Origin: Halomarina ordinaria
GTDB taxonomy: Archaea > Halobacteriota > Halobacteria > Halobacteriales > Haloarculaceae
NCBI RefSeq assembly: GCF_030553305.1
Contig: NZ_JARRAH010000001.1
Coordinates: forward strand, 186,001 to 250,000
Length of the DNA: 64,000 bases
Direction: 5' to 3'
Part shown: piece by piece, positions 1 to 64,000 of the stretch
Layout: each line of letters opens with the position of its first letter
How positions within the stretch are numbered: the first letter of the stretch is position 1
Translations under genes and position numbers: made by a program
Notes under the pieces: generated by a model
The model's database searches: none
Told to the model about the DNA's origin: nothing
Seen by the model: only the letters and a program-made list of their open reading frames with translations

Positions 1-20
1 GGTCGTCCTGACGCGGCGAC

Positions 21-626
21 TCACTCACGTGGCGGACGGAACGCCCGGACGGTGTCCCGTTTCCCCCGTTCGACGGCCACCTCGACGCAGCCCACGTCGG
101 TGAAGACGCGGTTCCAGTCGCGGTAGTACAGTGGGACGTCGTCGTCGACGTAGTTCACCTCGTGCTCCCCTTCCCCCTCGTTCTCGACGGTGACGAGGAG
201 GCCGGCCGTGATGCGGGCGAGTTCCGCGTACACCCACTCGGCGTCGGGGTGGAGGTGCTGGAGCGTCTCGACGGAGTAGACCGCGTCGAAGCGGTCGTCC
301 GCGAAGTCGCCGACGACGTCCTCGATGGCGTCGAGGTAGAACGTCCCGGCGTCGGCGAGGTCGGGGTAGACCTCCTCCATCACGTCGAGGGCGTCGTCGT
401 TGACCTCGATACCCGACAGGTCCTCGAACCCCTCCTCGTGGAGGTGTGAGAGGTGGCGCCCCGAACTGCAGCCGAGTTCGAGGACGCGCGCGTCGCGCCC
501 GACGAACCGGTCGAGGAGCGCGTGCACCGTCTCGCTCGTGTCGTCGGGCCCGTAGTAGGCGTAGTACTCCGGGGAGTACTCTCCGGACCGTTCCGCCCAC
601 TGTCGTCGTACCTCGTGAGAATCCAC
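21..626 (-). CDS. class I SAM-dependent methyltransferase
   Basis: A 201-residue Rossmann-fold methyltransferase. The SAM-binding motif I is VLELGCSSGRHL near residues 47-58, followed by an acidic loop (GIEVND) that should hold the ribose and by a motif II/III region (FDAVYSVETLQHLH) typical of methyltransferase-11/12 type enzymes. There is no signal peptide or membrane segment, so it is cytosolic. The substrate cannot be read from the sequence. It is a single gene: the next gene, cspA, lies upstream on the same strand after about 160 nt of unannotated sequence. The ATG at 624-626 is the natural start because the first residues are already helix-like and charged, as in haloarchaeal relatives. 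Confidence 0.9.
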   Translation of the reverse strand: MDSHEVRRQWAERSGEYSPEYYAYYGPDDTSETVHALLDRFVGRDARVLELGCSSGRHLSHLHEEGFEDLSGIEVNDDALDVMEEVYPDLADAGTFYLDAIEDVVGDFADDRFDAVYSVETLQHLHPDAEWVYAELARITAGLLVTVENEGEGEHEVNYVDDDVPLYYRDWNRVFTDVGCVEVAVERGKRDTVRAFRPPRE

Positions 627-788
627 GTTCGAGAACGTGTGCGCGGGCGTAAAGCCCCGTCGGACTCCGACCGGGTGCAGCGGCTCGACGCTCTCGTCGC
701 GTGTGCGAAGACGTGCGACTCTACGAGGGTGGTCGGTCGTCGCAAAACGGTGTGTCGTTCGCCGCCGGTCAGCGGTGTACTGGACTGA

Positions 789-983
789 TTACAGGCGCGT
801 CAGGTTCGACGCGCGGGGCCCCTTGGGGGACTGTTCGATGCTGAACTCTACTTCCTGGCCCTCCTCGAGGTCCGCACCGCCGACGTCTTCCATGTGGAAG
901 AACACGTCGTCGTCCGCGTCGTCCGTCGAGATGAAACCGTAGCCGCCAGTGTCGTTGAAGAAGTCAACGTTTCCTTTCGCCAT
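789..983 (-). CDS. cspA: cold-shock domain protein
   Basis: A 64-residue single cold-shock domain (OB fold) protein that binds single-stranded RNA/DNA. Both RNA-binding signatures are visible: the RNP1-like GGYGFIS near residues 13-19 and the RNP2-like VFFHMED near 27-33. The C-terminal half is acidic (DLEEGQEVEF), as usual for halophiles. The reading frame stays open upstream, but the ATG at 981-983 gives the family's normal length and begins with the usual MAKGNVDFF. A TATA-like stretch on the minus strand (CTTATG, about 1009-1014) lies roughly 28 nt before the ATG, so the mRNA is probably leaderless. The palindrome GTGGTACCAC at 1030-1039 sits further upstream. Confidence 0.96.
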   Translation of the reverse strand: MAKGNVDFFNDTGGYGFISTDDADDDVFFHMEDVGGADLEEGQEVEFSIEQSPKGPRASNLTRL

Positions 984-1225
984 TGCTTCTGAACACACCG
1001 TAGCTCGACGCATAAGACTTCCGAGGTTTGTGGTACCACGGGGGTAGTGTTTTGGACGGAATTCTACACCGACCGGAATATTCGAGACAGCCGACCACAG
1101 TGTCGGGTTCGGCGCGGGACGCACGTCGGACCGTCGGTGACCACGTCGGCTTTGGGGGTATCCGTCGTTCGGGTCCGGGCGTACCGGAGACGGCGTGGAC
1201 GGTGCTCGGTGCTCCCGGACGACTC

Positions 1226-1834
1226 TCACCCGGTGACGACGATGACGACGAAGAACGCGAGGACCACCTCGTTGACGAGCCAGGAGTTGGTCTCCATCCA
1301 GTCGCGGACGTCCGGCAGGGCCGCCTCGCCGCGTTCACCGAGCGCGAGCACAGCGAGTGCCGGCAGGGCGAGGAGGAGGGCCGTCAGGGCGACGAATCCG
1401 GCGGCGTCGGTCAGCGGGAGGCCGTGTCCAGCGAGGTACGACCCGACGGCGACCGAGGTGAGGAGGTCGCTCGGGAAGAACCCCAGGAGGAGGAAGCCGA
1501 GCCTGAAGGAGAACCGCGGACTCGCGCTCCCGAGTCTCCCCATCCACGCAGGCGGCTCCGCCTCCTCGCGGCTCCGGTAGGTGTCGACCATGGCCGCGAG
1601 GAGGACCACGACCACCACGGCGTCCAGCAGCGGCCGCGACGCCCCCTGGCTCGCGGCACCGCTCCCGAGCAGGTACGCCAGCGCGACGACGGTGCTGATG
1701 GAGAGGCACGCGCCGAGGACGAACAGCGCGGAGTTGCGCCGCCACCGCTCGCTCGTGGCGAGGAAGACGGCACTGAGTAGCTGTGGCCCGGCGACCATCA
1801 CGATGGCGAGCGGGAGGACGGTCAGGAGGCTCAT
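1226..1834 (-). CDS. GAP/Sap-family polytopic membrane protein
   Basis: A 202-residue integral membrane protein with about six hydrophobic segments. It starts MSLLTVLPLAIVMVAGPQ, has a cytosolic loop near residues 85-105 (YRSREEAEPPAWMGRL), and ends with a TM segment (LAFFVVIVVTG). The topology and the GFFPSDLL-like segment fit the GAP (Sap, sulfolipid-addressing protein) family found in actinobacteria and haloarchaea, whose members are thought to export lipids or other small molecules. The start at 1834 is preferred over 1930 because the extra 32 residues are polar, Arg/Gly-rich and poorly halophilic. It is transcribed alone, toward cspA. Confidence 0.72.
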   Translation of the reverse strand: MSLLTVLPLAIVMVAGPQLLSAVFLATSERWRRNSALFVLGACLSISTVVALAYLLGSGAASQGASRPLLDAVVVVVLLAAMVDTYRSREEAEPPAWMGRLGSASPRFSFRLGFLLLGFFPSDLLTSVAVGSYLAGHGLPLTDAAGFVALTALLLALPALAVLALGERGEAALPDVRDWMETNSWLVNEVVLAFFVVIVVTG

Positions 1835-2003
1835 CGCCGTCCGTGGACCGTCTGCCCCGCCCCGCCGGTCGACAGCGTGACCCACCCCCTTCGAAGCGGC
1901 TTGCCGATCATGACGAGAGGTGGACAGCAATACGTATCAAATTTGTTTCGTGTGTGGCGGAATATGTGAGTCGGCGTCTCGTCCCCGGGCGGCGCTCACC
2001 CCT

Positions 2004-2423
2004 TCACCGGACGACCGTCACCGGGACCGGCGACCGCTGGAACACCGCCTTCGCGACGTCCCCGACGAACAGGCGCGACTGCAGGTCGCCGCCGTGGCTC
2101 CCGACGACCACGAGGTCGAAGTCCGCCGCGCGGTCGACGATGACGCGTCCCGGGTTCCCCAGGCCGACCTCGGTGTCGACGTCGACCCCGTGGCGCGCCG
2201 CGACGTCGCGGGCGGACGCGAACACCCCCTCCGCGAGGTCCGCCGCGGCGTCCCCGAGGTCCTCCTCGAGGACGAGGCGCAGCGCCTTGCCCATCATCGG
2301 CGACGGTTCGCCGACGACGTACAGGAGCGTGACCTCGGCGTCGGGGTGCGTTTCGAGCGCGTATTCGAGCGCCCGGGTGGCCATCTCCGAGCCGTCGATC
2401 GGGACGAGGACGCGCGAGACCAT
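2004..2423 (-). CDS. universal stress protein, UspA family
   Basis: A 139-residue UspA-fold protein. It begins MVSRVLVPIDGSEMATRALEYAL, the usual first strand and nucleotide-facing loop, and contains the ATP-binding G-x2-G-x9-G(S/T)-type motif in altered form (VVVGSHGGDLQSRLFVGDVAKAVFQ, residues about 103-127) with the conserved VPVTVVR C-terminus. The start at 2423 is the family start; a longer in-frame extension would be Arg/Ser-rich and reads like a shadow of the neighbouring phosphate permease. It lies 55 nt downstream of the PiT permease on the same strand, and a UspA next to a transporter is a common haloarchaeal arrangement. It probably regulates or senses energy state for that transporter. 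Confidence 0.9.
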   Translation of the reverse strand: MVSRVLVPIDGSEMATRALEYALETHPDAEVTLLYVVGEPSPMMGKALRLVLEEDLGDAAADLAEGVFASARDVAARHGVDVDTEVGLGNPGRVIVDRAADFDLVVVGSHGGDLQSRLFVGDVAKAVFQRSPVPVTVVR

Positions 2424-2478
2424 GGCTCCCGTATCGGGCGGGGGGTGATAAACTCGCGTGCCGGGGGAGCGGGGGTAG

Positions 2479-3603
2479 TCAGAGCCCGAAGACGGGGACG
2501 AACCGGAAGGTGAGGTACGAGCCGACCGTCGCCACCAGCGGGACGACGTTCTGCATGAGGACGACCCGGGCCGTCGTCGCCGGGTCGAAGAGGTCCGAGG
2601 CACGGGGGACGTCGGCCGGGCGCTGGTCGAGCGGTCCGACGTCCTCGCCGCGGATGGCGCCCGGGAAGGTGATGGGTCGGGTCGCGCGCCCCCAGCCCAG
2701 CCCGATGATGGACATCGTGGCGATGACGACGAAGCTCGCGGGGATGCCGATGGCCGACAGGAAGACGACGAGCGTCGCGCTCACCGTCGCGACGACGATG
2801 GCGGCCGTGAGGGGGAGTTCGGTGATGTCGCTGCCCATCGTCTCGAGGGTCCGCCGGGCGATGGTGAACGCCCCGATGCCGACGGCGACCCCGCCGATGG
2901 CGATGGCGGGGTTCATCTCGAGGACGCCGCTGCCGACCAGCGGCGCGATGGCGTTCGCGATGTTCGAGGTGCCGGAACTGAACGCCATCAGACAGCCGAT
3001 GGCGATGACCGTCGCCACGCCGAACAGTTCGCGGCGGTTCGTCGTCTCCGTCGGCCTGGGGCGAGGGAGGACGCCCGAGCGGTCGAGTTCGAGCAGCGGC
3101 CCGTCGCTTCGCTCCATCGCGACCACCCGGTTGAGGCGCGTGTAGAAGTACCGGCCGATGACCAGCGAGACCCAGAAGCCGATGACGGGGGCGACGAGCC
3201 ACCAGGTCGCTATCTCGCCCATCACGGCCCAGTTGAGTTCCTCGCTCGCGAGGCCGAGGCCGGCGATGGCGCCGACGGCCGTCATCGACGTGGAGGCGGG
3301 GACGCCGAAGACGTTGCCGACGAACAGCGCCAGCCCGATGAAGAAGAGGACGCCGATGCTCGTCTCCAGCGTGAAGACCCCCGGGTCGAACACCAGTTCC
3401 CGCCCGAGGGTGTCGACGACACGCCGGCCGATTGTCCACGCGCCGACGAAGAAGAAGACGGTCATGAGGCCGGCGGCCGTCGCCTTCGAGACCGCGCCGG
3501 CGCCGACCGCGGGCCCGAACGCCGGCCCCGTCGTCGACCCACCGATGTTGTAGCCGACGAACACGGCCACGAGGATACCGCCGAGAAACAGGACGTCAGT
3601 CAT
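2479..3603 (-). CDS. inorganic phosphate transporter, PiT family
   Basis: A 374-residue polytopic protein (about 10 TM segments) of the PiT cation/phosphate symporter family. The duplicated PiT signature is visible near the N-terminus (VGYNIGGSTTGPAFGPAVGAG) and again in the second half (FSSGTSNIANAIAPLVGSG), with a central cytosolic loop around residues 165-195 rich in Arg/Glu (MERSDGPLLELDRSG). It imports phosphate with Na+ or H+ across the cytoplasmic membrane. The ATG at 3601-3603 fits, because the first TM begins immediately (MTDVLFLGGILVAVFVG). The downstream gene on the same strand is UspA, likely co-transcribed. Confidence 0.93.
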   Translation of the reverse strand: MTDVLFLGGILVAVFVGYNIGGSTTGPAFGPAVGAGAVSKATAAGLMTVFFFVGAWTIGRRVVDTLGRELVFDPGVFTLETSIGVLFFIGLALFVGNVFGVPASTSMTAVGAIAGLGLASEELNWAVMGEIATWWLVAPVIGFWVSLVIGRYFYTRLNRVVAMERSDGPLLELDRSGVLPRPRPTETTNRRELFGVATVIAIGCLMAFSSGTSNIANAIAPLVGSGVLEMNPAIAIGGVAVGIGAFTIARRTLETMGSDITELPLTAAIVVATVSATLVVFLSAIGIPASFVVIATMSIIGLGWGRATRPITFPGAIRGEDVGPLDQRPADVPRASDLFDPATTARVVLMQNVVPLVATVGSYLTFRFVPVFGL

Positions 3604-3693
3604 AATTGAACCTGTGAACGACGGACCCGAATACCCATAGCGGTTGTGTCTGTCGCCGGTCAGTCGTCGGACCGTCCGCGTCCCCCGTCGTCG

Positions 3694-4356
3694 CTACTCG
3701 GCGTCCGACCGGGCGTCCGGTTCCTCGCCGTCCGCGTCGTCCGCGTCGTCCGTCTCCATCTCCGCGTCGTCGCGCTCGTCCCCGCCCGGGGGTGGCGACG
3801 CCGTCTCCCCGGAGAGGCCGTCGAGTCGCTCGCCCCGCGCCTGGGCGGAGGCCAACCGTTCGTCCACCGTCCGCTCGACGGTCTCGCCCATCTTTTCCTC
3901 GACGGTCCTGTCGACTTTCTCCTCAACGGTTTCGCCGACCTTCTCGTCGACGGTCTTCTCGACCGTCTCGCCGACCGTTTTCTCGACGGTTTCACCGACC
4001 GTCTTCTCGACGGTTTCGCCGACCTTCTCGTCGACCGTTTTCTCGACCGTCTCGCCGACGGTCTTCTCGACGGTTTCACCGACCGTTTTCTCGACCGTTT
4101 CGCCGACCTTCTCGTCGACGGTCTTCTCGACCGTCTCCCCGACCGTCTTCTCGACCGTCTCGCTGACGGCGGTGGTCATCCACTCGGGGTCGAAGCGCGC
4201 CATCTTCCAGGCGATGTGGATGACGAACGAGACCAGCACGCCGAAGCCGAACGCGAGGCCGGTCTCGGTCCCGACGAGCAGTATCAGGCCCACCGAGACG
4301 AATATCAACACCCCGTAGGCGAGGTCGACGATGCTGTCGACGCGATTCGGGTTCAT
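3694..4356 (-). CDS. two-TM membrane protein with strict tetrapeptide repeat
   Basis: A 220-residue protein of unrecognised family. Residues 8-28 and 33-50 are two hydrophobic segments. Residues 64-167 are 26 consecutive four-residue units, each starting with Val (Met once): VGET and VEKT alternate, interrupted by VDEK at units 5, 12 and 19. The C-terminal 45 residues are acidic and Pro/Gly-rich, so probably disordered. The start at 4356 gives a short N-terminus before the first TM; the reading frame is open to 4554, but those 66 residues are not protein-like. The repeat domain would lie on one face of the membrane as a long, highly charged rod. No catalytic motif is seen. It is a single gene near the UspA/PiT pair. 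Confidence 0.8.
   Translation of the reverse strand: MNPNRVDSIVDLAYGVLIFVSVGLILLVGTETGLAFGFGVLVSFVIHIAWKMARFDPEWMTTAVSETVEKTVGETVEKTVDEKVGETVEKTVGETVEKTVGETVEKTVDEKVGETVEKTVGETVEKTVGETVEKTVDEKVGETVEEKVDRTVEEKMGETVERTVDERLASAQARGERLDGLSGETASPPPGGDERDDAEMETDDADDADGEEPDARSDAE
3856..4167 (-). repeat. 12-bp coding tandem repeat with 84-bp higher-order unit
   Basis: The coding sequence repeats in steps of 12 bp (one tetrapeptide), 26 times. VDEK units recur every seven tetrads, giving an 84-bp macro-unit of VDEK plus three VGET-VEKT pairs. Synonymous differences between copies (for example gtctt versus gtttt in the Lys-Thr-Val codons) show that the copies have been kept at protein level rather than being freshly expanded DNA. 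Confidence 0.95.
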
Positions 4357-4389
4357 CGTCCGGTACCCCCGGGACGCGTCGGCGTCGCT

Positions 4390-4407
4390 CCCCGCCCGCG
4401 GGCGGGG
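4390..4407. repeat. 18-bp perfect GC palindrome
   Basis: CCCCGCCCG is followed directly by its reverse complement CGGGCGGGG. It sits 34 bp upstream of the start of the tetrad-repeat gene and about 150 bp before the first glycosyltransferase gene on the other strand. It could be an operator, or a chance product of GC-rich spacer. Confidence 0.5.
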
Positions 4408-4530
4408 GGACCTCCCTCCGTCGACTGCCTGCTCGCTGTGTGTCTCATCTGTGGTGGTCGGTACTCCGTCTCCTGTTCGGGGCAGGGAGAGAAACCCTTT
4501 GGGATGACGGCGTCGGGGGAGAGAGTAAGC

Positions 4531-4536
4531 GTTTTG
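4531..4536 (+). promoter_or_regulatory. TATA-like element for first glycan-locus gene
   Basis: AGCGTTTTG lies 26-31 nt before the ATG at 4562, the distance expected for a leaderless haloarchaeal transcript. Similar (A/C)(A/G)CG(C/T)TTT elements sit at the same distance before the genes at 38610, 40222 and 57067. Confidence 0.5.
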
Positions 4537-4561
4537 CGCGTCGGAAGAACTCATTGGAACG

Positions 4562-5647
4562 ATGAGGATTCTGAGGGTCGCCCAGAAGGTCTACCCGGAG
4601 GTGAGGGGCGGTGGTCCCTACCACGTCCACGCGCTGAGTCGGGACCAGGCGGCGGCGGGACACGACGTGACGGTACTCACCCTCGCGGACGACGACGAGG
4701 AGGCGGGGGTCACGCGCCGCGACGGCTACCGCGTGGTCAAGCGCGCCCCGACGACGACGCTCGCGGGCAACGGCATCTCCCTCGGCGTCGCGAACTACCT
4801 GCGCCGGGCCGACGAGTTCGACGTCGTCCACGCCCACTCGCACCTCTACTTCTCGACGAACCTCGCGGCGCTCCGCCGACGAGTGGGCGGCCCCCCGCTC
4901 GCCATCACGAACCACGGTCTCTACTCGCAGAACGCCCCCGAGTGGGTGTTCGACGCCTACCTCAAGTCGCTCGGGCGCTGGACGTTCAACCGCGCCGACA
5001 GGGTGTTCTGCTACACCGACGTCGACCGCCGCCGGGTGCGCGAGTTCGACGTCGGCAGCGAGATTCGCGTCGTCTCGAACGGCATCGACACCGAGCGCTA
5101 CGCGCCCGAGGGGCCGGAGAGCGACCTCGTCGACCCCGACGTGCCGTCGGTCGTCTTCGTCGGCCGACTCGTCGAGGGCAAGCGTCCCGAGACGGTGCTG
5201 CGCGCCGTCGACCGCCTCGCCGCGACGTTCCCGGACGTGACGCTCTACCTCTGCGGGGAGGGGCCGCTGGAGGGTGACTTGCGTCGCCTCGCCGGGGAGC
5301 TAGCCGCCGACGTCGAGTTCCTCGGCTACGTCGACCAGGAGGAGATGCCGGCGGTCTACCGGAGCGCGGACGCGATGATGCTCCCGAGTCGGGCCGAGGG
5401 CGTCCCCCGGACGGTGCTGGAGTCGCTCGCCTCCGGGACGCCCGTCGTCGCGAGCGACCTCGAACAGGTCCGCACCGTCGACTCGCCGTACCTCCGTCTC
5501 GTCCCCCTCGACGACGTCTCCGGGTTCACGTCGGCGCTCGAAACGTTCCTCCGCGAGCGCCCCGACGACGTCGACCTCTCCCCGGAGTACCGCTGGGACC
5601 GGACCGTCGAGGAGACGACCCGCGAACTGCGCGCGCTCGTCGGATGA
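4562..5647 (+). CDS. glycosyltransferase family 4
   Basis: A 361-residue GT-B fold retaining glycosyltransferase. The N-terminal acceptor domain has the glycine-rich loop (YPEVRGGGPYHVHALSR, residues 12-28) and HAHSHLYF. The C-terminal nucleotide-sugar domain has FVGRLVEGKRPE near residue 198 and the E-x7-E motif in SRAEGVPRTVLESLASGTPVV (around residues 278-298). It adds a sugar from an NDP donor to a lipid-linked or other acceptor at the cytosolic membrane face. The next glycosyltransferase overlaps its stop by 4 nt (ATGA), so the two are translationally coupled. The specific sugar cannot be told. Confidence 0.93.
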   Translation: MRILRVAQKVYPEVRGGGPYHVHALSRDQAAAGHDVTVLTLADDDEEAGVTRRDGYRVVKRAPTTTLAGNGISLGVANYLRRADEFDVVHAHSHLYFSTNLAALRRRVGGPPLAITNHGLYSQNAPEWVFDAYLKSLGRWTFNRADRVFCYTDVDRRRVREFDVGSEIRVVSNGIDTERYAPEGPESDLVDPDVPSVVFVGRLVEGKRPETVLRAVDRLAATFPDVTLYLCGEGPLEGDLRRLAGELAADVEFLGYVDQEEMPAVYRSADAMMLPSRAEGVPRTVLESLASGTPVVASDLEQVRTVDSPYLRLVPLDDVSGFTSALETFLRERPDDVDLSPEYRWDRTVEETTRELRALVG

Positions 5648-6918
5648 GCGCCGGCGGCGAGCGCGTCACGGTCGTCTTCTTTCGCACCGGGTACGACTCG
5701 CTCGGCGGCGGGTCGAAGATGCTCCTGCGCCTGCTCGAGCGCCTCGACCGCGAGCGGTTCGAGCCGGTGCTGTTGACCCAGCGCGAGGACGGCGTGGCGC
5801 GTCGCGCTCGCGAGGCCGGCGTCGAGGTGCGCGTCGTCCCCTACCGGGGGGTGCTCGACACGTACGACGGCGGATTGCTGGACGCCGGGCCGAGGCGCGT
5901 GCCACGGCTGGGGTTCAGGATACTCCAGTTCAACGCCGAGGCGCGCGACGTCTTCGCCCGCGCCGACGTGCTCTGGTGTAACGGCCTGCGGACGTACCTG
6001 ACCGCCCTCCCGGCCTCGCTGGCGGGGTCGGCACCCGTGGTCTGGAACATCGGCCTCCTGCGCGAGTCGACGGGGGCGGTTCGCCACCTCAACCGCCTCG
6101 CGCTCGCGACGACCGACTACGCGTTCATCGAGTCGCGCCGACAGGCGCGACGGGGGTTCACGGCGGCGCAGTACCGCGCGTACCGCGAGAAGCTCGTCGT
6201 CTTCCACAAGGGTATCGACACCGAGGAGTTCGACCCGCGGCGGGTCGAGGCCGGTGGGGTGGAGGCGAGCGGGGCCGACGAGGGGGCGACCGGCGGGGCG
6301 GACGAGCGCGCGTCGTCGTCCGGGTGGGTCGACGAGTGGAGCGTCGGCCAGGGTGAGGGCGACCGGCCGCTCCGCGTCGGCACCGCCGCCCTCATCAACC
6401 CGCGGAAGGGGCTCGACGACCTCCTCGCCGCGGCCCGCCTCCTCGCCGAGTCGCGCGACGACGTCGTCTTCGCCGTCGCCGGGGCGCCTGCCCGACCGGA
6501 GGACGAGGCGCACCTGGCGGACCTGCTCGCGCAGCGCGAGGCCTACGGCCTCACCGAGCGGGTCTCCTTCCTCGGCTGGGTCGAGGACGTCCCGTCGTAC
6601 CTCGCCGGTCTCGACGTCTTCGTCCTCCCCTCGCACAACGAGGGCATCCCGGGGGCGGTCCGGGAGGCGTCGGCGATGGAACTCCCGGTGGTCGCGACGG
6701 ACGTCGGCGGGACGGCGGACGTCGTCGCAGACGGCGTCACCGGCCTGCTGGTCGACCCCGGCGAGCCGGCGGACCTGGCGGCGGCCGTCGAGCGCCTGCT
6801 CTCGAACCCCGACGAGCGACGGGCGATGGGCGAGCGTGGGCGGCGTCGAATCGTCGAGTCGTTCTCGCTGCGCTCGTACGTCGCCGACTACGAGTCGTTC
6901 CTCGCGCGCGTCGCCTGA
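5644..6918 (+). CDS. glycosyltransferase family 4
   Basis: A 424-residue GT-B fold enzyme. The N-terminal domain has the loop FFRTGYDSLGGGSKMLLRLLE. The C-terminal domain has the donor-site motif HNEGIPGAVREASAMELPVVATDVGG with both catalytic-region glutamates. An unusual Gly/Ala/Ser/Glu-rich insertion (about residues 203-238) sits between the two domains, probably a flexible acidic linker. It overlaps the preceding GT4 gene by 4 nt, forming a two-gene operon. Its 3' end overlaps the 3' end of the convergent polymerase gene by 31 nt, so each transcript is antisense to the end of the other. Confidence 0.92.
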   Translation: MSAGGERVTVVFFRTGYDSLGGGSKMLLRLLERLDRERFEPVLLTQREDGVARRAREAGVEVRVVPYRGVLDTYDGGLLDAGPRRVPRLGFRILQFNAEARDVFARADVLWCNGLRTYLTALPASLAGSAPVVWNIGLLRESTGAVRHLNRLALATTDYAFIESRRQARRGFTAAQYRAYREKLVVFHKGIDTEEFDPRRVEAGGVEASGADEGATGGADERASSSGWVDEWSVGQGEGDRPLRVGTAALINPRKGLDDLLAAARLLAESRDDVVFAVAGAPARPEDEAHLADLLAQREAYGLTERVSFLGWVEDVPSYLAGLDVFVLPSHNEGIPGAVREASAMELPVVATDVGGTADVVADGVTGLLVDPGEPADLAAAVERLLSNPDERRAMGERGRRRIVESFSLRSYVADYESFLARVA

Positions 6919-8426
6919 GCGACGCCCCCCGCGCCTCGTGCCGCCGCGTCCGTACCTGCGTTCGTCCCCGCCGCCTCGGCGTCGACGGCCGCGCAGAGCC
7001 CCCACAGCGGTATCGCACAGACGTAACTGAGCAGCGTCAGGTGGTCGAAGACGGCGAGGGTGGTGAGGCCGAGGAAGCCACAGAGGAAGCCGAGGGCGGG
7101 CAGCGAGCGCTCCGCGACCGAGGTGGCGGCGCTCGCGAGCACCGACACCTGTGCGCCGACGTAGAGCAGCAGGCCGACCAGCCCCGTCTCGGCCGCGAGC
7201 GAGAGGTAGGCGCTGTGGATGGGTCTGCGGTTCGCGCCGAATTCGTGGGCGTGTTCGACGAAGTTGCCGCCGCCGATGCCGGCGACGGGGTGGTCGGCGG
7301 CGAGCGCGAACCCCGCGCGGTACTGCGCGAGGCGGCTGTCGAGGTTGCGCGCGTCGACCAGCGGGAGGGCGTCGGCGACCGACAGGAGCAGTTCCGGCGC
7401 GCGCGTGACGGCGACGATGGCGGCCACGAGCGCGAGGTAGCCGAGGAGGGCGCAGCCGAAGACGACCGAGCGTCGCTCGAGCAGGCCGAGGGCGTCGCAG
7501 GCGAAGGCGACGAGGAGCGCGACGCAGGCGACGAGGTAGGCGGCCTGGCCGGCGCTCGTGTACGTCAGCGCGAGGAGCGCGCCGGTCGCGCCGACACCGC
7601 CGACCGCGAGGGGGAGCGCGCCGGCGCGCCAGCGCTCGGCGAGCAGGCCGACGCCGACGGGGACGAGCAGCGTCGCGAGCGCCGCCAGCCGGTAGGACAT
7701 GCCCGTGAACCCGGCGACGTGGGTCCCCGAGCGGAACGGGCCGACCGCCTCGAACGCGTTGTCGACGGGTTCGCCGAGCGTCGAGAGGCCGAAGGAGTCG
7801 CCGTTGACCACCTGCGCGACCGCGAGCAGGAGGTGGGCGCAGAGCACGACCACCAGCGCGAGCGGGACGGCGCGGGGGCCGAGCGCCCCGCTCCGTACCG
7901 TGTAGTAGACGGCGACGTAGGTCAGCCAGCACTGGCCGACGAGGAGGGCGAAGTACACCGCCGCGCGGGTGTCGAGCGGCCGGCCGAGGGCGACGGGGAC
8001 GAGCGTCCAGAGGGCGAACAGGCCGAGGGCGACGCCCGCGGGCGGGAGGTCGCGGGGCAGGCGGTCGCGGTGCAACACGAGCAGGCCGAGCGCCAGAAGC
8101 AGCGGCCCCTGGAAGAGCCAGAGCTTCGGGCCGAGCTGGGAGGCGTACTCCCCCGCACGCCCGGTAAGGGGGTAGTCGGCGGAGAACGTCGCGAGGGTGA
8201 CCAGGAGGACGACGCTCCCGCCGAGGAGCTGTCGACGGGCCGCGAGGTAGGCGTAGACGCCCGCGAGCGCGGCGACGACGGCGTAGAGCGGCGTCACGTC
8301 CGCACGGGTGGCCAGCGGCGCGAACAGGAACAGCCCGCAGACGAGCAGCGCGACGGTGGCGAGGACGTCCGTCCGCGAGCAGTCTGCGTCCGCGCGCAGG
8401 AGCGCCGCCAGCGACGGCGTGGTCAT
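6888..8426 (-). CDS. O-antigen polymerase/ligase-like (Wzy/WaaL) membrane protein
   Basis: A 512-residue protein with about 11-12 TM segments and one large outward loop. That loop carries the Wzy_C/WaaL-type signature: ARNLDSRLAQYRAG, then HPVAGIGGGNF and HSAYLSLAAETGLVGLL. Family members join or ligate lipid-linked glycan repeat units on the outside of the membrane. The start at 8426 (MTTPSLAALLRAD) is chosen because it gives the normal length and the 4-nt ATGA overlap with the upstream glycosyltransferase; the longer frame upstream is an Arg-rich shadow. A second, distantly similar polymerase-ligase lies at 21244-22641. Confidence 0.88.
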   Translation of the reverse strand: MTTPSLAALLRADADCSRTDVLATVALLVCGLFLFAPLATRADVTPLYAVVAALAGVYAYLAARRQLLGGSVVLLVTLATFSADYPLTGRAGEYASQLGPKLWLFQGPLLLALGLLVLHRDRLPRDLPPAGVALGLFALWTLVPVALGRPLDTRAAVYFALLVGQCWLTYVAVYYTVRSGALGPRAVPLALVVVLCAHLLLAVAQVVNGDSFGLSTLGEPVDNAFEAVGPFRSGTHVAGFTGMSYRLAALATLLVPVGVGLLAERWRAGALPLAVGGVGATGALLALTYTSAGQAAYLVACVALLVAFACDALGLLERRSVVFGCALLGYLALVAAIVAVTRAPELLLSVADALPLVDARNLDSRLAQYRAGFALAADHPVAGIGGGNFVEHAHEFGANRRPIHSAYLSLAAETGLVGLLLYVGAQVSVLASAATSVAERSLPALGFLCGFLGLTTLAVFDHLTLLSYVCAIPLWGLCAAVDAEAAGTNAGTDAAARGAGGVAQATRARNDS

Positions 8427-9565
8427 AGCGCCTCGCGGACGATGCCTCGCATTCGCGTCTCGAACGTGCCGGCGGCGAACCGCTCGGGGTCGGGGAGCGT
8501 CCGTACTACCTCGCGGTGCGCCGGGTCCGAGAGGAGCGCATGTGCGTTCTCGACGGCCTCGTCCGCGTCCCGGTAGGTGAGCAGGTCGGCGTCGCCGACG
8601 GTCTCGGCCTGACCGCCCGTCGCGGGGACGAACGGGAGCATCCCCGCGGCGACCATCTCCGCGACGGTGATGCCGAAGTGCTCGTAGCGCTTGCCGTGGA
8701 TTCCATATCGATGGCGTTCGAGGAGGGAGACGAGTCGGTCGCGGGCGACGAACCCCTCGCACGTCAGCCAGTCGCGGCGACGGCAGTACTCGCGGACGCG
8801 CCGGGCGTACTCGCCCCGCCCGTCGCCGACGACGTGGAGGTGGACGTCGTGGCCGCGCTCGCGGAGCCGACCGACGACGTCGATGCAGGCGTGGACGCGC
8901 TTGTCGGGGACGAGTTTGCTCACGCAGACGAATCCGTCCTCTCGCTCGTCCCACGGGCGGCCGTCGAAGTCACCGACGCGGACGGGTGGGTGGACGACGT
9001 CTGCCGGGACGTCGTAGGTGGCTTCGAGGACGCCCGCGGTCCACGCGGCGTTCGTGAGGAGGCGCTTCGGGTGGTAGGTGGCGCTGGAGTCGAAGCCCGC
9101 GAGGCGTCTGCAGAGGGTGCGATAGGCGCGGTCGGGCGTGCTCGCGCGGCTCCCCTCGTCGGGGGTCGTAGGGGGAAAGAACACGGGGTGGTGGACGTAC
9201 TGGACGCTTCGCGCGAGGGGGAGTTCGGGTTTGGTGCTGACGACGAGGTCGAACTCGGACGCGTGGTCGAGGAGGGTGCGGACGACGACGGCGCTCTCCA
9301 GAAGGCCGAACTTCCCCTCGGGGCGACGGGCGCTGAGGTTCGAGAGGAGGGAGGGCGAGGGAGTGACGGTGGAGAGGGCTCGACTACTGATGGACGAACC
9401 GAAGCAGTGGTTCAGCACCTCGACGTCGGGGTCCCCGAAGGCGAAGACGGTGAGGTCGTGGTCGGCTTCGAGGGCGTCGATGGTGGCCGCGGCGACGGCC
9501 TCCGCGCCGCCGCGGTTGCGGTGGAGTTCCGGGTGGACGAGGGCGACGTCAGGCACGGTGGACAC
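8423..9565 (-). CDS. glycosyltransferase family 4
   Basis: A 380-residue GT-B glycosyltransferase. The N-terminal loop is VALVHPELHRNRGGAEAVAAATI. The C-terminal donor site includes FVCVSKLVPDKRVH and the sequence KRYEHFGITVAEMVAAGMLPFVP, in which the two glutamates take the usual E-x7-E place. The HGKRYEHFGI stretch resembles Alg11/mannosyltransferase-type GT4 enzymes, so a mannose or hexose donor is possible but not proved. It is the first gene of a two-gene operon with the Wzy/WaaL-like gene (ATGA overlap). The divergent spacer to the small TM protein is AT-rich with TATA-like elements on both strands. Confidence 0.92.
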   Translation of the reverse strand: MSTVPDVALVHPELHRNRGGAEAVAAATIDALEADHDLTVFAFGDPDVEVLNHCFGSSISSRALSTVTPSPSLLSNLSARRPEGKFGLLESAVVVRTLLDHASEFDLVVSTKPELPLARSVQYVHHPVFFPPTTPDEGSRASTPDRAYRTLCRRLAGFDSSATYHPKRLLTNAAWTAGVLEATYDVPADVVHPPVRVGDFDGRPWDEREDGFVCVSKLVPDKRVHACIDVVGRLRERGHDVHLHVVGDGRGEYARRVREYCRRRDWLTCEGFVARDRLVSLLERHRYGIHGKRYEHFGITVAEMVAAGMLPFVPATGGQAETVGDADLLTYRDADEAVENAHALLSDPAHREVVRTLPDPERFAAGTFETRMRGIVREAL

Positions 9566-9758
9566 CGTCGGTGGAGAGGGGGGAGTCCTCGGTACGGAGA
9601 CGAATACCGCAGGTGGTCGGACCGGCGGGAGGACTCGGCATTATTAAAGAGGGTGTATGGTGCTGAATATAAAGCTTGTTTGATACCGTGGACCACCTAT
9701 GTCGTGAGTGCTTTCGTTCGGTCGATTGCGGCCCACTTCATCGGTCGAAAACGCCAAC

Positions 9759-9766
9759 ATTTACAC
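9759..9766 (+). promoter_or_regulatory. TATA-like element (CATTTACA)
   Basis: CATTTACA ends 24 nt before the ATG at 9791. The spacing matches a leaderless haloarchaeal promoter and supports the small gene that follows. Confidence 0.5.
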
Positions 9767-9790
9767 TCTATTGACTGTCTCTGTCCGTAC

Positions 9791-9979
9791 ATGGTCACTC
9801 TCGACGCCTCGATGGTCGCGACCGCGCTCCGGGTCGACGCGTGGATACTCTCCGTCGTCGGCTTCGTCTGGATATTCACCACCGGGTTGCCCTCCTATCG
9901 ACTGATCTTCTACCTCGTCGCCCTCCTCGTCGGCGTCAGCGCGCTACTCGCGCCAACTTTCGTATTTCCGCGCGAGTAG
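9791..9979 (+). CDS. small two-TM membrane protein
   Basis: A 62-residue protein that is nearly all hydrophobic: one segment around residues 15-30 (WILSVVGFVWIFTTG) and a second around 36-55 (IFYLVALLVGVSALLAPTF). No family is recognised. It is supported as a gene by strong haloarchaeal codon choice (most third positions G or C) in an otherwise lower-GC spacer, and by the TATA-like element at the right distance. Its last 36 nt overlap the 3' end of the convergent membrane-protein gene. It may be an accessory subunit of the membrane machinery in the glycan locus, but this rests on location only. Confidence 0.6.
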   Translation: MVTLDASMVATALRVDAWILSVVGFVWIFTTGLPSYRLIFYLVALLVGVSALLAPTFVFPRE

Positions 9980-11176
9980 CTGTTTGCTGTCGTAGAACGC
10001 CGGTCCTGCGAAGATTACGAGCAGGAAGTTGAAGATGATTCGATGGCGGACGTTCGTCCCGAAGTTCGAGTTGACGAGGCCGTAGCCGACGATGCCGCCG
10101 AAGTAGACGGTCAGGAGGAGCATCGCGACGGTGACGTCCGTCTCTTTCCTCACGAAGGAGTAGAGCGCGAGCGCGCTCAGGACGAGCAGGATGGGGAGCG
10201 AACTCAGACCGAGGAGGTGGAACGTCGACTCGACCTGCCAGGGGAAGGGGGCGAACTGGAAGTAGATTCCCCGGAGAGGCGCGGAGAGGAGGACGTCGGT
10301 CCACGACTCGTAGCTCATGTCCTGGAGGTACGCCGCGCCACCCTGTGCGCGCCAGTCTCGTTCCTCTTCGAGCGTCTTTAGCGAGAAGAAACGAGTGAAC
10401 CCGGCGAACCCGAGCGCCCCGACCGGTACCGCGAACACCGAGAGCATCGGGATCGTGATGTCCCGTTCGATTACGTAGTCGGCGATGTGGACGACGACTG
10501 CGCCGACCGACGCGACGGTGATGATCAGGCCCAGCTCGGGGCGGATGAGCGTGAGTATCCCGATCATCGGGAACGCGAGCGCGGTCGGCCACAGTTCGTA
10601 CTCGACGAACGACCGGACGATGAGCGCGAGTACCGAGAAGGCGAGTATCATCGAGATAGACATCCGCATGGGGAGCGTCAGAAAGAGGAACGAGACGGGG
10701 AAGAACAGGACCAGCGCGACGATTGCACCCTCCCAGCTCTTCGCGGAGGGGTAGAGCGACCTCGCGAGCGAGACTGCGGGGATGGGCAGGAGGACGGCCA
10801 GGAAGGAGTTGACCACGACCATCGTCTCGGTCCGTGGTTCGAACGCGGCGTAGAAGATGGCCTGGAGGGAGCCGAACGCTGCGACACGACTCGATGCCTC
10901 CGGAGGTGTGTCTCCGAGTATCGTGGTCGCAGCGTTGTGATAGTTTCCGATGTCCCACGTGTAGGGTAGTTCCGGAAGGATAACGAGACCAACGACGAGA
11001 TGGAGTACCAGGGCGAGCGGGGCCAGTACTCTGAACGTCTTGTTATCGTACAAATAAGCCGTGCCGAGTAACACCAAGAATGCGAGGACGATAGGGAGGG
11101 CGACCATTTGGTCCAGTAGTTGCATTAGTGATTTATAGATACTCCGCTCTGGGAAACGGTATTCGAACCGCCTCAT
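9944..11176 (-). CDS. polytopic membrane protein, GT-C/polysaccharide-polymerase-like
   Basis: A 410-residue protein with about 10 TM helices. The first outward loop after TM2 holds ELPYTWDIGNYHNAA; an Asp followed by an aromatic in this loop is typical of GT-C transferases (GT39-like) and of some EpsG/Wzy polymerases. A second large loop lies around residues 275-320 (FFSLKTLEEERDWRAQGGAAYL). It could polymerise repeat units or transfer a lipid-linked sugar outside the cell. The start at 11176 is uncertain; the Met at 11125 (MQLLDQMVALPIV) would put the first TM closer to the N-terminus. Codon GC is a little lower than the flanks. Confidence 0.7.
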   Translation of the reverse strand: MRRFEYRFPERSIYKSLMQLLDQMVALPIVLAFLVLLGTAYLYDNKTFRVLAPLALVLHLVVGLVILPELPYTWDIGNYHNAATTILGDTPPEASSRVAAFGSLQAIFYAAFEPRTETMVVVNSFLAVLLPIPAVSLARSLYPSAKSWEGAIVALVLFFPVSFLFLTLPMRMSISMILAFSVLALIVRSFVEYELWPTALAFPMIGILTLIRPELGLIITVASVGAVVVHIADYVIERDITIPMLSVFAVPVGALGFAGFTRFFSLKTLEEERDWRAQGGAAYLQDMSYESWTDVLLSAPLRGIYFQFAPFPWQVESTFHLLGLSSLPILLVLSALALYSFVRKETDVTVAMLLLTVYFGGIVGYGLVNSNFGTNVRHRIIFNFLLVIFAGPAFYDSKQLLARKYESWRE

Positions 11177-11277
11177 TCATGGATTACGTCTGACCGTCAC
11201 CTGTCGCGCCGCGAACTGTGAACGAGAAGTTCTATAGAGTTGACCTGAGCAGTGGCAGGTAAGGGGTATACCATCAC

Positions 11278-12948
11278 GTGAACTCAACGAAGTCTGAATA
11301 CTGCTTGACCTACGAATCTGAGTGGTCGACTGTCGAGAGTACCAGCGTTCGGGGGAGTGGTTTCGTCGCTGGGGAGTGCTACAGCACGGAACGCCTGTGC
11401 ACGTTCTTCGAGGGCGCGAACTCCACACGCGAACTGGTCGACAAGTTGCGGTCCGTAAATGGGTTCTTCGCCCTAATCACCGAAGTCGATGGCGACCTGG
11501 TTCTCGCGACCGACAGGATACAGAGTATTCCGTTATTCTACACGAACTCGACAGACGGTGTCCTCGTCGGGACGGACAGTTCCCAAATCGTCGACCGCGT
11601 CGGCCGCTCGAATCGCGACCCAGTACACGAAGCGGAGTACATCGTCACGGGATACGTTACCGGTCGCGATACCCTGTTCGACGACATCTATCAGGTCCAA
11701 GCCGGAGAGTTCGTCGTACTCAGTGAGGATGCGTCTGCTCCCGCACACCGAGAACAGTACTACCGGTACCGACACGAAACTCCCAGGGAATCGACGACCA
11801 GAGAACTCCTCTCTGATCTGGACGACGTTCTCGTCGCCGCCTTCTCGCGGCTCATCGACTACGCAGACGGTCGACCGATCGTACTCAACATGAGCGCGGG
11901 TTACGACTCTCGGCTCCTCGCGACGATGCTCGCTCGCTTGGAGTACGAGAACACGATCGCGTTCACCTACGAGTATTCGGGTGACGAGTCGAAGTACTGT
12001 GAGGAGATCGCCGATTCACTCGGACTCGAATGGGTCTACGTCACTCAGGACCACGACGAGTGGCGCGAGTGGTACCACTCCGACAAACGAGTCGAACTTG
12101 ACCGGAACGCTGGTATCATCGACGCAGTACCGACGATCGGGCCCGCGATTGCGTTGAAAAAACTGTCCGAAGACGGTAGAGTCCCGGAAGATTCCGTCTT
12201 CGTAACTGGTGACGCCGCCTCGACGACTGGGGATCATATCCCTGCATCGTTGATCGACGCAAATAATGGAAGTCTCGAACAGTACATCGATTCGATTCTC
12301 TCGAACCATTACGAACTCTTCGAGTGGAGTTCCGAATTCGACGAGGTCTTCCGCGACAGAATCGTCAGGGCGACGGACATCGACGGCCTCTCGACGCGAG
12401 ACGACGTCATTGATGCGTTCGAACTCTGGGACTGGCAGGAAAGACAAGCGAAACACATCCTACGGAATGGACTGTTCGACTTCTGGGGATACGACTGGTG
12501 GCACCCGCTCTGGGACACTGAGTTCGTGAACTTCTGGCTGACAGTCGCTCCCGAACACCGCTACGACCGTTCACTCTACGAACGCTATACCAAAGAACTG
12601 TATGCAGACGTGGCTGATCGTTCGATCTCTGAGGTCGAGACGTCGTTTCACGAGCGATCCTCGTGGGTTCGAAAAATCGAGCGGGTTCTCACCGGAACGC
12701 CACTGAAAGACCCGGTAGAACGAATCTATCGAGAGTACATGTCACCCCGAACGTACGACGGGAATCCGATCTGGGGAATCATGTCCCGAGACCAGTTCGA
12801 CGAGATTCATTCGGGCCGACAGGTGATTCACACGTTTCGAATCCTGAATGTCCTAGGTCGACTGTCGCTTGAGCCGAGAGGTGACGGCTGTACTTTCAAA
12901 AACGGCATCTGTCTTTCAGATATTGAGAATAACTTATTTGATAATTAG
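11278..12948 (+). CDS. asparagine synthase-like ATP-dependent ligase (no glutaminase Cys)
   Basis: A 556-residue protein with a GTG start. Residues 1-120 look like a degenerate Ntn glutamine amidotransferase domain (RSVNGFFALITEVDGDLVLATDR, IPLFYTNSTDG) but lack the Cys2 nucleophile. The second domain carries the AsnB-type pyrophosphatase loop S206-A-G-Y-D-S211 and a later VTGDAASTTGD segment, so it should form acyl-adenylates from ATP. A glycan-locus setting suggests amidation or other ligation onto a carboxyl sugar, as proposed for AsnB-like proteins in bacterial O-antigen clusters; this is inference. Without glutaminase it would use free ammonia or another amine. GC content is about 10 points lower than the flanking genes, and the downstream genes are lower still. 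Confidence 0.82.
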   Translation: MNSTKSEYCLTYESEWSTVESTSVRGSGFVAGECYSTERLCTFFEGANSTRELVDKLRSVNGFFALITEVDGDLVLATDRIQSIPLFYTNSTDGVLVGTDSSQIVDRVGRSNRDPVHEAEYIVTGYVTGRDTLFDDIYQVQAGEFVVLSEDASAPAHREQYYRYRHETPRESTTRELLSDLDDVLVAAFSRLIDYADGRPIVLNMSAGYDSRLLATMLARLEYENTIAFTYEYSGDESKYCEEIADSLGLEWVYVTQDHDEWREWYHSDKRVELDRNAGIIDAVPTIGPAIALKKLSEDGRVPEDSVFVTGDAASTTGDHIPASLIDANNGSLEQYIDSILSNHYELFEWSSEFDEVFRDRIVRATDIDGLSTRDDVIDAFELWDWQERQAKHILRNGLFDFWGYDWWHPLWDTEFVNFWLTVAPEHRYDRSLYERYTKELYADVADRSISEVETSFHERSSWVRKIERVLTGTPLKDPVERIYREYMSPRTYDGNPIWGIMSRDQFDEIHSGRQVIHTFRILNVLGRLSLEPRGDGCTFKNGICLSDIENNLFDN

Positions 12949-12997
12949 AATTTGCAAAAACCAATCTATATGGATATTGGACTTCGATAGAAGCTTA

Positions 12998-13876
12998 ATG
13001 CATGAGAGTTCGAGGGTTGCATCTTCTGAGCGGGGTATCCTATATATTGCTACTGAACAGCGCTTCGTGGAGGAAGCAACGGTTTCTGCTAGAAGTGCCC
13101 GTGCTTCGATGGGAGATATACCGATTGCTATTATAACTGACTCCGAGAACGATGTCCCGAGTATATTCGACATCACTATTGAATCCTCCGACAATTCACA
13201 TGATTTCGGTGAAAAAGTATATAATATTTCGAAATCTCCTTTTGATAGGACGATATATTTAGATACTGATATACACGTTGAGGACGATATAAGTGAGTTG
13301 TTCGATATATTAGGACACTGGGACTTGGCGGCTGCTCATAATATCAGCGATTACGACTTTGGCGGTATCGAAATACCGCCTGACCATCCCCTGACTACGC
13401 TACCTATGGGTATTCCAGAATATAACACCGGACTCATCGCGTACTGTTCCAATTCGCACACAGATAATTTATTCAAAGAGTGGGTAAAGGCATACGAATA
13501 CGATGAGAGAGTTATGGAGCATCCTCCGGATCAGGCGTCGTTCAAGCGGGCCTTGTTCGAATCTGACACCCGTGTTCATACTCTGTCACGCGAGTACAAC
13601 TGTCTTTTCAGGTCGCCTGGCTGCGTCAGCCGCCCCGTGAAAGTATTTCATGGTCGATTAATTGATCTCGAAGGGCATGGTGCTAGCAAATCTGCGGATG
13701 TTAGGCAGGCAGTGGACGAAATAAATCGCCAGAGTGGGAAGAGAGTATACTTTACTGGTGCGGACACGACTATAGTAGTAGATCGATTGAGTAAAAATTT
13801 AGTAACTCTGTTGAGCTTAATTCGAAAAAAGAAATTTGCGAAAGTACTTGAGGTGTGTGCTAGACGTCTTAGCTAA
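12998..13876 (+). CDS. GT8-like glycosyltransferase (GT-A fold)
   Basis: A 292-residue protein starting MHESSRVASSERGILYIATEQRFV. Its layout fits a GT-A nucleotide-diphospho-sugar transferase: a first Rossmann half (ILYIATEQ, AIITDSEND), the metal-binding D89-T-D91 motif in TIYLDTDIHVEDD, a glycine-containing acceptor loop, NTGLIAYCSNS, and HPPDQASFKRALF near the donor site. It lacks TM segments, so it should work in the cytosol at the membrane. The frame is open back to 12869, but the leading 43 residues overlap the previous gene and read poorly. It is strongly AT-rich. Its 3' end overlaps the next AsnB-like frame by up to 41 nt, suggesting coupled translation. Confidence 0.78.
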   Translation: MHESSRVASSERGILYIATEQRFVEEATVSARSARASMGDIPIAIITDSENDVPSIFDITIESSDNSHDFGEKVYNISKSPFDRTIYLDTDIHVEDDISELFDILGHWDLAAAHNISDYDFGGIEIPPDHPLTTLPMGIPEYNTGLIAYCSNSHTDNLFKEWVKAYEYDERVMEHPPDQASFKRALFESDTRVHTLSREYNCLFRSPGCVSRPVKVFHGRLIDLEGHGASKSADVRQAVDEINRQSGKRVYFTGADTTIVVDRLSKNLVTLLSLIRKKKFAKVLEVCARRLS

Positions 13877-15167
13877 CGATGACGTATACTACAGCCCAAA
13901 TCGAATACAGCTATCGATCTCTCACCACGTAGAAATGAATGATCTAATCGACAGTGTCCTCTATTTCGGTTATTATCCCGTTTGCGCACGTAGTAGTCTC
14001 CCAGATGTCATTTCACGATCTGCGTCGGCGCAAGTACCGACACTAGACCGCGATGAACTCGTTACCAATGTCCAGCATGCATTCGGTGAAGCGATTGATG
14101 CAGAACTGGCTCTTACAGATTGTGAGACGACCCACGTTGTCCCTCTGAGTGCCGGTCTCGACTCTCGTGCCATACTCGGTGGTCTGTTGGACCATCCAGC
14201 AGTAGATTTATCAGATATTCATACTATTAGTTTTGGTTCACCAGGGACATGGGACTTGGAAATAGGACGACAAGTAGCGGAAGTCGCTGGTGTCAGTAAT
14301 ACTGCAATCGATTTGTCTGTTGGATCATTCGACTGGTCGCTCGGCTCGATTCGAGAATATGCCGCGAGTCGAAAAACCCCCGGTCGAGTACTCGACGGGT
14401 ATGTCAACTCTCAGATTCCAACCCTTGTAGAAGACGATGCAGTGATTTGGAGTGGGTTTATGGGTGACCCATCTGTGGGTGGCCACCAACCTGATCAGCC
14501 CAGCAAGGATTGGGGCGCTGCGTGCGAATATTTTGCGGACCACGAGCGATACTGTGGCGGGCTTGTGAGCTCTCAATTCGACCCAGTCTCGGTACTACCT
14601 GACGAACCTTATATTACGAGAAAGAAGTTATCTTACGAAGAACAACTCGACTTCGCGCTCCGACAGCAGTGTCTTATCGCACCCATCGTACTTCATTCCA
14701 ATCACTATCGGACGCCGTTTTTGCGACCCTGCTGGCTGGATGTCGCTCTTAACCTCCCACGGCAACACCGTAAAAACCGGAATCTATTCAAAGAAGCATT
14801 CCTCAACGCGTTCCCGGAACTATTTTCTCTTCCGACGGATGCACACTTCGGTCTTCCACTCACGGCTAACCGGGCTCGGGGTTGGATACGAAGTAAACGA
14901 TTAGGACTCGCTCGGGAAATCGCAGCTCAAATGGGTATCCCTTATCTCCATCCCGCAACGAACTACATCGATTTCGCGGCAGCATTTCGAACCGACTGTG
15001 AATTGCGGGACTCGATGTATCTCTTGGTCTCCAAGTTTTGTAATCGAACCATTGATACTGAAATCGACCCGCTTCGTATTTGGCGGGAACATCAGGACGG
15101 CCGCGACCATAGCAACGAAATCAGAGCGATTAGCTCACTCGAACTCTATCTTGATGCACGAGCATGA
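13836..15167 (+). CDS. asparagine synthase-like ligase, C-terminal domain type
   Basis: A protein of up to 443 residues. The ATP-pyrophosphatase loop S105-A-G-L-D-S110 lies in HVVPLSAGLDSRAILGGLL, and SGFMGDPSVGGH takes the place of the usual second conserved AsnB loop. There is no Ntn glutaminase domain and no N-terminal Cys; instead a short N-terminal region (YYSPNRIQLSISHHVEMND) precedes the ligase domain. The start is uncertain: the longest frame uses TTG at 13836, with GTG at 13857 and ATG at 13935 as alternatives, the first two overlapping the GT8-like gene. It probably forms an adenylated carboxylate for amide formation on a glycan. It is a paralogue of the gene at 11278 at domain level and lies in the AT-rich island. 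Confidence 0.75.
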   Translation: MRKYLRCVLDVLANDDVYYSPNRIQLSISHHVEMNDLIDSVLYFGYYPVCARSSLPDVISRSASAQVPTLDRDELVTNVQHAFGEAIDAELALTDCETTHVVPLSAGLDSRAILGGLLDHPAVDLSDIHTISFGSPGTWDLEIGRQVAEVAGVSNTAIDLSVGSFDWSLGSIREYAASRKTPGRVLDGYVNSQIPTLVEDDAVIWSGFMGDPSVGGHQPDQPSKDWGAACEYFADHERYCGGLVSSQFDPVSVLPDEPYITRKKLSYEEQLDFALRQQCLIAPIVLHSNHYRTPFLRPCWLDVALNLPRQHRKNRNLFKEAFLNAFPELFSLPTDAHFGLPLTANRARGWIRSKRLGLAREIAAQMGIPYLHPATNYIDFAAAFRTDCELRDSMYLLVSKFCNRTIDTEIDPLRIWREHQDGRDHSNEIRAISSLELYLDARA

Positions 15168-15224
15168 ATATATTATTTCACCCAAACCGATGATGTTTAG
15201 TTAGGGCTATTCATCGTATCTCGC

Positions 15225-15389
15225 ATGTACTCATTGTCTGAGATATATAAAGGATTTCAGGACCCAACAAAAATTGCACGGGAGATAAATAGAAAGTGGT
15301 ATGATTTACAAAATAGCCCCGGGGAACGAGACGAGTATGTTGACGAAGACAAGATTCAACAACAATTGGCAAAGTTAGGATACATGTGA
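15225..15389 (+). CDS. 54-residue protein, possible joined ends of a sulfatase-like gene
   Basis: An ATG-to-TGA frame of 54 residues in AT-rich DNA, charged and probably helical (IYKGFQDPTKIAREINRKWYD, then an acidic stretch). The C-terminus QQLAKLGYM copies the tail found on the three AP-superfamily enzymes of this locus (LEDLGYL, LKQLGYL, LEDLGYL). From general knowledge, the N-terminal 25 residues resemble the leader of some haloarchaeal sulfatase-like proteins (a conserved ...NP..ARE.NR.YY... helix). It may be an internally deleted remnant or a small free-standing protein. No domain between the two ends is left. The gene lies 57 nt after the AsnB-like gene on the same strand. Confidence 0.5.
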   Translation: MYSLSEIYKGFQDPTKIAREINRKWYDLQNSPGERDEYVDEDKIQQQLAKLGYM

Positions 15390-15425
15390 TGCCCGGTTAC
15401 CTCAATAAATATTAATAGTTATCTA

Positions 15426-16586
15426 ATGTTATACTACCTTTCCAACGCACGATTACCTAGTAAAGAAGCTCACACAATACAACAGATGAAAATGTGTGAT
15501 GCTTTTGTTGAAAAAGACGAAGAAATCTGCTTCGTTCATCCGAGTTATGGAAACGCGGATCAGAATATAACATGGGACTCTCTTTCCGACTACTACGGAC
15601 TAAATCATCCATTCTCTATTCGCACTATCAATACGCTTTCTGATGAATCGGAATTCATACCGGATTCAATAGAAGGAATCTCGAAGATACTACTGGTAAA
15701 TTACTGGCTTCTACACAAAATATACGAGGGGGAAATAACTCGATCAGATACGATCTACAGTCGGCTTTTCTACCCGATAGCTGCGTTCTCCGAATGGTAC
15801 CATCGACTTCCGCAGAGCCGTTCTCCGACGCTCATTCACGAGCCACACAACCTCCTCGGTTCGAGATTCGAGCATCGAATGTTCAAAAACATAGATGGCG
15901 TCGTCCCTCTGACTACCTATCTGAAGGACGAGATGGTCCGAGAGGGGATGGTCGACGAGAGCGACACCTTCGTAGCTCACGACGGTGTCGACCTCACTCC
16001 GTATCGAGGAACGTCCAAAGAACGCGCCCGTGAGGAACTGGGCCTCCCACTGGCGGAGAAGTTCGTGATGTACACCGGTCACCTCTACCCGAGAAAAGGT
16101 GTACAGTTTCTCGCTGAAGTCGCCCGAGAGATACAGGGAACCGTCCTCGTCGTCGGGGGCTATCAGGAGGACATCGACCGTATACAGTCTCAAGTCCCTA
16201 CCACAGATAACCTTGAGTTCACCGGGTTCGTCGAACCGTCCCGGATTCACACGTACCAGCTCAGTGCGGACGTTCTGGTCGCGCCGTACACTCGCGAGGC
16301 GTGGATGCCCTCCCCGCTCAAACTGTTCGAGTACATGGCGACCGGCAACCCCATCGTCGCCAGTTCGATACCGACGATCGAAGAGGTGCTGACGCACGAA
16401 CGAAACGGGCTGCTCGTCCCCCCCGGCGATGCCGATCAGCTCGGCGACGAGATCAACAGACTTCTGGACGATAGAGAACTCGCGTCGGAAATCGCAGCTA
16501 CGGCTCGAAACGACGTCGAGCAGTATACGTGGACGAAACGAGCGAGTGACATCCTCGATTTCATCGAGCAGAAGGTGAATCGCTGA
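15426..16586 (+). CDS. glycosyltransferase family 4, compositionally mosaic
   Basis: A 386-residue GT-B fold enzyme. The N-terminal half has NARLPSKEAHTIQQMKMCDAF. The C-terminal donor domain has MYTGHLYPRKGVQFLAEVA and YTREAWMPSPLKLFEYMATGNPIVA, a PSPLK-E-Y-MA form of the GT4 nucleotide site common in archaeal and cyanobacterial enzymes. It is complete and of normal length. The first ~125 codons are AT-rich like the island upstream, and the remainder returns to GC-rich haloarchaeal codon use, with the change around 15780-15840. Gene spacing (36 nt from the small gene upstream) suggests one operon from 11278 onward. It converges with the ABC transporter gene. Confidence 0.88.
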   Translation: MLYYLSNARLPSKEAHTIQQMKMCDAFVEKDEEICFVHPSYGNADQNITWDSLSDYYGLNHPFSIRTINTLSDESEFIPDSIEGISKILLVNYWLLHKIYEGEITRSDTIYSRLFYPIAAFSEWYHRLPQSRSPTLIHEPHNLLGSRFEHRMFKNIDGVVPLTTYLKDEMVREGMVDESDTFVAHDGVDLTPYRGTSKERAREELGLPLAEKFVMYTGHLYPRKGVQFLAEVAREIQGTVLVVGGYQEDIDRIQSQVPTTDNLEFTGFVEPSRIHTYQLSADVLVAPYTREAWMPSPLKLFEYMATGNPIVASSIPTIEEVLTHERNGLLVPPGDADQLGDEINRLLDDRELASEIAATARNDVEQYTWTKRASDILDFIEQKVNR

Positions 16587-16658
16587 AAATTCCCCCTCTG
16601 CCGTCGTCTATCGTCGGCTACTGGTTCGTCGCTTCGAAAGTTACCGGACGTCCCCGAA

Positions 16659-18458
16659 CTAGTGCACCGACGACTGTATGCTGTACAATTCGGCGTACTT
16701 CCCGTCCCGAGACAGCAGTTCGCGATGCGGGCCCTCTTCCGTGATCCTCCCGTCTTCCAGCGTGTAGATTCGGTCTGCCCCGACGACCGTCGAAAGTCGA
16801 TGGGCGATAGCGATGACTGCGTAGTCCCGTTCCATCTCCTCGATCGCCGTGTGCACCTTCTCTTCGAGGTGCGAGTCGAGGTCGCTCGTCGCCTCGTCGA
16901 GGATGAGCAGGTCGGCGTCTTTCAGCAGTGCCCGAGCGATCGAGATCCGCTGGCGCTGCCCACCGGAGAGCCGGACCCCGTTGTCACCGAGGATGGTGTC
17001 GTACCCGCTCGGGAAATCGTCAAGGAACTCCGTGACCTGCGCAATCTCACAGACCCGTTCCAGTTCCTCTTCCGTGGCGTCTCGCTTCCCGACGGTGATG
17101 TTCCGTCGTAGAGTATCGTTGAAGATGAAGGGGTCCTGCCTGACGAGCGAGACACGCGAGCGCCACTCGCGCAGGTCGTACTCGTCTATCGGCGTTCCGT
17201 TCGCGGTGATTCGCCCCTCGTCGGGTTCGTACATCCGGACGAGCAGGGAGACGATGGTCGATTTGCCGGCCCCGGATGGTCCGACGAACGCCGCGAACTC
17301 GCCCCGGTCGACCGAGAACGAGAGGTCTCGGAGAACGATCTCCTCCGCCGTCTCGTAGGAGAACGTCACGTCGTCGAAGGTGATCTCGTCCAGCTGGTCC
17401 GGAACTGGTCTGTCGCCGGCGTCCGGCTCTTTCTGTTCGTCCAGTTGGCCGATGAACTCCTGCGTTCGGACGAGGTGTGGGAGTTCACCTTCGACGCGGT
17501 AGATGTGGTTCTGGAGCGCACTGATCTTCGGCCCGAGACGGAACATCGCGAAGAGGAACACGCCGAGCGCGCCGAGCGAGAGCGACGCGAAGGTGATGGC
17601 GAGGTAGATGAGCATGAACACGCTGACGGCAGTCGCGAGCTGGTAGAAGTTCTTGATCGCGGCCTGATTTCGACGGAGTTTGATCTGCGAGTTCGCAAAC
17701 TGGTCGACCGCTTCGGTGAACTTGCCGAACAGTTCGCCGGTCATACCGAAGAGTTTCACTTCACGGATACCCTGCGTACCCGCCTGAGCAGACGCCTGTA
17801 GTCGCTCGTTGGCGTCCGCGACCAGGTCGCCGAGCGAGTAGCCAGGCTCGAGGACGCTGCGGAAGACGAACGTCAGGACACCGAGGAACGCGGCGGTGAC
17901 GAGCGTGAGGATTGGCGCGAGGTACAACGCGATCGAGATGTACATCAACGAGAGCAGTCCCTGCTCGATGGCCTGTATCGAGTACTTGATGACGCGCCCC
18001 GCGTACTCCGACTGCGTCACGATGGCGTTCAGGATGTCGTCGGAGCCCTCCTGGTCGAAGTAACCGATGCGAGCGTCGAGCGCCCGCTCGAAGGCGTTGA
18101 CCTGTAGGTGGCGAACGTAGTACGTCTCGACGGCGGCGCGAAGCCACCCGACGAGGAAGCTCGCCGTGAAGCGGACGGTCATAATCAGGAGGACACCGGC
18201 GACCAGATAGCCCAGCGTGAACGGGATTCCGAGCAAGGTGTACACCTGCGCGAACGCGCCAAGCATCCCGTCCGCCTGCTCGGGCTGGGCCTGTCCCTGT
18301 GCGATCTCGACGATGGGTAACAGGAAACTGATGCCGATCCCCTCCAGCAGGGCGGCGACGACGCTCGCCGCGATCACCCCCGCGGCGTAGCCCGGTCGAA
18401 AGAGCGCGACCCGATACAGCGCACGCAGTTTATCACGCGTCGATAGATTCCTGCTCAT
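16659..18458 (-). CDS. ABC-type lipid-linked glycan flippase (TM-NBD fusion)
   Basis: A 599-residue half-transporter. Residues 1-330 form a type IV exporter membrane domain with six TM segments. Residues 355-599 form the nucleotide-binding domain: Walker A GPSGAGKST (393-401), Q-loop VRQDPF (~438-443), signature LSGGQ (497-501), Walker B LLILDEATS (516-524) and H-loop AHRLST (552-557). As a homodimer it would move a lipid-linked sugar or lipid outward, like PglK/MsbA. Its place among glycosyltransferases favours the flippase role over multidrug export. It ends 73 nt from the convergent GT4 gene, and its start at 18458 faces the end of another GT4 gene on the same strand. Confidence 0.9.
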   Translation of the reverse strand: MSRNLSTRDKLRALYRVALFRPGYAAGVIAASVVAALLEGIGISFLLPIVEIAQGQAQPEQADGMLGAFAQVYTLLGIPFTLGYLVAGVLLIMTVRFTASFLVGWLRAAVETYYVRHLQVNAFERALDARIGYFDQEGSDDILNAIVTQSEYAGRVIKYSIQAIEQGLLSLMYISIALYLAPILTLVTAAFLGVLTFVFRSVLEPGYSLGDLVADANERLQASAQAGTQGIREVKLFGMTGELFGKFTEAVDQFANSQIKLRRNQAAIKNFYQLATAVSVFMLIYLAITFASLSLGALGVFLFAMFRLGPKISALQNHIYRVEGELPHLVRTQEFIGQLDEQKEPDAGDRPVPDQLDEITFDDVTFSYETAEEIVLRDLSFSVDRGEFAAFVGPSGAGKSTIVSLLVRMYEPDEGRITANGTPIDEYDLREWRSRVSLVRQDPFIFNDTLRRNITVGKRDATEEELERVCEIAQVTEFLDDFPSGYDTILGDNGVRLSGGQRQRISIARALLKDADLLILDEATSDLDSHLEEKVHTAIEEMERDYAVIAIAHRLSTVVGADRIYTLEDGRITEEGPHRELLSRDGKYAELYSIQSSVH

Positions 18459-18584
18459 AGTGACGTACTCGTTTAACCCCCATCACGACCGATGAGTGCT
18501 ATTTCATTCCGAGTGGCAATATATAATTAGCGCGGTTGCGGCTCCTTACAAAACCGTGCGAACGACCCTCATCGACTGTTGGTC

Positions 18585-19757
18585 TCAGTCGGACGACGAG
18601 ACGACTGACTTCGACTTTCCTCTCTCCCGGGTTCCGTTCAACACCTCCTCGTACCGGTCTACGACCGCCTCCAACTGGTAATGTTCCTCGACGTACGCCC
18701 GCGCTCGCTCGCCCATCTCGCGTCGTTCGTCCACGTCTCGCTGCAACCGACCGACGTCCTCGACCAGTCGCTTCATCGACCCGGACTCGATGCCGATACC
18801 CTCCTCGAAGACGTCGAGACTGAACCGCTGTGAGACGACGGGCACGGCGTAGCGCCACGCTTCGAGGAACGTGTTCGGGAACCCCTCGTAGTCGGAGGTG
18901 TTGACGAGCAGGCTCGCCTCGCGGTAGTAGTCGTGGATGGCGTCGGGAGCCACGCCGGGAACGAACTCCATGTTGGGCCGGTCCTCGACTATCCCCGCCA
19001 GCTCGGCGTAGAACGCGTCGCTGCTCTCCTGCTGGCAGACCATCACGAACTCCTCCTCGGGAAGGGAGTCGGCCAATTCGAGGAGACGCAGCGGTTTCTT
19101 CTTGTCCCGGTCGCTCGTCCCGATCCAGAGGACGTACTCGCGGTCGTCCTGCTCCAGTAGCTCCGAGCGCGGCGGGAGGTCGTAGCCGTTGGGAATCACG
19201 GTCGGGTCGACGCCGACCTGTTCTCGAATCCGCGCTCGCTGGCGCTCGGTCTGGGCGACGAGGTACTCCGTCTCCCCGATGCTCCGGAGGTAGAGCTTCG
19301 TGAACGCTCTCCCGTAGCGTCGTTCGAGGTACTCGGGATCGACGTCGGAGTCGTTCGCGATGCAGAACAGCCGGTCCTTCCCGAGCGACTTGGCGAGCAG
19401 GAGCGTGACGAAGTGGAGGCGCGGCCCGCCCCGAACGTAGTAGACGTCCGCGTCGACGGCCTTCATCGTCTTACGGAGCTGGTACACCCGGTTCAGCATC
19501 TCGCGCGGCCCGGCCACGTCCGTCGGACAGCCCTTCCAGAGGTCGAACCCGTCGACCTCGTACCTCTCTGGCTGGCCGAAGTCCCCGACGATGACGGAGA
19601 CGTCGTACCCTCGCTCCCGGAGTTCGCTCGCGATGAGGTGTTGCTGGCGCTCCGCCCCGCCCGACGCCTTCCCGTCCTCCTGTTCGATGTATCTGTAGAG
19701 CCACGGCGAGATGAAACAGATGTGTGGATTATCGTTCATTAGCTGGATGATGTTCAC
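18585..19757 (-). CDS. glycosyltransferase family 4
   Basis: A 390-residue GT-B enzyme. The N-terminal domain opens with HICFISPWLYRYIEQEDGKASGGAERQQ, with the Gly-Gly-Ala-Glu acceptor loop. The C-terminal domain has VLWIGTSDRDKKKPLRLLELA and the E-x7-E segment NTSDYEGFPNTFLEAWRYAVPVV. It is cytosolic; donor and acceptor are unknown. The Met at 19739 (MNDNPHICFISPW) is an equally good start. It is probably co-transcribed with the AP-superfamily gene upstream (85 nt) and the ABC flippase gene downstream on the same strand. Confidence 0.9.
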   Translation of the reverse strand: MNIIQLMNDNPHICFISPWLYRYIEQEDGKASGGAERQQHLIASELRERGYDVSVIVGDFGQPERYEVDGFDLWKGCPTDVAGPREMLNRVYQLRKTMKAVDADVYYVRGGPRLHFVTLLLAKSLGKDRLFCIANDSDVDPEYLERRYGRAFTKLYLRSIGETEYLVAQTERQRARIREQVGVDPTVIPNGYDLPPRSELLEQDDREYVLWIGTSDRDKKKPLRLLELADSLPEEEFVMVCQQESSDAFYAELAGIVEDRPNMEFVPGVAPDAIHDYYREASLLVNTSDYEGFPNTFLEAWRYAVPVVSQRFSLDVFEEGIGIESGSMKRLVEDVGRLQRDVDERREMGERARAYVEEHYQLEAVVDRYEEVLNGTRERGKSKSVVSSSD

Positions 19758-19842
19758 GGTCGCTGATTTGCTGCCAGTACGGCGTCTCGTGTGGCGAGGT
19801 CATGTCGGATGATGGACTTGTAACGACTCTCGACCGCCCTCT

Positions 19843-21153
19843 CTACAGGTAACCGAGGTCTTCCAGTTGTGACTGGACCTCGGTTGTGTAGGCTCGCTGC
19901 TCTCCCGCCTCCACGGAGATCTCGTCGAGTCCACTCACGATCTCCTCGAACTCCGATAACGCGGTGTCTGCATCGTCTCCTCCCGCGTGAACTAGATCAC
20001 CTTCGGCTTGCTCGTAGACGTACGAACCGCGTTTGAATACGACACCTCGTACTGTTTGTTCTAATTTCTCTATTCTCTCTCTTTCGACGCCGGCTTCTTG
20101 TAACTTATTCAACCATGAAATTCTCAGACCATGGCACTCAGAGATATAATTGTTTGAACTGGGTGAGTCAAGTAAACTTTCTCCTCTGGCATCTTTTTCG
20201 GTCTGTGCAAGGTCCAATATCGTCTGGTACACGTCTAAAAGACTGGTCGGACGGTCAGACGACACGTTCTCTCGATGAGAGCCACTGATACAGACCGGTA
20301 CGTGTGTGAGTTCTGGGAACACGCCCCAGATGTGTTGTCCGACGCCGTGCTCGCCAAATAGCTCGCCGTGGTCGGATACTGTGATTATGTAATCGAAGTG
20401 CTCCTCGAGCTCGTGGAAGATCTCTCTGTACTTGTCCGACAGATATCGCGCGCAATCGTTGTACGCGGTTTTTAGCCTCTCGTTCGGATTTCGCTCTCCG
20501 GACTCCGCCCATTGTTCAATACTTACCCCCTCGTACGGTACCGTCTGATACTCCCTCGGGGGCTTGTATGGTGTATGGACGTCCATCAGATTCACGTAGA
20601 GGAACTCGTCCGAACCGAACTCCATGCGCTCGATTTTCGAGAGTGAATCCTCGGCACTGTGGACGGAATCCGTCTTTATTTTCCATCCGTATTTGAGCGA
20701 CCGCAGCGTTTTCGAGTCGCTCAGTAGGCACTTAGAAAGGACTTCGATGTCCCTCAGTAGGCCTGCATTCGACGCGTTCTCGATCGCGTCTCTCCAGTTG
20801 AAGATGTCGTCGTCAGTACCTGACGCGTTCCCGGTTGGAACGAACTCGTCGAACCCCCGGTCGAAGTCGTTCAGCGGTGACGCCAGCAGATTGGCGCTGA
20901 GGGCACGGGTCCGGTAGCCCGCGTCACTGAGTTGTTCTGCGAGAGTCGGCGAGTCACAATCGAGCGTTTCGTGTTTTGCGTGGACTCCGATCTCGCTCGG
21001 ATACTTCCCCGTGAACAGCGACGCGTGCGCTGGGACGGTATAATGGCTCGTCGACCACGCGTTCTCGTATCTACGCCCTGGTACCCAGTCGAAGTACTCG
21101 TCGAACGTGTCTTTTCTGAGCGTGTCGAGCACGACCAGCGCGATATTCGTCAT
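19843..21153 (-). CDS. alkaline-phosphatase-superfamily (sulfatase-like) enzyme
   Basis: A 436-residue AP-superfamily protein without signal peptide or TM segment. The metal-binding D10-T-L-R is in the first strand (IALVVLDTLRKDTF). The nucleophile region reads T39-V-P-A-H43, so Thr replaces the Cys/Ser that sulfatases convert to formylglycine and His replaces their Arg. The second metal site is VSDHGELFGEHGVG. The C-terminus SQLEDLGYL is shared with the two other enzymes of this family in the locus. A Thr nucleophile is used by phosphoethanolamine and phosphoglycerol transferases, so phosphoryl or sulfuryl transfer onto glycans is possible. Part of the gene (near 20040-20240) is lower in GC than the flanks. 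Confidence 0.85.
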   Translation of the reverse strand: MTNIALVVLDTLRKDTFDEYFDWVPGRRYENAWSTSHYTVPAHASLFTGKYPSEIGVHAKHETLDCDSPTLAEQLSDAGYRTRALSANLLASPLNDFDRGFDEFVPTGNASGTDDDIFNWRDAIENASNAGLLRDIEVLSKCLLSDSKTLRSLKYGWKIKTDSVHSAEDSLSKIERMEFGSDEFLYVNLMDVHTPYKPPREYQTVPYEGVSIEQWAESGERNPNERLKTAYNDCARYLSDKYREIFHELEEHFDYIITVSDHGELFGEHGVGQHIWGVFPELTHVPVCISGSHRENVSSDRPTSLLDVYQTILDLAQTEKDARGESLLDSPSSNNYISECHGLRISWLNKLQEAGVERERIEKLEQTVRGVVFKRGSYVYEQAEGDLVHAGGDDADTALSEFEEIVSGLDEISVEAGEQRAYTTEVQSQLEDLGYL

Positions 21154-21180
21154 TAATTGTTAAGCGGTGAGTGGCCGCAT

Positions 21181-21195
21181 CGAATATATGATTCG
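21181..21195 (-). promoter_or_regulatory. TATA-like core inside a short inverted repeat
   Basis: CGAAT-ATATG-ATTCG is a 5-bp inverted repeat around an ATAT core, centred 35 nt upstream of the ATG at 21153. Its position fits a promoter for the AP-superfamily gene, with a possible repressor site over it. Confidence 0.45.
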
Positions 21196-21243
21196 GTTCG
21201 TTCAATTCAGACAAAAATAGATTACTCCGTCGCTATCGGGCGG

Positions 21244-22641
21244 TCACTGTGACGGACCAGACGTGTCTACTCTCGACCTGAACTTCCGCCCCACCACACT
21301 CTCCGGGTCTCCCACCGCCACCCACCGTCGAAACACGCTAGAAAGCGGATCCAGCGGTCGGTCGACGCTCGCGTAGTAGAACGCCCCGAGCGCGCCGACG
21401 CCGATCCAGAGCGCGCGGAAGGTGTTCACGTCGGCGACGAGGCCCTGGCCGAACGCGGCCGCGACGAAGGCGAAGACGGGGACGGCGACGAACGCGCGCT
21501 CCCGGAAGACGAGCGTCAGTCCGTCGACCGCCAGCAACCCCACCAGCACTAACAACACGACCAGTCCCACGATGCCCGTCTCCGCCGCGACGGTGAGGTA
21601 GGTGTTGTGCGCGCCGATGCCGCCCCCGCCGACGACCTCGGCCATGTGGGCGGGGTACTGGCCGTAGCCCAGTCCCAGGAGCGGGTTCGCGGTGAAGGCG
21701 TCCCACGCGATGGCCCAGTTCTCCAGTCGGCTGTCGAGGTTGCGCGCGTCGCCGTCGAGCACGCGCACGAAGCGGTCGAAGACCCGCGGCTGGTAGCGCA
21801 TGAAGGCGTAGACCCCGCCGACGGCGTACGCGCCGAAGACGGCGGCGTTGAGCCCCGCGAACCAGGGGCGCACCTCGGGGAGCCACCGGAGGGCGGTGAC
21901 GGCGAGGGCGACGCCGCCCACCGCGAGGCCGATGGCGGCCCCTCGCGAGCCGGTGGCGACCATCGCGCCCGCGAGGAACGGGACGACCGTCCACAGCGCG
22001 AGCGTCGCCCCCCAGCGCCGGGCGCGCGGCCAGCGCGCCCGCGGCGACCGCCCGGTGACGCCGTAGTAGCCGACGAGGTAGCACGCGAGGAAGACGTTGA
22101 GCAGGAGGTAGTTGGCGTAGACGTTCGGCATCGTGAACGGCCCCGTGTGGCGCACTGCGCCCGCGAGGACCATCGAGACGCTCCACGCGCCGAAGACGAC
22201 CGCCAGCGCGACCGAGACGAGCGAGAAGTCCCTGAACCGCCGCGCCGGGTCGGTCACGCAGAGGGCGTAGATGGCGACCATCCACGCCACGGCACCGAGC
22301 AGTTTCAGTACCTCGGCGACGGCGGGCGTCCACGAGAACGTCTCGGCGACGGGCGGGACGAGGCCGTTGACGAGCACGGAGACGACGGCGACGCCGACGA
22401 AGGCGGCGACGGCCCACGCGTATCTGAAGACGCGGAAGCGACCGACGGCGCCGAGGAGGAACAGCACCCCCACCAGGGCGACGACGGCGTCGCCGTAGCT
22501 GACGTTCACGCCGCCGGTGGGCCCCTGGTAGCTGAAGTGGAAGGGGTACGCGACGGCGAGCGCGACGAGGAGGACTCGTTCCAGGCGGGTCCGCCAGCGC
22601 CCGCCGGCGCCCTCGCGGCTCCGCCTCGGGGTGAGTCTCAT
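21244..22641 (-). CDS. O-antigen polymerase/ligase-like (Wzy/WaaL) membrane protein
   Basis: A 465-residue polytopic protein with about 12 TM segments. The periplasm-side loop carries ARNLDSRLENWAIAWDAF, NPLLGLGYGQYP and HNTYLTVAAETGIVGLVVLL, the same signature series as the protein at 6888-8426, though overall identity looks low. It should polymerise or ligate lipid-linked glycans outside the membrane. The first ~20 residues are Arg-rich and cytosolic. A GTAAT element at 22666-22670 lies about 27 nt before the ATG. It is followed on the same strand by an AP-superfamily gene and a GT4 gene. Confidence 0.87.
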   Translation of the reverse strand: MRLTPRRSREGAGGRWRTRLERVLLVALAVAYPFHFSYQGPTGGVNVSYGDAVVALVGVLFLLGAVGRFRVFRYAWAVAAFVGVAVVSVLVNGLVPPVAETFSWTPAVAEVLKLLGAVAWMVAIYALCVTDPARRFRDFSLVSVALAVVFGAWSVSMVLAGAVRHTGPFTMPNVYANYLLLNVFLACYLVGYYGVTGRSPRARWPRARRWGATLALWTVVPFLAGAMVATGSRGAAIGLAVGGVALAVTALRWLPEVRPWFAGLNAAVFGAYAVGGVYAFMRYQPRVFDRFVRVLDGDARNLDSRLENWAIAWDAFTANPLLGLGYGQYPAHMAEVVGGGGIGAHNTYLTVAAETGIVGLVVLLVLVGLLAVDGLTLVFRERAFVAVPVFAFVAAAFGQGLVADVNTFRALWIGVGALGAFYYASVDRPLDPLSSVFRRWVAVGDPESVVGRKFRSRVDTSGPSQ

Positions 22642-22779
22642 ACGTTCGAGCAGTCCCCGGCGCGAGTAATGTCTCTTTGCATACGTACTCCGGGGACGCG
22701 GCGAGCCGCCGCGAGCGCGCCGTCACTGCCGGATGGCCGAGCCGTCACACCGGGGGCCGAACTGGCCCACCCGCCGGCC

Positions 22780-24252
22780 TCAGAGGTAGCCCAGCTGTTT
22801 CAGCCGGTCGGAGACGACCGCCTCGCCGTCGTCGCGCTGGCGCTCGACCAGCCAGTCGGCGAACGGCACCGACGGCGTCCCCACCGCGGCGGACTCGACT
22901 TCCTCGCGCGTCCCGTCCGCGAGCCGGTACTCGGTGCGCTCGACCGCCTCGCTCTCCCACGGGGAGCTGTAGACCACCTGGCGGTCGCCCTCGACGAAGC
23001 CCACCTTCCGGACGCAGAGGCGGTCGACCAGGTCGTCGTCGAAGCGCGGTCGCAACTCGGAGACGTTCCACGTCGGGCCGTCCGCCAGGATTGGAACGCC
23101 CGCCGCGGTCCGACTCGCCTCGCGCACCCGTTCGACGAACGCCTCGCCCGAGTCCACCTCGCCGCTCACGACGCCGCACAGCGCCGCCGAGAGGCCGAGC
23201 CAGCCGACCGGTTCCGACACACTCGCCTCGCTCGCCGCCCACGAGTCGGGGAACGAGACGAGCAGCGGGACCTGGACGCCGTGGGGGTGCAGCGAGGTGT
23301 GGTGGCCGACCATCCCCTCCGCGCCGAACAGCTGGCCGTGGTCGCCCGTCACCACGACGAGCGCCTCCTCGACGGCCGTCTCGTTCGCGGCGGCCCACGC
23401 CTCGACGAACCGGTCCGTCCCGCGCACCTGCGCCCGGTAGACGTCGTGTCTGCGTGCGAGGACCGCCTCCCACGAGTCGAAGTGGCTCCGCGCCGCCCGC
23501 GGCAGGTCGTCCCCGCGCTCCAGCAGGTAGCGCTTGTTGTCGTTCGCGGCGCCGAGCGCCCGTCGCTCGTCGTCGGGAAGCGAGAGGCCCGTCAGCATCG
23601 CCCCCGCGTCCGGGGGTGCGTGGTGGGGGTTGTGCGGGTCGAGCAGGTTGACGAGCGAGAGCGAGGGACTCCCGTCCCCCTCTCGCTCGCGGAGGAACGA
23701 CCCGAGGTGCGAGAGGACGCGGTCGCCGTGGTGGGGGTACTCGGTGGACGAGCCGAGGGAGGCGTACGCGAGGGGGCCGTACAGCGCGTTCAGGAGGTTC
23801 TTCGCGGGGGCCGAACTCCGGGCGACGTCGCGCAGCAGTCGAAGCCCGTCCCGGAGCGACGGTTCGCGCACGTGGTTCTCCATGGCGAAGTCGCTCCGGA
23901 CGAGCTTCGAGTCGACGAAGTCGTCGACGTAGTCGATACCGCGGTCGAAGCCGTAGTGGGTGCTGAACGTCGGGTTCTCGCTGAACAGCGCGGTCGTGTA
24001 GCCCCCCTGGCGGGCGCGTTCGGGGAGCGTCGCGTCCGTCAGCGCGTCCCCGCGGCGCGTGACGCCGTGCTCGGCGGGCGTCCTCCCCGCGTACAGCGAG
24101 GCGTGGGCGGGGAGCGTCCAGGTGCTCGGGGCGTAGCAGCGCTCGAACCGCACGTCCGCCAGGTCGTGGGCGAACGGCAGGAGGGCGTCCGTCGCGTCCG
24201 CCGCCCGGAGACAGTCGCCGACGAGGACGACCACGGTCGGTTGTCGTCTCAC
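22780..24252 (-). CDS. alkaline-phosphatase-superfamily (sulfatase-like) enzyme
   Basis: A 490-residue AP-superfamily protein if it starts at the GTG of 24252. That start puts the metal Asp (VVVLVGDCLRA) at residue 13, as in the two paralogues nearby; the reading frame is open to an ATG at 24324, with another at 24285. The nucleophile region is T46-L-P-A-H50 (in STWTLPAHASLYAG), again Thr and His where sulfatases have Cys/Ser and Arg. The second metal motif is VVVTGDHGQLFGAEG. The C-terminus is RLKQLGYL. No signal peptide is seen, although the presumed substrate is a cell-surface glycan, so it may act on cytosolic lipid-linked intermediates. It is divergent from the third paralogue at 24572. 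Confidence 0.85.
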   Translation of the reverse strand: MRRQPTVVVLVGDCLRAADATDALLPFAHDLADVRFERCYAPSTWTLPAHASLYAGRTPAEHGVTRRGDALTDATLPERARQGGYTTALFSENPTFSTHYGFDRGIDYVDDFVDSKLVRSDFAMENHVREPSLRDGLRLLRDVARSSAPAKNLLNALYGPLAYASLGSSTEYPHHGDRVLSHLGSFLREREGDGSPSLSLVNLLDPHNPHHAPPDAGAMLTGLSLPDDERRALGAANDNKRYLLERGDDLPRAARSHFDSWEAVLARRHDVYRAQVRGTDRFVEAWAAANETAVEEALVVVTGDHGQLFGAEGMVGHHTSLHPHGVQVPLLVSFPDSWAASEASVSEPVGWLGLSAALCGVVSGEVDSGEAFVERVREASRTAAGVPILADGPTWNVSELRPRFDDDLVDRLCVRKVGFVEGDRQVVYSSPWESEAVERTEYRLADGTREEVESAAVGTPSVPFADWLVERQRDDGEAVVSDRLKQLGYL

Positions 24253-24285
24253 CACGATATGTCTCCCGCAACGGGCAGACCCCAT

Positions 24286-24307
24286 ATCACCGTGTTGATA
24301 CGGTGAT
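24286..24307. promoter_or_regulatory. inverted repeat over promoter region of AP-superfamily gene
   Basis: ATCACCGT and its exact reverse complement ACGGTGAT flank a 6-nt spacer. On the minus strand the centre reads GTATCAAC, the most TATA-like sequence before the GTG at 24252 (about 45 nt away). A regulator bound here would block the promoter. Confidence 0.5.
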
Positions 24308-24379
24308 TCGACCTCGACTGTCACGAGACGAACAGTGAACGCCGACGGTGACGGCCTCTCTCGTCGACTGACTGGATAG

Positions 24380-24386
24380 TTTTATC
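24380..24386 (+). promoter_or_regulatory. TATA-like element (TTTTATC)
   Basis: TTTTATC lies 28-34 nt before the ATG of a short leader frame at 24414 and is the only AT-rich box before the third AP-superfamily gene. Transcription would start near 24410. Confidence 0.55.
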
Positions 24387-24413
24387 AATCCGCGTTGGGA
24401 GTATCCGACAACT

Positions 24414-24572
24414 ATGCACCGGACTCCCGACCGCGGCCGACGGCTCGGCCGTGGGGTTCCCCGCCGGGAGCGCTGGGCGGTCCTCGCCGGCTGGAGCGCC
24501 CGACGGCCGCCAGCCGCGGGTGGGACGGGCGAGGCGCGCGACGACCGGCCGACCCGTGGGAGCGGTCGCTGA
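24414..24572 (+). CDS. 52-residue Arg-rich leader reading frame
   Basis: An ATG placed where a leaderless transcript from the TATA element at 24380 should begin opens a 52-codon frame. Its TGA overlaps the ATG of the AP-superfamily gene by one base (TGATG). The product is very rich in Arg, Gly and Pro and has no acidic bias, so it does not look like a typical haloarchaeal protein. It may serve as a coupled leader for translation of the enzyme. Alternatively the frame is chance, and the mRNA simply has a 160-nt leader. Confidence 0.35.
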   Translation: MHRTPDRGRRLGRGVPRRERWAVLAGWSARRPPAAGGTGEARDDRPTRGSGR

Positions 24573-26053
24573 TGACCGGAGACCGGCCGGACGTCGTCCT
24601 CGTCGTCATGGACACCGCCCGGGCGGACAGCGTCCTCGGCCGGCCCGACGTGATGCCGAACCTCCACCGCCTCGCCGCCGAGGGGGTGACCTACGAGAAC
24701 GCGTTCACCACCGCGCCGTGGACGCTGCCCTCCCACGCCTCGCTGTTCACCGGCCAGCGAACCACCGACCACGGCGCGCACGCGCGGACCCGGCGGTTCG
24801 ACCCGTCGGTCCCGACGCTCGCCGAACGCCTCGGGAGCGCGGGCTACCACACCGTCGCCTACTCGAACAACACCTGGGTGAGCGAGGAGTTCGGCTTCGA
24901 CGCGGGGTTCGACGAGTTCCGCGTCGGCTGGGAGCTCCTCCCCGGCGGCGCCGACCTCGCCGCCATCGCGAAGGGCAACGACGGGACGCGCGAGCGCCTG
25001 CGAGCCGTCCTCTCGGAGGTCGACCGCGACCTGCCGCGGACGCTCGTGAACGCCCTCTACGCGCGCACCCTCCGCCACTCCTACGACTCGGGGGCGTGGC
25101 TGACGAACGCCAGGATGAAACGCCACCTGCGCGACTCCGAACGCCCCTTCTTCGCCTTCCTCAACTACTTCGAACCCCACCTGGAGTACGACCCGCCGGC
25201 GCGCTACCGGGAGCGGTTCCTGCCCGCCCACCTCTCGGCGGCGGACCTCGACCGCGTGAACCAGAACGCGTGGGCGTACCTCACCGGGGCCGTGACGATG
25301 ACCGAGCGCGACTTCGACGCGCTGGAGGCGCTCTACCGCGCGGAGCTCAACTACCTCGACGACCGCATCGGTCGCCTCGCCGCCTTCCTCCGCGAGCGCG
25401 GCACCCTCGACGAGACGCTGTTCGTGGTCGTGGGCGACCACGGCGAGAACATCGGCGACCACGGGATGATGGACCACCAGTTCTGCCTCTACGACACGCT
25501 GTTGCACGTCCCCCTCGTCGTCCGCTACCCGCCGGCGTTCGACCCCGGCACGACGACGGACGCGCTCGTCGAGGTGCGCGACCTCCTGCCCACCCTCCTC
25601 GACGCCTGCGGCCTCGACGCCCCGACGGAGGAGACGGTCTCGGCGCACTCCGTCCGCCCCGACGCGACGGGGACGGTCCCCGCCCGCGAGTACGTCGTCG
25701 CGGAGTACGCCGCCCCGCAGCCGTCGATCGACGTCGTCCGCGAGCGCGCCGCGGACGGACCTGGAGGAGGCGAAGCCACGCCCGACGCGCTCGAACGCTT
25801 CGACCGGGGGCTTCGCTGTCTCCGGACGACCGAGTGGAAGTACGTCGAGGGGACCGACGGCAGCGAGGCACTGTACCACCTCGCGACCGACCCCGGCGAG
25901 ACGGAGGACGTCGCCAGGGCGTCGCCCATCCGCGGGGAACTGCGGGCGACGCTCCACCGGCACCACGGCGACCTGTCGCTCCCCGCCGGGGACGCCCCCG
26001 CCGAACCGACCGCCTCCGCCCGGCGGCGCCTCGAGGACCTCGGGTACCTGTAG
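24572..26053 (+). CDS. alkaline-phosphatase-superfamily (sulfatase-like) enzyme
   Basis: A 493-residue protein starting MTGDRPDVVLVVMDTARADS, with the first metal Asp at residue 14. The nucleophile region is T51-L-P-S-H55 and the second metal site is VVVGDHGENIGDHGMMDHQ. The C-terminus is RRLEDLGYL. Of the three paralogues it is closest to ordinary arylsulfatase-like proteins in layout (LPTLLDACGLDAPTEE, RCLRTTEWKYVEG near the end), but it too lacks the Cys/Ser-x-Pro-x-Arg needed for formylglycine. The frame is open to 24395, but MTGDRP is the family-like start. The Wzx flippase gene follows on the same strand after 126 nt. Confidence 0.88.
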   Translation: MTGDRPDVVLVVMDTARADSVLGRPDVMPNLHRLAAEGVTYENAFTTAPWTLPSHASLFTGQRTTDHGAHARTRRFDPSVPTLAERLGSAGYHTVAYSNNTWVSEEFGFDAGFDEFRVGWELLPGGADLAAIAKGNDGTRERLRAVLSEVDRDLPRTLVNALYARTLRHSYDSGAWLTNARMKRHLRDSERPFFAFLNYFEPHLEYDPPARYRERFLPAHLSAADLDRVNQNAWAYLTGAVTMTERDFDALEALYRAELNYLDDRIGRLAAFLRERGTLDETLFVVVGDHGENIGDHGMMDHQFCLYDTLLHVPLVVRYPPAFDPGTTTDALVEVRDLLPTLLDACGLDAPTEETVSAHSVRPDATGTVPAREYVVAEYAAPQPSIDVVRERAADGPGGGEATPDALERFDRGLRCLRTTEWKYVEGTDGSEALYHLATDPGETEDVARASPIRGELRATLHRHHGDLSLPAGDAPAEPTASARRRLEDLGYL

Positions 26054-26179
26054 CGCCGATGGCGGCGACCGACCCGACCCGGACGGGAGGCGAGGCGTGA
26101 GCGACCGCGCCGTCGCCTCCCCCCGACCGCTCCCGGCACCGACCGCCTCGACGACCGCCGCGACCCCCCTTCCCGACCG

Positions 26180-27610
26180 ATGAGCCTCGCCTCGAAGGTC
26201 TCCGGCGACATCCTCGTCACCACGCTGTTCAAGCTCTCGCTCAAGGTGCGGGGGCTCGTCCTCATCCCCCTCCTGACCGTCGCGCTCGGCGTCGGCGACT
26301 ACGGCGCCTACGTGCAGGTCAACGCCATCGCGACCGTCCTCTCGCTGGTCTGCCTGCTCGGCCTCGACGCCGGCTACGTCAAGTACATCCACGAGACGGG
26401 CCGCCCGGCGGGGCTGTTCACCGCCGTCACCCTCCTCGGCGGGGGGGTCGCGGCGCTCGGCGGCGGGGCGCTCGCGCTCGCCGCCGACCCGCTCGCGCGC
26501 TACACGCTCCAGTCGGCGTCGTACGCCCCGCTGTTCGTCCTCGGCGGCGGCTACGTCCTCGTCCACACGCTGTTCACGCTCGGGCGGAGTCACTACCGCG
26601 CCACCCGACGCGTCAAGCGCTTCTCGGCCATCGAGGCGGTCGACGTCTACCTCTCGGTGGGGGCCGTCGCCGCCGTCGTGTTCGTCGTCGAGGGGACCAT
26701 CGTGGGGGTACTCCTCGCCACCCTCTCGGTCCACGCCTGCCTGACGCTGCTCACCTACGGCGCCATCGCGGTCGAGGGGGGACTCGCGTGGCCGTCGACC
26801 GACCAGTTGCACGAGTGCGTCCGGTTCTCGCTCGGCGCGATGGGGAGCACGGTGTCGAGTTCGCTCCTCCACCGGGTCGACCGCGTCCTCGTCGGCTACT
26901 TCCTCGGCGCGAGCGCCGTGGGCGTCTACTCCGTCGCCTACTCCGTCGCCTACCTCATGCGCCTCTACTTCCTGCCGGTGACGACGTCGTTCTTCCCGGA
27001 GTTCTCGAAGCTCTGGGCCGAGGGCGACCACGCGACGATTCGACGCTTCCTGAACAGCGGCGTCCGCTACGCGGCGACCTTCGGGCTCCCCTCCATCGCC
27101 GGGTTCGCGCTCGTGGGGAGCGACCTCATCGGCCTGCTCTCCACGCCGGCGGTCGCCCGCGAGGGGGCGCTCGCGCTCGTCCTCGTCGCGGCCGGCCTCT
27201 TCTGTATGGGCCTCGGGGAGTTCTACACCAACCTGTTCTACGCCGCCGGCGACTCGCGCGTCCCGCTGGTCGTCCAGGGGGGGACCGTCCTCGCGAACGT
27301 CCTGCTCAACTGGTGGGCCATCCCCGCGCTGGGGGTCGCCGGCGCGGCGGCGACGACGCTCGTCACGTTCGGGGCGTCCGTCCTCGTCCTCGGCGTCGCC
27401 TTCCAGTCGCACCTCCGGGTCGTCCCCGACTGGAGCCGGCTGGGACGCGTCGTCGTCGCCACCCTCGCGATGTACGCCGCCTTCGCCGTCGTCTCGCCCC
27501 CCTGGCTCGTCACGCTCGCCGCCGCGCCCGTCGGCTACTTCGCCGTCCTGTTCGCCGTCGGGGGCGTCGAACGCACCGACGTCCGCGTCGTCGTCGACGC
27601 GGTCCGGTAG
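26180..27610 (+). CDS. Wzx-type polysaccharide flippase (MOP superfamily)
   Basis: A 476-residue polytopic protein with about 14 TM segments. The opening SLASKVSGDILVTTLFKLSLKVRGLVLIPLLTVALGVGDYGAY is the usual first helix and loop of Wzx/RfbX proteins (a flexible N-terminal amphipathic part, then GxxDYGxY). A central segment, HRVDRVLVGYFLGASAVGVYSVAYSVAYLM, is the second-lobe signature of the family. It flips lipid-linked oligosaccharides to the outer face. It is the last gene of the glycan locus, 126 nt after the AP-superfamily gene, and is followed by a strong inverted repeat that may end transcription. Confidence 0.92.
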   Translation: MSLASKVSGDILVTTLFKLSLKVRGLVLIPLLTVALGVGDYGAYVQVNAIATVLSLVCLLGLDAGYVKYIHETGRPAGLFTAVTLLGGGVAALGGGALALAADPLARYTLQSASYAPLFVLGGGYVLVHTLFTLGRSHYRATRRVKRFSAIEAVDVYLSVGAVAAVVFVVEGTIVGVLLATLSVHACLTLLTYGAIAVEGGLAWPSTDQLHECVRFSLGAMGSTVSSSLLHRVDRVLVGYFLGASAVGVYSVAYSVAYLMRLYFLPVTTSFFPEFSKLWAEGDHATIRRFLNSGVRYAATFGLPSIAGFALVGSDLIGLLSTPAVAREGALALVLVAAGLFCMGLGEFYTNLFYAAGDSRVPLVVQGGTVLANVLLNWWAIPALGVAGAAATTLVTFGASVLVLGVAFQSHLRVVPDWSRLGRVVVATLAMYAAFAVVSPPWLVTLAAAPVGYFAVLFAVGGVERTDVRVVVDAVR

Positions 27611-27670
27611 CCACCGGGACGCCACCGGTCGGTCGCCGCGTGGTGTGGAGCGGACACGACCCACCCCTTC

Positions 27671-27695
27671 CCCTCCCGGTCGACGACCGGGAGGG
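27671..27695. terminator. 25-bp inverted repeat, possible terminator
   Basis: Twelve-base arms CCCTCCCGGTCG and CGACCGGGAGGG flank a single A with no mismatch. It lies 60 nt past the stop of the flippase gene. There is no T-run, so classical intrinsic termination is doubtful; it could instead be an mRNA-stabilising hairpin or a protein site. Confidence 0.5.
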
Positions 27696-27719
27696 CTGAG
27701 GCGGGGGGCGAGGGACGGG

Positions 27720-27741
27720 CCGACTCGGCCGGCCGAGTCGG
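27720..27741. promoter_or_regulatory. 22-bp perfect palindrome upstream of PH-domain operon
   Basis: CCGACTCGGCC is followed directly by its reverse complement GGCCGAGTCGG. It lies 7 bp before the TATA-like element of the PH-domain genes, a usual place for an activator or repressor in archaea. Confidence 0.5.
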
Positions 27742-27748
27742 TTCGTGG

Positions 27749-27758
27749 ATATATCTAC
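27749..27758 (+). promoter_or_regulatory. TATA-like element (GATATATCTA)
   Basis: GATATATCTA ends 21 nt before the ATG at 27780 (centre about 26 nt), as expected for a leaderless promoter. Confidence 0.6.
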
Positions 27759-27779
27759 CCGGGGGCGAAACACCCACGC

Positions 27780-28580
27780 ATGGAACGTGACGCACCCTCC
27801 GGCGCGGCCGACGCCGCGGACGCCGGGTCGTTCGACTGGCTCACCCTCGACGAGGGCGAGGAGGTCCTCTGGTCGGGCAAGCCCCACGTCTACAGCATCG
27901 TCCCCGCCCTCGTCGTCGGCATCCCCCTCTCCCTGGTCCTGGTCGGCATCCCCATCGTCGTCGGGGCGTACCTGAACCGCGAGAACACCGTCTACCTCCT
28001 GACGAGCGAGGGACTCTACCGGAAACAGGGAATCCTCTCGCGCGACGTCCGGAAGATCGGGTTCGAGAAGGTCCAGAACACCTCCTTCACGCAGGGGCCG
28101 CTCGGGACGTACGTCGGCTACGGCAACGTCGACATCTCGACCGCGGGCGGCGCCGGCGTCGAGATGCGTTTCCAGTCGGTCCCCGACCCGAAGTCCGTCC
28201 AGGAGCGCATCAACCGCCAGATTCGGCGCGCCCGCCCGGGCGGCCGGAGCGAGGAGGCCGACGACGAACGCCCCGAGGACGTCCTCGGCGACATCCTCGA
28301 CGAACTCCGCGCCATCCGGACGCTCGTCGAGGGCGAGGGTGAGCGCGAGAACGAGGGCCTCGTCCCCGGTGACGAGCCGGACGCCACCGACGGGCACGGC
28401 GACGCGGCCCTCGACGCGACCGACGATTCAGGGACGGACGGGTCGTCGACCGACGGGGACCGCGCCGACGAGCCCCGGCGGACGCGGACCGGCCGGCGAC
28501 TCCCCGAGAACGAGTTCGAGTCCACGCGGACCCGGTCCCGGACCACGGAGGACCGCGATGAGCGCACGGACCGCGAGTGA
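27780..28580 (+). CDS. bPH2-domain (YdbS/YdbT-like) membrane protein
   Basis: A 266-residue protein. A short acidic N-terminus and a WLTLDEGEEVLWSGKPHVYS motif precede two TM segments (about residues 39-64: SIVPALVVGIPLSLVLVGIPIVVGAYL). A bacterial PH-like domain follows, with TVYLLTSEGLYRKQGILSRDVRKIGFEKVQNTSFTQGPLGTYVGYGNVDISTAG, the diagnostic bPH2 sequence. Residues 145-266 are a long acidic, low-complexity tail. The function is unknown; bPH2 proteins are membrane-associated and have been linked to envelope stress. It is paralogous to the next gene, which it overlaps by 23 nt. Confidence 0.85.
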   Translation: MERDAPSGAADAADAGSFDWLTLDEGEEVLWSGKPHVYSIVPALVVGIPLSLVLVGIPIVVGAYLNRENTVYLLTSEGLYRKQGILSRDVRKIGFEKVQNTSFTQGPLGTYVGYGNVDISTAGGAGVEMRFQSVPDPKSVQERINRQIRRARPGGRSEEADDERPEDVLGDILDELRAIRTLVEGEGERENEGLVPGDEPDATDGHGDAALDATDDSGTDGSSTDGDRADEPRRTRTGRRLPENEFESTRTRSRTTEDRDERTDRE

Positions 28581-29187
28581 GTCGCCGACGGCGACGCCCG
28601 ACTGGCTGGCCCTCGACGAGCGGGAGACCGTCCTCTGGCGGGGCGGCCCGCGAATCCAGACGGTCCTCCCGGGCGTCGCCGTCGGCGTCGTCCTGCTCGC
28701 GCTCGGGGTCGCCGCCCTCCTCGGTGTCGGGCCGGTCCCGAGCCACCCGGCGGTCACGCTGCTCGCGCTCTGCGTGCTGGTCGGGGGGCTGTCGATACCG
28801 CTCGCGGCGTACCTCGTGGTACGGAACACCGACTACGTCGTCACCGACCGGGGGCTCTACCGCAAGCGCGGCGTCCTCTCCCGGTCGGTGCTCTCGGTCG
28901 GCTACGAGACGGTCCAGAACGCCACCTACGCGCAGGGGGTCACGGGGACCCTCTTCGGCTACGGGACGCTGACGTTCGACACCGCGGGGAGCACCGGCGA
29001 GGAACTGAGCTTCCGCGACGTCGACGACCCGAGTACCGTCCAGTCGCTCGTGAGCCGGCGCATCGGACGGGTCGGGGAGGGGGACGTCCCCGACGGTGGC
29101 CTCCCGGGCACGACGGCGGAGTGGCGGGCCGTCCGCGAGGAGGTCCGAGCGCTCCGGCGTGCCCTCGAAGCGCGCCGGGGGGAGTGA
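28558..29187 (+). CDS. bPH2-domain membrane protein
   Basis: A 209-residue paralogue of the preceding protein: DWLALDERETVLWRGGPRIQ, two TM segments (about residues 35-55 and 64-85), and a bPH2 domain (DYVVTDRGLYRKRGVLSRSVLSVGYETVQNATYAQGVTGTLFGYGTLTFDTAG). It ends with a short charged coil (TTAEWRAVREEVRALRRALEARRGE). Its ATG overlaps the end of the preceding gene, so the pair is an operon and the two may form a hetero-oligomer, as in bacterial YdbS-YdbT pairs. It converges with the MocA-like gene, 12 nt away. Confidence 0.85.
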   Translation: MSARTASESPTATPDWLALDERETVLWRGGPRIQTVLPGVAVGVVLLALGVAALLGVGPVPSHPAVTLLALCVLVGGLSIPLAAYLVVRNTDYVVTDRGLYRKRGVLSRSVLSVGYETVQNATYAQGVTGTLFGYGTLTFDTAGSTGEELSFRDVDDPSTVQSLVSRRIGRVGEGDVPDGGLPGTTAEWRAVREEVRALRRALEARRGE

Positions 29188-29199
29188 CCCACGCGTCGG

Positions 29200-29874
29200 C
29201 TACGAGTCCCGGTCCCGGTGGTGGTCGCCACGGCCCCCCGAGAGGTCCTCGGGCGTGTCGACGTCCCGCCGCACGCCCGGGTCGTCGACCGCGAGCAGCG
29301 CCGCGTCGTCGCTCCCGAGCAGTACGCGGCGCCCGCCGACGTCGCCGTCGACCCGGGTGAGCGCGTCGAAGTGCCGGCGGTCGAACAGCACGGGGTTACC
29401 GCGCCGGCCGTCGTGGGCGGCCGCGAGCGCGCTCCCGACCCCGGCGCGGTGGGCGTCGACGAGCAGGTCGACGGTCTCGCTCCCCACGAACGGCATGTCG
29501 CCGGGGAGGAAGACGGCGGCGTCGGCGTCCGCCTCGACCGCCGCGCGGACGCCCACCCCGACCGACGTCGACTGGCCCGCCGCGTAGTCGGGGTTCTCGA
29601 CGAACGTCACCGCGAGGTCGGCCAACGCCTCTCCGACTGCCACCGCCTCGTGGCCGAGGACGACGACTATCCGGTCGAGGTGTGCGTCGAGCAGCGTCCG
29701 GGCGGCGTGTCGGACCAGCGCGTCGCCGTCGAGGTCCGCGAGGAGTTTGTTGGCCGCGCCGAAGCGCGAACTCGTCCCCGCGGCGAGCACCACCCCGACG
29801 ACCGACGGGCGCGGCTTCTCCTCGATGGCGCCCACCTCCTCGGCGGTGACGACGCGCGGGCCGTCGTCGCTCAC
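29200..29874 (-). CDS. MocA/MobA-like nucleotidyltransferase (molybdopterin cytidylyltransferase)
   Basis: A 224-residue protein with a GTG start. The nucleotide-binding loop is GVVLAAGTSSRFGAANKLL (residues 27-45), the MocA/PucB type with NK instead of the MobA PK, and the metal site lies in PGDMPFVGSE. Such enzymes add CMP to molybdopterin to make MCD, the cofactor form used by CO-dehydrogenase-type hydroxylases, which matches the divergent cox-like operon beside it. The ~20 N-terminal residues before the loop are extra compared with usual members. The GTG start overlaps the stop of a small upstream frame (GTGA), so translation appears coupled. The frame itself is open to 30129, but that extension is not protein-like. 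Confidence 0.82.
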   Translation of the reverse strand: MSDDGPRVVTAEEVGAIEEKPRPSVVGVVLAAGTSSRFGAANKLLADLDGDALVRHAARTLLDAHLDRIVVVLGHEAVAVGEALADLAVTFVENPDYAAGQSTSVGVGVRAAVEADADAAVFLPGDMPFVGSETVDLLVDAHRAGVGSALAAAHDGRRGNPVLFDRRHFDALTRVDGDVGGRRVLLGSDDAALLAVDDPGVRRDVDTPEDLSGGRGDHHRDRDS

Positions 29875-30062
29875 TCGACCACCCCGTGCGGGACGACCGG
29901 GACGGACGCTCCGGGGGCGAGCGGGTCGGCCGTCGGCGCGCCCGTCTCGCGCCCCACCGACCCGTAGCGCGCCTCGCGGTGGTCGAGCAACGTCGCTGTC
30001 GCCGCGCGTCGAGGGCCGAGACCCGCTCGGGACATGGTCCACACACGCCCCAGCGCCGACAT
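29871..30062 (-). CDS. small protein coupled to MocA-like gene
   Basis: A 63-residue frame (or 54 from the Met at 30035) whose TGA overlaps the GTG start of the MocA-like gene by 4 nt. The sequence is Gly/Ala/Arg/Pro-rich with no recognised motif and is less acidic than its neighbours. The 4-nt overlap, the only start signal the MocA-like gene has, is the main support for it being translated. A weak TATA-like TAGTAAC lies about 35 nt before the ATG. It may be a true small protein or only a translated leader. Confidence 0.4.
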   Translation of the reverse strand: MSALGRVWTMSRAGLGPRRAATATLLDHREARYGSVGRETGAPTADPLAPGASVPVVPHGVVE

Positions 30063-30140
30063 AGCTCTTGGCCTCCTCGCTCTCGGACTGGTTACTACCC
30101 CGACTGGAGTGAACCATAGAAGGTTTCACAATTGCTCAAT

Positions 30141-30150
30141 TTTCTAGAAA
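30141..30150. promoter_or_regulatory. palindrome TTTCTAGAAA upstream of cox-like promoter
   Basis: A perfect 10-bp palindrome 7 bp before the TATA-like element of the coxG-first operon. The surrounding 60 bp are the most AT-rich in this part of the window. It is a candidate activator or operator site. Confidence 0.45.
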
Positions 30151-30157
30151 TGCAAAG

Positions 30158-30165
30158 TATTTTAC
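30158..30165 (+). promoter_or_regulatory. TATA-like element and Shine-Dalgarno of cox-like operon
   Basis: TATTTTAC should start transcription near 30188, leaving a leader of about 40 nt before coxG. That leader carries GAGGTG at 30213-30218, 10 nt before the ATG at 30229, so this operon seems to use a ribosome binding site, unlike many leaderless genes in the window. Confidence 0.55.
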
Positions 30166-30228
30166 TAACATAGTGGGTCCATCCCATGGAGGTGCCTGAC
30201 ACGCGCCGCCACGAGGTGTTCACCCGAC

Positions 30229-30873
30229 ATGGAATTCAGCGGGACGTTCGAACTGGAGGAGACGACCGTCGACGAGGTGTGGCTCGCGCTCTCGGACCCG
30301 GTTCTGATAGCCGACGCGTTGCCGGGGTGCGAGTTCCTGCTCCACGTCGACGACGAGGACCCGGACTTCGACGAACTCGCCGAGCGGGCGGCCGACCGGG
30401 ACGCCGAACTGACGGGCGACCCGGAGGTCATCGCCCGGCGGGCGTTCCGCGAGGGGGAGCACTACGCCGCCCTCATCCAGATAAGCGTCGGGCCGGTGAA
30501 CCCGACGTTCGAGACGGTGGTGACCATCGACGAGCGCGAGCAACCGCGGATGCACGCTTCGGGCGAGGGGAGTTCCGGCGACAGTTCCTTCGAGATGGCC
30601 TCCGGGATGACCCTCGGCGAGAGCGACGACGGCGTCGAAGTCGACTGGGAGACGGAGGCGGACGTGTTCGGCCGCGTGGCCGGCATGGGCCAGCGCGTCA
30701 TCAACCCGGTGGCGAACCGCATCGTCAAACGGTTCTTCTCCTCGGTGCAGTCGCGCCTCCACGAACTCACGCTCGCCGACGTGGAGGAGGCGCAGGCACA
30801 GGCGGACGAGGACGACGAGGCGGGCCTCGTCGACAGACTCCTCGGGCGGTCGCAATCGACTGATTCGAAATGA
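30229..30873 (+). CDS. coxG: CoxG-family protein (SRPBCC fold)
   Basis: A 214-residue member of the carbon-monoxide dehydrogenase subunit G family. The opening MEFSGTFELEETTVDEVWLALSDPVLIADALPGCE is the family hallmark (MxFSGxFxLxAPxxxVWxxLxDPxxLxxxxPGC). CoxG proteins have a START/SRPBCC fold with a hydrophobic pocket. In bacteria they anchor CODH to the membrane and deliver menaquinone. Residues around 150-175 (GRVAGMGQRVINPVANRIVKRFF) are the conserved second signature, and the C-terminal 25 residues are acidic. It is the first gene of the operon and overlaps the next by 4 nt. The family normally lies last in cox clusters; here it comes first. Confidence 0.92.
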   Translation: MEFSGTFELEETTVDEVWLALSDPVLIADALPGCEFLLHVDDEDPDFDELAERAADRDAELTGDPEVIARRAFREGEHYAALIQISVGPVNPTFETVVTIDEREQPRMHASGEGSSGDSSFEMASGMTLGESDDGVEVDWETEADVFGRVAGMGQRVINPVANRIVKRFFSSVQSRLHELTLADVEEAQAQADEDDEAGLVDRLLGRSQSTDSK

Positions 30874-31427
30874 CGGAACACGACATCACGCTGACGGTCA
30901 ACGGTACAGCACACGACCTCACGGTCGAGGCGCGAACGCTCCTCGTCCACGCGCTCCGCGACGAACTCGGCTACACCGGGACGAACGTCGGCTGCGAGAG
31001 CAGCCTCTGTGGCGCCTGCACCGTCCGGCTCGACGGCGACGCGATGAAGTCCTGTACGGCGCTGGCCGTCCAGGCCGACGGCGCGGAGATAGAGACGGTC
31101 GAGGGGCTCGCGACGGCCGGCGAGTTCCACCCCATTCAGACGGGGTTCCAGGAGGAACACGGCCTGCAGTGCGGCTACTGCACCCCCGGGATGATGATGA
31201 CCGCGACCGACCTGCTCGGCGAGAACCCGGACCCCACCCGCGAGGAGATACGCGAGGGTCTCGAGGGGAACCTCTGTCGGTGTACGGGCTACCAGAACAT
31301 CGTCAACGCCGTCGAGAACGCCGCCGAGTCGATGGGGAGCGGCGCCGTCGCCGACGGCGGCGAACTCCGTCGCCGCTACCCGTCCGCCGACGGCGACGCG
31401 ACGGACGAGGGGGGTGCGGGCGAATGA
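30870..31427 (+). CDS. coxS: xanthine-dehydrogenase-family iron-sulfur subunit
   Basis: A 185-residue [2Fe-2S] subunit. The plant-type cluster cysteines are C42, C47, C50 and C62 (GCESSLCGACTVRLDG). The second, helical-domain cluster cysteines are C101, C104, C136 and C138 (CGYCTPGMMM and LCRCTGYQNIV). It passes electrons from the molybdenum centre to FAD. The length fits the family (about 160) with an extra acidic C-terminal tail. It overlaps both neighbours by 4 nt (ATGA), showing tight coupling with the large subunit. Confidence 0.96.
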   Translation: MTEHDITLTVNGTAHDLTVEARTLLVHALRDELGYTGTNVGCESSLCGACTVRLDGDAMKSCTALAVQADGAEIETVEGLATAGEFHPIQTGFQEEHGLQCGYCTPGMMMTATDLLGENPDPTREEIREGLEGNLCRCTGYQNIVNAVENAAESMGSGAVADGGELRRRYPSADGDATDEGGAGE

Positions 31428-33877
31428 GCATCGACTCGCTCGACCCCTCCGAGGTGAGCGCCGCCGACATCCTCGGGTCGGCCATCGAACGCCGCGAGGA
31501 CCCCGCGCTCGTCACGGGGACGGCCGAGTACACCGACGACATCCAGCTGGCGAACACGGCGCACATGGCCGTCGTGCGGAGCCAGTACGGGAACGCCCGC
31601 ATCGAGGGCGTCGACACGAGCGCAGCCGAGGAGATGTCGGGCGTCGTCGGCGTCTACACCAACGACGACCTGTGGCGCGAGGACACCCCCGGAGGCGGTT
31701 CGTTCGACCTGCCGGTCGGCTGGCTCCTGCCGAGCCTCAACGCCGTCTCGCACCCCATCCTCGTCGACGGGCACGCCCGCTACCAGGGCGACGCCGTCGC
31801 CGTCGTCGTCGCGGAGACGCGCCACCAGGCGCGCGACGCCGTCCGGGAGATAGCCGTCGACTACGACCGCCTCGACGCGGTCACCGACCCGGGCGACGCG
31901 CTCGACGACGACGCCCCGCAACTCCACGAGGACGCGACGGGGAACGTCGCCTTCGACTGGGAGATCGGCGACGAGGAGAAGACCGCCGCGGCGTTCGAGG
32001 ACGCCGCCCACACCGCCAGCATCGACCTGGTGAACCAGCTCGTCATCCCCAACGCGATGGAGCCGCGGGCCGCCGTGGCGACCTACGACCCCGGCACCGA
32101 CGAACTGGACGTGTTCATGACCTCGCAGAACCCCCACCTCCACCGGCTGCTCATGTCGGGGGTCATCGGCCACCCGGAACACAAACTCCGGGTGAAGGCG
32201 CCGGAGGTGGGCGGCGGCTTCGGGAGCAAGATACACCACTACGGCGACGAGGCGCTCGTCGCCTGGTGTTCGAAGCTCCTCGAACGCCCCGTCAAGTGGA
32301 CGGCGACGCGCTCGGAGACGTACCTCACGGACGCGCCCGGCCGCGGTCACGAGACGGAAGCCGAACTCGCGATGGACGAGGACGGCACCGTCCTCGGGCT
32401 CCGCGTCGACACGAAGGCGAACCTCGGGGCGTACCTCTCGACGTTCGCGCCCGCCGTCCCGACGTACCTCTACGGGACGCTCCTGTCGGGCCAGTACGAT
32501 ATCCCGGCCATCCACGCCCACGTCACCGGCGCGTTCACGAACGTCCCGCCGGTCGACGCCTACCGCGGGGCGGGGCGGCCGGAGGCCTCCTTCCTCGTCG
32601 AGCGCCTCATGGACCTCGGCGCGAAGGAGGTGGGGATGGACCCCGCCGAGTTCCGCCGGCACAACTTCGTCCCCACCGAGAAGTTCCCCTACGAGACGCA
32701 GGTCGCGGTCGTCTACGACAGCGGCGACTACGAGAAGCCGTTCGACAGGGCGCTCGACCTCGTCGACTACGAGGACTTCCGCGAGCGCCAGCGGGAGGCC
32801 CGCGAGGAGGGACGCTACCTCGGCATCGGCCTCTCCTGTTACATCGAGGCCTGTGGGCTCGCGCCCTCCGAGCTAGCGGGGCAACTCGGCGCACAGGCGG
32901 GCCTCTGGGAATCCAGTCTGGTGCGGTTCCACCCCTCGGGGACGGTGACGGCCTTCTGTGGCACCTCCGGCCACGGGCAGGGTCACGAGACGACCTACGC
33001 ACAGATCGTCGCCAACGAACTCGGTATCGACTACGACGACGTGGAGGTCGTCGAGGGCGACACCGACGAGATTCCCCAGGGGATGGGGACGTACGGCTCG
33101 CGCTCGGCGGCCGTCGGCGGCAGTTCGCTCGTCATGAGCGCGCGCAAGGTCGTCGACAAGGCGACGGAGATTGCCGCCCACCAGCTCGAGGCCGACCCCG
33201 ACGACGTCGAGTTCGAGGCCGGCGAGTTCCACGTCGCCGGCGCGCCCGACCGCTCGGTCGGCATCCAGGCGGTCGCCCAGCAGGCGTACCTCGCCCACGA
33301 CCTCCCCGACGGGCTGGAACCGGGGCTGGAGGCGACCTCGTTCTACGACCCCGACAACTTCGTCTTCCCGTTCGGGACGCACGTCGCGGTCGTGGAGGTC
33401 GACCCCGAGTCGGGCGAGGTCGAGTTCGAGCGCTACGTCGCCGTCGACGACGTGGGCAACCAGATAAACCCGAAGATCGTCGAGGGGCAAATCCACGGCG
33501 GCGTCGCGCAGGGCGTCGGCCAGGCCCTCTACGAGGGGGCGGAGTACGACGACAACGGGACGCTCCTCACGGGGTCGATGCAGGACTACGCGGTCCCGAA
33601 GGCCGAACACGTCCCCGAGATGGAGACGGACTCGACGGTGACGCCGAGCCCCGTCAACCCCCTCGGGGTGAAGGGCGTCGGCGAGGCCGGCACCATCGCC
33701 GCCCCCCAGGCCGTCGTCAACGCCGTCGCGGACGCGCTCGACCCGTTCGGCGTCGACGGCGTCGAGATGCCGATGACCGCCGAGCGCGTCTGGCGGGCGG
33801 TCGAGGAGGGTGCGGCCGCCGACGGCGGCGAGGTCGCTCCCCCGGACGACGACGCGACCCAGGGAGGTGCGGAGTGA
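31424..33877 (+). CDS. coxL: molybdenum hydroxylase large subunit, form II CODH type
   Basis: An 817-residue molybdopterin-binding subunit. The active-site loop is A379-Y-R-G-A-G-R385, the form II signature, instead of the AYxCSFR loop of proven CO dehydrogenases. The Mo-facing glutamate is E754 in GVKGVGEAGTIAAP. Cofactor-binding motifs include GGGFGSK (around residue 265) and GQGHETTYAQ (around 515). It hydroxylates a substrate with water and passes two electrons through CoxS to CoxM. Form II enzymes include many with unknown substrates (purines, aldehydes, aromatic acids). The start at 31424 gives the family N-terminus (LGSAIERREDPALVTGTAEYTDD). It overlaps both neighbours. Confidence 0.96.
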   Translation: MSIDSLDPSEVSAADILGSAIERREDPALVTGTAEYTDDIQLANTAHMAVVRSQYGNARIEGVDTSAAEEMSGVVGVYTNDDLWREDTPGGGSFDLPVGWLLPSLNAVSHPILVDGHARYQGDAVAVVVAETRHQARDAVREIAVDYDRLDAVTDPGDALDDDAPQLHEDATGNVAFDWEIGDEEKTAAAFEDAAHTASIDLVNQLVIPNAMEPRAAVATYDPGTDELDVFMTSQNPHLHRLLMSGVIGHPEHKLRVKAPEVGGGFGSKIHHYGDEALVAWCSKLLERPVKWTATRSETYLTDAPGRGHETEAELAMDEDGTVLGLRVDTKANLGAYLSTFAPAVPTYLYGTLLSGQYDIPAIHAHVTGAFTNVPPVDAYRGAGRPEASFLVERLMDLGAKEVGMDPAEFRRHNFVPTEKFPYETQVAVVYDSGDYEKPFDRALDLVDYEDFRERQREAREEGRYLGIGLSCYIEACGLAPSELAGQLGAQAGLWESSLVRFHPSGTVTAFCGTSGHGQGHETTYAQIVANELGIDYDDVEVVEGDTDEIPQGMGTYGSRSAAVGGSSLVMSARKVVDKATEIAAHQLEADPDDVEFEAGEFHVAGAPDRSVGIQAVAQQAYLAHDLPDGLEPGLEATSFYDPDNFVFPFGTHVAVVEVDPESGEVEFERYVAVDDVGNQINPKIVEGQIHGGVAQGVGQALYEGAEYDDNGTLLTGSMQDYAVPKAEHVPEMETDSTVTPSPVNPLGVKGVGEAGTIAAPQAVVNAVADALDPFGVDGVEMPMTAERVWRAVEEGAAADGGEVAPPDDDATQGGAE

Positions 33878-34767
33878 TGTTCCCCGACGAGTTCGACTAC
33901 TACGAGGCGACGAGCGTCGCGGAGGCCCTCGACCTGCTCGAGGAGCACTCGGCGGCCGAGACGGAACTGCTCGCCGGCGGCCACAGCCTGCTGCCGGCGA
34001 TGAAGAGCGGGCTGTCCAGCCCGGACGTGCTCGTCGACGTCGGGGGTATCGAGGACCTGCACGGCGTGCGCGTCGAGGGCGACACGCTCGTCGTCGGCGC
34101 GATGACGAGTTACAGCGACTTCCTCGCCGCCGACGCGGCCCACGAGCACGCGCCGGCGCTGACCGCCACCGTCGAACAGGTCGGCGACCGGCAGGTGCGA
34201 AACCGGGGGACCGTCGGCGGGAACCTCGCGCACGCCGACCCCGCCTCCGACCTGCCGGGGGCGACGCTCGCCTCCGACGTGACGCTCGTCGCGGAGGGGC
34301 CCGAGGGCGAGCGCGAGATACCGGTCGACGAGTTCTTCTTCGGGATGTACGCGACCGACCTCGCGCCCGACGAGCTGCTGACGCGTCTCGAGGTGCCGTC
34401 GGCCGCCGACGCGCTCGGCGCGTACGCGAAGAAGGCGTCGCCGTCGTCGGGCTACGCGATGGTCGGCGTCGCGGCGCTCGTCGAGACGGACGGCGACACG
34501 GTTTCGTCGGCCCGGGTGGGCGCGAGCGGTGCGATGGACCACGGCGTCCGCCTCGGGGGCGTCGAGGAGGCGCTCGTCGGCGAACCGCTGGACGCCGACA
34601 CCGTCGACGCCGCCGCCGGCCACGCGACCGACGACCTGGACACCGACATGATGCTGTCGGACCTGCAGGCGTCGGCCGAGTTCCGCGCTCGACTCCTGGA
34701 GGTGTACGCGAAGCGGGCGCTGCGCGAGGTGGCCGACCGCGCCGCCGCGCCCGCCGCGGCCGACTGA
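33877..34767 (+). CDS. coxM: xanthine-dehydrogenase-family FAD-binding subunit
   Basis: A 296-residue FAD subunit. The two flavin motifs are visible: AGGHSLLP (residues 33-40) and TVGGNLAHADPASDLP (from residue 112). The C-terminal domain has SGYAMVGVAALVE, as in CoxM/CutM. It accepts electrons from CoxS and gives them to a quinone, possibly through CoxG. Its ATG overlaps the stop of coxL by one base (TGATG). After its stop a GC-rich stem-loop precedes the accessory genes, so this is the last of the structural subunits. Confidence 0.95.
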   Translation: MFPDEFDYYEATSVAEALDLLEEHSAAETELLAGGHSLLPAMKSGLSSPDVLVDVGGIEDLHGVRVEGDTLVVGAMTSYSDFLAADAAHEHAPALTATVEQVGDRQVRNRGTVGGNLAHADPASDLPGATLASDVTLVAEGPEGEREIPVDEFFFGMYATDLAPDELLTRLEVPSAADALGAYAKKASPSSGYAMVGVAALVETDGDTVSSARVGASGAMDHGVRLGGVEEALVGEPLDADTVDAAAGHATDDLDTDMMLSDLQASAEFRARLLEVYAKRALREVADRAAAPAAAD

Positions 34768-34776
34768 CGTGGCACA

Positions 34777-34814
34777 CCCCGGCCCGCACCCGTGGGCATC
34801 GCCGCGGGCCGGGG
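34777..34814 (+). other. GC-rich stem-loop between coxM and coxD
   Basis: Arms CCCCGGCCCGC (34777-34787) and GCGGGCCGGGG (34804-34814) pair perfectly over 11 bp with a 16-nt loop, starting 9 nt after the coxM stop. It could slow or stop part of transcription, or protect the upstream mRNA from decay, giving more catalytic subunits than accessory proteins. Confidence 0.5.
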
Positions 34815-34869
34815 GTCACCGTCGGGGGCACCGAACGGACAGCCAGACGACCACGAGACCGATTCAGAC

Positions 34870-35784
34870 ATGACAGACCGACGGACGACGGCGTTCGCGG
34901 ACGTGACCGACGACGACCTCCGGGCGCTCTTCGACGAGCAGGACTACGTGGCGGCGGACGACATCGTGACGACCGTCCTCCTCGCGCTCCGCCTCGGCAA
35001 GCCGCTGCTGGTCGAGGGTGCGCCCGGCGCCGGCAAGACCGAACTCGCGAAGGTGCTCGCGGCGGGGTTCGACACCGACCTCGTCCGCCTCCAGTGCTAC
35101 GAGGGGCTGACCGCGGAGAACGCCCTCTACGAGTGGAACTACACGAAACAGTTGCTCGCGGTGCAGGCCGGCGACGACGACGCCTCCGTCTTCGCGGAGC
35201 CCTACCTGCTCGAACGGCCGCTGTTGCGGGCGCTCCGTGGCGACGACGGCCCGCGCGTCCTCCTCATCGACGAGGTCGACCGCGCCGACGAGGAGTTCGA
35301 GGCGCTCCTGCTGGAGGTGCTGAGCGACTTCCAGGTGACGGTCCCCGAACTGGGCACCGTCCGAGCGGCGACGCCGCCCGTCGTCGTCATCACGTCGAAC
35401 CGGACGCGGGCGCTCTCGGACGCGCTCAAGCGCCGGTGTCTCTACCTGCACCTCTCGCCGCCCTCCGTCGAGAAGGAGCGGGCAATCCTCGCCCGGCGGG
35501 TCCCCGAACTCGACGGGGCCGTCGCCGCCGAACTCTGCCGGATGGCGGGCCGCCTCCGCGAGGAACCGCTCCGCAAGCCGCCGGGGGCGGCGGAGACCAT
35601 CGACTGGGCGCGCGCCGTCGCCGAACTGCGCCGCGACGACGGCACCGACCCGCTGTCGCCCGCGGAGGTGCGCAACACGCTCGGCTGTCTCCTGAAAGAG
35701 GTCGAGGACATCGAACGCGTGGACGACGACCTGCTCGCGGCCCTGGTCGAGGAGGCGAACGCGGCCGGGGCGGAGGCGGAATGA
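34870..35784 (+). CDS. coxD: MoxR-type AAA+ ATPase, CoxD-like
   Basis: A 304-residue AAA+ protein. Walker A is GAPGAGKT (residues 50-57), Walker B LLIDEVDRAD (131-140), sensor 1 VVITSNRTR, and the arginine region KRRCLYLHL. CoxD of Oligotropha matures the Cu-S-Mo site of CODH by sulfur and copper insertion together with the VWA protein CoxE. Here it would mature the Mo centre of the form II enzyme. The start at 34870 (MTDRRTTAFADVTDDDL) is preferred to 34792 because the extra 26 residues are not conserved in type. It overlaps coxE by 4 nt. Confidence 0.92.
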   Translation: MTDRRTTAFADVTDDDLRALFDEQDYVAADDIVTTVLLALRLGKPLLVEGAPGAGKTELAKVLAAGFDTDLVRLQCYEGLTAENALYEWNYTKQLLAVQAGDDDASVFAEPYLLERPLLRALRGDDGPRVLLIDEVDRADEEFEALLLEVLSDFQVTVPELGTVRAATPPVVVITSNRTRALSDALKRRCLYLHLSPPSVEKERAILARRVPELDGAVAAELCRMAGRLREEPLRKPPGAAETIDWARAVAELRRDDGTDPLSPAEVRNTLGCLLKEVEDIERVDDDLLAALVEEANAAGAEAE

Positions 35785-37094
35785 GCGACGTCCCCGACTT
35801 CGCCGCGGCGCGCGACCACGTCCGGGAGGAACTGGTCCGGTTCCTCCGGTCGCTCCGGCGGGCGGGGGTGCCGGTGCCGGCCAACCGCGGGACGACCGCC
35901 GCCCGCGCGCTCGTCGAGGTGGGGTTCGACGACGAGGCGACGGCGCGGGCCGCGCTCCGGGCGTGTCTCGTCTCCGACCCCGACGACGTCCCGACGTTCG
36001 ACCGGCAGTTCCCGGAGTTCTGGCGGCGACTCACCGCCGGTCTCGCGCCGGGCGGTCCGGCACCCCGGCGCGAGGGACCGAAGGGTGCCCTGGCGCCGCT
36101 CGGGGGCGACCCCGCCGAGGGGGAGGAGGTGGCGCTCGACACGCGGGACGCGCCCGACGCGGGCGACGACGAGAGCGACGACCGTGCGTGGGAGACGACC
36201 GGGACCCTCGGTGCGGTCGTCTCCCGGTCCGGCGACGAAGCGGACCGGGAGGCGACGGAGGCCGCCTGGTACAGTCCGACGGGGAGTCGGACCTCCGTAG
36301 AGGGGGCCGTCGACGAGGGGCGGGCACTCGCGGCCGCCGTCGACGAGGTAGCCGAGGGCGTCGCCACCCTTCGCGGGCGCCGGTGGCGGCCGGGCGGGGA
36401 CGACCGGGCGCACGTCCGGCGCGCGCTGCGGTCGAGTTTCGCCACCGGGGGGACCGTCGTCTCGCTGCCGCGGCGGGAGCGCCCGCCGAGCGAGGTGCGG
36501 GCGCTGTGGCTGGTCGACGTCAGCCGGTCGGTACTCGACACCGTCGACCGGTCGTTCCTGCTCGGGGTGCTCCGGCGCGCGCGCGCCGAGTGGCGCGACT
36601 CGCGGGTCGTCTTCTTCGACGAGGACGCCCGCGAGGTGTCGGCGGCGTTCGATGAGCCGACGGCGACCGCCGCGCTCGACGCCCTCGACCGCGCGGCGGT
36701 GGAGTGGGGCGGCGGCACCCGCATCGGCGGGTCGCTCGCGACGCTTCGCGAGAGCCACCCCGACGCAGTCGACGGCCGGACGGTCGTCTTCGTCGTCAGC
36801 GACGGCCTCGAGATGGGGCGCGTCGAGGTGTTGGAGCGCGAACTGGCGCGACTCGCGCGCCGCGCGGCCGCCGTCCTGTGGCTCAACCCGCTCGCCTCCT
36901 CGCCGTCGTACGAACCGACGGCCCGGGGGATGGCGACCGCGCTCCCCTTCGTCGACGGCCTGTTCGCGTTCGGCACACCCGACGACCTCGCGGAGGTCGG
37001 CCGGCAGTTGCGCCGGAACGGGGCCGGCGGTCGCATCGGGTACGAGTACGACCCGCGACGGGGGGGTTCCGACACCCCGTCACCACTAGCATGA
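35781..37094 (+). CDS. coxE: VWA-domain protein, CoxE-like
   Basis: A 437-residue protein. The N-terminal 90 residues (ELVRFLRSLRRAGVPVPANRGTTAARAL) are the conserved CoxE helical part. Residues 90-170 are an acidic low-complexity linker. The C-terminal von Willebrand A domain has the MIDAS motif D246-V-S-R-S250 and VVFVVSDGLEMG. It works with the MoxR ATPase as a metal-dependent chaperone for the hydroxylase. It overlaps both neighbours by 4 nt. Confidence 0.92.
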   Translation: MSDVPDFAAARDHVREELVRFLRSLRRAGVPVPANRGTTAARALVEVGFDDEATARAALRACLVSDPDDVPTFDRQFPEFWRRLTAGLAPGGPAPRREGPKGALAPLGGDPAEGEEVALDTRDAPDAGDDESDDRAWETTGTLGAVVSRSGDEADREATEAAWYSPTGSRTSVEGAVDEGRALAAAVDEVAEGVATLRGRRWRPGGDDRAHVRRALRSSFATGGTVVSLPRRERPPSEVRALWLVDVSRSVLDTVDRSFLLGVLRRARAEWRDSRVVFFDEDAREVSAAFDEPTATAALDALDRAAVEWGGGTRIGGSLATLRESHPDAVDGRTVVFVVSDGLEMGRVEVLERELARLARRAAAVLWLNPLASSPSYEPTARGMATALPFVDGLFAFGTPDDLAEVGRQLRRNGAGGRIGYEYDPRRGGSDTPSPLA

Positions 37095-38239
37095 CCACGA
37101 ACGACTGGAGCGTTCCGGAAACGGACGTCTTCGAACGGATACGAACAGTCCTCGACGCGGGGAGCGAGGCGGTCCTGGCGACCGTCGTCGCCGTCGAGGG
37201 GAGCGCCTACCGCCGACCGGGAGCGAAGATGCTCGTCGACCCGGCCGGCGGCGGCGCGGGGAGCATCACCGCCGGCTGTCTGGAGGACGAGGTCCGCGAA
37301 CTCGCGGCGGACGTCCTCGCGGCCGGCGAACCGCGCACCGAGACGTGGGACCTCACGGGCGACGACGACGTCTGGGGGATGGGCGTCGGCTGCAACGGCG
37401 TCATCACCGTCCTCCTGGAACCGCTCACCGAGTCCTACCGGACGGTGGCGGCGGCGCGCGAACGCGGCGAGGACGTCGGCGTCGCGGCCGTGGTCGGCGG
37501 CGACCTCCCACTGGGCGCGCGCGCCGTCTACCGGCCCGGGCGGGGGTTCGACGCGGACGGCGACGGAGGCGAGGACGACCTGCCGGCGTGGCTCCGCGAG
37601 GCGGTGGCCGACCCGCTCGACCGTCTCCTCGAACGGGGTGCGAGCGAGACGGTCACCCTCGAGGGGGAGGAGGGGACCGTCGAGGTGTTCCTCGACGCGG
37701 TGACCGCGCCGCCCGAACTCGTCGTCTTCGGGGCCGGCCACGACACCGGGCCTGTCGTCGAACTCGCCACACTCGTCGACTTCCGGGTCACGGTCGTCAC
37801 CTTCCGCGGCGGGCGGGCGGGCCGCGACCGGTACCCCCGTGCCGACGAGGTGGTGTCCGCCGCGCCGCGCGACGTGGCCACGCTCCGGGAGTGGGACGAC
37901 GACACCTACGCCGTCGTCATGACCCACAACTTCGTCGACGACCGGTTGACGCTCGCGGAACTGCTCGAGACGCCCGTGGCGTACGTCGGGCTGATGGGGC
38001 CGGAGAAGCGCTTCCGCGAGATGCGGGAGGCGCTCGCCGAGGAGGGGGTAGAACTCACGCCGGCCGACCTCGAACGCGTCTACACCCCCATCGGACTGAA
38101 CCTCGGGGGGGACACGCCCTACCGGATAGCGTACAGCATCGTCGCGGAACTGCTCGCGGTCGCCAACGACCGGACGCCGGACCACCTCGGCCGGAGCAGG
38201 GGGCCGATTCACGACCGGGTCGACGTGAGCACCGACTGA
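37091..38239 (+). CDS. XdhC/CoxI-family Mo-cofactor maturation protein
   Basis: A 382-residue protein with both halves of the XdhC family. The N-terminal XdhC-CoxI domain has VVAVEGSAYRRPGAKMLVDPAG and GSITAGCLEDEVRELA, containing the conserved Cys. The C-terminal Rossmann domain has VVFGAGHDTGPVVELA and VAYVGLMGPEKRFREM. XdhC binds molybdenum cofactor and helps its sulfuration before insertion into xanthine dehydrogenase-type enzymes. In CODH clusters the same role is given to CoxF/CoxI. It overlaps coxE by 4 nt and is followed, after 2 nt, by a small gene. Confidence 0.92.
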   Translation: MTTNDWSVPETDVFERIRTVLDAGSEAVLATVVAVEGSAYRRPGAKMLVDPAGGGAGSITAGCLEDEVRELAADVLAAGEPRTETWDLTGDDDVWGMGVGCNGVITVLLEPLTESYRTVAAARERGEDVGVAAVVGGDLPLGARAVYRPGRGFDADGDGGEDDLPAWLREAVADPLDRLLERGASETVTLEGEEGTVEVFLDAVTAPPELVVFGAGHDTGPVVELATLVDFRVTVVTFRGGRAGRDRYPRADEVVSAAPRDVATLREWDDDTYAVVMTHNFVDDRLTLAELLETPVAYVGLMGPEKRFREMREALAEEGVELTPADLERVYTPIGLNLGGDTPYRIAYSIVAELLAVANDRTPDHLGRSRGPIHDRVDVSTD

Positions 38240-38241
38240 CG

Positions 38242-38481
38242 ATGGCCGGTACCGACGACGAACCGACGGACGACGCCGCGCGCGACGCGCCACGGCCGGG
38301 GCGGATGCTCGTCCGCGAGTGGGTCATCGCCGCGAACTACTACGCGCCCGGGGACTACGACGTCCCCCAGGCGCCGAGGTTCCGCGCCGAACGCCGGGAG
38401 GACGGCGCGCTCGTCCTCTACGCGCCGGACACCGACGAGCACGTGTTGACCGCCGGAGCGCCGAGTCCGGTCCGCCGGTGA
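38242..38481 (+). CDS. 79-residue unknown at end of cox-like operon
   Basis: Starts 2 nt after the XdhC-like stop and so belongs to the same operon. The first 20 residues are acidic and probably disordered. The rest (MLVREWVIAANYYAPGDYDVPQAPRF..., then ALVLYAPDTDEHVLTAG) reads like a small beta-rich domain. No Cys, His or metal motif and no TM segment are visible, and no family is recognised. An internal Met about 27 residues in could also be the start. Position alone suggests a part in substrate specificity, assembly or regulation of the hydroxylase. Confidence 0.65.
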   Translation: MAGTDDEPTDDAARDAPRPGRMLVREWVIAANYYAPGDYDVPQAPRFRAERREDGALVLYAPDTDEHVLTAGAPSPVRR

Positions 38482-38497
38482 GCGCGTGACGTCGTCT

Positions 38498-38544
38498 CTA
38501 TCGGTTACTATCACGGACAATAAACGCGACAGAGAAACCGATAG
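38498..38544. promoter_or_regulatory. 9-bp inverted repeat upstream of aldehyde dehydrogenase
   Basis: CTATCGGTT (38498-38506) and AACCGATAG (38536-38544) are exact reverse complements 29 nt apart. The inner ACTATC/GATAGT pair overlaps them. The element stands 17 nt after the end of the cox-like operon and 32 bp before the TATA-like box of the next gene. It fits a two-site operator; it could also be a weak terminator stem. Confidence 0.45.
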
Positions 38545-38575
38545 TGGTTTCTTCTCCCGCCGTCGGTGAGGAACG

Positions 38576-38580
38576 CTTTT
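38576..38580 (+). promoter_or_regulatory. TATA-like element (CTTTT)
   Basis: AACGCTTTTC lies about 30-34 nt before the ATG at 38610 and is of the same type as the boxes at 4531 and 40194. Confidence 0.45.
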
Positions 38581-38609
38581 CTCGCTCACACTCCCGGGTG
38601 TAGTCGTAC

Positions 38610-40127
38610 ATGGCAAGCGAGACGCGTTCGGTCGACGAGCGGCGAGACGAGGTCAGACAGCGCCACCGGGAGGCGGCCGAGGCCGCCGTCCCCGACCACA
38701 CCGACCTGTACGTCGGCGGCGAGTTCGTCCCGGCGGCGGACGGCGAGACGTTCGAGACGGCCGACCCGACCACCGGCGAGACGCTCGCGTCGGTCGCTCG
38801 CGGGCGCGAGGCCGACGTCGACCGGGCGGTCGAGGCCGCCTGGGTGGCGTTCGAGGGGACGTGGTCGGGATACTCCGCCGGCAAGCGTCAGCGCGTTCTG
38901 AACGATATCGCGGACGCCATCGAGTCGCACACGGAGGACCTGGCGCGCCTGGAGTCGCTCGACAACGGCAAGCCGGTCTCGGAGGCGACGATAGACGTCC
39001 GCGGCGCGGCCGAACAGTTCCGGTACTTCGCCGGCGTCGTCCGCGAGAACCCCGGGGAGACGATGACCGCGGGGTCGCGGTTCGGGCAGGTCGTCGCGGA
39101 GCCCTACGGGGTCGTCGGACAGGTCATCCCGTGGAACTTCCCGCTGCTGATGGCGTCGTGGAAGCTCGCCCCCGCGCTGGCGGCGGGGAACTGCTCGGTG
39201 CTGAAGCCGGCCGAACAGACGCCGCTGTCGGCGCTCCGCCTCGCCGAACTCGTCGACGACGTCGTCCCGGACGGCGTGGTCAACGTCGTCACGGGCTTCG
39301 GCGAGGAGGCCGGCGCACCGCTCACGGGCCACCCGGACGTCCGGAAGGTGGCGTTCACGGGGTCGACCGCCGTCGGCAAGCAGGTGATGAAGGCCGCCGC
39401 GGAGAACGTCACCGACGTGACGCTCGAACTCGGGGGGAAGAGCCCCGTCGTCGTCTTCCCCGACGTGGACGTCTCGACGGCCGTCCGCCTCGTCAGCGCG
39501 GCCATCTTCTACAACACCGGGGAGTGCTGCGAGGCCGGGTCGCGACTGTTCGTCCACGAGGACGTCGCCGACGCCGTCCTCGATGGCCTGGTCGCCGCCA
39601 TCGACGGGAGGACCGTCGGCGACCCGCTGCTCGAGGAGACCGACCTCGGGCCGAAGGTCTCGGGCGAGCAGGTCGACCGGACGCTCGCCTACCTCGACCG
39701 GGCGCGGGAGGCCGGCGGCCGGTTCCTCGCCGGCGGTGACCGACCCGACGACGAGGTGCTCGCCGACGGCTGTTACGTCGAGCCGACCGTCGTCGAGGGC
39801 CTCGACCACGACCACCCCGCCGTCCAGGAGGAGATATTCGGCCCGGTCCTCGAGGTGTTCCGCTGGGACGACTACGACTCGATGATGGAACTGGCCAACG
39901 ACGTCGACTACGGCCTCGCCGGCGGCGTCATCACCGACGATATCGCACAGGCGAACCGGACCGCCCGCGACATCGAGGCGGGCTACGTCTGGGTCAACAG
40001 CTACCACGACCTCGTCCCCGGCCTCCCGTTCGGCGGCTACAAGCAGTCCGGCATCGGCCGGGAACTCGGTGCCGACACGCTCGACCACTACCGACAGACG
40101 AAGACCATCAACCTCTCGCTCCGGTAG
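38610..40127 (+). CDS. NAD(P)-dependent aldehyde dehydrogenase
   Basis: A 505-residue ALDH-superfamily enzyme. The nucleotide-binding region has [23 protein letters not shown] and [12 protein letters not shown]. The general-base glutamate is E273 (LELGGKSP) and the catalytic cysteine C307 ([10 protein letters not shown]), 34 residues apart as in classical ALDHs. The C-terminal signature is [15 protein letters not shown]. It oxidises an aldehyde, betaine-aldehyde or gamma-aminobutyraldehyde type judging from the general class, to the acid; the exact substrate is not readable. It has its own promoter and follows the Mo-hydroxylase operon, which may also act on aldehydes. Confidence 0.95.
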
Positions 40128-40193
40128 AGACGCCGCTCCTCCACCGCGAACCGCGCGACCGCGTGGGCGGGGAGACACGGGAGAACGAACCGC

Positions 40194-40197
40194 TTTT
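40194..40197 (+). promoter_or_regulatory. TATA-like element (CGCTTTTC)
   Basis: CGCTTTTC stands about 25-28 nt before the hpt start, consistent with a leaderless transcript. Confidence 0.45.
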
Positions 40198-40221
40198 CTC
40201 TCGAATGTGCGAACGCTCGCC

Positions 40222-40767
40222 ATGAATCGACTCCGCGAGTCGTTGCACGAAGCCCCCATCGTCGACAAGGACGGCTACGAGTACCTCGTCCACCCCATCA
40301 GCAACGGCGTGCCGATGCTCCAGCCCCAGCTCCTCCGGGAGGTGGTCGTCGGGGTGACGCGCGCGGCGGACCTCGACGTGGACAAGATCGTCGCCCCGGA
40401 GGCGATGGGCATCCACCTGGCGACCGCGCTCTCGCTCCAGACCGACATCCCGCTGGTCGTCATCCGCAAGCGGTCCTACGGGCTCGAGAACGAGGTCGCC
40501 CTCCACCAGACGACCGGCTACTCGGAGTCGGAGATGTACATCAACGACGTCGAAGCGGGCGACCGCGTGCTCGTCGTCGACGACCTGCTCTCGACGGGCG
40601 GGACGCTCGCGGCCATCTGCGACGCCTTCGACGACATCGGTGCCGAGGTCGCCGACATCGTCGTCGTCATCCGGAAGGCCGGTCCCACCGCACTCGACGA
40701 CACGGACCACGAGGCGACCAGCCTCGTCGACATCACCGTCGAGGGCGGCGCGGTCACCATCCACTGA
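40222..40767 (+). CDS. hpt: archaeal-type hypoxanthine/purine phosphoribosyltransferase
   Basis: A 181-residue PRTase of the archaeal HGPRTase-like family. It opens [35 protein letters not shown], characteristic of this group, and the PRPP-binding motif is [35 protein letters not shown] is the substrate-side loop. It salvages a purine base with PRPP to the nucleotide. The open frame extends upstream to 40069, but the Met at 40222 is the family start and has a TATA-like box at the right distance. A nucleoside hydrolase about 2 kb downstream could supply its base. Confidence 0.92.
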
Positions 40768-41111
40768 GGCAGCGCGCGTTCCGGCCGTACACGCTCCTGT
40801 ATATACACGACGGGTTTCGTACGTGTCGAGCGCGACGGCCTCGTGAGTGCTCGCGGGTCGGCGTTCGCCGCCTTCCCCGTCGCCCCGTTCCCGTCGAACA
40901 CCGGTATCGTCGACTCCGCCGGCGTGATGCGTCGCCGTGTCGTCGGCGCTCGTGCTCGACACGCTCATCCCCGGCGAGCAGAGCCCCCTGTTCGACGCGC
41001 CCGGGACCGCTCGCTCGACGCGCGCCGCACCCAGCGAGGACTGCGCGCGGCGTCGGTCGCCGAGTCGGTGGGCAGACGTATGTGATCGCGGGCCCTACCG
41101 TCGACCACACG
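40768..41111. other. 344-nt stretch without a supported gene
   Basis: Short open frames exist on both strands but their products are Arg-rich and not protein-like. A palindromic TATA-like TGTATATACA lies at 40798-40807; an 80-codon frame starting GTG at 40843 is the only thing it could drive and is not convincing. ACGTATGTGATC near 41075-41086 may be the promoter of the VOC gene. No RNA gene is recognised. Confidence 0.5.
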
Positions 41112-41738
41112 ATGACCGACACGTCCACCGACGCGGCGAGCGAGGTCACCGCCGAGCGACCGGACAGCCCCATCCGGCTGGCGGGCACCGACCACATCAC
41201 GCTCATCGGGAGCAACGAGGCGGACACGCTCGCGTACTACCGCGACCTGCTCGGGATGCCGCTCGTGCTCAGACAGCCGAACCTCGACGACCCCTCCTCG
41301 ACGCACCTGTTCTTCGACACGGGCGACGGGCGCATCCTCACCTTCTTCGTGAGCGACGACCGCCCCTCGAATCCCAACCCCCAGCGCCCCACGGTCGGGG
41401 CGGTCCACCACCTCGCGTTCAGCGTCGCGCCCGAGCGCTTCGTCGAGACGCGCGAGGCGCTCGACGCGGCCGGTCGCGGCTACAACGAGTTCGACCGCGG
41501 GGTGTTCCACTCGCTGTACACCCGCGACCACAACGGCCTCGTCATCGAACTCGCCACCGACAAGTACGACATCCCCGACGACCGTCGCGGGGAGGTGCTC
41601 GCGGCGACCCAGCGCCACCGCGTCGCCGACGGCGCGGAGTACGCCCAGGAGGAGCACATGGAGGCCGCCCTGGAGGAACTCGGCCTCGACAGCGAGCCCT
41701 ACGACCTGCCCGACGCGCCGACCGGCGCCGGCGTCTGA
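41112..41738 (+). CDS. VOC-superfamily (glyoxalase/dioxygenase-like) protein
   Basis: A 208-residue protein with two beta-alpha-beta-beta-beta modules of the vicinal oxygen chelate fold. The likely metal ligands are His in LAGTDHITLIG, His in GAVHHLAFSV and Glu in GLVIELATDKYD, the ring-cleaving dioxygenase pattern. The last 45 residues (after PDDRRGEVL) are a helical acidic extension. The reaction could be a dioxygenase or lyase; the substrate is unknown. The start at 41112 (MTDTSTDAASEV) is favoured over a GTG ten codons earlier. Confidence 0.85.
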   Translation: MTDTSTDAASEVTAERPDSPIRLAGTDHITLIGSNEADTLAYYRDLLGMPLVLRQPNLDDPSSTHLFFDTGDGRILTFFVSDDRPSNPNPQRPTVGAVHHLAFSVAPERFVETREALDAAGRGYNEFDRGVFHSLYTRDHNGLVIELATDKYDIPDDRRGEVLAATQRHRVADGAEYAQEEHMEAALEELGLDSEPYDLPDAPTGAGV

Positions 41739-41828
41739 CGGCGAGTCGCGTACTCGGTCGGGACGGCGGGTCCTTCGACGGCCGTCCGGAACCGAAAGGC
41801 CGTAGCCGCCTCGACGAGCGTTCCCGGT

Positions 41829-43025
41829 ATGGACGAGACGCCGCCGCCGCGGTCGTACCTGCTGGTCGTCCTCGGCGGCGCGAGCTACTGCCTGCTCATG
41901 TTCGTCTGGTTCGCGCTCTCCGCCTTCCTCACCCCGATGACCGACGACCTCGGCCTCACCTCGACGCAGGCGGGGCTGCTCGTCGGCGCGGTGCCGCTCA
42001 CCTACGTCCCCCTCTCGCTGTCGAGCGGGCTGGTCGTCGACCGCGTCGGGCCGCTCCGGGCCATCGGCGCGGGGACGGTCCTGTTCGGCCTCGCACAGGT
42101 CCTTCGAGGGGTCGCGCCCGACTACCCGACGATGCTCGCGCTGACGGTCCTGCTGGGCGTGGGCGCGACGGCGGTCACCTTCGGCCTGCCGAAGCTCGTC
42201 TCCGAACTGTTCCCCGCCTCCCGCGTCGGGACGCTCTCGACGGTCTACCTGCTCGGGTCGTACGTCGGGACGGCCGCGGCGTTCGTCGCCCGCCCGACGC
42301 TCGGGCCCGCGCTCGGCGGCTGGCGACCGACGTTCGTCGCGAGCGGCCTCGTCACCCTCGCGTTCGCGGGGCTCTGGGCGGTCGTCTCGTGGTGGTTCAG
42401 CGCCCCCCGCTTCGGCGACGACGGCCCCGCCCCGTCGGTGCGCCGGGACCTGACGCGGGTGCTCTCCCACGGCGAACTCCGCCTGCTGGTCGTCGTCGGC
42501 TCGGGGTACCTGTTCGTCATGCACGGCTTGCAGGGGTGGCTCCCCGCGGTCCTCGAATCGCGGGGGCTGACGCCCGCGCTCGCGGGTGGCGTCGCCACCG
42601 GCTTCGTCGTCGCCCGCGTCGTCGGGACGCTCGTCGTCCCGCCGCTGTCGGACGCGCTCGCGAAGCGCCGCGCGCCCGTCGTCGCCTGCGGCGCGCTCAC
42701 GGCGCTCGGCTGTGCGGGGCTGGTCTCGACCGCCGCGCCGGTGTGGGGTGCCGCGCTCGCCGTCGCGGTCTGCGGGGTGGGCGTCGGCGGCGTCGCGCCG
42801 CTGGTGCGCGCGCTCCCCACCGAGATGGAGGGCATCGGCCCGCGCCTCACCGCCACGGCCGTCGGCCTCGTGTTCGCCGTCGGCGAGGTCGGCGGGTTCG
42901 TCGCGCCCCTCCTCGTGGGGGCCGCGCGCGACCTCACGGGCGGGTTCGCCCCCGGCCTGCTCGCGCTCGCGCTGGCCGGCGCGTCGATGGCCCTCGCCGG
43001 CGCGTTCCTCTCGGACCCGGTCTAG
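41829..43025 (+). CDS. MFS transporter (CynX/NimT-like)
   Basis: A 398-residue 12-TM major facilitator. The loop 2-3 motif is SGLVVDRVGPLRAIGAG (the G-x3-D-R-x-G core), and the second half shows the repeated loop as PPLSDALAKRRAPVVACG. The sequence resembles the CynX/NarK-type branch used for small anions or organic acids. The 3' end overlaps the 3' end of the convergent nucleoside hydrolase gene by 4 nt. The start at MDETPPPRSYLLVV puts the first TM directly after a short N-terminus. Confidence 0.9.
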   Translation: MDETPPPRSYLLVVLGGASYCLLMFVWFALSAFLTPMTDDLGLTSTQAGLLVGAVPLTYVPLSLSSGLVVDRVGPLRAIGAGTVLFGLAQVLRGVAPDYPTMLALTVLLGVGATAVTFGLPKLVSELFPASRVGTLSTVYLLGSYVGTAAAFVARPTLGPALGGWRPTFVASGLVTLAFAGLWAVVSWWFSAPRFGDDGPAPSVRRDLTRVLSHGELRLLVVVGSGYLFVMHGLQGWLPAVLESRGLTPALAGGVATGFVVARVVGTLVVPPLSDALAKRRAPVVACGALTALGCAGLVSTAAPVWGAALAVAVCGVGVGGVAPLVRALPTEMEGIGPRLTATAVGLVFAVGEVGGFVAPLLVGAARDLTGGFAPGLLALALAGASMALAGAFLSDPV

Positions 43026-43978
43026 AGCGAGCGCTCGGGGTTCCCGTGGAGGAGCATGTCGGAGAACACCCGGTAGAACCCCTCCTCGTCGACCGACTCG
43101 ACGACGCGCGTCCGGGGCTCGCCATCCGTGATGCCCAGTTCGTCGACGAGACTGTAGCCGCGGGTCATCCCCTCGCGCTCGTCCACGTCGACGAAGTACG
43201 TCGACGCCTCCTCCACGAGGTCGGGCGCGAGGAGGCAGGCCATCGTCAGCGAGTCCGGCTGGGTGGTGACGTCCTCGCCCAGTCGCTCGCGGCTGAACGC
43301 GCGGACCTGCTCGGAGACGGTCGTGAAGAACTCGGCGTAGCGCGTGTCGGCCTCCTCGAAGCGCGCCAGCCGGTCGGCGCCGAAGGTGCCGTCGCGGAGA
43401 CAGACCCCCCAGTCGACCAGCGTCACGTCCAGTTCGCGGACGACCACCTTCGCCGCGTCCGGGTCGACCCAGAAGTTGTACTCGGCCGCGGGACGGTCGT
43501 TGCCCAGCGTGTTGACCGCGCCGCCCATCACCCACACCGAGTCGAGCAGGTCGTCCAGGGCGGGTTCGCGCCGGAGGGCGAGCGCCACGTTCGTCAGCGG
43601 GCCGATACAGACCAGCGTCAGGTCGCCCGGCGACGCGCGGGCGGCCTCGACGATGGCGTCGGGCGCGAACCCCGACGCCGACGGGATACCCGTGTCGGGG
43701 TGGAGGGACCCACCGAGTCCCCCCTCGCCGTGGATGTGTTCGACGTGCTCGAAGTCCTTGACCAGCGGGCCGCGCGCGCCCTCGTGGACGGGGACCTCGT
43801 CGGCGACGCCGGCGAGGTCGAGGGTGTACTTCGCGTTCTCTACCTCCCGGTCGAACGGGACGTTCCCGCCGACTATCGTGACCGCTTCCACGTCGAGCGA
43901 CGGCGCGAGCGCGGCCATGAGCACCGCCTGCGTGTCGTCGCCGGCGGTGTCCGTGTCGACGATGACTCGTCGTGACAT
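43022..43978 (-). CDS. inosine/uridine-preferring nucleoside hydrolase family protein
   Basis: A 318-residue IUNH-fold protein. The calcium-binding cluster is intact: D8, D10, D14 and D15 in RVIVDTDTAGDDTQA, and TNVALALRREP and EYNFWVDPDAA are usual family stretches. The late active-site motif, normally HDPxA, reads Q240-P-D-S-L-T here: the Ca-binding Asp (D242) is kept, but the His that protonates the purine leaving group is replaced. It should still bind a ribonucleoside, with pyrimidine or modified-nucleoside preference more likely. The start at 43978 is preferred over 43993 (MSRSR). Confidence 0.87.
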   Translation of the reverse strand: MSRRVIVDTDTAGDDTQAVLMAALAPSLDVEAVTIVGGNVPFDREVENAKYTLDLAGVADEVPVHEGARGPLVKDFEHVEHIHGEGGLGGSLHPDTGIPSASGFAPDAIVEAARASPGDLTLVCIGPLTNVALALRREPALDDLLDSVWVMGGAVNTLGNDRPAAEYNFWVDPDAAKVVVRELDVTLVDWGVCLRDGTFGADRLARFEEADTRYAEFFTTVSEQVRAFSRERLGEDVTTQPDSLTMACLLAPDLVEEASTYFVDVDEREGMTRGYSLVDELGITDGEPRTRVVESVDEEGFYRVFSDMLLHGNPERSL

Positions 43979-44119
43979 ACGCGAGCGTGACACGCGACGC
44001 TCTTAATTAATCGGTCCGCTCCCCGGACGGTGTGCGTCGTCCGGTCGGTGCGAGACGGCACGCGACGGACCGGTCGCGTCGACGCGGTGGTGCGACGACG
44101 CACCCGTCGTCCGCCGCGT

Positions 44120-44482
44120 TCAGGCCGCGTCCGACGTCTTCGCGACGAAGGTCTGGGCGACGATGTTCCCGTCGCGGATGACGAAGGTGTCCGTCGCGAA
44201 CTCGTACTCCGTCTCGGGGGTGCTCGCGCGCCAGACGATGTGGCCGTACTCGTCCTCGACGAGCGACTCGTCGAGCGAGAACGTCACGTCGGGGTCGTCG
44301 AACTCCTCGAACAGCCCCGCGAACAGCTCCTCTATCTCGTCCAGCCCGCGATAGGTCTCCAGTTGCGCCACCACGACCGCGTCCTCGTCGTAGTCCGCGA
44401 GGATGGCGTCCATGTCCTGCGCGCCGAACGCCTCCAGGTGGCGGTCCAGTACCTCTTCCGTCGTGTCGTCTGTCGTCCCCAT
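44120..44482 (-). CDS. NTF2/SnoaL-like small protein
   Basis: A 120-residue protein starting MGTTDDTTEEVLDRHLEAFGAQDMDAILADYDEDAVVV, a typical SnoaL/NTF2 opening helix pair (HLEAFGAQDMDAILADY), followed by a curved beta sheet ending FVIRDGNIVAQTFVAK. Such cone-shaped folds act as isomerases, hydrolases or simple ligand binders. No catalytic His-Asp pair can be assigned with confidence. It is a single gene, divergent from the membrane protein at 44628. Confidence 0.82.
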   Translation of the reverse strand: MGTTDDTTEEVLDRHLEAFGAQDMDAILADYDEDAVVVAQLETYRGLDEIEELFAGLFEEFDDPDVTFSLDESLVEDEYGHIVWRASTPETEYEFATDTFVIRDGNIVAQTFVAKTSDAA

Positions 44483-44627
44483 TGTGTCGGTCTCCGTTAG
44501 TGTCTCTTCCGCCCGCGCGGACGGGACGGCTGAGGTACGACGCCGAGGACGTAATGGTTTCGCACGGTCCGAGTTCACGTTCGCCGCGTCGGGGTTTATT
44601 ACATCTGGCGCGTGTCGCACCCGAGCG

Positions 44628-45677
44628 ATGACCTCGCAGGCCGACGCGACCGAGCGGGCGAGCGAGACGACCGAACGGCGTCGGGCGGCGCTCTGGCGCT
44701 GGCTGCTGCTCGAAGGCGACCGGACCTACATGGCGGTCGCCCTCTGCGCGGCGCTGTTCGTCGGCTGCGTCGCCCTGGCGTGGGCCGGCGTCCTCGTCGT
44801 CGACCGGCCGGGGCCGGCCGGGACGCTCCTCTCGGCGCTCCTCGGCGGGATGCTCCCGTTCGTCACCGTCGTCCTCGCCATCAACCAGCTCATCCTCTCG
44901 CAGGAGTTCGGGACGACGGGGAACTTCGCCACCCGGCTGGAGGAGACGGCGACCTACCGGCTGTCCGTCGCCGCCGTGCTCGACACCGTGGCGGTCCCCG
45001 CCGCGCCGGGCGCGTTCCTCCGCCGTCTGCTGCTCGCCGCGGGGGAGGAGACGGCCGCGCTCGCGACGGCGGCCGCCTCGTGCGACCCGGCGGTCCGTCG
45101 CCTCCTCGAACGCTACGCGGCGGAACTCGCGGCGGAACTGGACGACGCGAGCGCGACGCTCGACGACGCCACCTACGGGACGTTCCACGTCATCTCCGTC
45201 GCGCTCTCGTTCGACGACGCCCGGTACGCGCGTGGCGCGCGCGCCCTGCGAACGCTGGGACCCTCGGGGGCGGACGGTGCGGACGGCGACGGACCGCTCT
45301 CCGCGGGGGCAGACGCGCTGCTGACGCGACTCGTCGTCCTCCTCGAGTGCGCGCACGTCGCGCGCCTCTACTTCAAGACGGTCTACCTCCAGCAGGAACT
45401 CGCCAACCTCTCGCGGATGCTGCTGTACGTGGGGTTCCCGGCGCTCGTCGTCGGCGGGTTCGTCCTCCTCACGCACGGCCGGTTGGTGGAACTGGGCGTC
45501 GGCTTCCCCCCGCTCGTCGCGCTCGTCGCCGCGAGCATCACGCTCGCCGTCGGCCCCTTCGTCGTCCTCTCCGTGTACGTCGTTCGCATCGCGACGGTCG
45601 CTCGCCAGACGGCGGGCGACTTCGGTCCCTTCGATCTGACGCGCGGCATCCCCGGCGAGGACCCCGACCGTCGCTGA
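44628..45677 (+). CDS. haloarchaeal membrane protein of unknown function
   Basis: A 349-residue protein. Two TM segments near the N-terminus (about residues 35-58 and 65-90) are followed by a long helical soluble part rich in Ala, Leu and Glu (residues 95-250), and two more TM segments near 265-335. The layout of two TM helices, a coiled soluble part and two TM helices occurs in several uncharacterised haloarchaeal families. No catalytic motif is visible. It is followed after 47 nt by the beta-propeller protein gene, so the two may be co-transcribed. Confidence 0.75.
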   Translation: MTSQADATERASETTERRRAALWRWLLLEGDRTYMAVALCAALFVGCVALAWAGVLVVDRPGPAGTLLSALLGGMLPFVTVVLAINQLILSQEFGTTGNFATRLEETATYRLSVAAVLDTVAVPAAPGAFLRRLLLAAGEETAALATAAASCDPAVRRLLERYAAELAAELDDASATLDDATYGTFHVISVALSFDDARYARGARALRTLGPSGADGADGDGPLSAGADALLTRLVVLLECAHVARLYFKTVYLQQELANLSRMLLYVGFPALVVGGFVLLTHGRLVELGVGFPPLVALVAASITLAVGPFVVLSVYVVRIATVARQTAGDFGPFDLTRGIPGEDPDRR

Positions 45678-45724
45678 CACGCGGAGCCGAAGGGCTGATT
45701 GGGGCGGGTTTCGTGTACCGACCG

Positions 45725-46960
45725 ATGACTGCCAACGCGGACGCCGCCGAGTGGGACGGCTTCGTCGGTTTCTATCGCCGCTACACGCGGACGTGGGTGC
45801 ACACCCTCTGTACCGTGGCGCTGACCGCGTTCGGCATCCTGACGTTCGTCCACCGCGGGTTCGCCATCGTCGCCGTCGCGGCCTACGTCCTCCCACCTCT
45901 CGCGCTCTACCTGACCGGCCGCGAGCCGACCGGGGCGCGACCTGCCGCCGGCGACGCGGGGGCGACGCCCGACGACGAGGGTCGAGAGGTGCGAGACGAA
46001 CGCGACGACGGGACTGACCGAGAGACCACCGACGAGGGCGAGGAGCGCGACGAGCGCCCGGAGACGGCGACCCGGACGCCGGACCCCGACGCGGAGCCGG
46101 CGTGGCGCCGTGTCGACGCGCCGACCGAGGCCACCCTCACCGACGTCGCCGTCGCCAGCGACGCCGCCTACGCCGTCGGCGACGGCGGCGTCGTCCTCTC
46201 GGACGACGACGACGGCTGGGCGGTCGCGCTCCGCGACGGGCCCGGGGCGGCGTCGAACGCGCTCCGTGGCGTCGCCGCCACCGACGACGGGGACGCGGTG
46301 TGGGTCGCGGGCGACGGCGGGGCGCTCGCCCGGTTCGACGCGGCGACCGGCCGGCACGTCGACTACTCCGCGCCGGGCGACCGAACCGACACCTGGAGCG
46401 CCGTCGCGGCCGGCGGGGAGGCGGGGAACGAGACGGTCCTCCTCGCGACGGGGTCGGGAACGGTCCTCCGGGGGCGCTATCGCGACGGCGAGGTCGCCTG
46501 GGACGAGCCGCAGACTCCGGGGAGCGGGTCGAGTATGAGCGGCCTCTCGCTCGCCGGGGAGGCGGGCCACGCCTGCGACACGAACGACGGCGTGTTCGAG
46601 ACGGGCGACGGCGGCCGGAGCTTCGAACGCGTCGGCTGCGACGCGGCGGGGACGCTCACCGACGTCGTGACGCTGGCCGCGCACGACTGCCTCGTCAGCG
46701 CCGACGACGGCGTCGTCCACCGCTACGCCGACGGCCGGTGGACGCCCGAACGCGTCTGTGACGGGGCGCTCGTCGCCCTCGCCTCGGACGACGACCTGAC
46801 CGTCGCCGCCGGGGAGGGCGCGGTGTTCGAGCGCGACGGCGGCGAGTGGGAGCGCTTCCTCGCTCCGGGGGGGTCGCTGCGCGGCGCGAGCGTGGGGGAC
46901 GGCCGGGCGCTCGCGGTCGGCGACGACGGGACGATACTCGAGCGCTCGGCCGGTCAGTAG
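45725..46960 (+). CDS. membrane-anchored beta-propeller protein (YCF48-like)
   Basis: A 411-residue protein. Two short TM segments near residues 20-60 (WVHTLCTVALTAFGILTF, IVAVAAYVLPPLALYL) are followed by a long acidic linker (65-125). A C-terminal beta-propeller of repeated ~40-residue blades (GVAATDDGDAVWVAGDGGALARFD, AVGDGGVVLSDDDDG, DGRALAVGDDGTILERS) follows, a Kelch/YCF48-like pattern. Its role is unknown; blades of this type often act in complex assembly. Its 3' end overlaps the convergent PNPOx-fold gene by 7 nt. Confidence 0.75.
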   Translation: MTANADAAEWDGFVGFYRRYTRTWVHTLCTVALTAFGILTFVHRGFAIVAVAAYVLPPLALYLTGREPTGARPAAGDAGATPDDEGREVRDERDDGTDRETTDEGEERDERPETATRTPDPDAEPAWRRVDAPTEATLTDVAVASDAAYAVGDGGVVLSDDDDGWAVALRDGPGAASNALRGVAATDDGDAVWVAGDGGALARFDAATGRHVDYSAPGDRTDTWSAVAAGGEAGNETVLLATGSGTVLRGRYRDGEVAWDEPQTPGSGSSMSGLSLAGEAGHACDTNDGVFETGDGGRSFERVGCDAAGTLTDVVTLAAHDCLVSADDGVVHRYADGRWTPERVCDGALVALASDDDLTVAAGEGAVFERDGGEWERFLAPGGSLRGASVGDGRALAVGDDGTILERSAGQ

Positions 46961-47343
46961 GTCCGGTAGGTGGCCGACCCGACGTCGACGCGGACGAGGG
47001 TGTTGTCGCTCCACGCGTCGGGGTCGGCACCGTAGCGCGGGTTGATGCGCGCCGCGGCCGCCCGTAACTCGTCCTCGTCCTCGACGACGCGTGCGGTCCC
47101 GAGCAGCGACACCATCCACTCGGCGTGCCCACCCTCGTCGCGCTGTATCGAGAGCGCGACGCGGGGGTTCGCACGCACGTTCGCGAGCTTTCGCCCCGTC
47201 GTGAGCACCTCCACCTCGTCGTCGGCGTAGTGGTACCAGACCGGGGCGACGTGGGGCCGGCCCTCGCGACAGGTCGCGAGGTGGGCCATCACGGGGTCGC
47301 TCGTGAGCAGTCGCTCCGCCTCCTCGGGGACCGTCTCTCCCAT
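46954..47343 (-). CDS. pyridoxamine 5'-phosphate oxidase-fold (FDOR-like) protein
   Basis: A 129-residue split-barrel protein: LLTSDPVMAHLATCREGRPHVAPVWYHYADDEVEVLTTGRKLANVRANPRVALSIQRDE is the standard PNPOx/F420-dependent oxidoreductase opening. The TGRKLANVRANPRV stretch is the cofactor phosphate-binding part. Members bind FMN, F420 or haem; the archaeal setting with abundant F420 makes an F420-dependent role possible. The start at 47343 (MGETVPEEAERLL) is the family start. Confidence 0.87.
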   Translation of the reverse strand: MGETVPEEAERLLTSDPVMAHLATCREGRPHVAPVWYHYADDEVEVLTTGRKLANVRANPRVALSIQRDEGGHAEWMVSLLGTARVVEDEDELRAAAARINPRYGADPDAWSDNTLVRVDVGSATYRTY

Positions 47344-47398
47344 GGCCCACGCACGAGCGCGACCGGGATAAGGGTGGACGTCCCCGACCCCCACCGGG

Positions 47399-47950
47399 TC
47401 AGCGCCCTTCGACGCGGGGCGTCCGGAGGGTCCCGAGGCCGCGGTAGTAACCGACCGCGAGGTGGAGCGCGACGGCGACGGCGAACAGCCCGGCGTTCCA
47501 CAGCGACGCGTCGTAGTAGATGAGGTCGACCGAGAGCGGGGCGTCGGAGAGCGGCCACAGCGCCCGGATGGGGAGCGCGACGTCCGGCGAGGAGAGGACG
47601 TCCGCGAAGAGGTGGCTCACCCCCCCGACGAACAGGCCACCGGCGACGAAGCCGAACACCGTCCGGCGGGGGACCGTCGCGTCGTGGACCAGCCGTTCGA
47701 CCCGCGAGGTGTCGAGGGCGGCGGCGACGGCCCCACCGAGGAGGGCGACGCAACCGACGAAGAACACGGTGTGGGTGATGCCGTGGTGGACGACGGGGAG
47801 GAAACTCCGCAGGAAGAGGTCGACGTCGGGGAGCATCGAGGTGAGCAACGCCACCCCGACGAACGCGAGGCTCGTGCGCCCCGTCCAGCGCAACCAGGCG
47901 GGGAGGGTGAAGAGGAGACAGAACGCGAAGTGCCCCGAGACGTCTACCAT
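47399..47950 (-). CDS. metal-dependent hydrolase-like membrane protein (YdjM/DUF457)
   Basis: A 183-residue protein with about four TM segments. It begins MVDVSGHFAFCLLFTLPAW and has the YdjM signature: LLTSMLPDVDLFLRSFLPVVHHGITHTVFFV, where Asp and His residues lie in a row at a membrane surface, and SHLFADVLSSPDVALPIRALWPLS later on. These look like metal ligands. Bacterial YdjM is SOS-regulated and of unknown biochemical role. A TATA-like GAATATATAAC at 47966-47976 lies just before the start on the minus strand. Confidence 0.85.
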   Translation of the reverse strand: MVDVSGHFAFCLLFTLPAWLRWTGRTSLAFVGVALLTSMLPDVDLFLRSFLPVVHHGITHTVFFVGCVALLGGAVAAALDTSRVERLVHDATVPRRTVFGFVAGGLFVGGVSHLFADVLSSPDVALPIRALWPLSDAPLSVDLIYYDASLWNAGLFAVAVALHLAVGYYRGLGTLRTPRVEGR

Positions 47951-48139
47951 GTCCGACGTGTCGGGGACTGAATATATAACGACTTCTGTCGTGCCCGACG
48001 CGTATCGCCGTGAACGCGCCCGCGCTCGTCGTCGTCGACCGGTCCGCCGGGCGACCGGTCCGCACCGTATCGACCCCCCGTCCATGAACGGGTCGCGAGA
48101 GACAGGGCTTAGTCCTTGCTCGTCGTGTGACAACCGAGG

Positions 48140-48835
48140 ATGGCGACGAACGAACCGGGCGTGCGCGTCTCGCTCGACATCTGGCACCCCGACTGCTGGA
48201 CGCTCGAGGTGACGGCGGACGTCGACGCCGGCCTGCTCGGCCACGGCGTCCACCACATCGACGGCCTCGCGACCGGTCGGTTCACCGCCTACGCCGAGAC
48301 GGCCGAGGCGCTCGACGACCTGCTGGCGGCGATTCGCGACTCCGACCTCACCGACTCGGTCTGGGAGACGGGCGCGCCGACCGACCCGGCGGTGGGGAGC
48401 GTCGTCCCGGGGAGCGCGACGCGAGGTATCGTCGTCCAGTACGACCTGGACAACAGCATCAACGACGCGCTCGTCTCGCGGGGGTTCATCCCCGACGAAC
48501 CGGTGCGGATGGTCGACGGCCGGGAGTACTGGACGGTGCTCGTCCACGAGACGCGCCGGACCGTCCACGACCGACTGGAGGAGGTCCGCGAGGAGATGGA
48601 CGCCGACATCCGCGTCGAACTCATCACGGCGCCGGCCAGCGGCGGCGGTATCTTCCAGCTCGACGCGCTGTCGGCGCGCCAGCGCGAGGTGTTCGACCTC
48701 GCGCGCAGTCGGGGCTACTACACCTGGCCCCGGCAGGTGACGGCCGCCGACCTGGCCGACGACGCCGGCGTCTCGAAGGCGACGCTCCTCGAACACCTCC
48801 GGAAGGCCGAATCGAAGCTCCTGGGCTCCGCCTGA
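48140..48835 (+). CDS. Bat-type (bacterio-opsin activator) HTH transcriptional regulator
   Basis: A 231-residue protein. The N-terminal 150 residues are the haloarchaeal GAF/HTH-associated (bacterioopsin activator-like) domain with no clear ligand residues. The C-terminal HTH_10 domain is FQLDALSARQREVFDLARSRGYYTWPRQVTAADLADDAGVSKATLLEHLRKAESKLL. It is a DNA-binding activator or repressor. It stands alone, 71 nt before and on the same strand as the amino-acid transporter/M20 peptidase operon, whose regulation it may control. CTTAG near 48108 could be part of its promoter. Confidence 0.9.
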   Translation: MATNEPGVRVSLDIWHPDCWTLEVTADVDAGLLGHGVHHIDGLATGRFTAYAETAEALDDLLAAIRDSDLTDSVWETGAPTDPAVGSVVPGSATRGIVVQYDLDNSINDALVSRGFIPDEPVRMVDGREYWTVLVHETRRTVHDRLEEVREEMDADIRVELITAPASGGGIFQLDALSARQREVFDLARSRGYYTWPRQVTAADLADDAGVSKATLLEHLRKAESKLLGSA

Positions 48836-48906
48836 GCGCCGGTCCGCCCGCCGGCCACCCATGCTAGGGAGGGGAGTTATGCCCGACTAGTGACGGGTGA
48901 TACCAT

Positions 48907-50310
48907 ATGTCTACATCGAGTACGAACGAGGGGAACAGTCTCTCGCGTAACATCGGGCTCTTCGGTGCCGTGAGCACCGTCGTGGCGGGGACCCTGGGGG
49001 CGGGATTGTTCGTCACGCTCGGGACGGCGAGCGCGACGACGGGGCCGAGCGTCATCCTGGTCGTCGTCCTCTCGGGGGTGCTCGCGATGAGCATCGCCAT
49101 CAACTACAGCTGGATGGCCACCATCTTCCCGGCGGCCGCCGGCTCCTACGCCTACATCTCACGGACGTTCGAGAACCGCCTCCCGGGCTTCCTCGTGACG
49201 TGGTCGAAGTGGCTCGGGTACATGGCCGCCGACGCCGTCCTCGCGCTCGGGTTCGGCAGCTACCTCCAGGTGTTCTACCCGAGCGTCGACCCGGCGCTCG
49301 CGGGGTTCGGCCTGCTCACGGTCCTCTTCCTCATCAACCTCGTCGGCAACAAGGGCTACAGCGTCTCGCAGAACGCCATCTTCGCGTTCCTGATGCTCGC
49401 CATCCTCGTCCTGGTCGTGCCGGGGAGTTTCAGCGTCGACCCGGCGAACTACCAGCCGTTCTTCACCGGCGGGTCCGACGGCTTCCTCGCCGCCGCCGTC
49501 CCCCTCTTCTACGCCTACATCGGCATCGCCGTCGCCGGGCAGATGGGCGCGGAGGTGAAGAACCCCGGCCGGAACCTCCCGCTGGCGATGGCGGGCGGCA
49601 CGCTCATCCTCATCCTGCTGTACGTCTGGACGGCCATCGTCCTCTACGGGGTCGTCGCGGACTACACGGTCCTCGCGAACTCCGCCCGCCCGATGGCGAC
49701 CGCCGCCGAGGCGTTCCTCGGCGACAGCGCCATCGCCATCGTCGCCATCGGCGGCCTGCTCGCCACCGCCTCCAGCGTCCACGCGGTGATGGCCGCCGGC
49801 ATCAAGATGCCCTACTCGTGGGCGTGGGACGAGGTGTTCCCCAAGCGCTTCTGCGAGGTCAACGACCGGTTCGGGACGCCTCACTGGTCGCTGCTCACGC
49901 TGTACGTCGTCGCCAGCGCGCTCACGTTCTGGAGCTCTGGGCTCGACCAGGTCATCGTCATCGCGACGTTCAGCTACCTCATCGCGTACTTCACCGTCTC
50001 GATTACGGTCCTCTACGTCTACTTCACGAAGCCGGACCTCGCCTCGCAGGCGGCGTTCGACATCGGCGGCCTGCTCTTGCTGACGGGCGTCGTCGCGACG
50101 CTCGGCGCCGGCGCGCTCCTGACGCAGGCCTACCAGGGGTCGCTGACGGTGTACGTCCCGTGGCTGCTCGTCGGCATCGTCGTCTTCGCGGTGTACTGGT
50201 ACCGCGGCGAGCAGCGCGACGTCGACGTCGACGCGCTGCTCTCGACGCTCCCGGGGGTCTCCGCGACGGACCGCGAGGTCACCCAGGGGCAGGGGGTGGG
50301 CGATGACTGA
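48907..50310 (+). CDS. APC-superfamily amino-acid permease
   Basis: A 467-residue protein with 12 TM segments. The opening IGLFGAVSTVVAGTLGAGLFVTLGTASATTGPSVI is the amino-acid transporter TM1 with the unwound GxGLF. A later GQMGAEVKNPGRNLPLAM motif (TM6 end, E-x-K/N-P-x-R-x-x-P) is diagnostic of APC permeases. It imports an amino acid or peptide-derived compound with H+ or Na+. It overlaps the M20 peptidase gene by 8 nt, suggesting uptake followed by hydrolysis of an N-acyl or dipeptide compound. Confidence 0.93.
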   Translation: MSTSSTNEGNSLSRNIGLFGAVSTVVAGTLGAGLFVTLGTASATTGPSVILVVVLSGVLAMSIAINYSWMATIFPAAAGSYAYISRTFENRLPGFLVTWSKWLGYMAADAVLALGFGSYLQVFYPSVDPALAGFGLLTVLFLINLVGNKGYSVSQNAIFAFLMLAILVLVVPGSFSVDPANYQPFFTGGSDGFLAAAVPLFYAYIGIAVAGQMGAEVKNPGRNLPLAMAGGTLILILLYVWTAIVLYGVVADYTVLANSARPMATAAEAFLGDSAIAIVAIGGLLATASSVHAVMAAGIKMPYSWAWDEVFPKRFCEVNDRFGTPHWSLLTLYVVASALTFWSSGLDQVIVIATFSYLIAYFTVSITVLYVYFTKPDLASQAAFDIGGLLLLTGVVATLGAGALLTQAYQGSLTVYVPWLLVGIVVFAVYWYRGEQRDVDVDALLSTLPGVSATDREVTQGQGVGDD

Positions 50311-51505
50311 CGCCCGCGTCGTCGACCCCGACGCGACCATCGACCTCCTGCAGGAGATGGTGCGAATCCCGAGCCCGTACTTCGAGGAGCACGACCTCGC
50401 GGACTTCGTCTACGCCTGGCTCGCCGACCGCGACCTCGCCCCCGAGTACCACCACGTGAGCGAACCGGACATCACCGGCTACGAGGGGGACAACGTCGTC
50501 GCCCGACTGGAGGGGAACGACCCCGACGCGCCGACGCTCCTGCTCAACGCCCACATGGACACGGTGAAGCTCGTCGAGGACTGGGCGGAGGACCCCTGCT
50601 CGGGGCGCATCGAGGACGGGAAACTGTACGGGCAGGGCGCCTGCGACATGAAGGGCGGCCTCGCCGCCATCATGGTCGCCTTCGAGGCACTCGCGGAGCG
50701 GGACCTGGCCGGCGACGTGCTGTTCACGGCCGTCGTCGACGAGGAGGGCCCCTACGGCCTCGGCGCAGACCGTCTCGTCCGCGACGGCTACACCGACGAC
50801 TGCGACGCGGCCATCGTCACCGAACCCGGCCCCGTCCTCTCGCAGGGCGACGACGTCGAGAACCCGGCGCTCGTCCTCGGCGCGCGCGGCCGGTTCCTCT
50901 ACGACATCACGGTCAGGGGGAAGGCGGCGCACGGCTCGCAGCCGGAGAAGGGAGTCAACGCCGTCGTCGACGCCGGGCGCGTCGCCGAGGCGCTCACCGA
51001 CATCGAGGTCGGCACGCACCCCGAACTCGGCGACGGGTCGGTCTGTCCGCTCCTGCTCGACGGCGGGAGCCAGACGCTCTCGGTGCCCGAGCGCGCCCGC
51101 CTGATGGTCGACCGCCACGTCGTCGTCGGCGAGAGCGAGGCGGACGTGCGCGCCGACGCCGAGACGGCCATCGCGGCGCTCGACCTCGAGAGCGAGGTGG
51201 ATGTGAGCTTCCGGGAGGCACCCGAACCGGACATCCGCTACGGCCCCTACGTCACCGACCCCGACCACCCGCTGGTCGGGTCGCTCCGCGGTGCGGCCGA
51301 GCGCGTGACGGGCGTCGCCCCCGCCATCGCCTACTTCTCCAGCGTCGGCGACTTCAACTACTTCGGCGAGCGGGCGGGCCTTCCGACGGTCATCGTCGGT
51401 CCCGACGGCGAGAACATCCACGGGGCGGGCGAGTTCGTCTACACCGACGAGGTCGTCGAGGTGGCCGACATCGTCGTCGAGGGAGCGAGCGACCTGCTCG
51501 GGTAG
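50303..51505 (+). CDS. M20-family metallopeptidase (ArgE/DapE-like)
   Basis: A 400-residue zinc peptidase. Zinc ligands and catalytic residues are visible in order: NAHMDTVKL (His ligand and Asp), GQGACDMKGGLAA (bridging Asp), DEEGPYGLG (catalytic Glu and Glu ligand), TEPG (Asp/Glu ligand) and IHGAGEFVY (His ligand near the C-terminus). A dimerisation lid lies between (GKAAHGSQPEKGVNAV). It removes an acyl group or cleaves a dipeptide. It is translated together with the amino-acid permease upstream, so import and cleavage are linked. Confidence 0.93.
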   Translation: MTDARVVDPDATIDLLQEMVRIPSPYFEEHDLADFVYAWLADRDLAPEYHHVSEPDITGYEGDNVVARLEGNDPDAPTLLLNAHMDTVKLVEDWAEDPCSGRIEDGKLYGQGACDMKGGLAAIMVAFEALAERDLAGDVLFTAVVDEEGPYGLGADRLVRDGYTDDCDAAIVTEPGPVLSQGDDVENPALVLGARGRFLYDITVRGKAAHGSQPEKGVNAVVDAGRVAEALTDIEVGTHPELGDGSVCPLLLDGGSQTLSVPERARLMVDRHVVVGESEADVRADAETAIAALDLESEVDVSFREAPEPDIRYGPYVTDPDHPLVGSLRGAAERVTGVAPAIAYFSSVGDFNYFGERAGLPTVIVGPDGENIHGAGEFVYTDEVVEVADIVVEGASDLLG

Positions 51506-51566
51506 CCCGGGCCGTCAGGCGAGTGCCGGCCCAACGTTCAACTGGGCGACCGTCGAAGTCGGTCAC

Positions 51567-51806
51567 ATGGCAACCGAATTCACGGACGAGCAGGTCGGCA
51601 AGCGCGTCGTCTCCCAGACCGGCGAGGAGATAGGGACCGTCTCGTCGGTCAGCGACGGCGACCTCCACGTCACCGTCGACGGGGACGTCGACGACGACCT
51701 CGCCGACGAACTGGGGTGGGGTGGTGCCGTCGAACAGGACACGAACCGCCTCGAGAGGGAGTACGTGGCGGACGTCGAGGAGGAGTCGGTTCGTCTCCGA
51801 ATCTGA
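51567..51806 (+). CDS. small PRC-barrel-like protein
   Basis: A 79-residue acidic protein: EFTDEQVGKRVVSQTGEEIGTVSSVSDGDLHVTVDGD is the PRC-barrel type beta fold (V-x-x-x-G-x-x-I/V-G-x-V). The second half (GAVEQDTNRLEREYVADVEEESVRL) completes the barrel. Similar stand-alone haloarchaeal proteins bind RNA or ribosome-associated partners, but no specific role is known. It is immediately followed by the stop codon of the convergent carboxypeptidase gene. Confidence 0.75.
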   Translation: MATEFTDEQVGKRVVSQTGEEIGTVSSVSDGDLHVTVDGDVDDDLADELGWGGAVEQDTNRLEREYVADVEEESVRLRI

Positions 51807-53141
51807 CTACCGCGTCGGGAGGTCGACGCCGTGGGGGTTCTCCAGCGGGTCGCCCGTCAGGGGGATGTCCCAGTACTTCTCCGCGTCCACGTCGTCGATG
51901 GAGCCGTCGGCCATCGCCTCGAAGGTGGCCATGAAGCCCACCGTCGTCGCCTGGACCATCTGGCCGAAGCCCTGCTGGCCGCGGTCGTCGGTCTGGCCGG
52001 CGACCTCGTAGAGCAGGCCCGCCGCGCCCGTGTTCGGGCAGACGGTGTCGAGGTACGACCCCCACAGCGGGTAGTAGCCGTAGCGGGTCACGCTGTCGAA
52101 GACGCTGTCGCCGCGCTGGCCGAGCGCCTCCTCGACGAGGACGTTCAGTTGGAGCGACCGCTCGCTCGTCTCGGCGTCGATGAACGGGTCGACGACCTGC
52201 TCGACGTCCGCGCCGTCGAAGTCGAACGGCGAGCGGTCGAGGTACGCCTCGCCGTAGGCGGGCATGACGCTCATGATGGTCTGCTTAGGGGGCTGGTTGC
52301 CGTCGCCGGAACCGGGGTAGAGGTAGCGCCCCTGGTGGTGGTGCGTGATGGCGTAGTCCGGGTCGGCGCGGAGCGCGCTCGCGGCGACGGCGCGCACCTC
52401 GGGCGCGAGCATGAGCCCGCTCGACCGCAGGGTGTAGCCCTCGTACTCGACGTCGTAGTAGTTCACGCCGCTGTCGCTCTGGGACCACGACCCGTCCTGC
52501 TCGTCGATGGCGTCCGCGTCCAGCGCGATGTTGAAGTCCCGGTTCATGTCGTAGCCGGGGTGCGCGTCGTCGGGCGTCGCGTAGTGGTAGGACGGCCGGT
52601 ACGCGGAGTCGCCCTCCGCCCAGTCCTGGGTGTTGGTCCGGCGGCCGATCCACTCGTCGGTCCCGTCGTCGTCGATGTCGTACTCGAACATCGCCCCGTC
52701 GGGGTTCACCCGGGGGACCACGGTGAACGAGAGTTCGTCGAGCAGGAGGTCGACCTGCTTCGAGTTCCCGAGCGCGAGGTCGCGCAGTAGGCTGAGGGTC
52801 ACTTCCGTCCCGACGGGTTCGTCGCCGTGAATCTGGTTGATGAGGTGGACGCCCGTGTCGCCGTCGCCGACCGTGACCTCCCAGATGGGTCCGCCGAGGC
52901 CGGCCGACCGACCGATCTGCGTCAGCGAGATGCGGTCGCTCTTGCGGTCGAGGCGCTGCAGGTCGGCCGCGAGTTCCTCGTTCGTGTGGTAGGCGTTGAG
53001 GTTGTACGCGTGCTCGCTGCCCGGCCACGGGCCACCGGGGCGGTAGTTCCCGCGTCGGTCGTCGTCGGCAACTGCGGTCCCGGTCGCCGCCAGCCCTAGG
53101 AGGGCCGTTCCGGTCGTTTTCAGATAGGTACGTCGTCGCAT
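51807..53141 (-). CDS. Tat-exported M14 zinc carboxypeptidase-like protein
   Basis: A 444-residue protein. The N-terminus RRRTYLKTTGTALLGLAATGTAVA is a twin-arginine signal (R-R-x-Y-L-K, then an Ala-rich hydrophobic part), so it is exported folded. The M14 zinc ligands are H and E in INQIHGDEPVGTE and the third His in the THHHQGRYL stretch; the catalytic Glu is in LLYEVAGQ near the C-terminus. It would cleave C-terminal residues from extracellular peptides. The start at 53141 follows from the signal peptide; the frame is open to 53306. The divergent spacer to the AI-2E-type gene is AT-rich (TACGTATAATAATTTTGG), likely a promoter for both. Confidence 0.93.
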   Translation of the reverse strand: MRRRTYLKTTGTALLGLAATGTAVADDDRRGNYRPGGPWPGSEHAYNLNAYHTNEELAADLQRLDRKSDRISLTQIGRSAGLGGPIWEVTVGDGDTGVHLINQIHGDEPVGTEVTLSLLRDLALGNSKQVDLLLDELSFTVVPRVNPDGAMFEYDIDDDGTDEWIGRRTNTQDWAEGDSAYRPSYHYATPDDAHPGYDMNRDFNIALDADAIDEQDGSWSQSDSGVNYYDVEYEGYTLRSSGLMLAPEVRAVAASALRADPDYAITHHHQGRYLYPGSGDGNQPPKQTIMSVMPAYGEAYLDRSPFDFDGADVEQVVDPFIDAETSERSLQLNVLVEEALGQRGDSVFDSVTRYGYYPLWGSYLDTVCPNTGAAGLLYEVAGQTDDRGQQGFGQMVQATTVGFMATFEAMADGSIDDVDAEKYWDIPLTGDPLENPHGVDLPTR

Positions 53142-53317
53142 GATACTGTTCAACTGGACTAGATTACGTATAATAATTTTGGCCGATTTTTCGAAAGAAA
53201 GTGGTGCGAGGTCGTCCGCCGGACGGGCTCCCGTCGATTCGACCCTCCGGTCACGGCGACCTGTCGCTCGCCGACACCGTCGCGGTAGGTTTTTGCGTCC
53301 GACCACGTATCAGCTGC

Positions 53318-54364
53318 ATGAACAGACACCGGGCGGTACTGGTCGTCCTGCTGTTCGTCGCCGCCGCGCTGGCGTACGCGCTGGTACGGCCGTTCCTCCA
53401 GTACGTCCTGCTCGCGGTGTTGTTGGCGTACCTCCTCTACCCGGTCCAGCGGCGTCTCGCCCCGCGCGTCGGCTCCCGGGTGGCGGCGGCGACGCTCATC
53501 ACCGTGACGGTGGGGTTGCTGTTGCTCCCCGTCGCGGTCCTCCTCGGGGTGGCCGCCCAGCAGGCGCTCGGCATCGTCGAGTTGCTCCGGACCGGGGCGG
53601 CCAACTACGAGGGACTCGAACGGTTCCTCCGGACGACGTTCGGCGTCGCCGTCGAACTCGACGCGCTCCTGCCGACGATTCCGGAGCGACTCGGCGAGAT
53701 GGTCAACCGGAACGGGTCGGAGGGGACCCAGCGCGTCCTCGCCGAGGCGCTGAACGTCGTGACGACCGTGACGAACCTCGGCATCGGCCTGTTCGTCACC
53801 TTGTTCCTGCTCTACTACCTGCTCGTCGACGGGGCCGACGTCGTCGGCTGGGTCCGACGCGTCCTGCCGCTCAGCCCGTCGGTCCAGCGCGACCTCCTCG
53901 GCGAGTGCGACCGGCTCATGTGGGCCGCCGTCGTCGGCAACGTCGTCGTCGCGCTGGTACAGGGACTCCTCACCGGCATCGGGTTCTACGCCGTCGGGTT
54001 CTCGGACGTCGTCTTCTGGACCGTCGTCACGTTCGGGCTCTCGTTGCTCCCGCTCATCGGGGCGTCCGTCGTCTGGCTCCCCGCGTCGCTCTACCTCGTC
54101 GTCACCGGACAACCGGTCCCGGGGGCGGCGCTGTTCGCCTACGGTGCGCTCGTCGTCAGCCTCTCCGACAACTACCTCCGGCCGGTCGTCGGCGGTCGGG
54201 AGGCGAACCTGAACCCGGGACTGTTCCTGCTCGGTATCTTCGGCGGCCTCGCCCTCCTCGGGGTCATGGGGTTGTTCTTCGGGCCGGTCCTCCTCGGGAT
54301 GGCGAAGCGAATCGCCGAGGTCACCGCCCGGGAACTCGCGGAGGACTCCAGCATCGCGCGCTGA
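53318..54364 (+). CDS. AI-2E-family (PerM-like) membrane protein
   Basis: A 348-residue polytopic protein with about seven or eight TM segments. It begins MNRHRAVLVVLLFVAAALAYALVRPFLQYVLLAVLLAYLLYPVQRRL, with the family's long periplasmic part and later GLLTGIGFYAVGFSDVVFWTVVTFGLSLLPLIGASVVWLPASLYL, a recognisable AI-2E_transport stretch. NYLRPVVGGREANLNPGLFLLGIFGGLALLGVMGLFFGPVLLG closes the domain. Members export signals or act in ion or osmotic homeostasis; in haloarchaea the substrate is not known. The start at 53318 is chosen because the TM begins directly. Confidence 0.87.
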   Translation: MNRHRAVLVVLLFVAAALAYALVRPFLQYVLLAVLLAYLLYPVQRRLAPRVGSRVAAATLITVTVGLLLLPVAVLLGVAAQQALGIVELLRTGAANYEGLERFLRTTFGVAVELDALLPTIPERLGEMVNRNGSEGTQRVLAEALNVVTTVTNLGIGLFVTLFLLYYLLVDGADVVGWVRRVLPLSPSVQRDLLGECDRLMWAAVVGNVVVALVQGLLTGIGFYAVGFSDVVFWTVVTFGLSLLPLIGASVVWLPASLYLVVTGQPVPGAALFAYGALVVSLSDNYLRPVVGGREANLNPGLFLLGIFGGLALLGVMGLFFGPVLLGMAKRIAEVTARELAEDSSIAR

Positions 54365-54630
54365 TTCGCCCACTGCGACCGTCGCCTCGGACGACCTATA
54401 CTCATACCCCGCGGGGAACGGGTGTAGCTACAACCGACTTGCGGCCGTCCGCCCTCGGAACACCTGCGGACGCGGGGTGTGGACGCACGCCGCCTCGCGC
54501 CGCCGGACGCGCGTTCCCGTTCCCCCGTCACCCGCCGCACCGACGACGGCCGGATTCGGATGGCACACACCGTCGTCGAGTCGGGGGTGACGGCCGCAGT
54601 GGATACCGACTCGACGCCCGTTCGTTTCGG

Positions 54631-55029
54631 CTACCGGTCGGTCTCCTCGTCGAACTGTTCCGGTTCCACGTCGACCGTGTCCGCGTCCGCGTCGTCGTCG
54701 AGCGCTTCGAGGTCCCGGCCGGCGTTGTACTCCTCGTCGCCGCCCGCCTCGCCCGTCAGTTCACCGTAGAGCGCCTCTCGAACCTCCTCCGGGGTGTCGA
54801 ACTCCTCGCTCTGGGTCATGCGGTCGAAGACGCTCCCGAGCGACTCCGTCTCGTTGGGCAGGTCGATGGGCTGGTCCGCGTACTCCTTCGCCAGTTCCTC
54901 GCTCCGGACGGGGTACTCCCGCTCGCCGAGGTCGGTCTGGACCTCGTCGAGCAACGACTCGACGTTCTCCGCCCGCTCGCGCTTTCGCTCGCCGATGCGG
55001 TCCTGGGCGCGGTCTCTGTCTCCGGACAT
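54631..55029 (-). CDS. DUF5789-family haloarchaeal protein
   Basis: A 132-residue protein starting MSGDRDRAQDRIGERKRERAENVESLLDEVQTDLGEREYPVRSEELAKEYADQPIDLPNETESLGSVFDRM, the DUF5789 pattern (a charged helix, then the LGxVFDRM motif, then a YxxELTG helix). The C-terminal 30 residues are acidic. The family is widespread in haloarchaea, with unknown function. Nothing else is visible in the 266-nt spacer downstream apart from the palindrome CCCCGCGGGG at 54407-54416 near the stop of the AI-2E-type gene. Confidence 0.85.
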   Translation of the reverse strand: MSGDRDRAQDRIGERKRERAENVESLLDEVQTDLGEREYPVRSEELAKEYADQPIDLPNETESLGSVFDRMTQSEEFDTPEEVREALYGELTGEAGGDEEYNAGRDLEALDDDADADTVDVEPEQFDEETDR

Positions 55030-55100
55030 GGGGGTCTCGCTACGCCGGGACGACGAAAAGGTCTGTGGGCGGGCGGGAGCGTTGCCGCCGTCTCGACCGC

Positions 55101-56294
55101 TCAGTTCGTCGTGAGTATCTCGACGACGTCGCGGTGGTCCAGTTCGTGGTCGGCACCGATCTGCCGCTTGCTCCGGCAGTCGATGCCGTGGAGGAGGCCG
55201 TCGCCGATGTCGGTGTGGAGGAAGTACGCGAAGTCCTCCGTGGTGGAGTTCGGAGGGAGGAGGAAACAGTCCCGGAGGACCTTCCCCTCGTCGGTGACGA
55301 CGCCCTTCGAACTCCCGGGGAAGACCGCCACGGCCCCGAGTTCGCCGAACAGCGCGGCTTCGAGCGCGCGCTGGACACCCGTCCCCTCGTACTCGGTGAC
55401 GAAGTCGCGGATGCGTTCGAGGCCGGTCTTCTGCTCCATCGAGACGTCCCCCACGACCTCGAAGTCCGACGCGCCGGGCGTGTAGTCGACGACGCCGGCC
55501 TCGTCGGCCTTCTTCAGCGCCTTCTCGGCGTGGGCGCTCACCGGGACGACCGTGAGGTGGTCGTAGTCGGGGTCGGCGGTTATCTCCGCGAAGTTGGCCT
55601 GCGCCTCCGGCGTGTCCATCTTGTTGGCCGCGACGACCATCGGTTTCGTGCGCTTCCGTATCTCGCGGGCGAGTTCGAGGCGGTCCGGTTCCGTCCACGT
55701 GTCGGGGTCGAGGTCCAGCCCCTGCGCGAGGACGACCTGCTTCACCTCGTCTTTGGTGATGCCGAAGGCGTCCATCTGCTCGGCCAGCGACACCTCGACG
55801 TCCTTGTCGGCGCCGTGGTAGCCGGTGCGGTAGCGCTCGATGCCCTTCTCCAGGACGCCGAGGTACCACTGGTCGAGTTCGTCCTCGAGGAAGGCGATGT
55901 CCTCGCGGGGGTCGTGACCCTCCGTCGCCTCGCCCTCGACGTCCGTCGTCCCGGAGAAGTCGACGACGTGGACGAGGACGTCCGCCTCGTTGAGGTCGGT
56001 GAGGAACTGGTTGCCGAGGCCCTTCCCCTCGTGGGCGCCGGGGATGAGGCCCGCCACGTCGACGAGTTTCGTCGGGACGAACCGGGTGCCGCCCTCGCAG
56101 AAGCCCGTCTCGGGGGTGCAGGTCTCGCCGAACTCGGGGGCGGCGCACTCGACGCGGACGTACGCCTCGCCGACGCTCGGGTCGATGGTGGTGAAGGGGT
56201 AGGCACCCTCCGGCACGTCGTTCATCGTCGCGGCGTTGAAGAAGGAGGACTTGCCCACCGAGGGCTTGCCCACGAGACCGATCTTGTAACTCAT
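55101..56294 (-). CDS. ychF: redox-regulated ATPase/GTPase YchF (Obg-HflX family)
   Basis: A 397-residue translation-associated P-loop NTPase. G1 is GKPSVGKS (residues 9-16), G3 DVAGLIPGAHEGKGLG, G4 AANKMD (the archaeal NKxD form), and a coiled insertion lies near residues 130-200. The C-terminal TGS domain, with HTDIGDGLLHGIDCRSKRQIGADHELDHRDVVEIL, is complete. It binds ribosomes and hydrolyses ATP and GTP. It faces an AT-rich spacer, from which a CCGTTTCGG-type element at 56315-56323 could start it. Confidence 0.95.
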   Translation of the reverse strand: MSYKIGLVGKPSVGKSSFFNAATMNDVPEGAYPFTTIDPSVGEAYVRVECAAPEFGETCTPETGFCEGGTRFVPTKLVDVAGLIPGAHEGKGLGNQFLTDLNEADVLVHVVDFSGTTDVEGEATEGHDPREDIAFLEDELDQWYLGVLEKGIERYRTGYHGADKDVEVSLAEQMDAFGITKDEVKQVVLAQGLDLDPDTWTEPDRLELAREIRKRTKPMVVAANKMDTPEAQANFAEITADPDYDHLTVVPVSAHAEKALKKADEAGVVDYTPGASDFEVVGDVSMEQKTGLERIRDFVTEYEGTGVQRALEAALFGELGAVAVFPGSSKGVVTDEGKVLRDCFLLPPNSTTEDFAYFLHTDIGDGLLHGIDCRSKRQIGADHELDHRDVVEILTTN

Positions 56295-56662
56295 TGGACT
56301 CGCTCGGCGAGCGACCCCCGAAACGGTTGCGACTCGACGGCTCGGCGTGTCGTGCGAACACGGGACGGACCCTCGGGACGGGCCATGAATATCTATATAG
56401 ACGCTCGAATGGAGGGCTATTTCATACTAATGTATGCTGAAACATAATGGTTACTCGGCGTTTGTGAGGGCTAATAACATGCACCTTGTCACAGATTGTA
56501 CCGGGTCGTGAGCGTCCGAGCGGCCCACCCACACTGTGTGACATGGTTGCATTTCTCACAACCTATCAACATTAGAGAATGTTTTTTATACCTCGGGGAC
56601 GTTCTACTGAGTACGGCCGGGAGACGATGCGGTTGCACCGCCCCCGGCACGGAGTTCACCGC
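56295..56662. other. AT-rich 368-nt spacer with a hairpin
   Basis: No gene is supported here. TTTCATAC-TAAT-GTATGctGAAA at 56420-56442 forms an 8-bp stem with a 2-nt bulge and 4-nt loop. TTTTTTATA at 56582-56590 is a strong TATA-like element with a TSS expected near 56613. The stretch between about 56380 and 56620 is clearly richer in A and T than the genes on each side and could hold a small RNA or a regulated promoter. Confidence 0.5.
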
Positions 56663-56944
56663 ATGTCACGACACCCTATCCGCTCCGACCTGCTGTACGG
56701 TTCCCGAACGCCGACCGACGCCAGGTCGGTCCTCACGATGTTCGCCATGCTGGCGCTCGTCCCGCTCGCGCTCTGGGCGGCCGAGAACCTCGCCCTCGCG
56801 GCGGCGGCGCTCGCCGCCGTCCTCGCCCTCCGGCTCCTCGTCGGACGGGTCGCCCGTCGTCGGCGCGGCGAGGAGACGACGCTCCGCGTCCCCGGCGTCG
56901 ACGCGCAGTTCCAGGTGCGCGTCCAGGGCCGTCCGAACCGCTGA
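56663..56944 (+). CDS. small two-TM membrane protein
   Basis: A 93-residue protein, MSRHPIRSDLLYGSRTPTDARSVLTMFAMLALVPLALWAAENLALAAAALAAVLALRLLVGRV, with two hydrophobic segments and a basic-acidic C-terminal tail ending in VDAQFQVRVQGRPNR. An ATG at 56627, nearer to the TATA element at 56582-56590, is another possible start. Family and role are unknown. Confidence 0.65.
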   Translation: MSRHPIRSDLLYGSRTPTDARSVLTMFAMLALVPLALWAAENLALAAAALAAVLALRLLVGRVARRRRGEETTLRVPGVDAQFQVRVQGRPNR

Positions 56945-57036
56945 CGCGCTCGACGTACTACCACACGGGGTCGTGACGCCGTCTCTTTCGAACGTCGTTC
57001 TCACGTCGACGAGACGACTCACCCGCGAGTGCGAAC

Positions 57037-57042
57037 GTTTAC
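57037..57042 (+). promoter_or_regulatory. TATA-like element (GTTTAC)
   Basis: AACGTTTACG lies about 27 nt before the ATG at 57067, consistent with a leaderless transcript. Confidence 0.5.
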
Positions 57043-57066
57043 GCGCGACGGACGGAACGGGCCGGT

Positions 57067-57411
57067 ATGGCAGACGAGATTTCGCTCGACGGGCGGACGC
57101 TCGCCGGGGTCGCCAACGACGCCACGGGTGAGGTGGGCCGCGACACCACCTTCGAGTTCGAACAGGTGGACGACCGGATACACGCGCGCTACGCCGGCGG
57201 GTCGGTCGTGACGGGCCACCTGGTCGGCACGTTCGACGGACGACGGTGGGACGTCCGCTACGCACAGTTGCACGAGGACGGCGAGACGGCGACCGGACAC
57301 TCCGTGGGGGTCGTCTCCGTCCTCGACGACGGCCGCGTCCGCGTCGAGGACGAGTGGGAGTGGGAGTCGAAGCCCGGCACGGGAGCGTCCGTCCTCGAAG
57401 AGGTCGACTAG
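57067..57411 (+). CDS. small beta-rich protein (family often named N-acetylglutamate synthase)
   Basis: A 114-residue protein, DGRTLAGVANDATGEVGRDTTFEFEQVDDRIHARYAGGSVVTGHLVGTFDGRRWDVRYAQLHEDGETATGHSVGVVSVLDDGRVRVEDEWEWESKPGTGASVLEE, which repeats the beta-strand pattern of a small family found in bacteria and archaea. That family is widely carried in databases under the name N-acetylglutamate synthase, but it is too short for an acetyltransferase and has no acetyl-CoA motif, so the name is probably wrong. It is cytosolic, of unknown role. Confidence 0.75.
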   Translation: MADEISLDGRTLAGVANDATGEVGRDTTFEFEQVDDRIHARYAGGSVVTGHLVGTFDGRRWDVRYAQLHEDGETATGHSVGVVSVLDDGRVRVEDEWEWESKPGTGASVLEEVD

Positions 57412-57478
57412 CCCCGGGCGGAATCCACGGAGCCGTGCCGTATATGAGCCCCCCACGAGTGAGTCGGAGACGGAGCAA

Positions 57479-58498
57479 ATGGCTGGACCGAACTGTGGTT
57501 CTATGGGGGGAGTAGCCGTCGTGCTGACGCCGCTGCAGGCGGAGTTCAACGGCTCGAACGACTCGGGCGAGGGGAACGTCAGTCTCACGCCCGACCGGGT
57601 CGGCCCCGTCGGGGAGACGCTCCGCGACGTCGGCGTCCCGTACGCGGAGGTGTTCGGGGGGCTCATCACGCTCGTCGGGGTGTTCCTCGCCCTCTACCTG
57701 CTGGGCCGGACGGTCGGCCTCCCGCTCGTCCGCCGCGCGCTCGCCGCGCGGGACGTCGAGGGCGACGCCCAGCGACCGCTCGTGCGCATCGCACGCATCG
57801 TCCTCGCGTTCGCGGCGCTCGCGGTGGGGTTCGCCGTCGGTGGCTACGGGAACCTCCTCTCGTCGTTCACGACCATCGGCGCCGCCGCGACGCTCGCCAT
57901 CGGGTTCGCGCTGCGCGACCTCATCGCCAACTTCGTCGCGGGGGTGTTCATCTACGTCGACCGGCCGTTCCGCATCGGCCACTGGATAGAGTGGCCCTCG
58001 AGCGGCGACCTCCCCTCCCAGGGAATCGTCACCGACATCTCGCTCCGCGTCACGCGCATCCAGACGTTCGACAACGAGATCATCACCGTCCCGAACGCGA
58101 AACTCACGGAGAACGAGATTCTGAACCCGACGGCGCGGGACAGACTCCGTATCAGTTTCACCTTCGGCATCGGCTACGAGGACGACATCCAGCGGGCGAC
58201 CGACATCATCGTCGAGGAGGCGACCGCCCACCCGAAGGTGCTCGAACACCCGACCCCGACGGTGCAGTTGAGCGAGGACCCGCTGGCCGACTCCTACGTC
58301 GGCCTCGACTCGTGGTTCTGGATAGACACGCCGAACCGGCGGAAGTACCTCACCGTCCGGAGCGAGGTGGTCCGCGCCGTCAAGGAGCGCTTCGAGGAGG
58401 CCGGTATCGACATCCCCTACCCGCAGATAGACCTCTCGGGGCGCGTCGAGACCGGTCCGCCCCGTCGCCCCCTCGAACGGTCTCCCGACGGCGACTGA
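57479..58498 (+). CDS. MscS-family mechanosensitive channel
   Basis: A 339-residue channel protein. TM segments lie near residues 57-77 and 97-120, and the pore-lining helix follows (GNLLSSFTTIGAAATLAIGFALRDLIANFVAGVFIYVDRPFRIGHWIEW, TM3 with its Ala/Gly pattern). Then come the beta domain (GIVTDISLRVTRIQTFDNEIITVPNAKLTENEILN) and the C-terminal alpha-beta domain. It protects cells in hypo-osmotic shock. A Met at 57503 is another possible start. It converges with the HAD gene, one nucleotide away. Confidence 0.93.
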   Translation: MAGPNCGSMGGVAVVLTPLQAEFNGSNDSGEGNVSLTPDRVGPVGETLRDVGVPYAEVFGGLITLVGVFLALYLLGRTVGLPLVRRALAARDVEGDAQRPLVRIARIVLAFAALAVGFAVGGYGNLLSSFTTIGAAATLAIGFALRDLIANFVAGVFIYVDRPFRIGHWIEWPSSGDLPSQGIVTDISLRVTRIQTFDNEIITVPNAKLTENEILNPTARDRLRISFTFGIGYEDDIQRATDIIVEEATAHPKVLEHPTPTVQLSEDPLADSYVGLDSWFWIDTPNRRKYLTVRSEVVRAVKERFEEAGIDIPYPQIDLSGRVETGPPRRPLERSPDGD

Positions 58499-58499
58499 G

Positions 58500-59150
58500 T
58501 CAGACCAGTTCCGTGAGCGCCGCCAGCGTCTCGAACTCGTAGGTCGGGTCGGTCGAGAGGACCGCGTCGGCGCGGTGCGGACGCCGGAGGAACGCCGAGT
58601 CGATGCCGGCGTTGTGCGCCGCCTCGACGTCGCTCTCGCTGTCGCCGACGTAGAGGGCGTTCCGCGTCCCGAGGTCCACGAGCGCCCGGTCGATGAAGTG
58701 CGCGTCGGGTTTCTTCCGGCGGACGTCCTCGACGGTCGGCTGGCGACCGTAGTAGGTCTCGAAGTGGTCGTGGAGGCCGTAGTGCGAGAGGATGTATTCG
58801 ACAGTGGCGTGCTGGTTCGAACTGACGATTCCCTTCGGGAGGTCGAGCGCGCGGACGGCGTCGACGTCGTCGTACAGCGGTTTCCGGCCGTCGCGTATCT
58901 CGCGGCGCTGGACGTCGGCGTAGTTCGTGTCGCGTCGGTACCAGAACGCCTCGGGGTCGATGCCGTGGCGCGCACACACCGCCTCCAGTCCGTCGACGGT
59001 CACGTGCGAGAGGACCGTGCGCAGGTCGTCGTCGCTCGGGTCCACGTCGAAACTGGCGAACGCGTCTGCGGCCGCCCCCCGGAGGACGGCCCAGTCGGTT
59101 ATCTCCGTGAGGACGCCGTCGTTGTCGAACACTACTGCGTCGTACGACAC
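58500..59150 (-). CDS. HAD-superfamily phosphatase (phosphoglycolate phosphatase-like)
   Basis: A 216-residue HAD hydrolase. Motif I is VVFDNDGVLTE (nucleophile D9, general acid D11), motif II KGIVSSNQH, and motif III/IV RRKKPDAHFIDRAL and ALYVGDSESDVEAAHNAG. The cap is the small alpha-helical type 1. Substrates could be phosphoglycolate or a sugar phosphate; the sequence does not decide. It is followed on the convergent strand by the channel gene. Confidence 0.92.
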   Translation of the reverse strand: MSYDAVVFDNDGVLTEITDWAVLRGAAADAFASFDVDPSDDDLRTVLSHVTVDGLEAVCARHGIDPEAFWYRRDTNYADVQRREIRDGRKPLYDDVDAVRALDLPKGIVSSNQHATVEYILSHYGLHDHFETYYGRQPTVEDVRRKKPDAHFIDRALVDLGTRNALYVGDSESDVEAAHNAGIDSAFLRRPHRADAVLSTDPTYEFETLAALTELV

Positions 59151-59180
59151 GGTCGCCCCTCTCCGCGAGGCCGAATGAGT

Positions 59181-60362
59181 CTATCGGACGACGTTCTCCC
59201 CGAGCGACCGGGGGAAGTAGGTGAGTCGCTCGACGCCGTCCTCGGTGACGGCGACGGTGTCCGAGTGGCGGTAGCCGGCACGCTCGGTGTAGAGGCCGGG
59301 TTCGACCGCGTAGACGTGGCCCGGTTCGACGACGTGGTTGCCGGGGTCCTCGTCGGCGTCGCCCCACCCCCGGTCGAGGTAGGGGGGTTCGTGTGGCGCG
59401 AGGCCGAGGCCGTGGCCCGTGTGGTGGCGCGCGAGGTCGGTCACGCCCTGTTCGAGGAAGTAGTCCCAGACGGCCTGGTCCACGTCGGCGACGGGGACGC
59501 CCGGCGCGAGCGCGTCGACGGCGACACGCCCCGCCTCGCACATCACCTCGAAGTAGTGGACGTCCTCGTCGGTCGGGTCACCGACGAACATCGTCCGCTC
59601 CAGTTCCGCGCCGTAGCCGTCGACGTTCGCCGTCGCGCCCGTGACGACGACGCTCCCCTCGCGGAGCCGCCGGTTCGGCGTGTGGCCGTGCGGGAGCGCC
59701 GTCTCCCCGTCGCTCACGAGGCCGACGCTCACGGGGCCGTCGCCGCGAACGCGAGGGACGTAGCGCTCCCCGAGGGTGTCGAGCATGGCCCGCGAGGCGG
59801 CCGTCGAGGCGCGCTGGCCGACCGTCGCCGGGTGCGCGCCGGGCACGAGGGCGTCCGCGAGGCGTCGATGGCCGAGGTTGGCCCACCGCGCCGACTCGCG
59901 CAGCAGCGCCACCTCGGCGTCCGATTTCGACCACCGCATCCGCGACACCCAGTCCTGGACCGTCACCTCGACGTACGAGGAGAGCGGCGGCCCCGAGTAG
60001 CCCATTACGCCCGGAGCGCCGTCGGCGTCGGCGTACACCCGGTCGACGTCGAGGTGGCGGAGCATGGAGGCGACCGTCGCCATCGGCATCCCGCCGGGGT
60101 AGTCGAAGTAGTCGTGGACGGTGTCGATACGGGGGTTGTCCGTGACGCGCTCGACTTCGAGGCGCGGGACCGTCACCGCGACGCGGTCGGCGGTCACGGC
60201 GAGGGCGACGGGCCGTTCGGTCGCGACGTGGTGGAACCCGGTGAGGTAGGCGACGTTCGTCGCGTCGAACACGACGGCCGCGCCGCAGGCGGTGCGCGCG
60301 AGCCGGTCGCGGACCCGCTCCAGCCGGGCGTCGTACTCGCCGTCGGGGAGACGGGTCGTCAT
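59181..60362 (-). CDS. M24-fold protein (Xaa-Pro peptidase-like) with degraded metal site
   Basis: A 393-residue creatinase/aminopeptidase-fold protein: an N-terminal domain (residues 1-140) and the pita-bread C-terminal domain. Of the five metal ligands of true M24 peptidases, the first Asp is replaced (G242), the second is Glu (E253), His (H317 in HHTGHGLGL) and Glu (E354 in YAVEPGLY) are kept, and the final Glu is Ser (S367). This differs from proline peptidases and recalls metal-free creatinase-like members, so dipeptidase activity should not be assumed. The start at 60362 (MTTRLPDGEYDARLERVRDRL) is favoured over a longer N-terminus. Confidence 0.87.
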   Translation of the reverse strand: MTTRLPDGEYDARLERVRDRLARTACGAAVVFDATNVAYLTGFHHVATERPVALAVTADRVAVTVPRLEVERVTDNPRIDTVHDYFDYPGGMPMATVASMLRHLDVDRVYADADGAPGVMGYSGPPLSSYVEVTVQDWVSRMRWSKSDAEVALLRESARWANLGHRRLADALVPGAHPATVGQRASTAASRAMLDTLGERYVPRVRGDGPVSVGLVSDGETALPHGHTPNRRLREGSVVVTGATANVDGYGAELERTMFVGDPTDEDVHYFEVMCEAGRVAVDALAPGVPVADVDQAVWDYFLEQGVTDLARHHTGHGLGLAPHEPPYLDRGWGDADEDPGNHVVEPGHVYAVEPGLYTERAGYRHSDTVAVTEDGVERLTYFPRSLGENVVR

Positions 60363-60403
60363 TGCTCTCGGGTCACGAGGCCAGCGCAAAAGGGTTGCGG
60401 GGC

Positions 60404-61114
60404 TCAGACGACGGTGTTACGCAGCGTGCCGACGCCCTCGTACGTTATCTCGACCTCGTCGCCCGGTTCGAGGAGGCCGGGGTTGGCGGGACTGCCGAAG
60501 GCGACCACGTCGCCCGGCTTGAAGGTGAACCGCTCGGAGAGGTAGGAGACGACCTCGCGCGGCGTGAAGAGCATCTGTGCCGTCGTCGCCGACTGGCGCT
60601 CCTCGCCCGCGACGAGCGTCCGCATCTCGATGTCCGCGGGGTCGAGGTCCGTCTCGATGTAGGGACCGAGGGGGCCGGAGCCGTCGAACGCCTTCCGGGC
60701 GGTGCGTCCCTGCTGGTCGAGCGCGTCGAGGTCGTTCATGATGGTGTACCCCCGGAGCGCGTCGTCGACCTCCTCGGGCGCGAGGTCGTGACACTCCCGG
60801 TCGACGACGGCGGCGAGTTCGCCGGCGTAGGTGAACTCCTCGGTGAAGGAGGGGTACTCGATGGGCGCGCCCGGTGCGAGGACGGAGACGGGCGGCTTGA
60901 TGAAGAAGTCGGGTTCCTCGGGGCGGTCGTAGTCCATCTGGTCGAGCGTGGCGGCGTAGTTGCGCCCGACGCAGTAGAGCGCCGTCGGTTCGCAGGGCGC
61001 GAGCAGGTCGTACGCCTCCGGTTCGTAGCTGGCGTCGGCGGTGACGACGCCCGTCTCGGGGTCGACCTCGCCGGTGACGGTGCCGTCGTCGGTCGCGATG
61101 CGTGCGAGTTTCAC
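60404..61114 (-). CDS. fumarylacetoacetate-hydrolase (FAH) family protein
   Basis: A 236-residue FAH-domain enzyme with a GTG start at 61114 (VKLARIATDDG is the family start; the open frame reaches 61177 but would leave only 20 nt to the divergent gene). Conserved parts are LYCVGRNYAATLDQMDY, KPPVSVLAPGAPIEYP, and YAGELAAVVDREC with its metal-facing Glu. Such proteins are hydratases, decarboxylases or C-C hydrolases of dicarbonyl compounds, and the archaeal ones act in aromatic catabolism or as oxaloacetate tautomerase-like enzymes; a specific role cannot be assigned. It is divergent from the gamma-CA-like gene. Confidence 0.87.
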   Translation of the reverse strand: MKLARIATDDGTVTGEVDPETGVVTADASYEPEAYDLLAPCEPTALYCVGRNYAATLDQMDYDRPEEPDFFIKPPVSVLAPGAPIEYPSFTEEFTYAGELAAVVDRECHDLAPEEVDDALRGYTIMNDLDALDQQGRTARKAFDGSGPLGPYIETDLDPADIEMRTLVAGEERQSATTAQMLFTPREVVSYLSERFTFKPGDVVAFGSPANPGLLEPGDEVEITYEGVGTLRNTVV

Positions 61115-61197
61115 GCGCGAGGGGTCGGCGGCCGAGACGTATGAGTGAACCGAACTGTCGGGATACGCATTTGACACGACGCGGCGTGTGAGGGGGT

Positions 61198-61710
61198 ATG
61201 GACAGCCGCCACTACCACTTCGAGGGGGACGGACCGCGGATTCACGGCAACGCCTACGTGAGCCGCGAGGCGACGCTCGTCGGCGACGTCACCGTGGAGT
61301 CGAACGCGAACGTCTGGCCGGGGGCGGTCCTCCGCGGGGACGTCGGTCCCGTCCGCGTCGGCCGGGAGTCCCACGTCGGGGAGAACACCGCCATCCACGT
61401 CTCGACGGTCGGCGAGCGGTCGATGGTCGCCTCCGGTGCCGTCCTGAACGACGCCGACGTCGGCGACGGCGTCCTCGTCGGGTTCAACGCGACGGTCAAC
61501 GACTGCGAGGTGGGCGAGGGGAGCATCGTCGCCGCGGGCGCGGTGGTCCTCGGGAGCACCGCCGTCCCGCCCGAGAGCTTCGTCTCCGGCGTCCCGGCGT
61601 CGACCCGGCCGCTCTCGGAGACGAACCTCGACGCGGCGGGCCTGTTCGAGGCGTACTCGACGGGCAAGTACGCGAACCTCGCCGCCCGCCACGAGGAACT
61701 GTTCGAGTAG
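61198..61710 (+). CDS. gamma-carbonic-anhydrase-fold protein with incomplete zinc site
   Basis: A 170-residue left-handed beta-helix protein with hexapeptide repeats (VVL..A.V.G.V..G..). Against E. coli YrdA-like gamma-CAs, the first zinc His is kept (H67 in ENTAIHVST), but the two later His ligands are Ser79 and Asn84 (MVASGAVLND). It therefore cannot hold the normal trigonal zinc site and is unlikely to be a carbonic anhydrase. It may be a structural paralogue or act on another substrate. Start and length are normal for the fold. Confidence 0.87.
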   Translation: MDSRHYHFEGDGPRIHGNAYVSREATLVGDVTVESNANVWPGAVLRGDVGPVRVGRESHVGENTAIHVSTVGERSMVASGAVLNDADVGDGVLVGFNATVNDCEVGEGSIVAAGAVVLGSTAVPPESFVSGVPASTRPLSETNLDAAGLFEAYSTGKYANLAARHEELFE

Positions 61711-62394
61711 TCAGGCCTCCCGCACGACGGCGGGCGAGTCGTTCGAGGGGTCGTTGACGAGCGTCGAGACGGGGTACGCGCGGAGGGCGTCGTCGTCGGG
61801 CGGTTCGACCGCCTCGACGCGCTCGCCGTCGAGCCACGCCGACTCGTCGGCCGGACGCAACAGCAGCGCCATCCGGTGGTGGTAGTCGGCGAGGAACGGC
61901 GTCGGCTCGCGGGTGACGATGGTGAACGTCTCGACGGGGTCGACCGACCGGTCCGGACCGCCCCCGCCGAACTCGTCGAGGCCCGTCTGTTTCTCCTCGG
62001 GGGTCCACGTCTCCCAGAGGCCGGCGAGGGCGAACGGTTCGTCGTCCCGGCGGGTGACGCGGTAGGGACGCTTTCCGTCCTCCGTCTCGACCCACTCGTA
62101 GAAGCCGTCGGCGAGGACGAGACACCGCCGGCGCTCGTAGGCCTCGCGGAACGCGGGCTTCTCCGACAGCGTCTCCGCGCGGGCATTGATGAGCCCCCCG
62201 GTGTCGTCGTCGGCCCACGCGGGAATCAGCCCCCAGCGCGACTCGCCGATGGTCCCCGGGGCGGCGTCCCGAATCACCGGGAGACGCTGGCCGGGCGCGG
62301 CGTTGTAGCGCGGGCGGTACTCGACGTCGAACGTCGCGTCGAAGCGCGATTCCAGGTCCTCGGGCGGGGTGAAGAGGCTGTATCGTCCGCACAT
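61711..62394 (-). CDS. SRAP-domain abasic-site-binding protein (YedK/HMCES-like)
   Basis: A 227-residue SOS-response-associated peptidase domain protein. The N-terminal MCGRYSLF exposes Cys2, which forms a thiazolidine crosslink with abasic sites in single-stranded DNA. Downstream are the conserved RYNAAPGQ, GLIPAW, INARAETLSEKPAF (catalytic Asn and Glu region), LVLADGFYEW and HHRMAL (His). An acidic Gly-rich insertion lies near residues 140-165 (EEFGGGG type). It protects damaged replication forks. It is divergent from the SDR gene, with 82 nt between. Confidence 0.93.
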   Translation of the reverse strand: MCGRYSLFTPPEDLESRFDATFDVEYRPRYNAAPGQRLPVIRDAAPGTIGESRWGLIPAWADDDTGGLINARAETLSEKPAFREAYERRRCLVLADGFYEWVETEDGKRPYRVTRRDDEPFALAGLWETWTPEEKQTGLDEFGGGGPDRSVDPVETFTIVTREPTPFLADYHHRMALLLRPADESAWLDGERVEAVEPPDDDALRAYPVSTLVNDPSNDSPAVVREA

Positions 62395-62476
62395 AGTCGT
62401 AGCACGGTCCCCGCGGCTATGACCCTGCGGGTCGTCCCGACACAACACCTAACACACCCGTCTCCGAACGGGGGCC

Positions 62477-63250
62477 ATGCTCTCCGGAACGACGGCGTTC
62501 GTCACGGGTGCCAGCCAGGGGCTAGGCCGAGAAATCGCACGCACGCTCGCCGACCACGGCGCGAACGTCGCGCTCGCCGCCCGCAACGAGGACGGCCTCG
62601 CGGAGACGGCGAGCGAGATTCCCGACGACCGGGTGCTCTCGGTTCCGACGGACGTCACCGTCGAGGAGTCCGTCGCCGCGGCCGTCGAGGTGACGGCGGA
62701 GGAGTTCGGCGGCCTCGACTGCCTCGTGAACAACGCGGGCGTCGCCGGGCCGACGACGCCCGTCGAGGAGGTGACCGCCGAGGAGTGGCTGCGCGTCCAG
62801 GACGTGAACGTCCTCGGGCCGTTCCTCTGTGCCAAACACGCCGCCTCGTACCTCCGCGAGAGCGACCGGGGGAGCCTCGTCACCATCTCCTCGATCGCCG
62901 GGAAGCGCCCCTACCCGCTCCGGACGCCCTACGCGGCGTCGAAGATGGCCGTCGTCGGTCTCACGCGGGCGCTCGCCTTCGAACTCGGCGACGACGACGT
63001 GACGGTCAACGCCGTCTGCCCCGGCGCCGTCGAGGGCGACCGCATCCGCCGGGTCTTCGAGGCCCGCACCGAGCGCGAGGGTATCTCCCCCGAGGAGGCC
63101 GCACAGCGCCAGATTCTGGACGACCTCCCCATCGAGGAACTCGTCCCGCCCGCCGAGGTGGCCGAACTCGTCGCCTACCTCGCCTCGCCGCACGCCCGCC
63201 ACGTGACCGCACAGGACATCAACGTGGACGCCGGCGCGACCTGGTACTGA
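62477..63250 (+). CDS. short-chain dehydrogenase/reductase (SDR)
   Basis: A 257-residue classical SDR. The cofactor motif is TGASQGLG (residues 10-17), the structural NNAG follows, and the catalytic Ser, Tyr and Lys are in TISSIAGKRPYPLRTPYAASKMA. The Arg after the first strands (ALAARNEDGL) points to NADP rather than NAD. The C-terminal VTAQDINVDAGATWY is typical of FabG-like members. The substrate alcohol or ketone is unknown. Confidence 0.93.
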   Translation: MLSGTTAFVTGASQGLGREIARTLADHGANVALAARNEDGLAETASEIPDDRVLSVPTDVTVEESVAAAVEVTAEEFGGLDCLVNNAGVAGPTTPVEEVTAEEWLRVQDVNVLGPFLCAKHAASYLRESDRGSLVTISSIAGKRPYPLRTPYAASKMAVVGLTRALAFELGDDDVTVNAVCPGAVEGDRIRRVFEARTEREGISPEEAAQRQILDDLPIEELVPPAEVAELVAYLASPHARHVTAQDINVDAGATWY

Positions 63251-63317
63251 CCGGCGACACCGACGTCGACGTCGAGGGCGACCGCGGGTCTTTCCGTCCA
63301 CGCCTCGAACGGACGGT

Positions 63318-63596
63318 ATGGAGGACACGCTCGCCCTCTCGCTCGGGGAGTGGGACCGCGTCGTGGACGCGCTCGACCGCTTCGCCCGGTCGGGGACGGT
63401 CACCGCGGGTGCGGACGCGGTCCGCGCCGACTTCGGGAGCGCGTCGCTCGAACTCGCCCGTGACGGGCGCGTCGACGCCGGGATGCCCCTCCACGAGTTC
63501 TCGACGACGGGGGAGGTGACGCTCCACTTCGACTTCGAGGCGGGCGAACTCACCGTGGCCGACGAGGGCCTCAGGTACACGTTCAGACGGCCGTAA
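63318..63596 (+). CDS. small haloarchaeal protein of unknown function
   Basis: A 92-residue acidic protein: LSLGEWDRVVDALDRFARSGTVTAGADAVRADFGSASLELARDGRVDAGMPLHEFSTTGEVTLHFDFEAGELTVADEGLRYTFRRP. It is a helix followed by a small beta sheet, soluble, and no motif or family name can be attached. It is followed by a partial gene on the same strand, with a TATA-like element between. Confidence 0.6.
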   Translation: MEDTLALSLGEWDRVVDALDRFARSGTVTAGADAVRADFGSASLELARDGRVDAGMPLHEFSTTGEVTLHFDFEAGELTVADEGLRYTFRRP

Positions 63597-63605
63597 TCGC
63601 CCTCG

Positions 63606-63613
63606 ATTTTAAA
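63606..63613 (+). promoter_or_regulatory. TATA-like element (ATTTTAAA)
   Basis: ATTTTAAA ends 24 nt before the GTG at 63638, the cleanest promoter-start spacing in the window. Confidence 0.6.
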
Positions 63614-63637
63614 CCGGACGACGGCCAAGGAGTGCCC

Positions 63638-64000
63638 GTGACCGACGCCGCCGAGGACCCGACCTTCGCCATCCCTGCCCGCCCGGAGCGCCGGTTCTCC
63701 TCGACGACCGTCGAGCACGACGGCGGGGTGGTGTTCGTCCTCGCACCCGCCGTCGAACGCGACGAGTCGTCCCTCGACGCGCTGCTCAGGGACGTCCTCG
63801 ACGGGGGGCCCTACCGCTACGGCGACTGGTTCGACCTCCCCCTGCCGCTCTACCTCGTCCACGACGACGGGACCCGCGACACCTTCCGGGTCGTCGTCCG
63901 CGACGGGACCGTCGAACTGCACGTCCTCCCCGAGACGGGGTCGGCGGGACTGCGCGCGCTGTACGACCGCCTCGTGGCGGCGACGGCGTGCGAGTGGACC
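63638..64000 (+). CDS. partial small acidic protein (3' end missing)
   Basis: A GTG-started frame with 121 codons to the end of the window and no stop, so the 3' end is outside. The product is acidic with haloarchaeal codon use (VTDAAEDPTFAIPARPERRF..., PYRYGDWFDLPLPLYLVHDDGTRDTFRVVV, LRALYDRLVAATACEWT). Two or three beta strands and helices can be guessed; no motif or family is recognised. The TATA-like ATTTTAAA at 63606-63613 supports the GTG as the first codon of a leaderless message. Confidence 0.65.
   Translation, partial: MTDAAEDPTFAIPARPERRFSSTTVEHDGGVVFVLAPAVERDESSLDALLRDVLDGGPYRYGDWFDLPLPLYLVHDDGTRDTFRVVVRDGTVELHVLPETGSAGLRALYDRLVAATACEWT

Follow-up and report, generated by a model that had tools for sequence, protein, structure and literature searches.

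Two neighbouring AsnB-like genes, hereafter A and B, lie within a surface-sugar gene cluster of the salt-loving archaeon Halomarina ordinaria with a GT8-like gene between them, and comparison across Halobacteria shows the three to be mix-and-match cassette parts and not a fixed new module. Our preferred reading, to which we give somewhat less than an even chance, is that they occupy the interchangeable centre of a surface-glycan locus in haloarchaea and perform a divergent, ATP-dependent modification of a carboxyl sugar. The window, that is, the whole stretch of DNA that was analysed, comprises 64,000 nt (NZ_JARRAH010000001.1, 186,001-250,000), and all coordinates below are window positions.

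Organization of the glycan locus

Gene A (11278..12948, + strand) begins at a GTG codon and encodes an AsnB-superfamily protein of 556 aa that reaches 25.9 bits against PF00733 (cut-off 21), with a sub-cut-off match to GATase_7. The next gene on the same strand (12998..13876) encodes a putative GT-A-type nucleotide-sugar transferase for which the label GT8-like (or PF03407-like) is weak because its scores sit under the cut-offs of both PF01501 (16.4 bits against 24.3) and PF03407 (17.6 bits against 22); a DxD metal site (YLDTDIHV) is present. Gene B follows (13935..15167, + strand) and encodes an AsnB synthetase domain of 410 aa. As listed, its open reading frame starts at TTG 13836 (443 aa); the start of its relative in Natrinema pallidum (50% identical), however, aligns with ATG 13935, and the true gene is therefore most likely 13935-15167. 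With this start gene B does not overlap the GT8-like gene, and the AF2 model, in which the residues upstream of ATG 13935 are mostly of low confidence, agrees with it.

These genes sit in a conserved frame of epimerase, GT4, membrane protein, ABC exporter and sulfatase genes whose central genes are interchangeable. A multi-pass membrane protein of this frame (9944..11176, - strand; 41-44% identity in L081 and L117) is transcribed divergently from A, and a GT4 glycosyltransferase (4562..5647, + strand; PF13439, 106.8 bits; 58-59% in relatives) forms one edge of the locus. Beyond B lies a sulfatase-superfamily gene remnant (15225..15389, + strand) in which about 29 first and about 25 last residues are fused and the middle is deleted, as judged from N. 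pallidum L077:13393-14304, whose two ends it matches. Further genes in the direction of the opposite edge encode a GT4 glycosyltransferase (15426..16586, + strand; PF00534, 97.8 bits), an MsbA/PglK-type ABC exporter that is a conserved anchor of the locus (16659..18458, - strand; PF00005/PF00664; 53-68% in relatives), another GT4 glycosyltransferase (18585..19757, - strand; PF13439/PF00534) and a sulfatase-family protein conserved in the locus (19843..21153, - strand; PF00884, 71.2 bits; 39% in L080). A virus-borne origin of the genes was considered and rejected, as they had no match in phage records or IMG/VR contigs.

Domains and active-site residues of A and B

The initial annotation had described both proteins as keeping the AsnB ATP loop without the Cys nucleophile, one with a degenerate Ntn domain and the other with none, and this description was borne out. 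Protein A has a degenerate Ntn domain (about residues 7-160) ahead of a PP-loop synthetase domain (about 174-530) with the loop MSAGYDSR at residues 205-212, whereas B has no Ntn domain and carries LSAGLDSR at residues 71-78 of the 410-aa form; the SxGxDSR core is invariant in both families. Cys2 is absent in A and about 25 relatives inspected, and the N-terminal MC of canonical haloarchaeal AsnB is absent from A and its relatives. A different start, which could have undone this claim, supplies no nucleophile, since the sole early Cys of A (residue 9) directly follows a Tyr codon and thus cannot be made N-terminal; the frame also has a stop codon a few codons before the GTG. For gene B no alternative start gives an N-terminal Cys, and its relatives likewise lack one.

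Single-sequence PDB searches were too weak to be informative, and profile searches gave usable matches, the best for A being to beta-lactam / carbapenam synthetase (E 1.3e-12). The AF2 model of A (pLDDT 86.7) keeps the Ntn fold without the Cys, and a Foldseek search of the PDB ranked TsnB9 best (TM 0.55), followed by beta-lactam and carbapenam synthetases, while the model of B (pLDDT 88) had AsnB/ASNS as its PDB fold match. A scored 48.1 bits against TIGR01536 (asparagine synthetase B) and B 19.7 bits, both below the curated cut-off of 267.1; the best NCBIfam match of A, TIGR03108 (eps_aminotran_1), stood at 50.7 bits, far below the cut-off of 816.9, and B had no match to this model. Against PF00733, B fell just under the cut-off of 21, with 20.7 bits, and its orthologues pass. 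Profiles of the A and B families reached matches in other genomes at E about 1e-237 and about 1e-137, respectively, and such sequence similarity is not due to chance. In hhalign comparisons B was closer to A (E 2e-18) than to canonical AsnB (E 2e-12).

Catalysis by ASNS/AS-B requires Glu348 and Lys449 in E. coli AsnB, counted from Cys1, or Glu364 and Lys466 in human ASNS (PMC6748925), and counterparts of both residues appear, as aligned, to be lost from the A and B families. By hhalign, the B family has SGFMGDP at the AsnB SGEGSDE position and LPTxxxxGLP at the RQKEQF position. The alignment of the B family shows no conserved Lys column. Protein A aligns TGDAAS to the Glu348 region; in the alignment of its family the C-terminal stretch is free of conserved Lys, a less certain result given that hhalign ended before that stretch, and the part that aligns, weakly, to Lys443 of beta-lactam synthetase contains no Lys. 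The PP-loop, the conserved Arg columns (DSR, RQ, R..R) and a number of other motifs are, by contrast, well preserved within the two families, although their 11 and 23 aligned members have diverged. The proposal that these are ligases working with ammonia thus retains its PP-loop and is weakened by the missing glutamate and lysine counterparts.

Distribution across Halobacteria

Synteny was re-scored by marker tblastn because automated gene calls in high-GC DNA are sometimes wrong (e.g. L035, L079). Among 391 Halobacteria genomes, B is carried by 11, A-family genes by 53 and the GT8-like gene by 39, and A-B adjacency occurs only in the window. Almost all genomes with B have it inside a glycan cluster, and at the other loci it is accompanied by flippase/exporter and glycosyltransferase genes. 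The GT8-like gene directly adjoins B at 3 of the 11 B loci, all of one shared architecture, its orthologues in G199 and G186 being 52-55% identical, and the B-GT8-ABC block is kept in L080 and L081. Genes of the A family are mostly orphans away from glycan genes, some of them in a conserved non-glycan neighbourhood, and the nearest relative of A (57%) is found in the glycan-locus frame described for the window, with neither B nor GT8 present. In the A-family tree, glycan and orphan contexts are intermixed with at least 4 changes, and the window A and that of L117, both in the same glycan locus but in organisms of different families, form a fully supported pair. The GT8-like family usually occurs without A or B.

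At 5/11 loci B has another Cys-less AsnB-like gene within 5 kb, compared with about 0.26 partners per 10 genomes expected from copy number alone, an enrichment that is confounded because glycan loci are a natural home for AsnB-like genes. These partners come from different subfamilies, the genes between them and B vary (GT8-like, GT4, polysialyltransferase-like), and the remaining 6 B loci hold no AsnB partner within the stretch seen. Exactly one glycosyltransferase-like gene separates B from its partner at three loci: the window, N. pallidum and Natronorubrum sulfidifaciens. The suggested pairing around one such gene therefore recurs, and so does the B-GT8 neighbourhood; a fixed A+GT8+B module does not, as homologues of A and of the GT8-like gene are scattered and only B stays with glycan genes.

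Interpretation and rival explanations

We suggest that B derives from an AsnB-type enzyme by complete loss of the glutaminase domain, and that A retains this domain in a dead, probably structural form, as beta-lactam synthetase does. Each protein most likely binds ATP via its SxGxDSR loop and could activate a carboxylate of the glycan pathway, e.g. a uronic acid, which would then react with free ammonia or some other small nucleophile, decorating the sugar before export, while the GT8-like enzyme would presumably contribute a sugar of the same repeat unit. On this view A and B serve one and the same glycan as separate inventions with no obligate complex; a partner gene that would supply ammonia or make an amine was not identified for either.

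As aligned, both families have lost the Cys and the equivalents of Glu348 and Lys449, and B has no conserved Lys column, which might instead indicate ATP-binding pseudo-enzymes with a regulatory or scaffolding role in the glycan machinery. We consider this unlikely for A, B or both: the PP-loop, Arg columns and further motifs are kept as an active site would be, and a conserved Arg, or Lys/Arg431 of A, could stand in for the lysine. Candidate substitutes for Lys449/Glu348 are Arg276, Arg312 and Arg315 of B, numbered on the 443-aa ORF, and Arg389, Arg428 and Arg431 of A. LarE, TtuA and NAD synthetase were among the weaker fold matches, and these, together with the lost AsnB substrate-site residues, could also speak for other PP-loop chemistry such as sulfur transfer or non-carboxyl ligation, to which we give only a slight chance, as AsnB-type enzymes are the best full-length matches and no conserved cysteine or iron-sulfur motif exists in either family.

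That A and B with the GT8-like enzyme form a dedicated module, an obligate pair acting on one sugar, would fit the partner counts and the single spacer gene at three loci; the mixed subfamilies and intervening genes, the partnerless B loci, the A-B adjacency confined to the window, the B-less closest relative of A and the confounded enrichment make it distinctly improbable. It is still more doubtful that A was placed in the cluster by recombination and acts elsewhere, leaving the glycan work to B and the GT8-like enzyme, for the orphan members and mixed tree of its family are countered by the supported pair with L117. Very improbable, in our judgement, is that B and a second Cys-less AsnB-like protein make up a split synthetase in haloarchaeal glycan loci, which would use a new, Arg-based active site without the AsnB glutamate and lysine to link a carboxyl sugar with an amine or an alcohol.

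B is a small glycan-bound family (11/391 genomes); its defined neighbour and its conserved, predicted active site, unlike that of AsnB, make it a good entry point for asking which acid it activates. Haloarchaeal glycan loci swap central cassettes within a fixed frame, as bacterial O-antigen loci do. Cys-less AsnB-like proteins are common in haloarchaea, and our literature searches on AsnB-like proteins in haloarchaeal glycosylation found nothing specific, with no paper assigning any of them a glycan function.

Comparison with known systems

Lasso-peptide cyclases of the McjC type are AsnB-type proteins with a degenerate Ntn domain, and a nearby ABC transporter is a further likeness. A lasso-peptide cluster was rejected, as no B1/B2 protease family occurred among the Pfam-scanned neighbours in the window, L046 and L047; in L047, one neighbour, of 152 aa, is a SLOG protein. 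TsnB9, a hydroxyamidotransferase that moves the nitrogen of a hydroxamate onto a carboxylic acid (PMC13418202), is the closest solved fold to A and has the best TM for B too (0.44), but identity is just 13-15% and no amidooxygenase genes were noticed in the window. Beta-lactam / carbapenam synthetase shares with A a Cys-less Ntn domain fused to an AsnB synthetase domain, whereas in A an equivalent of the catalytic Lys region is not detectable and the setting is glycan, not antibiotic. E. coli AsnB and human ASNS have the PP-loop and synthetase fold in common with A and B, which differ in their degenerate (A) or absent (B) glutaminase domain and in not conserving Glu348 and Lys449. WbpS/WbqG (TIGR03108), AsnB-family enzymes of O-antigen and A-LPS clusters that produce uronamides (PMC7468200), resemble A and B in superfamily and in their surface-polysaccharide cluster setting; A and B differ from them in lacking the glutaminase Cys and in the apparent loss of the Glu348/Lys449 counterparts.

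Gene models and the N-terminal cysteine

The three genes lie on the forward strand: gene A (11278-12948, GTG start, 556 aa), an AsnB-like synthetase with a degenerate Ntn domain; a GT-A-type, GT8-like gene (12998-13876); and gene B (ORF 13836-15167), the synthetase domain alone. B most likely starts at ATG 13935 (410 aa) because its 50% identical Natrinema pallidum orthologue starts at the same place (MVNLIDNLLYYGYNP versus MNDLIDSVLYFGYYP) and the preceding stretch is mostly of low confidence in the structure model. A scored 25.9 bits for PF00733, above the 21-bit cut-off, and B narrowly under it at 20.7 bits; the middle gene was below cut-off for PF01501 and PF03407 alike, yet carries a DxD motif.

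The initial annotation described both ligases as lacking the cysteine nucleophile, and alternative starts did not restore it, since a stop codon a few codons 5' of the GTG closes the A reading frame, the sole early Cys of A comes after a Tyr codon, and the Ntn domain is wholly missing from B and its ten relatives. Canonical AsnB of related haloarchaea begins MCG, a start absent from all ~25 A-family members examined. Elsewhere, an AsnB-like protein (L048:7780-9711) reads TGLCGSFG near its start, and initiation at a Leu codon there might place a Cys at the N-terminus.

Fold and catalytic residues

AF2 models of A and B were good (pLDDT 86.7 and 88). The solved folds nearest A were TsnB9 hydroxyamidotransferase (TM 0.55), then beta-lactam synthetase, carbapenam synthetase and AsnB, and those nearest B were AsnB, ASNS, beta-lactam synthetase and TsnB9 (TM 0.36-0.44); profile searches gave beta-lactam synthetase (E 1.3e-12) and ASNS as the top PDB sequence matches of A and B, respectively. 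A itself matched canonical AsnB at E 6e-20. Because the B family matched the A family (E 2e-18 across 259 columns) better than canonical AsnB (E 2e-12), B seems to derive from an A-type protein by loss of the Ntn domain.

We take ASNS Glu364, Asp367 and Lys466 to be E. coli AsnB Glu348, Asp351 and Lys449 (counted from Cys1), from alignments and established knowledge. In the hhalign alignment B SGFMGDP paired with AsnB SGEGSDE, and LPTDAHFG with the RQKEQF segment; no conserved Lys column was found anywhere in the B family. The first loop of A reads TGDAAS (PGQTVA or PGHTVA in relatives), and A showed no conserved Lys at the expected Lys449 place, less certainly because this position lies beyond the end of the profile alignment; its closest basic column is Lys/Arg431. 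In human ASNS, E364A, E364Q and D367A each abolish activity, and Lys466 touches the adenylate phosphate, its counterpart being essential in AS-B (PMC6748925). Both families retain SxGxDSR, an RQ motif and, beyond the P(L/F).D segment, Arg residues, but as aligned they lack counterparts of AsnB Glu348 and Lys449; an ATP site is likely, AsnB chemistry not assured.

Distribution and genomic context

Among 391 Halobacteria genomes, B was present in 11 (including Natrinema pallidum DSM 3751, Natronorubrum sulfidifaciens JCM 14089 and Natronomonas sp. LN261), the A family in 53 and the GT8-like gene in 39. Co-occurrence exceeded expectation for A with B (5 genomes versus 1.5), B with GT8 (4 versus 1.1) and A with GT8 (11 versus 5.3), with Fisher p of 0.008-0.017 uncorrected for phylogeny. 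A and B adjoin in the window only, lying on different contigs or >200 kb apart in the other four shared genomes.

A second AsnB-like gene other than A occurs near B in N. pallidum (L077), N. sulfidifaciens (L078) and two further genomes (G223, G431), in each case Cys-less and of differing subfamilies. The N. pallidum partner spans two reading frames, possibly through a sequencing or natural frameshift; in contrast to A and B it retains GEFAD and SSKQKLG, which are similar to AsnB at its Glu, Asp and Lys sites. As both the subfamilies and the single intervening gene differ (GT8-like in the window, GT4 in N. pallidum, polysialyltransferase-like in N. sulfidifaciens), the three-gene picture recurs in outline, but with unrelated parts.

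Two genomes of one genus, from a family other than the window's (L080, L081), hold much of the window's gene set: GT4, membrane protein, GT4, B, GT8-like gene (52-54%), ABC exporter (67-68%) and epimerase; L080 has a sulfatase as well. A GT8-like gene also accompanies the same exporter at L135 and L136, which lack A and B markers. The closest A relative (57%; L117), which pairs with window A with full support in the A-family tree, sits among an epimerase, GT4, membrane protein, sub-cut-off AMP-binding-like protein, pyruvyl-transferase family protein and ABC exporter, with neither B nor GT8. At this locus the frame is fixed and the genes in the centre can be exchanged. Further B loci (L079, L082-L084) carry Wzx-type flippases and glycan genes. 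Only the Natronomonas sp. LN261 B locus (L047) showed no glycosyltransferase marker across the examined stretch; there B lies next to a 1291-aa PGF-CTERM surface protein (L047:9968-13843) and an ABC transporter, which hints at decoration of the cell-surface layer by its glycan.

A-family members are mostly orphans, and their tree needs at least four context changes. By eye, four congeneric members lie beside transporter and aldo-keto-reductase-type genes, one adjoins phosphoglycerate-kinase-like and GTPase genes, and tail-fibre-like or right-handed beta-helix-like proteins lie within several kb of members at L040, L044 and L121; another group has an unrelated ABC gene ~4 kb off. Tandem A-family genes in G157 (L121:7612-9318 and 9356-12847; 71% identical) represent a recent duplication in another haloarchaeon. 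In G329 (L125:8887-10271) an A-family gene over two overlapping frames, with a GT8-like gene 5 kb off and a flippase near, is a decaying copy inside a glycan cluster.

Other remnants were seen. A broken MsbA-type ABC exporter copy directly adjoins N. pallidum B (L077:6003-6916), with an intact copy ~3.4 kb off. A 54-codon window ORF (15225-15389) is the remnant of an in-frame deletion: it fuses ~29 N-terminal to ~25 C-terminal residues of a sulfatase-superfamily protein that N. pallidum has intact (L077:13393-14304). One glycan region of the window holds three sulfatase-superfamily genes (19843-21153, 22780-24324 and 24590-26053, the last assigned by 26% tblastn similarity alone). Two same-strand Wzy_C (O-antigen ligase-like) genes ~13 kb apart (6888-8375, 21244-22641), a Wzx-type flippase (26180-27610) and an ABC exporter possibly mark two glycan loci side by side.

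Proposed role

The initial observation is confirmed and its interpretation partly supported. Domain content, motif loss and synteny are read from the sequences themselves; ATP use, substrate, nucleophile and product we infer. A and B would be divergent ligases, dependent on ATP, with a carboxyl group as their target during glycan assembly. Loss of the Lys is the main objection to this ligase reading, and the lost AsnB Glu/Asp pocket is consistent with a non-aspartate substrate. By analogy with WbpS/WbqG (PMC7468200) and TsnB9 (PMC13418202), carboxyl-directed divergent ligases are the best reading of A and B.
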